A stretch of DNA of 43,669 nt, taken from Pleurotus ostreatus/Saccharomyces cerevisiae fusant. Its lineage: Eukaryota; Opisthokonta. The position numbers were made by a program, and so were the translations under genes. Below, piece by piece: positions 1-43,669 of the stretch (the stretch's first letter is position 1; each line of letters opens with the position of its first letter). The notes under the pieces are model-generated. The model ran no database searches. It was given only the letters and a program-made list of their open reading frames with translations, and was not told the DNA's origin. The stretch is from NCBI GenBank assembly GCA_024196135.1, contig JAMQCK010000178.1, positions 1 through 43,669 on the forward strand, given 5' to 3'.

Positions 1-1967
1 CAACATTCAAGCAGTAGCTGAGCTCTCCGATCTCGTCAGGACAAGTTTCGGTCCCAATGGTGCGTGGTGTAACGCTCCGCAAGTGAATATGCACTGACCT
101 CTCGCCAGGCCGCAACAAACTCATCATCAACCATCTCGGCCGCCTCTTCGTCACCTCCGATGCCGCCACGATCATTCGCGAGATCGAGGTCGTCCATCCA
201 GCCGCCAAGCTCCTCGTCATGGCCTCGCAAGCGCAGGAGGCAGAGGTCCGTCCCCCCGCACGCGTCGATCGCGACCGCCCACGCTCACCCTCCCACGCGC
301 ACACAGATGGGCGACGCGACGAACGAGGTCATCATCTTTGCCGGCGAGCTGCTCAAGAAGGCCGAGCAGCTGCTCATCCTCGGCCTCCACCCGAGCGAGA
401 TCATCAAGGGGTACGAGATGGCGTCCGTCAAGGCGCAGGAGGAGTTGGAAAGTGCGTGCTCGCAGCCGTGCATGGGGACCTGAGACTGACCGCGTCCTTC
501 CCGCAGAGCTTTCCGTCAAGACCCTCCCTTCCCCATTGACCACCTCATCGCTTGCTACCGCCCTCCGACCCGCGATCGCATCGAAGCAGTACGGCGTCGA
601 GGACAAGCTCGCGGCGCTTGTCGCGGAGGCCTGCCTAGCAGTCATGCCCCCGAACCCAAAGAACTTCAACGTCGACAACGTGCGCGTCGTCAAGATCATG
701 GGAAGCAGCTTGAACAACAGCACGGTCGTCCAGGGAATGGTATTCGGTCGTGAGCCAGAAGGTGCGTGATTGTGCGGGTGCAGCGCTCGCTTCACTGATC
801 GCGCATCGCAGGCTCTGTCAAGAAGGTAGAGAACGCCAAGGTCGCCGTATACACCTCCGGCGTCGACATCTCGCAAACAGAGACGAAGGGCACGGTGCTC
901 TTGAAGAACGCGAACGAGATGCTCAACTTTACCCGCGGAGAGGAGGAGCAGCTTGAGAAGGTGCGTCCCCCCGTCCTCCTCGTTTTCCCCTCTCTCCCGT
1001 GCCGATCACCCCTCCCCCTCCCGCTCACCCCCTCTACTCACCAATCTAACATCGCCCCCAGATCATCAAAGAGATCGCCGATGCTGGCGTCCGCGTCGTC
1101 GTCGCTGGCTCCACCGTCGGCGACCTCGCCCTGCACTACCTCAACCGCCACAACATCGCCGTCCTTAAGGTCCTTTCCAAGTTCGACCTTCGTCGCCTCT
1201 GTCGCGTCGTTGGCGCCACGCCGCTCGCGCGCCTGGGTGCGCCGACTGCCGAAGAGGCTGGTCACGCCGACGTCTTCGAGACGAAGGAGATCGGTGGCGA
1301 CCGCGTTACCGTCGTGCGCCAGCTCGGACCCGGCGACCCCGGCTTCAAGCCTGATGGCAAGGGCGAGCCGACGAGGACGGCGACCGTGCTCCTGCGCGGC
1401 GCGACCGCAAACCGGCTCGACGACCTCGAGCGCGCTGTCGACGACGGCGTGAACGTGCTAAAGGCGCTGCTGAAGGACGGCAGGTTGGTGCCGGGCGCGG
1501 GTGCGTCGGAGCTCGAGCTCGCGAGGAGGGTGGACGTGTACGGCGCGGGAATCCGCGGGCTGGCGCAGCATGCGGTGAGGAGGTACGCGCAGGCGCTGGA
1601 AGCGGTGCCGCGCGCGCTGGCGGAGAACGCGATGGGAGGGCGTGCGGGGAACGAGGTGGTCAGCAAGCTGTGGGCGAAACACGAGGCGGAGGGCGGGGAA
1701 GAGTGGGGTGTGGATGTGGAGGTGAGTGGAACCCGATTAGTCTCGCGGTTCCATTGTGATCCTGATTTGCATCCTCAGGCCGAGTCCGACGGCACCCTCC
1801 CCGCCGCACAGGCCGGCATCCTCGACGCGCTCGCCGCGAAGGCGTGGGCGCTGCGTCTGGCAACCGAAGCCGCCGTCAGCGTGCTCAGCGTCGACAGCAT
1901 CATCATGAGCAAGCCCGCGGGCGGCCCGAAGGTGCCGCAGCAGGCGGGTAACTGGGATGAGGACTAG
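1..1967 (+). CDS. CCT8: T-complex protein 1 subunit theta (CCT8), 3' part
   Basis: Subunit theta of the cytosolic TRiC/CCT chaperonin, which folds actin, tubulin and other proteins using ATP. The window starts inside the gene, so the N-terminus is missing. Exons read by eye: 1-59, 109-245, 307-451, 507-761, 812-960, 1062-1721, 1779-1967; all six introns are GT-AG, 48-100 bp, and keep frame. Visible group II chaperonin hallmarks are the nucleotide-loop FGPNG at the first exon end, GDATN (family GDGTN) at 310, the apical stretch KFDLRRLCRVVGATPLARL, and RLVPGAGASELELAR in the equatorial domain. The C-terminus IIMSKPAGGPKVP followed by NWDED and TAG at 1965-1967 is specific for theta. No break is seen. 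Housekeeping gene; it faces the next gene tail to tail. Confidence 0.96.
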
Positions 1968-2779
1968 TGGTAGCGAGATCTCGAGCGAAGAGAGCGTAGA
2001 CGGGGATGTACTGATGACGGAGAAGAGGGACGCGTAGTATACTCACTTGTATCCATAGTTGCTTCGGCGCGCAAAAGCTGTCTTGATGGCCTCAGCGATG
2101 TGAACAGGTCAGTTTCCAGGGTGAGATGGACGTAGGCGTCGTGAGGGCGATGTCCGACTTGACGAGCGGGACAGACCATATCGCCTTTTTCATGCCGAGG
2201 AAAGGTCCGTTGTCCATATCGAAAAGGATTGAGAACAAGGATGGAGAAGCGCTTCCGGTCGACCAGTAAATCACGCATAACAGATTTCAGGGCGCGCTGC
2301 ACCGAGCTTTATTACTATTCCGAGACAACAAACATATAGATAAGTATCGAGATCCAGCTTCAGCGAGGTCAGGTATCAAGCAGACAGACGGGACAACAGA
2401 CAACAGACAGTAGCTAGCAATATATGTGGGTTTTAATGCGTTAGGGTCCGGGGCTGTAGGACAGGGATGCATAATATGTGTACAATGGGAGCGAAAAAAG
2501 ATATCCGAATCCAAGAAGAGGGAGAAACATCGTTACTAAGGTCGTGAATTGTGCGCCAGGAAGCGAGTTCCTGGCAATGCTCCGCGTTCTCCGCCGCCGC
2601 CTTCTATACGGTGCCCTTCACCATCTTCAGCGTCCTCCGAACATTGCGTCTCGCACCGCCATCCATGCGGTGCCGAGAGCGCATGTATCGGGGCCCGTGG
2701 TCGTCTTTGATCATTTTCGAGGGCTTTCCGCGTCGAGGGTTACCAAGGTTTTTGCCTATGATGATGAGCCATTCACCCC
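1968..2779. other. intergenic region between convergent genes
   Basis: This is 3' flank of CCT8 and of the leftward gene that stops at 2780. No coding potential, RNA gene or repeat was recognised. It must hold both polyadenylation regions. Confidence 0.6.
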
Positions 2780-4680
2780 TCAAGCACCAACCGCCATCCC
2801 GTCCCGCGCCCGCGCCTGCTGGTACTGCACCCACATCGCCGTGCGGTACGCCTCCGCGCCCGGCCCGCCCTCGCGCACCTCCCACTCGATCTGCGCGCGC
2901 GAGATGGGCGGCGGGCCCTGCAGCGCGAGGTCACGGGGGGAGATGTAGGCGGCGTGGGGGTGGGCGGGGTGGCGGCGGACAGGCGCGCCGGGGAGGGTAC
3001 GAGCCTCGAGGTGCGCGAGCTGGGCGAAGAGGGCGCGCCGCTGCACGTATTCGGCGTGCGATGCCTTGTGCTGTTCGTATACGGGCGAGTGCGGCTTGGC
3101 GCTGGCGCGCTGGAGGTGGTCGAGGCGGGCGCGCTGGGCGTGGAGCTGGAGGGTGGGTGAGCGACTGTGTTGGAATGAGAGATAGAAGGAAGTCTCACCT
3201 GAGCGAACTTGGAGTACGAGAACTTCTCGTCATCCCTCGTGTCGACCTTCTCGAACCTCTCCGCCTCACCACCAGGGCCGCGACTCACTGCCCGCCCCTC
3301 ACCCCTCGACGCGATGAACGCCACCATCGCGGTGCGCACCTCGCCCTTGGGCAGGTTCTTTGCCGACGGCGCGCGCCCCGCGCACATCGCCGGCACGACG
3401 CGCGAGCCGCGCTTGGCGGCTTCCTCAAAACGTGCGTCGAGCCGGCTCTGGCGGACGTGCTCGACCGCGATGGCGAGGTGCTTTAATTCGCGTCGATGGC
3501 GCTCGTCCTCCTTGGGGTCAGTGAGCCCCTCGGAGTCGGTACGCCCGTCCTCAGATTCACTGCGCTCGTCCTCAGAGTCACTGCGCTCGTCCTCAGAGTC
3601 ACTGCGTTCGTCCTCGGGGCTGGAACGGTCGTCGTCGTCCTTCGACAGTGGCGCGGCGTTCGCGTCGTCCTCAGTGAGCGCCAGATAGTCATCCCCGAAG
3701 GCGATGAGGTGGTCGTCAGGGGAGGCGATGAGCGCGGCGTCGTTGAGCGGGACGTAGTTGGAGGCCGGCGAGACGCGGTGAGAGGCCCGCCACACGGGGA
3801 GAGCTTTCGTTGACGACGCGGAAGAGCAGGCCCCCTCATCTTCACTCGCCGAGAAGAACTCCTCACTCGAGGACGCCGGCGACGAAAAGACCTCTCCGCT
3901 CGACGACGACGCCGGCGAGCCCTCTTCCTCCCCAAACCGGTCCTCCTCCTCATCCGAGTAATACCCCTCCGACCTCGGGTACTGCGGCCGGCGCGTGACG
4001 ATGAAGGAGGTGGGCTTCGAGGCGTTGCTGTCGGTGAGAGGGTTGACGGTTGTGTCGATGACGGACTTGACGGTTGTGTCGATGACAAGCTTGACGGCGT
4101 TGTCGGTGAGAGGATTGACGGCTGTGTAATTGACAGAATTGACGGCGTTGTAGTTGACAGGCTTGACGGCGTTGTCGGCGAAAATGTTAACCAGGGCTGG
4201 CGCGAGCGGGAGATTGGCGGCGTAGGGCGAGCCGGCAGCGAGGGGGAGGCCATTGGTGTCGATGTATGGCGAGCCGCTGATGTAGGGAGAACCACCGTGA
4301 ATCTGCGCCATGCGCGGCGGCGCGTACCCTTTGTTAGTCTTGTTGGACGGCGCGTCAGCCTTGTTGGCCCGGTAAAGGTGTCCAGACGGCGCGCGGTAAA
4401 GGTGCCCGGACGGCGCGCGGTACAGCTGCCCCGAGGGCGCGCGGTAGAGCGCGTTGCCCTTCGACGGCTTGTAGAGGGTGCTGATGTACGACGGCTGGTA
4501 CGTGAGGCTCGGGAGCGAGGTCGTGGACTTTGTGTCGGGGCGCGTGAGGGAGGTCATGTTGGGGAGCTCAGCTTGGACCATGTTGGAGCGCGTCGCAGAA
4601 GTCTGACGTGAATAGCTGGGAGCGCGACGTTGCGTGCGCTGCGAGGGCACCGACGGCATGTAGTACGCGGGGGAGGACAT
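2780..4680 (-). CDS. unknown low-complexity, probably disordered protein (615 aa)
   Basis: Not recognised. Two exons on the minus strand, 4680-3199 and 3145-2780, separated by a 53-bp GT-AG intron (3146-3198). I chose the ATG at 4680 because the longer open frame begins only with GTG and a TATA-like box lies about 60 bp upstream of this ATG. The N-terminal half carries four tandem copies of an LYRAPSG-like heptamer (about 4377-4450), then repeats rich in N, A, V, P, L, T and D (about 4025-4190). A long Ser/Asp/Glu-rich middle follows, including repeated SDSEDER blocks (about 3540-3620). The C-terminal 120 residues are Ala/Arg/Gln-rich and look more folded, with W and aromatic residues near the end. 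No signal peptide or membrane segment. Composition suggests an intrinsically disordered nuclear or cytoplasmic protein; function cannot be assigned. Confidence 0.7.
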
Positions 4681-5664
4681 GATGATGGTGGTTCTGGAAG
4701 AGTTGACGGACACGCGATGGATGGTTCGTGGCGCTCGATTTATATGGCTCTGTTGTCGGCCACTTGTCAGATGCAGTCAAGCGGTCAACTATTGCCAGCC
4801 ACTCACCCGTCAGTAGAGGATGGTCGAGCAGTCAACGGGGAATAGGTGCACGCGACTGAGCACAGGACGCGTCGAGGTCGGGGTGGCGGGGGCGTTCGAC
4901 GGCGCGACGACGGGTCCAAGCACGCAGTGGCAAATGGGGCGGAAGCAAGGAGCAAGCACAGCCAGGTCCACTCCTTATATATGGCGCCACGCGCCCGCGC
5001 TGAAAGCCCCCGCTCGGCGCCATGGCCGCCCCTCGTCTCTGAAAGGGGAGCACAATGGGTCGCCCGGTCGATCAGCCGGCGCGTGTCGTGTTTGTCGGTC
5101 GCATTGATGAGCGCGACTGAATAGAGTGGCTTGTGCTTGGCAGTGCAATTATAGCGCGGGGCTGGCCTGAATGGCGCGGAGTAGGGCGTAATGACGCGGA
5201 CAATTGCAGATTCCCGGCGTTTGTTCCCAATAAGGCTATCTTTGAGTTCAACTTGGCTGCGGAAGCGGGGCGCGAGCGATAGATCGACGTAAAACAAAGG
5301 AAGATGCATATCGGAAGAAGCGTGTCAGCCTGTCACGGAGCCTCGACGGTCGATTAACGGTGCTTGGTCCGGCACTTCCGCAACCAACGACGCGCCTGAA
5401 AGCAGTGTCTTCCCATGATTTGCTTCCGAGCGAAGGCTTCCAACGCCTAAGTGACTCACCAGCATCACGCAACGGTTCTGCAAAGTTCTGCTGATACGCC
5501 GACATACAACACGCGCACGGCTTGCACGCAACGCTCCGCGGAGTTAAATGTTCGGAAGCAAAACGCGGGCCGTGGGAAGTTTCGACAAAAATGGCTGAAA
5601 GACGCCACGTGCACGGGCGCGGAGGATCCGATCGAGCCGTCGATCGCGTTTGCCGCAGAACACC
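4681..5664. other. divergent intergenic region
   Basis: About 1 kb between the leftward disordered-protein gene and rightward REX4. It holds the TATA-like box of the leftward gene (4738-4746) and another TATATA-like stretch at 4975-4982 without an obvious partner gene. Short open frames here have no coding character. Confidence 0.5.
4738..4746 (-). promoter_or_regulatory. TATA-like box of the disordered-protein gene
   Basis: On the minus strand this reads CATATAAAT, about 58 bp upstream of the ATG at 4680. It would place transcription start near 4710, inside the longer frame's GTG extension, which supports the ATG at 4680 as start codon. Confidence 0.5.
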
Positions 5665-7377
5665 ATGTCGAAGACGAGCAAAAGTGCGCCGGCGACGCCG
5701 TCGTCGAATTGGATGGCGTTGCAGAAGGTGTGTATGCAGCTGAGGAGGATGAGAATGAGCTCACCGAAGCCCAGTCGCTGGGGAAGACCACGCACAAATC
5801 GAAGGGGAAGCAGGCGGATGAGCAGCCACGGAAGCGGCGCAAGCTTTCGCATGATGCGGAGGAGTTGATGTTCAGCCGCGCCCCGCGGGCTGAGGCACAA
5901 GACGTCTCCGCTTTTGCTGGACCAAGCACGTCGGCAGTGAACGATATCAAGAATGGGGAGTCGCTGCCCGCGCTGCGGCAGATGGTGCTGGGAAAGACTG
6001 CGCTTACGGACGCGCACAAGCAGTGCGTATGGCATACCTCCCCCTGTATCTTATACTGATCGAACTTTTCCCTCGTCCACGTCTCCCCTCGTCCCTTCTT
6101 GTTTCTTCACTACCCTACCCCTCCCCTCCTCCTTCCCAGACCTGGCAAATACCTCGCCATGGACTGCGAGATGGTCGGCGTCGGCCCCGAAGGCACCGAA
6201 TCCTCCCTCGCCCGCGTCTCCCTCGTCAACTTTTACGGCGCCGTCCTCCTCGACGTCTTCGTCCGCCAGCGCGAGCGCGTCACCGACTACCGGACGCACG
6301 TGTCCGGCGTGCGGGAGAAGGACATGCTCGGCGCGCGGCCGTTCGAGGAGGTGCAGAAGCAGGTCGCAGAGCTGCTGAGGGATAAGATATTGGTGGGGCA
6401 TGCGGTGCATAACGATTTGCAGGTGCGATAATTCTGATGCGTATGGGAAACAGCTATTCACCACACCCCAGGCGCTCCTCCTCTCCCACCCGCGCGCGCA
6501 GACGCGCGATACGCAGTTTTTCGCGGGCAAGCTCAAGCTCGTGCGCAGTAGCCGGATCGCCCTGCGCGCGCTCGTGCAGCAGGAGCTGGGCATGGCGATC
6601 CAGGCGGGGGAGCATAGCTCGGTGCGTATCGAATGCTTTCCGTGCTCATCCGCCTGTCCTTCTCGTCTCCTCCCTGCACGCTTCCCTGCCTCACATTCCG
6701 TACGCTCGCCCGACCTCGTCTTCCTTCGCGCTTGTTGTCGTAACCCTCTCCTCTACCGACGTGTCCTCCACCCTCATCCTGATGCGCACTTGCGACCTGA
6801 CTTGCATCCTCCCCTTACTCACATCCTCCCCTTACTCACATCCTCCCCTTACTTATTACTCACCTCCCCCCAGGTCACCGACGCCCGCGCCACCATGGCC
6901 GTCTTCCGCATCCACCGCCGCGAGTGGGAGGCCTGGGCCGCCGCGCAGGCGAGGAAGCGCGCGCGGAGCGAGAGCAAGTCGAGTAAGCGCAAGCATGGCT
7001 CGCAAGCCGGCGATGGATCGCGAGCTGGCGAGGGTGGCAACGACGCCGACGATGATGTAGGAGGTGCGGACGATGAGGATGAGGATTGGGACGGTGCGGG
7101 GGGTGACGACGAGACGCCGTGGCGGACGCCGTCGAAACCCAAATCGACATCGTCGTCGAGGAAAACCAAGCCCCATCCCAAACAGGGCATCTCGTCCGGC
7201 CTCTCGACGGTCGTGCGGCATGCGGGCGGGGCGAGGGAGGTGAGGCGGGGGGCGGGGGCGAGCGGGAGTGCAGGAAGCAAGTCGGCGAGAGAGGGCGGCG
7301 CGAAACCAGCCAAGGAGAAAACGCAGTGGTGGAAGGAGCTCGGCTCCGGGTCGGTGAAGGGGTCGATGCGGTTGTGA
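5665..7377 (+). CDS. REX4: RNA exonuclease 4 (REX4), DEDDh 3'-5' exonuclease
   Basis: Fungal REX4 family, a 3'-5' exoribonuclease of rRNA processing acting in the nucleolus. Exons 5665-5727, 5775-6022, 6140-6422, 6472-6621, 6874-7377 give 415 aa in frame. The start is the ATG whose product begins MSKTSKSAPATPSSNW, a usual REX4 N-terminus, followed by a basic KRRKL stretch that could be a nuclear signal. The exonuclease domain spans about residues 105-262. Catalytic residues visible are D112 and E114 in MDCEMVG, D196 in HAVHNDL, H246 and D251 in EHSSVTDARATM, so all five DEDDh positions are present. The C-terminus is Ser/Gly/Asp-rich and ends near WWKELGSGSVKGSMRL, a typical family tail. The last intron (252 bp) is unusually long here and contains a 17-bp tandem repeat. 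Confidence 0.93.
6805..6855 (+). repeat. 17-bp tandem repeat in the last REX4 intron
   Basis: Two full copies of CATCCTCCCCTTACTCA (6805-6821, 6822-6838) and a third partial copy (6839-6855). It lies in the pyrimidine-rich 3' part of the 252-bp intron, just before the acceptor at 6873. Confidence 0.85.
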
Positions 7378-7460
7378 GGTGGTCATGGCCGGCGCGCGAT
7401 GTAGATCTACTCTAGCTGCGCGTGCTCACGTCCTTCTTCGAGGGCCGCGTACTTATCGCT

Positions 7461-7510
7461 TTGGCCGAGGAGTTTCTACTGCTCCTTGGCCGAGGAGTTC
7501 CTATTGCTTT
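7461..7510 (+). repeat. 25-bp tandem duplication
   Basis: Two adjacent copies (7461-7485, 7486-7510), both starting TTGGCCGAGGAGTT and differing at a few bases. Confidence 0.75.
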
Positions 7511-7635
7511 TCGTCATGAATGTACACCCTTCTTTGCCACACTAGCCTGCGCTGCTCCTCCCTTGCCTGAACATATCAAGTCAATGGATGGAACTCGACT
7601 TGAGTTGGCTGCATCTAGACTGTACTGGATGGTTT

Positions 7636-7704
7636 TGACGGCTCGACGTCTCTTTCACTGACGGCTCGGTGTCTTGTTGACTGACGGCTCGGTGTCTCGT
7701 TGAC
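7636..7704 (+). repeat. 23-bp tandem repeat, three copies
   Basis: Units 7636-7658, 7659-7681 and 7682-7704 each begin TGACGGCTCG. The last two are nearly identical and the first is more diverged. It lies 70 bp from the tRNA-Lys 3' end. Confidence 0.8.
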
Positions 7705-7776
7705 TGACGACTTCGCTCCCTTCGCCAACCAGCGTAAAGAGTTAACGGGCAAAAAAAGATCCTTTATGAATGAGAT

Positions 7777-7862
7777 AGCCCACCGCGAGGGTCGAACTCG
7801 CAGCCTTCAGATTCCGCCTAGCAGTAAGAGTCTGACGCTCTATCCGATTGAGCTAGGCGGGC
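7777..7862 (-). tRNA. tRNA-Lys (anticodon CUU) with 12-nt intron
   Basis: On the minus strand a full cloverleaf folds. The acceptor stem GCCCGCC pairs with GGTGGGC, the D stem GCTC with GAGC, the anticodon stem TCAGA with TCTGA, and the T stem GCGAG with CTCGC around TTCGACC. The loop reads CTCTTA, giving anticodon CTT at 7826-7828. Twelve extra bases (7813-7824) sit one base 3' of the anticodon, the canonical position of a eukaryotic tRNA intron. A run of seven T on the minus strand (7751-7757) follows about 20 bp downstream as a Pol III terminator. Confidence 0.95.
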
Positions 7863-9885
7863 TATGGAGAGTTAGCTGTGTACGTAGTGTCACTCGCTGG
7901 TGGTTGGGTAGGTTATCAGAATGGCGTACTTGCCTTGTTCAGGACGTCATTGGACGGCGGGATATTCTAGGAGAGGCGCCAGTAGGGCATCCCAAAGTCG
8001 GCGAGCTGAGAAGCCTGAGATGATGCTGACCGAACGGGGATTGGGCTGGATTGGCGGCCCGGAAAATCTTCTTTTTACTCCTGACCGTCATGTGCGTCTG
8101 TTCGTCTCTTCGTTCTGGACTCGCGCGCTTCCCACTATGACTATCGGTGCTCGCTTCCTGCTCCTCGAGCTGGATAACTTCTGCGGTCTCGCTGGATGTG
8201 ATTACTCGCGTGTGCTACTCTATCCGTATCCTGCGCGCTCCGAGGCTTGCTAGAACATAAATTATCTGCGTTTCACATTTAACCCCCCTCCTCGTCCATC
8301 GTTTTTCTCACCCTATGCGCGCTCTTCCATTTTTTTGTCCTGACGCGTTCGTCCTGTGCGCTCTCGACCCGCGACCTACAACATCCAGAGAAGAGGCTGT
8401 CCAACAAGACTGCCTGCGCCGGTCGTCTCTCTGGGTGCTCGTGCTTAAACCTTTCGCGTTCAGCATCAACGGCTTGCCTGGGGTCAGCTCATTGCCCTCT
8501 GCTCATGGTCTCAACTCCATGACCTAAATTCGATTACCTTGACCTACTAGAAGATACGAAGATGCACAAACAAGCCTGACATCGTCATCCTCTCCTGCGT
8601 GGCAAGCATGCGCGACAGTCACTCATCAGTGTCGTCTGACGACAGTAGTATCTTGTTTTCAGCGCGCTCGACGGACGCAAGTGCCGGACGTCAAAGGAGT
8701 CAGACCTTTGTACTGCTTCATTCCTTGCAAATTCGATCCTGAACTCGCGTGCTCTGAGTGCAAGCTGATACACTCCAAGGTCCGTCATTCTCATCTCTCT
8801 TCCTCGTCGATGCGCTCCTAGACGATGGCGTTACACGCTAGCTCACTCACTATCAGTCAGCGGACTCCCTCAGTGTCGCCGTTCTCGCGCTAGATGCATT
8901 TTATAAGGTCACAGTATTCACCAATCGTTGGACCAGTGTAGGTATGCATCTTGGGGCCAATATGGAGGTGCGGGATAGGTGCGTCGATAGATGCCTGTGT
9001 CCACGAAACAAAATCTCTAGCTCTCGCCCAGCTCTATAGCGGGTTCCCATGCTGGGTACGCGACGCAGTGGATATCCTCGTTGGCTACCCTGCCGACTTT
9101 CGTGTACTGACTCATGTCGTATGCGTACAGGACGAGCCGCCCGCCAGAAAACAGCCCACCTGCCCCCGTGTGCGACGCTACCCCCGAGCAATCCACCTCA
9201 CTGTATACCCATTACGCGCCGACGAACACGCATCTGTTTGCGCGGCGATGATGAAGTGCACCGTCTCGTAAGGCTCCGATAGCCGCTCCAGCCCTTGGTT
9301 GCGGGGCGTTACATGTTGAGAAGTCAAAGGGATATCGTGAGGGCATGAAGGAGGACCGAGGTGGGCGTCGAAGGCGGGCATTGAGACGGGACTGAACGTC
9401 GAGAGACTGCGCTTGCTATCTTGCTTACTACGAGCCTTCGTCAGCTCGCCCACACCCCCGCCGTCCACAACAAACATCCAGGTAAGCACTTCTCGCCAAA
9501 ATCCAGCCGTCGGAAATACGACTGAGATAGGCGTTTATGACCCTCGGCAACCTCCGCCAACAAAGGGTAATCCCAAAAAGGCATGCGGTGGCGCCCACGC
9601 GGCCCCCGTGATGACCAAAATCGGCGGATGCGACGCGACGGACGATGTGCTCGAACCGATCATCCAATCCCCGCCATGACGTGCCTAGGCGCTAAAAGGA
9701 GACGCGGACAAGGCTTGTTCTCGACGCTCATCTTGTTCGAGGCTAGACGCGAAGCTTGAGGTTCCTCGAGGAGGGAAGGCTGCAGTAGACGCGGACGACG
9801 GACGACGGACGGCTCCGAGTAAGGACCCCTAACGGAGAGGACGGACGAAACGACTAGACCGGGCAAGACACAACACGACACGAGG

Positions 9886-12472
9886 ATGTCCGCAGACCAT
9901 GCGCACGACGCGGGGCATGGCGCCCCTACGCACGACCTTGAGAAGAAGAGGACGCGCGCGAGCTCCGAGGACCATGCCGTTGGACACGACCAGCCGCCCC
10001 CTCCGCTACCCAGCTTGGCGATGGGGATTGCGCTAACGGCCGTATGCACGACGGCGATGACAGTCAATGTGCGTAGTCAAACCAGTCTGCTAGTGCATGA
10101 ACTGACATGGCGTGCCCTAGATCTCGAACATAAATGCCGTCGCGATCGCGCTGCCTACGATCGGGGAAGACCTGGGGATTCCGGAGGATCAGCTGCAGTG
10201 GATGACCAACGCGTATGCTTTGAGCTCGGTGCGTGATACATTGACTGGCTTGTATATGCGCTGACGAGGGTATAGGGATGCCTACTGCTCATGTTCGGGA
10301 GGATAGCGGATGTGTATGGGAGGAAGAAAACGTTCTTAGCGGGCGCCGCTTGGCTATTCGCTTTCGGGCTGGGCTGCGGGTTCTGCAATGGTGCGTTCTC
10401 GTTCCATTCAACAAGAAAATCTACTGATGTACGCATATAGACGCGGTAACGCTCGAGATCTTACGAGGCTTTCAAGGTGCAGGCGGTGCAGCCACCATTC
10501 CCGCCGCCGTACGTCCTGAACATGCGTCCTTACATGCGTCCTGACGTGCGCGCTGACATGCGTCCTCCAGCTCGGCATCCTCGCGCATGCATTCCCCCCA
10601 TCCCGAGCGCGCTCGATCGCCTTCGCCACATTCGCGGCTGGCGCCCCCGTCGGTGGGGTCCTCGGCACCCTTGTCGGAGGCGCGGTCACCCAATATACCA
10701 AGTACGCTGCCTTCCTTCCTATTCCATCTACGTCCTTCGCTGACCTCCCTTCCTCCTCTCCCCGTCCCTCCCCTTACTCCTCCCCTCCCCATCCCCTTTC
10801 CCTTTCCCTTCCCCGCTCTCCCCCTTCCCTGCCCCATTCCTCCCTCCCTCCTTCCTCTCTCACTATCCCCTCCCAGCCCAACCTGGCGCTCCGCCTTCTA
10901 CTTCACCGCCGCCCTCTCCGGGGGCACTTTCGCCGGCGGCCTCATCGCCATCCCGCGCGACCCGCCCTCGACGGAGAAGGACCGGCGCGTCGATTGGCTC
11001 GGCGCCTTTCTGGTTACGGCCGGGTTGACGTTTATTATCTTTATTTTGGCGCAGGGCGAGATTGCGGAGCCGAGGCAGTGGGGGACGGGGTGTGAGTGCC
11101 TTTTCTGTTTGAGAGGCGAGCGACGAGAACCAGAGTGGCCGGGGTGGAAGGGGGGATGGGTTCAAGGAGACGAGGAGCTGACTCGCATTGCAGACATTAT
11201 CGCGCTGCTCATCGTCGGCGTATTCCTCGTGGGCGTGTTCTTGTGCTGGCAGTGGTGAGTACGATGGTGATATGCGCTATGCGAAGCTATCGTCGGCCTA
11301 TGACTTCACGAAGAAGCTGACTGCCGACGAGCTTGCTGAAAGCGACGCGCATACTGACCCGACGCGCATACTGACCCGACGCGCATACTGACCGACGATC
11401 CACAGGTACCTCGAGCGCATCCAGGACAACCCGAACGCGCCGTACTCCGTTTGGACGCCTCCGCCGCTCATGCGTCCGTCGCTATTTGCTCGCGCGAGGG
11501 GGCGGTACGGCGTGCAGATGCTCATCGCGTTCCTCAATTGGTGTGTTTTTATGGGGTGGCAGTTTTGGGCGCAGGTGAGTGGTTTGAGTTTAAGTTGCGG
11601 CCTTCGTTCGCGAGTGCCGCTGAGTACGTAGGACAATCTAGCTGATGCTCGTTCTCTCAGCTCTTCTACCAGAACTACCAAGGCTACGGACCGATGCTCG
11701 CCGGCATCCGCTTCATTCCGATGTTCGTGACGGGCGTGTTGTGCAATGTCTTTATCGCGCAGTTCGTCGCGCATATCAGCTTGGTGTGGCTCATGTGTAC
11801 GTCGTCTCGTTCAATAATCCAATCCCGCTCTGCCCCATCCTTTCGCTCTTAAGGTCTACCCTCTACCGTACCTCTTCCTCACGCTCACAGAACGCACTCA
11901 CACTCCTCCACAGTATCCGGCACTCTCATCACCTCCGTCGCCGCCCTCCTCTTCGGGCTTATCGACCCGAACGCGCCGTACTGGGCCTTCGGCTTCCCCG
12001 CCGCCATCACCTCCGTCTTCGGCGCGGACTTTGTGTTCGCGGCGGGCACGCTGTTCATCGCGAAGATCTCGAAGCCGCATGAGCAGAGCGTGAGCGGGGG
12101 GCTGTTCCAGACGATGATTCAGGTATGTGCAGTTGACGCGCGGTGATCTTTTGGCGGGACGAGACGGGGACGAACGAGGCGCTTACGCTTACGCAGCTCG
12201 GCACCTCGATGGGCATCGCCGTCTCCACCGTTGTCTTCGACAACGTGCAGAAGATGTCGGGCAAGACGCCGCTGGATGCGTATCGCGCCGCGCAATGGAC
12301 GGCCTTCGGCTTCGGCGCGCTGGCGAGCGTTCTCGCGTTTACCTTCCTGCGCGGCGTGGGCGTCGTGGGGCATAAGGAGGAGAAGGCGGCATCGGAAAGC
12401 ACGGACGAGGAGCGGACGGCGGTCAGGGACGTTGAGGCAGGTGAGGTGAAGAGGGAGGAGGCGCACGTTTAG
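9886..12472 (+). CDS. MFS transporter, drug:H+ antiporter-2 (DHA2) type
   Basis: Membrane transporter of the major facilitator superfamily, DHA2 (14-TMS) group, related in sequence style to fungal aminotriazole/multidrug resistance proteins. Eleven exons give 556 aa: 9886-10068, 10121-10228, 10276-10390, 10441-10508, 10571-10701, 10877-11091, 11194-11254, 11406-11574, 11661-11796, 11914-12122, 12197-12472. The cytosolic N-terminus is hydrophilic and His/Lys-rich. The first helix reads MGIALTAVCTTAMTVN. Loop motif GRIADVYGRKK (motif A) and the helix motif GFQGAGGAATIPAALGILAH are plain, and many hydrophobic segments follow. The C-terminal 50 residues are charged. Substrate cannot be told from sequence. 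A GTAAGT...TACAG pair at 12495-12550 looks like a 3'UTR intron. No signs of damage. Confidence 0.9.
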
Positions 12473-13465
12473 CGGACTAGCTGTGACTGATCAGGTAAGT
12501 GAGGGTGTTTGTGCGAGGCTATCAGTGGTGCTCATGGTGTCTTCGTACAGGACTCGTGCACGCTGATAGACTAGGTATATTGGGCATTACTGTAATGGTG
12601 CAGACGACGCAATGGAGTTCAACCTCGGATTCACCATGAAGAGGCGGGATCCGCGGAGATTGGATGCACGCAAGAGTCAAAGCCGCCGTATTATGGACGC
12701 GGTGAAGACGCAGGCAGGCTGAGGTCATGGGTCTCGCTTATCCATGCTCAAGATATCCCAAGCAGTGCACCTTGGATCAGCGGACGCATGGCAAGCGTCG
12801 TAAGAACTTGACTCGTCCATTGTGACCATCTTTGCAGCAGCCCTCAGATCAGCTGGCGGGTCAACTCTTCCCACTCTGCTGCCCCGCCCTTCCTCCTATT
12901 CCGCCTGCTATCCAGAGAATAATGGGCAGCGACTCGTAACGTACATACAGAGTGCATTGCCTCTGCATAGTTGAGACTGACTGATGCCCCTTCAGTCATT
13001 GGTCTCGCTCGTTCCTCGACGTGAAGCTTCGCGGAGATGGCTCCGTCGTCTATCTTCGGGACTGTGTGAATCTCATCGCGACGTCTCTATGTCACGGCTT
13101 CGCCCTTCTCACGCGCGATCACCTATTCATGCCTCCGAGGTCCTTCTCCCGCAGATCATCATCGATGCCTGCGGCGAGGAAGCGGTCTTCCCCCCTCACC
13201 CTCCCACGACGCCCGTCGGCGTCGCTCGCTCGAAGACGTCCCTGAAGATGAAGGGCATGCGCCGCTGTCCAACTCGCTTCCCGAAGTGCGACGCCGCCAG
13301 GGTGCGGCTGCGCGTGATCACTACGCGTACACGATGTTCCATTGCTGGACCCTCAGCAGCACTGACGTTGTGGGTCGCGTGCTGGGTAGTATAAGTACCT
13401 CGCCGCCGCGGTCGACCACAAGCTTTCCCTCGCTCCGCACGTCGTCCTGCGTACTTACGTCCACG
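12473..13465. other. intergenic region
   Basis: Between the MFS gene and the dioxygenase. It contains the possible 3'UTR intron 12495-12550 and, at its right end, a TATA box (13390-13397). A 136-codon frame at 12984-13394 has no recognisable content and overlaps the TATA box. Confidence 0.5.
13390..13397 (+). promoter_or_regulatory. TATA box of the dioxygenase gene
   Basis: TATAAGTA lies 69 bp upstream of the ATG at 13466, a fitting distance for a short 5' leader. Confidence 0.55.
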
Positions 13466-15006
13466 ATGCTCCTGACGATCGCGCGGCGCGCTTCCACCAC
13501 GAGCTGTGCTCGCCTTTCATTGCGCGGCTTCGCCACCAGTCACAACTTCCCTGCGTTCCCCTCCGACGTCCCTACGCATCCGCTACTGGTCGTCGACTAT
13601 GCGCGCATCAAGGCCGGCGACAAGGCAGAGATCGATCGTCTCTGGGAGGCAGCGACCACGCTAGGGTTCTGGTAGTACGTGCCATGTGCTGCTTCTCGAG
13701 AGATCGGTACTGATACGGGCTTCGCAGCCTGAAGAACCATGGTGCGGATGCGGAAGCTGAAGCCATGTTTAAGATGGGCGAGGAGGTGATGCAGTTACCT
13801 CTGAAAGAGAAGATGAAGTTCGAGCAGGGAGATGACGGGAATTCCTTTGGGTGTGTTATCTGTTCGCTCCTACGCGAGGCGGAGGCTGATACGTTCGCAG
13901 CTACAAAGCTGCTGGCGCGAACGCTACCGACGCTGCGGGTACTCGCGACACCGTCGAATTCATCAACATCGCGAAGGACGACGCTCTTGCATACCCCGTC
14001 ATCGCGCGCCGAACATACCCCCGTCCTGTCGTGAAAGCCATGCCCACTGACGTCCAGCCATTCGTCCGCAAGTCGGTCGACGTTAACAGCACACTCCTCG
14101 CTACGCTTGGCGAGCGACTTGGGCTTCCGAAAGACTCACTGCAACGTCGTCACTCCGAGTCAGAGCATAGCGGCAGCGAAGCGCGCGTGATCCACAGTCT
14201 CCCGCTGACGCCCGAGGAACGGGAGGCGCGGAAGGCGATTGGCGCACATACTGATTTTGGCTCATTAGTGAGTGGCCTTTTGCGTCGTAGCTCATGCAGC
14301 GCTAACAACTCTTCGACAGTCCTTCCTTCACAATCGCCTCGGCGGTCTGCAAGTTCTCCCGCCGGGTTCGGAGAGATGGCAATACATCAAGGTGAGCGAG
14401 TACTCTGCCTACATACAATGTGCTATGCACTGAACTCGCGCTACTATCGCAATAGCCCCTTCCTGGACACGCAATCTGCAACCTCGGCGATGCCATGGCG
14501 CTCTTCAGCGGCGGGATCTTACGGTCGAACATTCATCGCGTTGTGTAAGCCGTCCTCCCTGATTCCTTGACCTCATGCTGAACTTCTTTCTCAGCCCGCC
14601 GCCCTCGTTCCAAGCGGACCTCCCTCGGTGGTCACTCGTCTTCTTCACGCGCCCAGGCAACGACCAAATCTTGCGCGCGCTCACGGACGAAAGCCCTATC
14701 ATCCGCGACGCCATCGAGGCGAAACGCGCGCAAGGGGAGGACGTGAGCGTACGTTCGAGCCCTTCGCCGCCAGTCCTCTCGTACTGACATTGGCGATTCC
14801 GTAGGCGTATGACACGGGCTCGACGGCCTTCGACTGGTTCGCGCGACGCATCCGGAATCAGCGTATGAACAACCGCAAGGCGAGTTGTTCTCCGTATTGA
14901 CACTATATCGGCGCGTCGTACTGACGCTCTCGCGCAGGGTCCCGAGACATGGCTGGCGAGCAGAGGTACGGAAGGTCGCACGGAGGATGCTATACCCGAG
15001 GTTTGA
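13466..15006 (+). CDS. Fe(II)/2-oxoglutarate-dependent dioxygenase (isopenicillin N synthase-like)
   Basis: Member of the fungal IPNS/2OG-Fe(II) oxygenase family. Exons 13466-13674, 13728-13850, 13901-14267, 14320-14391, 14456-14544, 14595-14742, 14805-14879, 14938-15006 give 383 aa. The N-terminal DIOX_N part has PLLVVDYARIKAG and the turn GFWYLKNHG. The double-stranded beta-helix carries H227 and D229 in IGAHTDFGSL and H284 in LRSNIHRV as the iron triad. R298-x-S300 in PRWSLVFF is the usual 2-oxoglutarate anchor. The first 25 residues are basic, Ser/Ala/Leu-rich and lack acids, so mitochondrial import is possible. The seventh intron (14880-14937) has a GC donor instead of GT; the frame and family C-terminus (GPETWLASRGTE) need it. 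Substrate unknown; such genes serve secondary or small-molecule metabolism. Confidence 0.9.
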
Positions 15007-15428
15007 AGTGGCCGACGCTTAGGATGGGGAATGTGTATACTTTCTTGAATACATCTTCGTTCTTTCGTTCGTTGTCGGGACTATCTAGTATTGTACGAGG
15101 CTTGCTGTCGTGGAGGAAAAACCTGCCCCGGGTGGGTTCAATGGACAAAGCATGCGCGTCCGAGAGAGCTGAGGGAGGCTTCTGTGCTGCCCATTATCAA
15201 GATAAAACCGTATCAACAAGTGCCGTGAGTCGGACTTCAGCTGTGCTTTCCTTGACGAACACCTTGATGCTGTGATTGGATCCCGTATACATAAATTCCA
15301 AAGTACATAACGCGGCCTGCGCAATACAGAGCCATAGGTAGATGTTAAACATACAGTACAAGAGCATAAATCCATATACAAAGCATATCCATAACAAACG
15401 AGTCTATCCAGATACATGCGTCCTGCGC
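15007..15428. other. convergent intergenic region
   Basis: Shared 3' flank of the dioxygenase (+) and the SRA gene (-). It is AT-richer than its neighbours, with no gene seen. Confidence 0.5.
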
Positions 15429-17426
15429 CTACTCGTCGGGGTATCCGAGCGTAAGCTCATCGTCCGTGTCGTCATAGTATGCGGGCTGATTTGCATCGTC
15501 AAGATGGGGTAGCTGAGAGATGGCGTTCGTGGTTGAAGGTGAGGGTGGAAGGGCGATGGGAGGCATAGAGGGGGCCGGCGGTGGCTGAATGTCGTTAGCA
15601 TACGTTCCTCGCTCACACTGGATCACGGCTTACCTGAACCGAATCTCTGAGGTCTGGCGTATGCGTGGGCGCGTCATCTACAGGCGGTGGCGGAGGTAAA
15701 GCCTTCGAGAAGTGCTTGAAGTTGGGAAGCGGCTGACGGCGGGGCAGCACGGGGAGATCAAAGAATCGAATGGGCGTGCCGGTACTGTCCTGGACACGCA
15801 ATCAGCGGGAGTTATCAATGTGAGAACAGCAGAACATACCTCTTGCTTGATCTCGTGCTGCTTCCCCTTGTCTTGTGACTCCGACGTGAATGGGGAGAAT
15901 CTGCGTTGCTCATGCGTCGCCGACAGCGGTGGAGGCGTAGAGAGGACGGGCGAAGAAGGTAAGGTGGGTGGACCAAACGAGTCTGAATCCTGTCGTGCAT
16001 GATGACATCGCGAGGTGAACGTCGCAGGCGTCATCTCTTCCATGTCAAGGGACAACCGCTGCTTCGCTCTGCGCAATGGTACCCTCGAGCCCGACTGCGT
16101 CGGCACAGACGTCGCGCGAGCTCCCGCTCTCGATATCACCACTGTCGCATGCGTCTTCTTCCTCTTCGGCGCCCTCGTGCTCGCCGGCGCCCTACTGCCT
16201 CCCGCCGCCCACTCGTCCTCCGCACTGGGAAGATCGTCCCACTCCCTCCTCTGCCGCTTCCTCGGTCCAGGCCCTTCGCCACCCTCGATGATCGCGTTCG
16301 CTTGCGCGATGAGGCGCGGGGTGTCCTCTTGCCGACGGTACACGTTGGGCGGTCGGAAGCGGTTGACGTTGTCGATGGCTTGGAGGAGGCGGGAGGAGAG
16401 GGCGGGCATGCCGTGATCGGGGTCGAGGGGTTGGTTGGGAAGGCGCTAGAAGGAGGGGTGTCTGTTGAGTATGCGGATGGAGGCGTGGGAATGGGCAGAC
16501 GTACGACGAGGTGGAACTGGCAGCGTAGATAACCATCGGGTGCCTTGACTTGCCATGCCTGGGTAGACGTTAGCAGAACGAAGGTATGGCTGGACAAACC
16601 ACGCACGTCGATGACTGTCCATTCGCCGTCATATCGATATCCTTGCTCGGGGCCGTAGCGCGTAAGCGACCCACGGCATACTCGCACTGGCTGTCCCGAG
16701 TGCCATGACTCGAGGAGAGCTTTGTTGCCCGTGCTCCCCCAATCCTGGTCGCGTTCGTGGACCTTGCTGTTCTTCTTGCGGCCTCCTAGATGCAGGATAT
16801 GAGCGACTATGGTGCGTGGGAGATGACGCGGCAAACCTTCGCCATCCATGATACTAGGGAATCGTTAGCGCGCCGCCTGATGGACAGATGAAGCAGACGC
16901 ACATCTCATTAGGCGCCTCGCGATCGCCGGTATAGCCTGAGTTCCTGTGATGTGCTGTCAGACGTGACATGATCGGGAAGCGGGAAGACGGAGGTATCGT
17001 ACAGTACGACTGATCGACATCCCGTGTGCGAGCCCGCTATGCCTCGCTGCGTCGCGCAGTGTACGCCTGAGGCATACATGTCGTCGAAACCCTTGAACAT
17101 CGTGAAGTGGGGGACTCGGTGGAGGTGACCGAAAATCGTGCTATCACCGGTTGAGGTCAGCGCGCAAACTAGGACGTATGTCCAAGAGCGACGCACCTAT
17201 CATGCCCAGGTAGCTTCTCTATCTTCTGACGGCCCTTGTTCTTATTTGAGGGAGACCTGAAGTCCCTGGAGTTCGAGCTCGAGGGGAGTCGAGGATCTGC
17301 GTCATCCTCGAGGTCGAACGTTGGATCGGGCGTGGGACTCAAGTCGGGTCTGGCTCTCGAGGCGCCGCTGCCGCGGCTGGCTGGGGGACGACGGGATTTG
17401 GCGTTGGTACTGGCGCTATCGCTCAT
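15429..17426 (-). CDS. SRA-YDG domain protein (putative methyl-CpG reader)
   Basis: Eight exons on the minus strand, 17426-17197, 17140-17003, 16944-16903, 16853-16607, 16558-16505, 16445-15840, 15789-15634, 15584-15429, give 542 aa; all introns are 48-59 bp GT-AG. The SAD/SRA domain occupies about residues 77-240: it starts STIFGHLHRVP, has the GVH...QRGIAG turn, NSGYTGDREAPNE, WHSGQPVRVCRG, and the signature YRYDGEW at 209-215. SRA domains flip out and bind 5-methylcytosine or 5-hydroxymethylcytosine, as in UHRF1. The N-terminal 75 residues are charged and disordered. The C-terminal 300 residues are Pro/Ser/Arg-rich with basic runs (RKRQRREWDD, APKRKKTH) that may be nuclear signals. No RING, PHD or methyltransferase domain is present, so it is a stand-alone reader. 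It shares a 440-bp divergent upstream region with the small secreted-protein gene. Confidence 0.9.
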
Positions 17427-17866
17427 AGTTAAGCTTTAGATACCGAGATCTGAAGATGGATGCGGGGGAAGATGAATGACGGAAGCAGATCCCAAATGAG
17501 ATCGGAGGCAACTCGTCATCACACTTGCCACGTGCGCTCCCGATTCACATTGACGCCCCAAATGCTGACAGGCGCGGCTCCTTCCATCATCGAGCGCTCG
17601 TCGCCTCAGACTGTCCTCTGCCTCAGCGCTCTTTCCAGCCCCCGATGTGTATCATCCGAAGCTGTTCTGTCGCGTTTGATATGTCCTCCGACGCACCATC
17701 CTCCGACGCTCGTATGATATCACGACTGCGCCCCAGTATATAAAGCGCCCCACAGCGCGTATACTCCTCGTGCAGTTCGTTTCCCATCACGCGCGCATCT
17801 TGCCAGTCCGCTCGTCAGCTCATCTTCCCCGAAACCTTCAAGCGCGCTCGAAGCTGCTCAGGAACG
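17427..17866. other. divergent promoter region
   Basis: Lies between the SRA gene (-) and the small secreted protein (+). It holds the strong TATA box at 17737-17744. No gene is seen. Confidence 0.5.
17737..17744 (+). promoter_or_regulatory. TATA box of the small secreted protein gene
   Basis: TATATAAA, 123 bp upstream of the ATG at 17867. It implies a 5' leader of roughly 90-100 nt and suggests strong, regulated expression. Confidence 0.65.
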
Positions 17867-18166
17867 ATGAAGCTCTGCGCTATCTTCGCTCTCGCTACGA
17901 TCGTTCTGGCCTCCGTTGTCGGTGCAGCCCCCGTCCTTGAGACGAACGGACAACGCCTGGCGCGCGGACTTCCGCCCCTCAGGCCACGATCCATTGCTAA
18001 TGGTGCGTCTACTGCTTTCTACGCGTCGATCGCGGCTGACGTGTTGACTCAAGCTGCGACGCCAGTCAAGCGGAGTGGCCCTTCGGCGCGCGCATTGAAA
18101 CGCGATGAGCCCTCGGCCCGAGCTGCAAAGCGCAACGAACCCTCCGCGCGCGCGTACTCTATCTAG
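17867..18166 (+). CDS. small secreted protein with Lys-Arg-spaced decapeptide repeats
   Basis: Predicted 99-aa secreted protein. Residues 1-20 (MKLCAIFALATIVLASVVGA) form a clear signal peptide. Residues 25-38 (ETNGQRLARGLPPL) carry the RxARGLPP motif that recurs in basidiomycete small secreted proteins. The C-terminus is three 10-residue repeats: SGPSARALKR (70-79), DEPSARAAKR (80-89), NEPSARAYSI (90-99), with Lys-Arg pairs at 68-69, 78-79 and 88-89. Lys-Arg is the cleavage signal of the Golgi protease Kex2, so this has the layout of a Kex2-processed peptide precursor. A 51-nt in-frame stretch (18003-18053) has a GTGCGT donor and a CTGAC branch site and could be an intron; removal gives 82 aa and joins IAN to AATPVKR. 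Acceptor CAG at 18065 is an alternative. A likely 3'UTR intron lies at 18192-18238. Function unknown. Confidence 0.75.
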   Translation: MKLCAIFALATIVLASVVGAAPVLETNGQRLARGLPPLRPRSIANGASTAFYASIAADVLTQAATPVKRSGPSARALKRDEPSARAAKRNEPSARAYSI

Positions 18167-19009
18167 CTCGCTCCGCTGAGGGAGCTCTACGGTGCGTCTG
18201 TCAGTGAAACGCTTAGAGCATTGCTGACAACGTCGCAGTCACTTTACTTACCTACGACACGATAATGCCATCCCGAACGTGTAGCATACCTTCTCCTCTT
18301 TCCAATTTACTCCGCCCACTTATCGATCCTATATCCTACCTCGGACATATTCTCCACGTCGTCAACTACGCCCCTTATAGACCCGTCACTGACCACGCCC
18401 GTACACAACAAAGTCCCTGTGTGGCGGTAATTCACGAAGCCTCTTTGCTGTCCTACGACGCTCCCAACATCCCTCCTCGCTTAACCTCAAGACGGAATCT
18501 TGAACTCGCGCGCCCCATGTAGCTACCTTACGATATTTATTGTCACTATATTGACGGACTACTCTGTTCCCCCTTCGCGTGCGCGTCCAGACCATCGTCC
18601 AAGCTGCGCCGTAAGTGACGGGGCCACTGCGACTCTCCCTACGATCTGTTACTAACGAGATAGCCCCGCTGCGTGGATTGGGTACCATCCAACTTGCCTC
18701 GTTTGTCGGTGTACTGCAGGCAGTGCGTATTCGTATGCTGTCGCTGTACTGACCGACTTTGGAAGGACCGCCTGTCATCTGCTGCGATATTTGCTCCAGA
18801 TGCGGCGCAACCCGAACATAGTGAAGTGAACATGGAACTCGACGTCGCTCATTCTTATTGAGGTATGTCGTCCCCTCGTCGCCTTTGCGTACACGACTGA
18901 CGAATGGCTTCCTGGATTTACAGGCGGACCAACGTCATATGGTGCACGTCGCTTAGACACCGCCACTTTGGACAGTGGCCATCCTGGCCGGACAACCGCT
19001 CCACGTGCT

Positions 19010-19017
19010 TATATAAT
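19010..19017 (+). promoter_or_regulatory. TATA box upstream of the split transposase gene
   Basis: TATATAAT, followed within 35 bp by the short upstream frame at 19051 and 118 bp before the main ATG at 19128. Confidence 0.5.
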
Positions 19018-19050
19018 CCGCTTTAATCAGCATTAAATCAAATAATAATA

Positions 19051-19080
19051 ATGGCGAGCCATTGGCTGGCGCAGTCGTAG
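19051..19080 (+). promoter_or_regulatory. nine-codon upstream open reading frame
   Basis: ATG at 19051 in an A-rich context gives MASHWLAQS and a TAG at 19078-19080. It precedes the main ATG (19128) on the expected leader and could lower translation of the transposase-like gene. Confidence 0.4.
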
Positions 19081-19127
19081 CGATCTCCCCCGAAAACAAC
19101 CATCCGATCTCCCTTCCATCCCCTCGT

Positions 19128-20311
19128 ATGCCTCCTTCGAAAGCCCAGAAACAAGCGGCTGCTCGTGCACGAGCCGGACGAGCCCGCGTGCGACTCGGTT
19201 TATTGACCCCGCTTCCTCAACATTCATACGATGAATCCCCCGCCGTCGAAGACTCAGATGATGGCGATTCGGTGTGTTGTTGGGATGGCGGTGTGAATAG
19301 CTGGTCAGACAACGAGTCAGACGACGCAGAGTGGGTGGACGAGGAAGACTTACAGGCTGCGAACGAGCAAGACGAGGATGCCTCGGAGGCCGAATCATTG
19401 CAGGGGGACGAGCTCATGGACAGCCTGGTGAAGGAAGCTCAGCAAGAACTGGAGATGCTGAAGAAGATAACCCCTTACGAGAAGATCAAGACTCGTACCG
19501 TCTCGTCGCAGGAGTGGGCGAAGGCAGAGTCCAAAGTGGGAGTGAAGAACGGGCTCTCGCCGCGGACAGCGCGTCGTCACGACAAGGACCAGCGAGACAA
19601 GGAGAAGACTGATGCGAATTTACGAAAAACGTGAGTGCGACTGCGATGCTATCTGCGTGCACTACTCACTGATGGGATGCAGGGCCAGTGCAGCAGCGTT
19701 TCGCAAGTTCTTTGCGCCAGCGAGATCGAGCCGAGGGGAGGGAGGAAGTGGGTCCCGTGCAGCCTCTGTGATGGACTTGCGCGACATCATCGACGAAGGC
19801 GCCCTCTTCGATGGGTATCTATCCGACCTCAGCGAGGACTCCCGTGCTGGTGAAGACGAGGAGGTCGATATCTGGTACGATGAAGAACTGTACGACGCAC
19901 CTGAACCTGCCGACCCCGACGAGCCGCCCATGTCCTCCCCGACCTCCTCCCCGCACCCCTCTCCATCTCCTTCCCAGCCTTCGGCTTCTTCAGCAGCTTC
20001 CCAACCAGTATCGCCAGATCCCTCTGACAACGAGGACGCGTTTCCGGTCCGTGCACCACCTCCGCTGAAGCGTCGACGGCTTGACGTTCCGGTTCGTGAG
20101 GCGCGAGCACGCAAGGCCGCAAAGGTTCGGGAAAAGCGCAAGCAGGCGCTTCGCGCTATGAAGCGTCTTTTGTCGTCGAAGAAACCCTTTCAGGGGGGAC
20201 CCAATGGGCTGTTGTCGTACCGGATGCGTGCTATTCAGGCCTGCCTGCACATGGTGGTCGAGGACAAGATGGGTCTGATGGCAGCATCGCGGGTCGCCGC
20301 CAAAGCGAATC
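19128..20311 (+). pseudogene. DDE-type transposase-like gene, N-terminal half (split by insertion)
   Basis: N-terminal half of a basidiomycete transposon protein of the DDE-endonuclease-like kind. Exons 19128-19630 and 19683-20311 (intron 52 bp). It starts PPSKAQKQAAARARAGRAR after Met, then acidic and coiled charged stretches, RASAAAFRKFF at the second exon start, an acidic/Pro/Ser-rich middle, basic LKRRRLDV, and RMRAIQACLHMVVEDKMG. That last stretch leads into a helix-turn-helix-like region that in relatives continues directly to the piece found at 38755. Here the frame runs instead into inserted DNA and stops at TAA 20338-20340 after ten foreign residues. Joined across the 7-bp duplication GCGAATC, this half (1,132 nt) and the right half (797 nt) make one open frame of 643 codons. 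A truncated protein could still be made. Confidence 0.85.
20305..20311 (+). repeat. left target-site duplication GCGAATC
   Basis: The same seven bases occur at 38748-38754 beyond the right end of the element. With one mismatch either side the duplication could be scored as 8 bp. Confidence 0.85.
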
Positions 20312-20356
20312 CTCCTGAGGCTACCAGAAAGTATGGCTAAGGACGCATCTTTTCAT
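20312..20356 (+). repeat. left terminal inverted repeat
   Basis: Key blocks are GGCTACC 20319-20325, AGAAAGTAT 20326-20334 and CATCTTTTCAT 20346-20356. The same blocks in the same order occur, inverted, at the right end. Confidence 0.85.
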
Positions 20357-20754
20357 GCCAAAGTTCGGTCCTTCCTCACTTTTCCTGGTCAATCAGAAAC
20401 TTATATTAGAATAGTCTACTTTTCAGAAGGCTCATCAGAACCTTCGTGCAATGCAGAACAAACTATTTGGAAAGTTACACCATTAGTTCAAAGTCCTGTG
20501 ACGAAGTTTCCCTGCAGAATCTCTAGAGTTAGTGTAGACAATCTTCTAGAAAGCCTGCTCCAGAACATCTGCCATGATGAGAGACTGACCTCCCCATCAC
20601 AGCACTCAAGTCGTGGACTCTCAGCAAGAGGAACATGCAGATTCATTCATACCCAATATGTAAGTCCATATGATGAAGCACAATATGCCAGAGTACCGAA
20701 AAGGTAGGAGAATATACAAAGACAAAAGGCCCATGACTAAGAACAACACCCAAC
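20357..20754. other. left subterminal non-coding region of the element
   Basis: About 400 bp, AT-richer than the genes. It contains scattered degenerate AGAA and TTCT half-sites that resemble the palindromes of the right arm (for example around 20420-20440 and 20495-20560). No gene. Confidence 0.5.
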
Positions 20755-23700
20755 TTATTTCCGACGACGCTTCTCCTGCTTCTCGCGCCGCAAGCGGACC
20801 AGGGTTTCCAAGCGCTCGCGCTTGAGACGTGCCTCCTCATCTTCACCCTGCTCCTGCGCGTCCTCATCACTCTCCTCCCCGTCCTTCGCGCTGTCATCCG
20901 CAGGGTCGTCGGCCTTCGAGGTCTCGCTGCCCTCGCCCTCCTCGCCCTCCTCGCCCTCCTCGCCCTCCTCGTCCTCCTCGTCCTCCTCATCGTCGTCCTC
21001 GTCGACCTCGTGCCAGAACGACTGCCACTTGATGCGTGAGTCGGTACCATTCTGCACGTCCTGCTTGTACATGTTCGAGTCCTTCCAGCGCTTGTATCCG
21101 TAGACGCGAGGGGGCTTGTTCGGCGCGAGGGTCTCGGGGGGTGACTGGACGAGGGGACTGCCAGCAAGTAGCTTCAGGGGACCCATGACGGCGTTTCGCG
21201 GCAAGGGGACGAGGACGACGACACCGTTCTTCAGCAGGTAGCGGTGGGCTTCGACGCCTTCGAGGCCCAGGCGGTTAGACTCGCGCTCGAACTTCTTGCG
21301 CTTCTCAACCATCTCGTGGACCTTCGGAGCCCAAGTACCGTGGCCGCTAGGCTTGCGCGACACGCCTTTGGCGGGGATGTTGTTCGCGAGCTCCTCAATC
21401 CAACCGGCGATGACGAAGCCGAGCTGATAAGCGATGTCGAGCAGCTTCTCGGCAGGAAACTGGCTCGGCGTCATCGTGTTGCTCTTCGACGTGAGGCGGT
21501 GATTCGCGATGATGTACATCATACCTACATTGTCCTTGATAAGTAACGTGAATGAGAGAAGAACTGATATACGCACCTAAATCCCAGCGCAGGATCTCGT
21601 AGAGGAGACGCAGCGCCTCGTCGCTGAGGTTCTTGCCCAACCGGTGAATATAGTTGCGGTATGCGAAGTAGCCAGGCGGATGAGCGGCCTTGTCGGCAGC
21701 TACTTCCTTCAGCCATGCCTTCATCTCCGGGCTTTCGGCGTCGTCTGTCGGGTCGGGAGGGGTCTCCGTGTCATCAGTCAGACCGCGCAACCTCAATTCG
21801 CATGATCTAAGGCAAAGTCAATGGAAAAGAACGCTTGCGCGCGAAGAAAAGACATACCGGAGCAAGGTCGTGATGTCGTTCATCCCTGCGGTGAAGTTCC
21901 CTCGGAAGCGCCGAATCATTTCGGCGTACTCAGGGCCGCCGCCGAACATGGTCGACGACACCGAACCCTTCGCGCCCCCGCGCATGTCGACAACGTAGCC
22001 TACAAGGGCAAGCCCCGCATTCAAGTGGGCGCCGAGGGCGACGCGAGAGAGCTGCTCCGCCGTTTGGTTCACCAAGCGCTGGCGCTGGCGAGCCGTCGCG
22101 TTCTGAATGGCCTCTTCTTGAATTTGCGCGCAGAAGTCGTAGTCGTCCTTGAAGTGCTCGGCGAGTTGCTCCTCGCTAGGCCTCGGTCCAAGACGGTCAA
22201 GCTTTGCCCTGTAGGCCTTGTTCATGCGCGTCCGGCGTCCCTCGGTCGACTCTGAAAGCAATGTTAGACAACGTGTTACGCAGAGTAAAAGAAGAAGCCT
22301 ACCATTGGGGTCCGCAGGATGTGTGGCTGCCCAGTGTCTCGAAAAGACTTGCTGGCGAGTCCACTGACGAGTTCGCATACACTCCAACGCCCTCCACCCC
22401 GCCGCTCGCCAAAGCGCCTCGACTGGCTTCTTGCACTTGATTGCCTCCTTCACGAAGGTATCCGCCAGCATACGCGTGGCGTCCTGCAAGCGCTGAGCCG
22501 TGGCGGCAGGGATCGGCCCTGAGTTGACCTTGCCGGACGTCTTCGAGGAGTCGCCCGTGCTCGATGCGCGCCTCGTCGAAGGGCCAGGTTCGTTAGGATC
22601 CGGCTCGTCGGTGAAACTAACGCAGCCCTTGAGCTGCGGCGGTAGCGGCGCGTCGTCGTCCAAGAAATCGCGAGGGTCGAAGTTGCTCGCACCGGGTAAG
22701 TCAAATAGGTCTTCATCCGCAATGTTTCCCTCGACGTCGTCTTCGTCCTGCGGGTCTGCGCGTTGCTTGCCTTTGTCGGCGCGCGGCGCGGGAGGGGCAT
22801 CGTCGTCGTCGTCTTCGTCGTCGTCGTCGTCGGCGTTGTTGCCGTTCGCGGGCGGTGGCGGTGGCGAAGGCTGTCTCGGTTGCCTGCCTTTCTTCGGCGG
22901 GGGAGGGGTGTCGTCGTCGTCGTCGGCGGCCGCGGCGGCACCATCACCTGCACGATCGTTGGTGGACTGCTTGGGCAGCTGAAGTGGAGGGGGGCGGGCA
23001 CGTTTCGTCTTCTTCGTCGGCGTCGAAGGTACGTCGCGCGGCTTCTTCGCCTTTTTCCTAGGGTTTGGTGAGGGCGGCGGCGTATCCCTGTCGTTGAGGG
23101 ACGCGAGCGCGGGCGTCTTGCCATTGCCGATTTTGGGCGGGGGGGTCGGCATAACGAAGTCGTCCTCCTCCCATTCGAGCAGCTGACGGGGGCGCGGGGG
23201 GGTGACTGGCGCGATGTAGTCGTCGTCGGGAGGGATGCGCGCCTTCGCCTCTCCTCGCCCTGCTTCCTTCTTCTCCTTGCGCATCTTCTTCTTCTGAACG
23301 TCCCCTCCCTTCTCCCCCTTCTCCCCGCCCTTCCTCGCGTCCTTCTCCTTCAATCCCCCCTTCGCTGTTTCCTTCTCCCTCCCCTTCCCCTTCCCCTGCG
23401 CGTTCGGAACCTCCCCCTTCGCCTCCCCCTCGTCCCGCCCTACATCCTTGCGACCGCCGGCCCCTCCGCCCTTCCCAGCCTTCGTCGCCCTCTTTGCGCC
23501 CTCGCCAATGGCCTCAGCATCGTCCTGAGCTCCCTTCGACCTCTTCTTCGCCGGAGAGGCGCCCAGCGCGTCGGGAGAGCGACCGCGCTTCTGATTTTTT
23601 GCCGGCGCGGGGGCGCGGGGCGGCAAGGCCTCCCTTCTCCTCTTCTGCGAGCGTGCTGAGGGAGATGAAGGGCTCTGCGGGCGTGGTCTCTTGGGTGCTG

Positions 23701-24537
23701 CGCCCGGCCTGACGTGCGCGACCTCCTCGCTGGATGGCGAGGGGGGCGTCGCAGGTGAAGCAAACTCCAGCCCGGTCTTCAAGGTGGACCCGGTGGGGGG
23801 AAGCTTTGGATTATTGCCGGTCCTGCCAGTCGCCGCGCGGGATGGGACCTCGACATAGGCGAGAACTTGGCGCACGCGTGAAGCTGAAGCCGCTGCCCCC
23901 CGCGCAATAGATGGCGGGGGCGCAGGGCGTCCAGGGGGTCCCGCAATAGATGGGGACCCGCCCTTGGCGGGGGATGGTGGTGCGGAAGCCTTGACGACGC
24001 TGGCGTAGGACGCCAAGCGGCGCTGTGTTCATCGTGAGCCTCGCTGAGCTATGAGAGGGAGTGTTGTTTGCTCACCGCGGGCGCGTCAACCTCCATGGGC
24101 TGCTCAACAGAAGGCGCCTTCGGCGAACTGCCGACGTTGGACCGCGCGTCCTCGGCGTCGGAGCCCTCCTGTGCCTTGTCGACGTCCATGGACGGCGACT
24201 CTGCGCGCGACGGGGTCTTGGAGCGCGCGTTCGACGACGCCTTGGGGTCGGGCTCAGTGCTTGGTGTCGCCGCGACTGTGATCCCCTTCGTCGCATTTGC
24301 CTTGGCTCCTTTCGCAGCGGCGGATGCGGGTCCGTACTTGTACTTCGGGTTGCGCGTTCGCCGGTCAGGAAGTTCGCGCGTAGGGGCGCGCGGCGCTTTC
24401 TTGGAGGCCTCAGAGGCTTTCGGAGCTTTGGCGGCTTTGGCGGCAGCCGCAGCGATCTGCGCGCGGGTACGGGGCTCGGGCTCGGGGGGCGGCGAAGGCG
24501 CGGGGCTCGGCGTACGCGACTGTGGCGGGGAGGACAT
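20755..24537 (-). CDS. unknown 1,191-aa transposon cargo protein
   Basis: Function not recognised. Five exons on the minus strand: 24537-24076, 24022-22303, 22251-21858, 21806-21577, 21524-20755; introns 51-53 bp; total 3,576 nt in frame. The ATG at 24537 starts MSSPPQSRTPSPAPSPPPEP. Residues 1 to about 600 are low-complexity: Ala/Lys/Pro-rich blocks, many basic runs (KKRSKG, KKKMRKEKKE) and acidic runs, probably disordered and nuclear. The more globular part begins near NSGPIPAATAQRLQDATRML, with QRQRLVNQTAEQLSRVALG, FRGNFTAGMNDITTLLR, GYFAYRNYIHRLGKNLSDE, and KLLDIAYQLGFVIAGWIEE. The tail is a long Glu/Asp tract followed by a basic end (KQEKRRRK). No catalytic motif, zinc finger or membrane segment is seen. 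Its place inside the element, downstream of the transposase and TET genes on the same strand, suggests element cargo. Confidence 0.8.
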
Positions 24538-24849
24538 TGTTCGGGCTGTAGCGGAAGTGCTGGAAAATGACAGGCGGCGCGAAAGTTCGGGGACGAAGGT
24601 TCTGCTTATCCTTTCCGAAACTTCGCGAGCACCCAGACACGCCTGATTCTGCCAATTAGTTGCAAATTCCACGAAATGCAAAGTAAGGGGTCCACTTGCC
24701 GATAAGATCTACAATTACTCCCACGGTTGAATTTTCGGCATCAAGGCAGCCATCTGATTGCTGGCTTGCACATTGTGATATCCTCGTTAGGAAATGTTGA
24801 TTTATGCAGCATGTGCGCCGCCAGGAAATAGGCTACGGTAACTAAGAAC
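24538..24849. other. short intergenic region inside the element
   Basis: 312 bp between two leftward cargo genes; presumed promoter of the 1,191-aa gene. Nothing else is recognised. Confidence 0.5.
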
Positions 24850-26052
24850 CTAGCAGAAGTGAATGATGGAACGGTAAGACCGCGGTGCGTCCACGCGGTA
24901 ACAAATTGCGCAGAGAGCGCGCCAGCACAGGACCGGGGGGCGTGTGAGGGAGGGACTTATTGCGACCGGTTCAGACAACGCGGTAGGCTTCAGCGCCAGT
25001 GACCGCCGCGGCGCGCCGTGCACAATTACCGTGCCTGCGTCTTCGAAAAAGCCATTCTGCCGGAGTAGTTCCCGGTGATGCCCGGGTATGACCCAGCCTC
25101 CTTCAAGGACCGGAAGCCACACGACGAAGGGGATACAACTATGCTACGGGGCGTCAGGCGTTGAGCGACAGATGCAGCGGCACGGCTTACCATGCAATAG
25201 AACTCGCATTCAATGCATTGAGGGGTAGTGAGAGGGCGAATGATGTGGATGGGACGCCGAGGCCAGCCGCGAGAGTGAACCTCCAAGTGTATCGTCTCGT
25301 TTGAGCCAGGGAGGGGAGCGGGAATCATCTCCCACCACGAGATCTTGAGGAGGGCGCTGTTCTCCAAGCGTAGGTAAAGGTCGCTCTTGCCGGGATCGAG
25401 GCCTTCCTTGACGAGCCAAGAGACCGCGTTGCCGGGGATGTACATGTTGAGGACGTTGACGCCGAGGTGGACGATTTCGCGCGGCTGAGATGGCCGTCAG
25501 AGATGTACGACGTTGGACAGCGGGCTACGTACCTCGCCCATGTCATCGCCGACGCTGAAGTGCACGGAGACGCTGTAGTCCCCGTACCACTCCCCCTGCC
25601 CTGCGCCTTCCGCCTCGTGCTCGAGCCAGGCGAGCCGTTTCTCATTGTCCTGAAGATCGGCCTTGACCATCGCGCGCGTCTCGTTGTACGCCTTCGCCAG
25701 GTACATCGGAAACAGCAACTTGTGCTCCCCCGGAGACCAGCCATATGCGTTCAGTACCGTGCTTTCCAGCGGTTGCACCGCGCTCCGCATATTGCGGACG
25801 AGTCTCCGGTCTGTCCCTAGAAAGATCGTCAGCGCCTACGTCTCGGGAGGGCGAGGCGAGCCCACATGCTGCATTGCGTATGAATCCCTGCTCGAGGGCA
25901 AGAATCCATACGCCCGTTTGAAGGCTGTAGGCATAGTAGCGGCGGACCTTCCAAAGGGCTTGCTCGGCGGCGGAGAGGCCATATATGCAAGCTTCTATGC
26001 CTGCAGGCAGCGTCGCAACGTTGACGAGGTTGACCTGCACGACTTGGTTCAT
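24850..26052 (-). CDS. unknown 352-aa transposon cargo protein
   Basis: Not recognised. Four exons on the minus strand, 26052-25866, 25816-25533, 25484-25191, 25143-24850, give 1,059 nt in frame with 47-49 bp introns. The start used is the ATG at 26052 (MNQVVQVNLVNVATLPAGIE); the frame is open further upstream and an extra 5' exon ending near 26093 cannot be excluded. The protein looks globular and rich in aromatic residues: ALWKVRRYYAYSLQTGVW, NAYGWSPGEHKLLFPMYLAK, EWYGDYSVSVHFSVGDDMGE, EIVHLGVNVLNMYIPG, ENSALLKISWWEMIP. The C-terminal exon is Cys/Arg-rich and its end is less certain. No known domain or catalytic triad. It lies 184 bp downstream of the TET/JBP gene on the same strand, so a joint function or joint regulation is possible. 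Confidence 0.7.
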
Positions 26053-26236
26053 CACAAGCGTGGTCACGGCGGACGCGTACGTCTGAGGCGAGCAGTCAAT
26101 TCCAACGCGGCAGACGCCGAAGTCTCACAGTCACATGGCATACCAAAGTTCAACTTCCCAGAATTGGGTTTATCCCCGAACCGGTTTTTCGCGGTGTACG
26201 CTCATTCCAAGCAATACGTCAACTGCGGCGGTACTT

Positions 26237-28009
26237 CTAATCTACGGAAATCCCCTTGACGACGGCTTCCGCATCGCGTCTGAGCTTCGGTAGACGAGAC
26301 AGCATTGCCACGCCCTTCCTCCACCGCGACGCGTTTGCCTTCCTAGCCTCGCGCGCGCCAGCGGCGTCCAGCGAGCCATAGTATTTCTCATCGAGCTTGC
26401 ACCCGTGCTCGACGAAGCGAAAAATGGCCCCCGATGTGTACTGGGTCACCGAGTACCGTTGCTCGTCGATGCCGATGTCGGTGTTGAGGTGGGTGATGAG
26501 GGCGGATGGAACGATGATGCTTGAGCCCGGGGGGAAGCGTATGACGAGCTTGAGCTCCCTCAGGATGAGGTGCCCCCCTAGGTCCGGATTGAAGCGACCG
26601 AGCGCAGTTATCGCGCAGAAGCCGTGCGACAGATTGCCGAAGTCGCGGTGGCCGACGGTCACGGTGCGAGGGCCGAAGTTGATAGTAAGGCATGCCCAGA
26701 CGCTCTTCGGGAAGTTGAAGAAGCGGCGGAGTCGGGGTTTCCAGTCGATCAGCTTGCGGTTCGTGTCCGCGTAGTGTTCGTGAACATCTGGTTGCCAGTT
26801 GTTCAGCGCCCCTACGCAGCGCGTCAGCGTCGCTTGCGCTTGCTGAGCGTGGCGTGCTTACCTGAATTGACATGCGCGATCTGCTGCATAGGTTTGAGGT
26901 TGACAATGCGCATCAATTCCCTGCGCGTCTTGTCTGAATGCTTCAAGGGACCCGGCTCCTTTATGTACATTAGCCCCAGTGATCGCTGGCGTAGCATGTC
27001 GCTCACCTTCTGCCCTCCTCCGTGTGAGATCCCGATCGCCTTTACGCTGAACAGGCCGCGACGGTGTTCGCGTTCATCAGCGGCGAAGGCGATGCGAGGG
27101 CGTGTCTTCTCGATGAGAGCCGCGATCTTCTCGTGCGGTATCCTCGCCTTCCCGCGGCCGCAGCCCACAAGCATGGCCATGATGACCTGCTCCTCGTTGA
27201 CCGTCACGGCGCCGTTGTCGCTGCGATAGGGAGGGTCAGAAGGCAACGACCGATCGCGCGGGGGGCACTCACACCCCATCCCAGTCCAGGAGCTTGTACC
27301 CTACGAGGTCCTCGAGCGCCGGAACCCCCGACTCCCATGCGTTACGGAGGCACGTAAACCCAGTGCTGGTTACCGGGGCCTTCGTAAAGTTATACGTGGA
27401 CTGTTCTTGAAAGGCGTCGAGGATGATGTTCGCCCGGTGGCGCTTGGAGGCATCGCTGTTGTTCCCCCGGTCCTGCCGCTTGCGCTTTCGCTGCTCTTGG
27501 CTCCTGCGAGCCTTGCCCGACTTGGGTGCTGCGCTATGTTCACCGGCTGCCAGGGGTGCGGGGCTTCCTATGGCGCGGTCGTCGTCCGGTAGCACGGGCG
27601 CTTCGGGGCCCTTCTCTCCCACCCCTTCGTCCTCCAGGTCGGTCAGCTCTGAGAGGGGGGAGGAGGATCGCGTGGACGGCAGCGAGGTGAGCACAGAATC
27701 CTCGTCCCAGTGCAAGTCGGCTTGCTCGGCCCGGTGGCGCTCGGCGTCCTCGAAGAGCTCGTCGAGGTTGACGTAGTTGGGGAGAGGTACGACGTTGCTG
27801 AAAGCAGCGCCGCTACGCGTCGTTCGAGCTGTAGACACGGTCAGCGTAGCTGGGGTTGAGAAGGGAGTGGCCGCTTGCTCCGTAGGCTCGGAGGGCGTCG
27901 GTTGTCCCGTCTGCCATGCGTTGACTGACAGGGTCGACTAGCTCGTCGCCGCTGGACGGGCGGCCACCCGATAATACTCACCGCATAACGCCTGTGCTAG
28001 CCTGGACAT
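26237..28009 (-). CDS. TET/JBP-family 2-oxoglutarate-dependent DNA dioxygenase
   Basis: Fungal TET/JBP oxygenase, expected to oxidise 5-methylcytosine in DNA to 5-hydroxymethylcytosine and further, using Fe(II) and 2-oxoglutarate in the nucleus. Exons on the minus strand: 28009-27982, 27924-27273, 27220-26862, 26811-26237; 537 aa. The start ATG has a CCACC context and a tiny 28-nt first exon. Residues 1-220 are disordered with a basic stretch (KARRSQEQRKRKRQDRG). The catalytic core is about 230-485: VNEEQVIMAMLVGCGRGKAR, HRRGLFSVKAIGISHGGGQK, TINFGPRTVTVGHRDFGN with the iron ligands H401 and D403, PGSSIIVPSALITHLN with the third ligand H454, and QRYSVTQYTSGAIFRFVEHG with R465 as likely 2-oxoglutarate ligand. 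All key residues are present. It sits 134 bp downstream of the KDZ transposase stop, same strand. Confidence 0.92.
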
Positions 28010-28143
28010 GGTGGTTGCAGTTGTCTGCGAAAATTCTCAGCTATTCGGTCTGCATGCCGGCATGCGATCGAACTTACGTGTCAAGAGCATGTTATTGTTC
28101 CACGGAGACCGCGTAATTGGCAAAAAATTAACAAGTTGACGAG

Positions 28144-31100
28144 CTATGCATACGCGTCATCCTCGTCGTCTTCATCGTCCTTGTTCTCGTCGTCATCCTC
28201 GCTCCCCTTGCCCATGTCCTGCCCGTCCTCCTCCTCCCCATCTTCCTCCTCGTCATCTTCGTCCTCATCCGCGTCGCCCTCGCTCTCAGTCCCCTCGCTT
28301 CCGGCACCCCCTTCGTCGCCGCCACCCTGTGTAACTACTTGCGTCGCATCTGCAGCTTGCGCGCGTGCCCCCCGCGCCTCCTCATCACTATCATTATCTG
28401 CATCATACAGCGCCCCGACCATGTCCTCCAGGGCATCTACCAGCTCCTCGTCCTCGTCAACTGCATCGTCAACATCTCCACCAACCCCAGGGCCCTCTTC
28501 CTCCTCCTCGGGCGCATCTCGGAAGGGATCCGCTGCGCTGCGCGCGCCTTGGTCGTCGCACGAAGCAAACACCCATTCCTGGCGAGCGAGCGTCATTTGC
28601 GAGGGTGAGGGACCGCGAACCTCCAGGCCGTTATGCTCCCACTGAACGGCAATGCGCAGATACCCGCGTTTCCGGTCCGTCAGTTGGTGAAGCAATGCAG
28701 GAGCATCTGAGGAAACTGCGTTAGCTTTGTACCTGTGATGCGATATCTGCAACGTACCCGGTACACCAATCGCTGCGCGGAGCGCGGCACGGACGGTTAA
28801 CCATTCTTCTTCGAGCCACTGCAGAACGTTTGCGCGCTCGTGGGCAAGGCGGGCCTCCTCTTCGACACAGCGATCGAGTAGTAGTCGGCCGCGTATTGCT
28901 TTTCGGACGTTTTCGTCCGACATCCAGGGCGGGGCTTCAACGTCGGCGGAGTCGAACCGCAGGTCGTCCCAGCAGGGGTTGTCGATGCCTAGATCCCATA
29001 GCCCCGTCTTCGGCAAGGGGTTCAGGGGCCGAACGGGGCAGCTTCCTCTGCGCGTGCGCTGTCGTTTGATTTGTTTGAGGAGCTCGGCGCATGCTTTGTT
29101 GTACTTGGAGACGATCGACTTGACCGTTCCTTCGCGACGCTCTGCAGCCGTCTTGATGTGTTTGCGCAGGCGATTTTCTTGGAAAATGTAATTAATGGGG
29201 CAGTCAATTCGAAATGGGAGACGGCTTACCCCCATTCTTGTTCCGGTGTGAGCGAACGACGCGCTCCATTTCCATCTTGCGCTTCATGATACCCATCTGG
29301 GCGCGGCGAAGAAGGACGAGCGCGTTTGCCCGACGGTGCAGGATCTTGTCGTTCAAGAGCTTCTGCAACTGCGCGCGCGCTGGCACCCCGAGCTGGGCGA
29401 GTTTGCGCTCGTACCTGGCCTTTGCTGCTGCATACGAAGCCTCCGCGCTGCGAAGCGCCGCGATGTGCTCTAGATCGGAGGACGATATCCCCGCAAGGTC
29501 GTCCCGCTCGGCGGCGGCGCGCTCCACCTCTTCATGTAGTTCTAGGGCCTTCTCTAGTTCTTGTCGGCCGAGATTTTTGCTCTGTTCTATTGGCAAGGTG
29601 TCAGTAACAAACACGGCATGTGTAACGCACCGGACTTACTCGGCGGGGGGCGTGTTTGTTCGGCGACTTGCGCACGCCACTGCTCACGAATGAAGTTCTC
29701 GTCGCGTGCGACGTCGCCGGCCTCCTCGAGGAGAAGGTAGGCCTCCTTGCGCTTGTCGGCCAGGTTGCGGGACTTCCGGCTCAGCCAGGCGCCAATTCCG
29801 GTGATCGCATCTTTCGTGGCAAACGCAAATTGACCGTTGAGCGTATACTTGCGGAGGTGATACTACACGGTCATCAATTTGTATTCGGAGTGAAAAGAAC
29901 GCTCTTCAACATACCCCTGCGACGCGAAGGTACGGGATCAGTTTGCTGATCGAATACCAGAACCTTTCGCATCCTTCTCCATCCGTAAGCCCGAACCCCA
30001 CGCGCTTGCGCGGATGGTAGATCAACTGGCAGGGCAGATCGTGGCCGAAGGCGTGGAAAACTGACACCGCGAAGCGAAGTCGACCGAGGTACGATCCAAA
30101 GAGACCGTACTTGACCGCACTCAGGTGGATCTGGCATGCAATGTCGTACAGGAGGCCGACGATCCAGTCGAGGGGAAGTTGTTCCATCAGGGCGTCCATT
30201 AACGCTACCGCATAGAACTGTTGCTCTCCAGGTGTTGTCATATTCGCCCAGAATAGTGGTATATCGTGGCGACAGATGAGCCCCATGACGGCCGTCACAT
30301 CATGGCTGCCAGTATTCGCCTTTGCGATGGCGGTCTGCGCGGCTTTGAAGCTATCTTCGCAGTTCTGTAGGGCTTCTGAGGGAACGCGGATACCGGCGGC
30401 CTGAGGATCGAACGCCGACGCCTTTGTCCTTCGATTCGCTGTCTTGCGAAGCGAGTGCACGCGCTCCTCAGCTATTCGCAACGCGCCTTCGGTCAGCATG
30501 ATGTCGCCAGGGTGATGGAATGCCGGGTCCCGGGATTGCTTATTATGTTTTTGCGAGAAGCATGCGTCGATGGCCACTAAGGCGTCGGGCGCGTTGGGAT
30601 CGGCGGCGCTGATCCGGCGATTGCTGCCGAAACACGCTGGACAGCGCGAACGGAGGTAATCCGATGGCCTGGTCAGCGTGGGCCGCGATGGCGCATCGCC
30701 TTCGTCGGCATCGGAGACTTCGTCGGCATCGGAGACTTCGTCGGCGACAGTTGCGGGCGCCTGCCGCTTGCGCTTGCGGCCGGCGAGCGCGGGAGGTTCA
30801 CCGTCGACTCGGCGACGCGACAGGGGCGTCGGTGAGGAGGGCGGACCGTCACTACTGTCATCGGTATCGGACGCGCTGGATGGAAGACGCGATGGCGCGG
30901 GCGCGCGATGGCCTGCCGAGTTTACAACTTGACGCGCGGCGTCGAGGACGTTGTCGACGTGCCTCTGCACGTTGTCATGTAAATAGGTGAACCAGAGAAG
31001 GGCGTAGCCGAAGCGTTTGCGCAAGTTGTCCTGCATGACGGTTAGGTTGATATGTCGGGGGTGAGAGCCAATGAGCAACATACCGAATAGTTCAACTTGT

Positions 31101-32094
31101 GGAAGCGCGCCAAAAGGAATGCCTCAGTGGCCTTGCACCAGGCAGTGACGTTTGGCGAGATTTGGAGGAAGAGTAGGCGCGCGAAGTCGAGCACGTTTAT
31201 GTCGACGGCGAGGGAGGGCTTATACGGTGCGCAGGGGAATAAGCCGACTGCGACCAGCTGCCGAGCAGCTGGTGAGCAGTAGCACGTCTGCAAGGCGATG
31301 CGAGAGACGCCTAAGGCTGAGTTAACACGTTGTTTCTCATACAAGGAACCCAGCTCACCTGCCATGCGCAATACAAGGACGGACAAGTTATGTCTCTCCT
31401 TTCCGTGACATGTACACTGAACCGGCGGCGGCACGTCCCGCTTGGGAGGATCACGAAGATTATTCGTCTCCTCCATGAGCCGCATATATGTCTTGCGCAG
31501 CTTCGGTATGATATCCGTCAACCACGCCTGTGTTGTGGCCTGCCGCTTTGCACGGTACACCTCCCTTCGCATCTCTTTGGCCACATCTCGTTCCTCTCCA
31601 TCTTCGTCGTCCGCCATCGCACCCGCGCCATCGTCCCCATCGTCCCCATCCTGCTCTTCGTGTTCGGAGCTGTTGTCGGCATCGAGCGGGTCTACACCGA
31701 GGGCGAAGCCGATTTGAGAAGGGAGGGCACGTCGTCGAGCCCTATCCTGAAGTGCGCGACCGGCGTCGCGGAATGCCACCACAGGGCTGACATGTCTCCG
31801 TTGCCTGACGCGCTGAGCATTGACCGATTGGGGAGTGAGACCTGTGCCGACTGAGGTGCGTAGTGCGCCGCGCGTAGGTGTCCTGAGGTCAGGTCGATCG
31901 CTGAACTGACGTGCGCGGATGGGGGTGGATGGCGTTGGAGGTGGTGAGGTGCCCGCGCTTGAAGACTCTTCGTGGCTTGACGATTGCCTTGCGACGCTCG
32001 ACGATCGCCTGGGGGTCGACGGTCCCGCGACATCCGAGGAGAGTAGATGCGCCGCCTGCCGGTTACGCTGAGAGGCATTAATTCGCTTGCGCAT
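28144..32094 (-). CDS. KDZ (Kyakuja-Dileera-Zisupton) transposase with CxC cysteine cluster
   Basis: Seven exons on the minus strand, 32094-31359, 31316-31084, 31030-29915, 29862-29640, 29586-29230, 29177-28758, 28706-28144, give 1,215 aa; introns 42-53 bp. The N-terminal 180 residues are Ser/Arg/Asp-rich. About 185-320 is a CxC1-like cysteine cluster (AWLTDIIPKLRKTYMRLM, VQCTCHG, LQTCYCSPAARQLVAVGLFP). The KDZ core follows: CPACFG then ALVAIDACFSQK with D478, LLYDIACQIHLS with D619, VFHAFGHDLPCQLIYHPRK, and LTDGEGCERFWYSI with E675. These are the acidic triad and flanking motifs of the family's RNase H-fold nuclease. After it come coiled-coil regions (SKNLGRQELEKALELHEE, NRLRKHIKTAAERREG) and a long Asp/Glu-rich tail. 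No stop or frameshift is seen, so the enzyme may be functional. It would cut and paste the surrounding element. Confidence 0.93.
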
Positions 32095-32640
32095 GTGTCA
32101 GTGAGAGGACGTTGAAAGACGCGAGGGAACACACAGATAAGATCGATTTTAAATCTGGTTCCGTCCGTGGAGGTGGGGGTGCCTGTGATCGGGGTCAACG
32201 ACGGAACCAGATTAGATCAGTGGGTGAAGGCACACCTCGACCTGCACGATTTTGGTGCGGTTCTTGCAGCTTTTCGTTGCTCTTTCGCGTCATGGTAGCA
32301 GGAGGTGCCGTCTTCGGACGACGGATGAATTTCTGTAAACGCCTACGTGACTACATATAGAGACAAAGACGGCAAGTACAGACATAAAAAGCGAATTCGC
32401 AGTGCTTGTGACGCTGCGGCTTCCTACGCATAGTCGCCCCTGTTCATCGTGTACAGTCGGATCCTGTACAAACGGCGATGGGTAAGCGTCACCAGCCAGT
32501 TTGGTGGAGCAACGCGTACCAACGGTACGTGGTCGCCCTCCTTTGGAGGGCTTTACAGTCGTTTCGGACCACCTGGCGGCGGCACGTCGAGTCCGTTCGC
32601 GGGTCGAGGTAGCGAGCCGGTCGCTGGGGTACGGTACGCA

Positions 32641-32707
32641 CACCGTTGGTCCCTCGATAGACGGGGACCAACTCACCCGTCCCTCGATAGACGGGGACGA
32701 GAGTGTG
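32641..32707 (+). repeat. 67-bp inverted repeat, left copy
   Basis: Contains two direct copies of CCCTCGATAGACGGGGAC (32651-32668, 32681-32698). It matches the reverse complement of 33223-33289 with a single mismatch by eye. Confidence 0.9.
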
Positions 32708-33222
32708 TGGTAGATCGGGGCGCGAGGCGCCGGGCTTGAGGGCTATCCATGGACGGTGAAGGCTATGAGGGGGTAGATAAGAGAAGTGTCGGGGGACTCG
32801 AGGGACGGCGGCGGCGGCGGGGGAAGTCCTGACGACGGTGCTGAGCGTGCAGAATGTTCTGCGGCAGCGTGCAAACCAATCGTCGCCAAACACGCAACAG
32901 ATCAACAGGCGCACACTACGCCACATACGTAAGCTGACAACGCCACATAATCATACGACGCCACATACGCAAAGCCCCACGGTTTTCCAACGCCGCTCGT
33001 CGCCCCCTTCGCTCGTTGTCGCCGCCGTCGCCGCCGTCGCCGCCGCCGCCGCCAACGCCGCCGATCCTCCTCCCCTCGCTCTCTTTATCTCATCTCTGAA
33101 GCCGGCCCCGGCGTAGTTTGTACCTTGGACAACATCCAAGTTTAGCGTAAGTTTTCTTTTCCTCACGTTAAGCGCCTCGCTCACATTATGTGGTAGTTGC
33201 TTCATCTCGACATCTCCTGCCG

Positions 33223-33289
33223 CACACTCTCGTCCCCGTCTATCGAGGGACGAGTGAGTTGGTCCCCGTCTATCGAGGGACCAACGGTG
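33223..33289 (-). repeat. 67-bp inverted repeat, right copy
   Basis: Inverted partner of 32641-32707, with two more copies of the 18-bp word on the opposite strand. The repeats enclose 515 bp and stop sharply at both sides. Confidence 0.9.
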
Positions 33290-33370
33290 CCAGCGTAATC
33301 CGCCGTGCAAGTGTCGCCACCAGCGCCGCCGCCCACCGCCGCCTCCACCCACCGCGCATCCACCTCGATC

Positions 33371-36300
33371 ATGGCCTCAAGTCTGCCCCCGCCTTCCACG
33401 AGCGCTGCTCCTCCTCCCCAGTCCACACCGTCGAACAATGCGCCAGACGCGTCGTCGTCGTCGGACACGCGCCCAGGCGCGTCGGCTGCGCTGAGCCCTG
33501 ACGCGTCGTCGGTCTCGGAGACGTCGGCCTCGAGGATGCAGGTCGCGCCGAGCGGCCTGGTCATTCGTCCGACCACCCCGGAAGGTGCTAAGCACCCCGC
33601 AAAGGTCACCTTGGCCGACGACGAGTATGATGCCATGCAAGCAGGCTGGCCCGGCATGCGCAAGCGCGCCCTCGAGGAGCGTCAAGCCGAGTTGGAGAAG
33701 CGCCCCCGCGTCGAGAAGCGGTACATCCTCATGGGACTGGAACCCTTGCACGCGCCATATCATAACGAGCTGTCGGCGGCGGAACAGGTGCGACGCGTCC
33801 GAACACCACCGTAATTTGTACTAATCACGTCTCTCAGGCCATCGACTATCGGCTTTACCGAGATCCTGGCAACGTCGCGGGCGAGAAGGACGCGCTCTTT
33901 CGAATTGTGACCCATCAGCCTCACAAACGCGCTGTGTGCGCCAACGACGAAGGATACGATGTGGTCTTCCCTTCCCTCGGCGTCTACTTGCGGAAGACGG
34001 ACCTTCCAGAGGACCTGTTTTCTGCTGTGCCAGAACGTGCGTCCTTTCCCCTATAGTATCGTATGCCTACCTAACTCGCGCGTGTCAGCCGAAGACCCAG
34101 CTCTGCGTTACCGTGTCATCGCGCTCTCTCAGGATGCGAGGTATCTCGCCATGAGCCCCAACGCCACCTATGCGCCATACGCGCCATCCCCCGACGACGA
34201 GTTCTACCGCTTGCGCATGCGCGTCGACGGTAATTTTGGCGCGGAGGATCTTACGCTGGTTCCGACGTACTTCATGCGCGGCAGGGCGCCACATATTGCG
34301 TGTATCCCGCGCTGCCCCCCTGCTCCGGGACACCCATGGCATCTCATGTTTCTCGGCGTCGAGGTCTGGTTCGAGAAGATCGACACGCGCTACAGCCCCG
34401 ACAACGACAAGGTGGTCTTGACGCCCACGGCCTTTACGGAGCTCAAGAAGCTCATCTGGCCCCTGCGCAAGCTCACTGCTCAGTACTTGCTGGAGTGCAA
34501 GCAGAAGCAGGTCGAGGCCATCCCCTGGGCGCGCGGTTTGGAGATCACCTTGCATCACCTCTTGATGCGGATGGCATACCTCCCCGTCGACCTTCGCCGT
34601 GCCGTGCTGATGGCCCGACAGTGCCAGCGTCTATGGCGCGAACTGTTCGGCATGCTCAACTTCGTCAACCTCGTCCAGGGCGTCCTCACCGGCCGCGTCG
34701 ACCCTCCCGAGCTTGCCACGCCCCACTGGTTCATCGGGACCATCACTGAGGACCTCGACCAAGCGCAACTGCTCTTCCTCGCCGGAGTGCCGGTCTGGTA
34801 TGTCCGGGACGTGGAGTCGGTGGTTGCTCTCGCGAGAGTGCCCGGACGGCAGGGTGTCCCCCATGCGAAAGTCACAGCGCAGATGCGCTCCCAGGCCGAA
34901 ATGGCGTGCATCGATCGGCATCCGGACAACTTGCCCTACATCTGGCAAGGCACGCCCCGGGACTGGCAGCGCTTGCATTACATGCATCGCTACTCGACCA
35001 CAAGCGTGGCGCTGAGCAAGCCGGCCGACGGCGACAACCACGACCCTCTCTTCTTCGACGGCAGTCGCACCAATCGCCATGCGCGCTTCGGTGCATCCAC
35101 GGAGCAGGACCTCAAGGACATGCCCACGTACATCACCGAAGTCGCCAGGTCACCGCCGCCGGTCATCGCCTCGCGCGAGCTCATTACGTTGCCGCCCGTC
35201 GACTTTGCGCTGCCAAGTGTGCTGAACGAGGAGGTCGAAGAGCCTTCGGAGACGCTCCCTGCCATGTTCTACGGGCCAGGGAAGGGCAAGGATCGTGCGC
35301 CGCCTTCACAGCCATCGAGTGCAGCGTCGTCGATGGTGTCGCGGTCGTCGAGTTCGGCGCTGGCCGTCGCGTCATCAAGTTCGGCACCGTCAACCACGTC
35401 AACATCTACTGTGCCATCGACGACCGCCCCGGCCCCCGCCGCGACCTGGGTCGGTTGGGCTCCACGTCCTCCGGCTGGTCCCCCTCCGCGTAAGTCGACA
35501 TGGGCAAGTTCTATACTCAAGCTAACATGTATTTTTAGGTCGCCCCAGCGCTGACCTGCCGTCCGTGCCCGAGAGTTGGGCAGACCAGATTCGGTGTGTC
35601 AAGCCCAACTGGGTGACGGAGGCTGTCAAGACCGACGACCACCGCTGCTTCCCCACACCGAGCGTCATGGTCGGCCCGGCGACAAACGAGAAGTGCGCAT
35701 TCTTCCTTCAGGCCTGGACGTTGCTCCTCCCCACCCTCCTTGAGAACGCGCGCCGCAACTTGCGCGATGCGGACACGTTCGCCATGCATGGCCAGGGGAT
35801 GGGAGAGCGCTCTTGGGGCTCCACAGCGCCGCTCACCGAACGTCGCAATCCGTGTGGGCTCAGCTCTGGCGACTGGAGGCAGCTCTTGTTCGCCCGCGTC
35901 ACGGGGCGTAGCCAGAACTCGTTCGTCAGCTTCCAGATGACCGAGATTCGCAAGGTGCTCGGCGACGACTTCAAGTGGACCGTGTTCGTCGACGACCTCT
36001 TCAAGCCGTACACCCTTCGAGGCCAAGTGCTGCAGCCGGGCGTCCTGCCGTCTCCGCGCATCTTGAGGATCGAGCTTATGTATATGCAGGAGCTTGTTTT
36101 TCGCCAGGACTTCATTGAGGTGGATCGGCGTGTTCGCGTCGTGTTCGTGAATGCCTTCGAGGAGACCGAACGCCTGCGACGTGTCTTCGACAAGCGCACC
36201 TGGAACGGCATCGACATCTTGTGCCTGCGCGACCTCGGGACGGGGCGAGGGTTAGCGGCGTGGGACTGGGTAGAGCGTTCGCGCTACGTGCAGGCGCTCG

Positions 36301-36488
36301 CCCAGCTGATGAAGACGTGGCACCCGTCGTTGCCGAGGCGCCTGCACGCGGCCGCAGATGCTCATCGCATCGCGGCGGAGGACTACCTCTGGTTCGAGGG
36401 CCAGGTGATCGCCTTCTACGTGCGCGTCCTGTGGCACGCGCTGCACCGCACCGCCATCGCGCCGCCGCGCTACCCCGATGGCCCTTAG
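33371..36488 (+). CDS. unknown 988-aa transposon cargo protein
   Basis: Not recognised by function. Exons 33371-33787, 33838-34036, 34089-35489, 35539-36488; three short GT-AG introns; 2,967 nt in frame. The ATG at 33371 starts MASSLPPPSTSAAPPPQST; residues 1-85 are Ser/Pro/Ala-rich and disordered. A globular part then follows: EKRYILMGLEPLHAPYHN, GYDVVFPSLGVYLRK, PTYFMRGRAPHIACIPRCP, WHLMFLGVEVWFEK, a helical middle (RMAYLPVDLRRAVLMARQ), and LLFLAGVPVWYVRDVESVV, a phrase I associate with large unannotated basidiomycete families near transposons. A Ser/Thr/Ala-rich linker (about residues 625-680) leads to a second globular part with WTVFVDDLFKPYTLRGQVLQ, FIEVDRRVRVVFVNAFEE and WFEGQVIAFYVRVLWHALH. 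No catalytic signature is clear. It is transcribed away from the KDZ transposase. Confidence 0.82.
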
Positions 36489-36857
36489 TCGATGCTCGTC
36501 TGCCTGCTGCCCGCTCGTTTTTTGTTTGTTTTCTTGATTTTTGTACAATGCTGCATCCCCCTCCCCCTCACGTACCGTTCTTAGACTTGTCTTTGCCTCA
36601 ATATACTGGACTTTTGCTGACGATTCTTGTTATGACTGATTGTGTGCTTCATGAATGTTGTAAGTACATCCCTCACCTGCAGGAGCATTGCCTGTCAGTC
36701 AACGTATGGCAGACAGGACTTCGTCGCAGGCCCTATGCGCCAGGTGTAGGAGCGACTTGTGTAGAAATTTCTGCTCCACCACAGTGCAGAAGTTTCTACA
36801 CAAATTACTTCCAGAATGTTCTAGACCACGTCGCAGTAGAACTGTCTAGTAAAACAA

Positions 36858-37157
36858 TGCAGAAACTTCTGCGTTGCGTTGCTGTAGAATATTCTGTTCT
36901 GTGTTGCCGCAGAATATTCTACAGCTATGCGACGCAGAAGTTTCTGTTTGTCGTTGGTGTAGAAGTTCCTGCTCGTCGCCGCTGCAGAATCTTCTGTTCT
37001 GTATCGCTGCAGAAGTTTCTGTTTGTCGTCCCTGTAGAAGTTTCTGCACCTCACCGGCGCAGAAGTTTCTGTTTGTCGTCGCCGCAGAAGTTTCTGTGCG
37101 TCATCAACGCAGAAGTTTCTGTTTGTCGTCGTTGTAGAAGTTCCTGTTCGCCGGTGT
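36858..37157 (+). repeat. 12-unit, 25-bp array of GAAnnTTC palindromes
   Basis: Twelve consecutive 25-bp units, each with a conserved 12-bp palindromic half such as GCAGAAGTTTCTG or GTAGAATATTCTG and a 13-bp less conserved half, often TTTGTCGTCG-like. More diverged palindromes precede (from 36759) and follow. The core fits the heat-shock-element dimer nGAAnnTTCn. Confidence 0.9.
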
Positions 37158-37198
37158 CACAGGAAGTTCTACAACGACGACAAACAGAAACTTCTGCG
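37108..37198 (+). repeat. long hairpin at the end of the array
   Basis: Arms 37108-37146 and 37160-37198, 39 bp each, are reverse complements with one mismatch, around a 13-nt loop. The array changes direction here. Confidence 0.88.
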
Positions 37199-37336
37199 TC
37201 GCATAGCTGTAGAACACTCTAGTAGATAACTCAGTAGTAGAAAGCTTGACTGAATTATGACCATATTATACTTGTCTTTGCCTTGACAGAGTGACCTTGG
37301 CTACTATGAGACCGGTGCACAGTAGCAACACTGTAA

Positions 37337-37415
37337 GCACCTATGGTCTAATGGTAAGGGCTCTCGTTGTGGCTTGACCACCCGAGGATACCAAGTTCGA
37401 ATCTTGGTAGGTGCG
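37337..37415 (+). tRNA. tRNA-His-like gene (anticodon GUG), probable short intron
   Basis: Acceptor stem GCACCTA pairs with TAGGTGC; D arm GTCT...GGGC; T arm CCAAG TTCGAAT CTTGG. The anticodon loop contains TTGTGG, the usual histidine loop, and CTCG pairs with CGAG. About nine extra bases after the anticodon (CTTGACCAC) would be an intron. The variable region is then only about 3 nt, shorter than usual, so the gene may be slightly degenerate. It lies inside the transposon's right arm. Confidence 0.65.
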
Positions 37416-38424
37416 ATGCACGCTGTGGTACTTCTTTTTTGTAAATATTCACTGTGTAGGAGTTACGCTAATCTCGATAGGCCTAATAAAGCAGGCACCA
37501 ACAGTATACTTGGTAACAAGGTCTAGAACATTCTATAGTTGCTTGTTGTAGAAGTTTCGATACCGCACAATAGTAGAATATTCTGAAGGTAAACAGTCTA
37601 GAATATTCTGAGAGTAAATCCCGCAGAAGGTTCTAAAGACATGGCTACATGTGATGAAACGGGATGCAAAAAGGCAAGACAAGCGATGATCAACAGAGCA
37701 CATCTATATGGGATAGGACAAGATAGGACAGGATAGAAGACGATAGATTACGACAAATTATCAAGCAATAAGGCAAAATAGAATGATAGTATAAGAACAG
37801 AGAGGACATGGTAGGGTAGGATAGGCAAAGATGAAACAATTCCTTAGATGATTGCCGGACTGCTACAGATAATTATGACGGAGCATATTAGTGATCTCAG
37901 TATATAGTAGTAGAACCTTCTACGGACTTGACTTCAGCAAAGGTAGGACTAGGTACAATGAGATGTTTATGTTTATTTGGTAGACAATAGAGCTTCAACA
38001 AGGTGATTACGACTCTGACAAGTATATCGTAAGACAACTACGATCACTAAGTAGCTATATTGTCCCCGACTACCTTCAGCAATAGTACAGTACACATAAA
38101 GTACATAGATCAGTAGACTGTTATTAATGGTCTATAAGATAGTAGTCAGCATAGTAGATGGGACAAACATAGAGATAAATATCAAAGTTGTGGCTTTTAT
38201 ATGCATAACAGTATGAGAGGTAGTGCTTCCGTAAGATATATGACACTGCAGTCTCGCAGATAGCACACATATAGCCACTTACCTTCCTGTATAACATTTG
38301 CCTGCTCCTTTCAGCTTATCCTCATCTATCGCCTTCTATACCCAGCCAGTGTTGCACCTGTCAGATATCTACGGTGAGTGGTACACCCAGTGATAAGTAA
38401 CAGTGGATTGATTTCAGAAAGGCA

Positions 38425-38482
38425 TGGTAGTAGTAGTAGTAGTAGTAGTAGTAGTACTAGTAGTACTAGTAGTACTAGTAGG
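38425..38482 (+). repeat. GTA microsatellite with CTAGTA interruptions
   Basis: About ten GTA units followed by alternating TAGTACTAG steps, in the non-coding right arm. Confidence 0.9.
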
Positions 38483-38700
38483 TGTAGTGGTATAGATTCA
38501 GATTGAAGGTAGTAAGGTATGCATTACTATACTTGTATACACAAGGAAGTACTGTATATAACGTATAGGGAAGCCCTGGAGGTACAGCTGTATATAGAGA
38601 CAACAAGTTCTATAAGGGGCATATAAGTTCTACAAAGAGTTCTAAGGAATAGAAAGGTCAAATGGCTGGAGGAAAGTATTGAGGAGGGTCCAATAAATGT

Positions 38701-38747
38701 ATGAAAAGATGTATGTTTATTGTATACTTTCTAGGTAGCCAAGGCTG
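38701..38747 (-). repeat. right terminal inverted repeat
   Basis: On the plus strand: ATGAAAAGATG 38701-38711, ATACTTTCT 38724-38732, GGTAGCC 38734-38740, then seven bases to the border. This is the inverse order of the left terminus. Confidence 0.85.
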
Positions 38748-38754
38748 GCGAATC
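38748..38754 (+). repeat. right target-site duplication GCGAATC
   Basis: Identical to 20305-20311. It is immediately followed by the continuing reading frame of the interrupted gene. Confidence 0.85.
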
Positions 38755-39551
38755 TCTTCTCAGAGAAATGGGGCGCGCGGCAGGTGCGGCACTGGACGCA
38801 GCAATACGTGAAGACGAGAGCCTTGCCGCGCTCCCGACGTGGACTGCACGCGAAGGCCTTCTCGATCTTCAACGATCCTGCCGTTCGTGCTGCTATCTGC
38901 GGGTACATGCGATCCAACAAGTGGTCGCTCAATCCTGTCAAGCTCCGCCAACTCATGAAGAATGAGCTGGAGAGAGATGAGGCGACCGCTTACGCGCAGG
39001 AGATCGTCTCGCAGGAGATGCCTCGTGGCTTGAAGAAGTACGTTGAGGAGGTCGTCCTCCCTCGAATGCATCTTAAAGCCCGTGGCAAGGGATATTCTCT
39101 GGCTGCAATGCGCCGTCTCATGCTACGCGAGGGCTTCGTCTATACACCCCATTCGAAGGGGATCTTCTTTGATAACCACGAACGGCCGGATGTTGTGGAG
39201 GACCGGACAGAGCGCTTCGTCCCCGCTATGCAGGCTCTCAAGCCTCAGCTCGTCCAGTACAAGGTTGGCGACGTCGCGACACTGCAGACCCCATCTCCGT
39301 CCTTCCATTACGCCCAAACAAAGCTCGTACTCGTTGCTCATGACGAGATGACTGCTCAGGCGAATGACGACACGAAGGCCTACTGGCATCTCGAAGGCGA
39401 GTTCCGCCTGAAGCCGAAGGGCGTCGGCCGTGGACTTCACCAGAGCGACTTCATCTGCTCGACTGTTGGGTGGCTCAAGGATGCGAGTCAGACGCTTGAG
39501 TACGGAAAGAATTACGAGGGCTACTGGAACGGTGAGCTGTTTGTCAAGCAG
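38748..39551 (+). pseudogene. DDE-type transposase-like gene, right half (split and truncated)
   Basis: Continuation of the gene whose left half ends at 20311. The frame runs FSEKWGARQVRHWTQQYVK, AFSIFNDPAVRAAICGYMRS NKW, EMPRGLKKYVEEVVLPRMHL, RRLMLREGFVYTPHSKGIF, ERPDVVEDR, LVLVAHDEMTAQANDDTK (probable first catalytic Asp/Glu), then GVGRGLHQSDFICSTVGW and EYGKNYEGYWNGELFVKQ, ending at a GTACGC donor (39552). In relatives further exons carry a DNSQGH motif and a downstream glutamate. I find neither in the next 290 bp, where the oppositely oriented DUF6532 gene begins. So the gene was both truncated at its 3' end and broken by the KDZ element. The half itself has no stop or frameshift. Confidence 0.85.
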
Positions 39552-39838
39552 GTACGCATTTTTGCCTCTCCACCCCATCACAAAATGGCCTCTCAGTCCC
39601 GAGACTCCCGCGAGCATCTTCAGTCACCCTGAGGGCGCATCAGGACACTCAGGGCACGAGGGCACTCAGGTAGACTCCCCTTCGACTTAATTTCCGTGAC
39701 GCTGCCTGGGGACAACTTGATAACCCTGAAGAACTGTAATTACAGTAGGCCTTACTTGAGTTCTTGATGACAAACAATGGATTTCATGTCCGACAAGACA
39801 TGCATACAGTACTGCTACAACAAACGGTACATGACATG

Positions 39839-41833
39839 CTACTCGTAATCCTCCTCCTCACCACTCTCGACCGCAGCCTCTAAGGCCTCGTAATCTACAC
39901 CCTTCAAATGACCAGGGTCGGGGGCAAGATACCCATCAAGGAGATGGATCTTCCCAGTGTCACGACTACGATTGACGTCAGGCATGCACAACGGAGAGCA
40001 GGAGCACACATACAGGATGGTCTTGAGGAGGGTGAACTGCATCTTGCGCGTGAATTTCGGCGCGTTTGACTGTAGCATGGTGAAGGAGGAGCAGTGACGG
40101 AGGTAGCTACCCGGGATAGTCAGCAAGACATCACCGACGTAGACACAACGAATCATACCTCTCACGCCCAGCCTCCTCCGAGAAGGGGATCGGGCTGAAG
40201 GTGCCCGTCGCCCATGCCTTCAACGTGTTCTCGATCTGATGACAAGTCAGTAGGCATCTCTGCAGTGAATCGAGAAACGCACCGCAGCCCCGACGAGGGC
40301 ATACATATTCATTGGGATCTCGCGGTCCGAAATCATGGTCCGAGCAGCATCGCGGTTGGCCTTGCCCTTGCCGAAGACAACCTGCGTGATGACGGGCTTG
40401 ATGAAGGGCGAGTGGAAGGGGAGGCTGCGGTTCACGGTCTTGGCCTGCGGTGAAGAATCAGTACTTGAGCTAGAGTGAACTACAGGGGCACGAACCTGCA
40501 CGTTGATATCGCCGTACATGTAGTTCATGTCGGTCAACAGCCACTTGATGATAGCGATGATCTCGTCCTCCGTGAGCTTGCCAGGGATGCCCGTGACAAC
40601 CTCGAAGAGATCCTTGATCTTCGCGCTGATCTCGCCGCGGAAGCCCGAGCCGGCGTAGTTGACCTGATAACAGTTAGTATACACCCCTCAAGCGGTGGGG
40701 CATGGACTCACAAAGGTGAATACGTCATCCTGAAGGCCAAGGTCCAGCTGGAGGCGCTCAAGGGCCTCACGAAAGATGACTGCATCGGGCCCAAGCGCAC
40801 GGTCGACAGCGCGCTTGATGTCAAGAAAAGCGGCAGCAGCGGCCTCACCTGGAAATGCGTCCTCAGTGGCGGTCCGCGTGCGCGCCTGGATTTTGGCCGC
40901 CTTTGCGACCTTGGCCATGCGCGGCGTGAAGTCCGACTCGGCGACTTTGCCGCGACGGGCCTTCTTGGGCTTTTGAGGGGTGGAAGGATCAAGCGACATG
41001 ATATTGAGCTGTATGAGGATGTCAGCTAGGCCGATAGCAACGAAAGGGAAAGGCTACGTACACCATTGTCCGCTTCACCGTTGTTGTCATCCGACTCGAC
41101 TTCATCATCGTCAGGGACCAAGGTGTGCCCTCCCTCAAGCACTTCGGCATCACTGTTTGGATCGAGTTGGCCGACGTCTGCAGGGATTATCATCACTTGC
41201 TCATCAAGTAGCAAACTGGACTGACCTTCATATGCCTCCTGCTCTCCCTCGTCGGATTGGACTTGAAGTGCAGCGATACGGCGTTTCTTGATGGTCCGGG
41301 GGTCAACCTCTTCGACAGCGCTGTCATCCGCACTATCGTCGGCTGCCATAGCTGCATCTAGACGGGCCTGAATATCTGAGGATGAAGTTCAGAGACGAAG
41401 GGGTACAAGGAGACGGTGAACAAACCTGCATTGAGACGGGCTGTCTCGGCAGCCTTCTGCGACGGGCTCAGGCCGGACTTGTCTAGAAGGAACATCAGAT
41501 GGGGAATGCGTGAATACAACGGTGCGACATACTTTGTTTGGCTGCTTGACGGCGCACGCTAGCAGCAGCAGCAGCGCGCTTGTCGCTCGCAGCCTTGTGG
41601 GCAAGAACAGCATCGGCCTGCTCCTTGCTTAGCTGCATGGTGGCGATGGCCATCGAAGCGACCTTCTCGCCACCCGAGACGCGCTTGGATCGCGGGGCGG
41701 GGGCTGGAGCGGGCACCTTGCGCTTGCGAGCACCGGCGGCAACAGAGATCGCCTCCGCTGTCTCGCGAGACTCCGTGAGGCGGGCACTCGGGTTGGAGAC
41801 TCGGCGACTGGCGCGCGTTGCAGAGGAAGCCAT
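39839..41833 (-). CDS. DUF6532 domain protein
   Basis: Basidiomycete protein with a DUF6532 domain, function unknown; such genes are abundant near transposons. Eight exons on the minus strand, 41833-41533, 41482-41426, 41375-41062, 41008-40712, 40663-40496, 40444-40283, 40235-40159, 40106-39839, give 547 aa. The N-terminal 230 residues are low-complexity: Ala/Arg-rich basic region (RKRKVPAPAPAPRSKRV), a short helix rich in Ala/Lys, then a Ser/Asp/Glu-rich stretch with KKRRIAAL. The DUF6532 domain starts about ARRGKVAESDFTPRMAKVAK and continues through FRGEISAKIKDLFEVVTG, IIKWLLTDMNYMYGDINVQ, FHSPFIKPVITQVVFGKGK, IPMNMYALVGAAIENTLKAW, ending FTRKMQFTLLKTILY. An in-frame 48-bp GT-AG segment within exon 3 (GTCAGT...CTGCAG) could be an optional intron. 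It converges with the truncated transposase half. Confidence 0.85.
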
Positions 41834-43047
41834 GGAAAGGTCGGACTGGAGAGTGTATGAGCACGAGCGGATCTGGTAGGAGGGGGAGGGAGAAGGGATG
41901 ATCGAGGAAATACCTTTTATATCGCCCAGCCCTTCGGTGTTCAGGTCGAGCTCGGCCGAAAAACGTGGTGTATGGGGCGATGAGTTGTCCGTGGCAAATC
42001 GGTAGTTAGCAAATGAGCTGACTAGAGTGACATTCAGCACGGACAGGCGGAAAGAGCGATCATGCGGACGCACCAGGGCGGTTGAGGGCAGCGGCATTGC
42101 TCTGGGCCTCGTTGGTGGCCAATCTGCATCCGCTCTACGCGCTATCATGCTGCCGCGTGTGCCGGCCTACAATAATACCACATTATGCGTCATTTGAGCA
42201 CGCCAACCAAGCAAGAGGACGCGCGTCGCTCTGTAACGTACGATTTTGGTTACATTTCGCCTCGGCGGGTTGGATAGGCACACACCGAGGGTACCGGTTG
42301 CACGCTCGCCCACGCGCGACTCCGTACAAAGCGGTTGGGCGTGGAAGCCCCATTGACGATGGAGGGCGGGAGTAGATGAAGATAGGGAGATAGGGAAAAA
42401 GCGCTGGGCGTCAACGTTAGCCACACATTCATCAGTAGTTGGGGGTGAGCCACACACCTAGAGGGTATGCAGACTGGAGGTGCACAAATAATGCGCAGTT
42501 TTGTATGGTTCGCGGAAGGCGACGATGCCGGGAGCATCTGAAAACGTTGAGAAGTTGGTATAGATAGCGAGTTGGAGGGACGTACTGGCGATGGCAAAGA
42601 GTCCATCTGGTGGATATAGCCAGACTTCATCGTATAGAGTGGGTGGGGGCAGCTGATGGTTGCGGGAAGCAGGGAGCGCGAGCGAAATGAATCTGCGACA
42701 TTGACGTGGCAGTTGGAAGTAAGATCAACAAACGGGCAACATGCACAAACAGCTTGAGCACGTGCTCCCACATTTGTGCATCTCTTCGGCGAGTCAGGCT
42801 CCATCCTCGCAGGTGTCAATGTGCACTGGATTCAGACATACACAACTGATGGTCCTTGTTCTGCGCCCAGCAGAATCGTTGTGCCCTTGCGTGAATGCGG
42901 GAGAGGAATAGGCGGCAGGTGACCACGTGTCTCCTCGGGGCCCCGAGAGGCCACGTGGGAACAGAAATTCGCCCAACGCGTGAAGTCCGTCTGCGTAGTG
43001 CCAACATTGTGTACTGTTCTGCTTGCTGCTCCTTCTCACTCAGCACC
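41834..43047. other. divergent intergenic region
   Basis: 1.2 kb between the DUF6532 gene (-) and the Plavaka-like gene (+). It includes a 36-bp near-palindrome with CACGTG cores (42923-42958). No protein gene was supported; short frames lack known motifs. Confidence 0.5.
42923..42958 (+). promoter_or_regulatory. near-perfect 36-bp palindrome with CACGTG ends
   Basis: Both ends are CCACGTG/CACGTGG and the centre is CTCGGGGCCCCGAG; 15 of 18 positions pair by eye. It lies 90 bp upstream of the Plavaka-like ATG. It could be a dimer-binding site (bHLH E-box) or a transposon subterminal motif. Confidence 0.5.
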
Positions 43048-43669
43048 ATGTCTGCCATCGATAACTACTCCTGCCCCGCTTGTGGCACCTATTTCGACAC
43101 TATCACCCGCAAAAACCAGCACATTCGTCAGTCTCCCAATTGCGCGTGGTATCGTGAAGACATCGCCGCGCAGTGGACAGCCAGACAAGATCCACTGGAC
43201 GATTTCATCGAAGACGTCTCGCAGCTTCAACTTGACGACCGCGACCTCTTTCAACTCGTACCCCCGACCGACTACGAGCCGCCCGCAGAACACGTCGCGA
43301 TCGGTCAGCCCGGACCAGGACCTCGAACGCAGGCCCACCGGCAGGCGCAACTTCGGATACTCGACGACTACGAGGACACCCGCGTCATCGACGAGCACAT
43401 CAGCGCGGGAGCTCGTATCCGTATGGATCCCAAGGTGCACGACGTCTGGCGTCGACGCTTTCAGGGCACGGGTGATATGGGAGGCAGAGGAGGGGAAGGG
43501 AGGGCAGGAGACTCGGCGCCTAGCAACGCTCCGGACGACCTTTACAGTCCCTTCGCTTCAGAGCTGGAGTGGCGCATCGCGCACTGGGCAGTGACCGAGA
43601 ACATTGCCCAGAATTCGCTCAATCGTCTGTTGGCCATCCCCCAGGTGCGTCATAGCGCGTCCTTCTATC
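43048..43669 (+). CDS. Plavaka-like transposase, N-terminal exon (runs off window)
   Basis: First exon (43048-43644) of a basidiomycete Plavaka-type transposon protein, a CACTA-related DDE family; a GTGCGT donor starts at 43645 and the rest lies beyond the window. The start is MSAIDNYSCPACGTYFDTI, with a C2HC zinc-finger pattern C9, C12, H25, C32 (then AWYRED), usual for these proteins. The middle is acidic (DDFIEDVSQLQLDDRDLF). The phrases AGARIRMDPKVHDVWRRRF and YSPFASELEWRIAHWAVTEN, followed by NSLNRLLAIPQ, match the family's pattern just before the catalytic part. No stop in 199 codons. Confidence 0.85.
   Translation, partial: MSAIDNYSCPACGTYFDTITRKNQHIRQSPNCAWYREDIAAQWTARQDPLDDFIEDVSQLQLDDRDLFQLVPPTDYEPPAEHVAIGQPGPGPRTQAHRQAQLRILDDYEDTRVIDEHISAGARIRMDPKVHDVWRRRFQGTGDMGGRGGEGRAGDSAPSNAPDDLYSPFASELEWRIAHWAVTENIAQNSLNRLLAIPQVRHSASFY

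Follow-up and report, generated by a model that had tools for sequence, protein, structure and literature searches.

The window, the whole 43,669-nucleotide stretch of DNA analysed here, very probably carries a complete TET-bearing KDZ DNA transposon of a Schizophyllum genome, one that behaves like Kyakuja and would have entered, by cut-and-paste, a DDE-transposase-like gene that was already incomplete, duplicating 7 bp of the target (we put this explanation, taken as a whole, at about 0.85). The argument is built from features that can be read in the sequence: the borders, the duplication, uninterrupted paralogues of the target gene, a block of genes, purifying selection on their coding exons, a TET fold (seen in a close relative of the protein) and a palindrome array. 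The element is of a kind already known; its unusual features are the phased palindrome array and a tRNA-like gene.

Borders of the element and its target-site duplication

The element runs from 20312 to 38747 (18,436 bp), between two copies of GCGAATC at 20305-20311 and 38748-38754, where an earlier, sequence-only reading of this DNA had placed them. That reading also left room for an 8-bp duplication, which is absent in the window, as the bases adjoining the two copies (A/G and C/T) differ. Its proposed limits recur in other copies in the same genome. Copies ending elsewhere would have spoken against that reading, but DNA searches of the genome with each end gave relatives whose match begins exactly at 20312 (three of three other copies) or at 38747 (the one other copy found for the right end). 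Pattern searches and fetched sequence yielded two further complete elements, which brings the total to four, with the same end bases throughout and a different direct repeat in each. A 7-bp target-site duplication is present in three of the four, the window's included; in the fourth, on contig C761, the strict 7-bp test failed, and 8 bp can be read with the same ends. The left flank of C932 (TAATAACA) resembles the right flank of C535, a likeness we attribute to chance; the left flank of C535 gives that element its own duplication, GTAATAA. Among the motif searches, only the five exact matches to the right-end motif are telling: with one mismatch allowed it is no commoner than in the control (23 versus 19), and when the left-end motif may carry two mismatches its count falls below that of the control (20 versus 39). 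On C184 the right-end 14-mer is present together with KDZ and gene D.

Both termini are imperfect inverted repeats, the left at 20312-20356 (plus strand, tip CTCCTGAGGCTACC) and the right at 38701-38747 (minus strand, tip CAGCCTTGGCTACC). Three inverted blocks, noted in the earlier reading, do occur at both ends of the window element: GGCTACC (20319-20325 and 38734-38740), AGAAAGTAT (20326-20334 and 38724-38732) and CATCTTTTCAT (20346-20356 and 38701-38711). As a family trait the repeats are weaker, however, and only GGCTACC is well kept across copies, standing at both ends in the window, C748 and C761, with GGCAACC as its left version in C535. The outermost 7 bp are specific to each end, with CTCCTKR at the left and CAGCCTT at the right. 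All four complete elements have CT as their left terminus, and the right terminus is TG.

The interrupted gene

The insertion splits a transposase-like gene into a left part at 19546-20304, which is a stop-to-stop frame before the site, and a right part at 38755-39553, both on the plus strand. The 643 in-frame codons reported earlier could not be reproduced: the joined, continuous stop-to-stop frame has 547 codons, and anything longer would need an upstream exon to be spliced on. Halves that were naturally separated in relatives would have spoken against the earlier reading, but two paralogues are uninterrupted at the site, and their continuity, together with the end bases shared by other copies, supports the view that the element was caught inside another transposase gene. 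Both paralogues continue into a 3' exon that is missing from the interrupted gene, which, because of this, was probably already a relic before the insertion.

One could also suppose that no transposition took place, and that the arrangement reflects an assembly error, or a rearrangement that two 7-mers flank by chance. The assembly does consist of 1277 contigs, two of which (C822 and C932) terminate within the palindrome array, but misassembly would hardly produce four complete elements with identical end bases and a different direct repeat each, nor does it sit well with the continuous paralogues, and we consider this explanation very improbable.

Genes, copies and age

Insertion of a KDZ element remains our preferred reading, and the KDZ identity of its transposase gene (28144-32094, minus strand; five exons by model, 1246 aa), proposed beforehand, is borne out by Pfam: the main exon matches PF18758 with 164.5 bits against a cut-off of 26.6. 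The cysteine cluster domains are sub-threshold (CxC2 23.9 bits, cut-off 27; CxC1 22.4 bits, cut-off 26.9). Gene D (33371-36488, plus strand; four exons by model, 988 aa) is divergent from KDZ, has relatives found only in Schizophyllum and gave no Pfam match at E up to 10; its AF2 model, with 11 relatives, is poor (pLDDT 37.8). Neither gene A (20755-24537, minus strand; five exons by model, conserved in other copies) nor the small gene B (25187-26052, minus strand, its limits approximate at either end; its relatives, too, come from Schizophyllum only) has a Pfam family. A match of gene B to CbiM (E 0.015) lies under the family cut-off and was taken as chance.

The remaining gene (26238-28009, minus strand) encodes a predicted TET/JBP-type dioxygenase that keeps HRD (HxD), the distal His (in ITHLN) and the Arg of RYSVTQY, which we take to be the 2OG-binding Arg. 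The HxE typical of the PE type is absent, the window protein reading HRD. At the AG-type sites 331 (Gly/Ser) and 337 (Asp) counting on from HxD without gaps leads to Asn and Cys, though a gap is possible. The TET identity, another element of the earlier reading, is confirmed by protein fold, by way of a relative: an AF2 model of P0015, 68% identical to the window protein, has CcTet, TET2, NgTET1 and CMD1 as its top fold matches. P0015 scores 20.4 bits (E 3.2e-4) against Pfam Tet_JBP, under the cut-off of 34.9, and the window protein has no match to that family. Sequence searches (phmmer and profile, E up to 10) with the window protein or a 49-row profile did not reach CcTET, nor did searches with two relatives carrying precomputed PF12851; for CcTet of Coprinopsis cinerea (7vpn, 7w5p, 8jkk) identity stands at 12%.

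Comparison of copies shows purifying selection on the coding exons of the element genes. The insertion had been described as fairly recent, which may hold at most for this particular insertion; the element lineages are old, dS exceeding 1 in most cases where copies were compared. For a class of transposon that bears a demethylase-like gene of its own, one genome offers exact ends, target duplications, uninterrupted target paralogues and several open-frame copies.

Relation to known elements

TET-bearing Kyakuja DNA transposons are reported from Agaricomycetes (Kojima 2025, PMC12730594). Like them, the window element combines a KDZ-type transposase and a TET/JBP gene inside defined ends with 7-bp duplications and an Agaricomycete host. 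Two Laccaria Kyakuja families are described there with 5'-CA..TG-3' termini and no terminal inverted repeats; the window's right terminus, TG, fits this, whereas its left terminus, CT, does not, and its inverted repeats, though imperfect, are present. The window TET lacks detectable sequence similarity to CcTET, which the same account places close to the AG type. The window element further differs in its three additional genes, its 25-bp palindrome array and its tRNA-like gene, and the word 'tRNA' is absent from the main text of that paper, its supplement apart. Kyakuja-like membership rests on the length of the duplication, in which respect the element behaves like Kyakuja. In the literature surveyed on Kyakuja/Dileera/Zisupton, on KDZ with tRNA cargo (by title) and on subterminal repeats, these features were not found described.

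In Cryptococcus neoformans the mobility of KDZ1, KDZ2 and KDZ3 has been shown by experiment (PMC12810828). These too have a KDZ transposase, in their case with a cysteine cluster (the window's CxC scores being sub-threshold), but they are about 9-11 kb long, with TIRs of 139-241 bp and duplications that measure 8 bp or 4-8 bp, and the sections of that paper used here do not mention TET.

The palindrome array

A single palindrome, AGAANNTTCT, lies between KDZ and gene D (32851-32860) in all eight copies compared. In the array itself (36763-37195) the palindrome recurs every 25 bp, apart from a single re-phasing, in 17 tabulated units, and a second small cluster of four sites follows at 37525-37634; in C184 the exact 25-bp palindrome pair was not in the pattern list. 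So evenly spaced an array is unusual and, judged by its arrangement, looks like a docking platform. A partial parallel is Hermes, whose subterminal repeats are described as bound by the BED domains of its transposase (PMC10368747). Both have short repeated motifs inside the ends, in an arrangement that differs between ends, but Hermes belongs to hAT and its short repeats sit close to the tips, and the window array is regularly phased and nearly all on one side; the comparison is one of working principle only.

The palindromes might instead be heat-shock elements to which the heat-shock factor (HSF) of the host binds, rendering the transposon heat-inducible. The motif nGAAnnTTCn is an HSF half-site pair and is contained in AGAANNTTCT, whose intergenic site, as noted, is kept in every copy compared. 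HSF, however, wants at least three 5-bp units in phase, and the KDZ-D sites have two in eight of eight copies. A flanking pyrimidine (81/84) and purine (82/84) moreover extend the palindrome to 12 bp, and the array comes after gene D has ended, where none of the modelled protein genes reads out of it. In another genus, mobilisation of the Cryptococcus elements KDZ1-3 is reported at 30 C in YPAD only, yet KDZ3 inserted in RPMI too (PMC12810828). Heat-shock control is, on balance, distinctly unlikely.

The tRNA-like gene

At 37337-37415 (plus strand) ARAGORN predicts a tRNA-like gene of the His(GTG) kind whose intron is 9 nt long; a T run lies downstream at 37435-37440. Odds a little better than even attach to the idea that the right end and tRNA common to the window and C748 reflect recombination between elements, the tRNA being a functionless passenger. 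Divergence from C822 is indeed mosaic (dS 0.12 in exon 5 of gene A, 1.07-1.32 in gene D), and the last 275 bp of the window element are 92% identical to C748. Conservation of the tRNA (68/79 bases) exceeds that upstream (28/87), which argues against a passenger, but extends downstream as well (60/85). Likewise, both copies score above the Rfam tRNA cut-off of 29 (40.1 bits in the window, 36.6 in C748), yet no tRNA was called in the scanned C535 and C761 sequence, covering the right-hand part of both. By eye, the C748 copy has a mismatched first acceptor pair and one mismatched anticodon-intron pair, while the anticodon-intron pair at position 37 has changed on both sides, from G-C to A-U, against the expectation for a passenger. 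A pattern search for the host tRNA-His gave 18 places versus 16 with a reversed control, the sequence being inspected for one of the 18. C748 also gave eight Rfam rows other than tRNA, seven being microRNA families; they fell under their cut-offs, on a palindrome-rich stretch, and were rejected.

A possible mechanism

The KDZ protein is predicted to carry out cutting and joining. One of the proteins that the element encodes, whether KDZ, D or A, may bind the palindrome YAGAANNTTCTR; assembled on the right-end array it would promote synapsis, and at the KDZ-D site the same putative protein could regulate KDZ and D. The TET enzyme would oxidise methylated cytosines on the element, keeping its genes expressed. 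It is conceivable, though unlikely, that the transposon is self-insulating: an element protein docked on the phased array and at the KDZ-D palindrome would steer the sequence-divergent TET to these places, leaving the gene block unmethylated and the outermost ends methylated and losing CpG, with the tRNA-like gene next to the array as a chromatin boundary. Clean borders and phased palindromes make both the protection of such elements from silencing and the binding target of the KDZ machinery testable. The element ends are CpG-poor and the adjoining gene block CpG-normal, a concrete prediction for methylation sequencing.

Element ends and target duplications

The sequence-only reading had delimited the TET-bearing KDZ DNA transposon of the window (20312-38747) by a GCGAATC pair and inverted blocks, and on re-reading the sequence these lie at the positions it gave. 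The same borders recur in the assembly (40.05 Mb searched, 1277 contigs, the window being one of them, C367): a DNA search of this genome found the left end in three further places, all beginning at the base equivalent to 20312, and the right end in one, beginning at the equivalent of 38747. The right-end 14-mer GGTAGCCAAGGCTG has five exact occurrences genome-wide (C184, C367, C535, C748 and C761), and all five contigs carry a KDZ match. With one mismatch the genome pattern search returned 23 matches against 19 in the control, so inexact matches are uninformative; the left-end 16-mer, for which up to two mismatches were allowed, gave 20 against 39 in the control, the informative ones being those on the element contigs C367, C748, C932, C761, C822 and C535.

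Both ends were found in four elements, three of which have a 7-bp flanking direct repeat: GCGAATC in the window (18,436 bp), TAAGCTG on C748 (18,859 bp) and GTAATAA on C535 (18,812 bp). The C748 repeat can be extended through matching neighbour bases, the common ends permitting 7 bp. The fourth, C761 678-20146 (19,469 bp), is flanked by TTTAGAAC; it failed the strict 7-bp test, and its duplication is 8 bp with the common end base. In the sequence examined, only the left end is present on C932 and C822 and only the right end on C184. The target duplications imply insertion by cut-and-paste with staggered ends.

The interrupted gene

Used as a protein query, the right half of the interrupted gene gave six matches, including two close paralogues on C99 and C221, both continuous over the insertion point, as expected had the window gene been split by the element. 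At this point the window reads AAKAN^LFSE against AAKANMLSE (C99) and AAKAHLLSQ (C221), and the joined halves give 547 codons from stop to stop. Paralogue homology ends at window 39553, where the following exon is missing: the next C99 exon has a counterpart in C221 (76% identity) and no window match at E 1e-3. Because this exon is absent, the interrupted gene was probably already a relic before the insertion. The exon carries VDNSQGH and NFIEYFW, which we take to be DDE-like motifs; as the gene has no Pfam family, the label 'transposase' depends on these motifs.

Gene content and relatives

Open frames linked by short introns define five genes: A, B, TET and KDZ, all read from the minus strand, and D, read from the plus strand. 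A and B have no Pfam family, and D is divergent from KDZ. The full block A-B-TET-KDZ<->D is present on C748, C822 and C932. C535 carries TET, KDZ and D together with a weak match to B, and the exon comparison adds A exons; C761 has B, TET, KDZ and D in a stretch examined without the A side; and for C349 and C375 the pieces examined contain exons of KDZ, TET and B, while the genome search placed D on both contigs. Gene D is found on nine contigs of the element family, and three further contigs give matches that are more distant; the genome holds at least 24 TET-like exon matches and at least 27 KDZ domain matches.

All relatives of D (13 of 13 rows) and of B (4 of 4) bear the name Schizophyllum; the names of the gene relatives indicate that the host genus is Schizophyllum. 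TET relatives (87 rows, 4 bearing no name) include Mycena, Pleurotus, Lyophyllum and Panaeolus, with Laccaria and Coprinopsis absent among the named rows. Two S. commune / S. fasciatum proteins, P0014 and P0017, carry annotations that fuse a KDZ tail to TET, which shows the same KDZ-TET adjacency in those species. From its fold and motifs, and from an argument of Kojima (2025, PMC12730594) on TET+ Kyakuja DNA transposons of Agaricomycetes, we infer that TET may remove methylation.

Selection and age

We retained 45 exon comparisons, taking the best tblastn stretch at E 1e-12 and discarding those of fewer than 40 codons. dN/dS is 0.022-0.494 in 43 and saturated in two, and a stop occurs in one (C535, KDZ exon 1). 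dS is 0.19-0.83 against C932 and above 1 against the other copies, excepting A exon 5 (0.12 against C822, 0.87 against C748). The element copies are old lineages that have been maintained separately, and the unevenness of dS suggests mosaic elements arising through recombination.

CpG depletion and a tRNA-like gene

CpG observed/expected is low at both ends of the element: 0.31, 0.28, 0.17, 0.10 and 0.16 in the left 430 bp (5/5 copies) and 0.41, 0.36, 0.51 and 0.43 in the final 1,100 bp on the right (4/4 copies), against 0.83, 0.72, 0.65 and 0.78 in the preceding 1,100 bp, 1.17 and 1.00 in the window flanks, and 1.16 and 1.23 in two intergenic stretches within the window element. In the window the depleted stretches span 20312-20754 and about 37300-38747, with onset at the element border. 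The pattern is consistent with methylation of the ends over a long period, the gene block being spared, although AT-rich ends under some other constraint would look alike; the GpC control is mostly about 1, and low in C535 (0.51, 0.58).

A tRNA-like gene lies at window 37337-37415 (Rfam 40.1 bits), called by ARAGORN as tRNA-His(GTG) with a 9-nt intron and, with the tool default, as Ala(GGC). Its counterpart at C748 18685-18764 (36.6 bits) has anticodon TTG (Gln), and the two 9-nt introns differ at one base. DNA searches found no genome match beyond these two, and a tRNA scan of C535 and C761 sequence called none. In C748 the bases of the first acceptor pair do not match, which makes a role in translation doubtful. 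Outside the element, window 7776-7863 holds a tRNA with a 12-nt intron (ARAGORN: Lys(CTT) with introns, Ser(ACT) without).

A phased palindrome array

The palindrome AGAANNTTCT occurs 19 times in the final 2,262 bp of the window element, against a composition-shuffle mean of 0.058, and 14 (C748), 11 (C535) and 21 (C761) times in the final 2,300 bp of the other complete copies. Window units are spaced at 25 bp with one re-phasing; across 17 units the eight core letters are conserved in 88-100%, against 35-82% at the remaining positions. The core is conserved in fewer units in C748 and C535, and every other unit is imperfect in C761. Core pairs at exactly 25 bp number 53 genome-wide against none for the reversed pattern, and the 50 listed fall on C326, C349, C367, C375, C535, C748, C761 and C822, all with a KDZ, D or TET match except C326. 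C184, with KDZ and D, has no 25-bp pair among these 50. The 25-bp-phased array at C326 13740-14065, on a contig where searches for KDZ, D and TET each found no match, may represent either a fragment of an element end or a non-autonomous element.

A pyrimidine precedes 81 and a purine follows 82 of the 84 sites counted in element pieces, giving YAGAANNTTCTR. The stretch between KDZ and D contains one site in all eight copies in which it was examined (window, C748, C535, C822, C932, C761, C349, C375), and 52,368 bp of background (window flanks, C99, C221, C681) contain none. The phase, the promoter site and the near-exclusivity to the element lead us to infer that an element protein may bind the palindromes; the main rival is heat-shock factor. 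The C535 element also contains, at 17424-18381, 12 exact copies of TGACTTGTCA, in most cases with a 102-bp spacing, a repeat confined to this copy among the seven element pieces counted.
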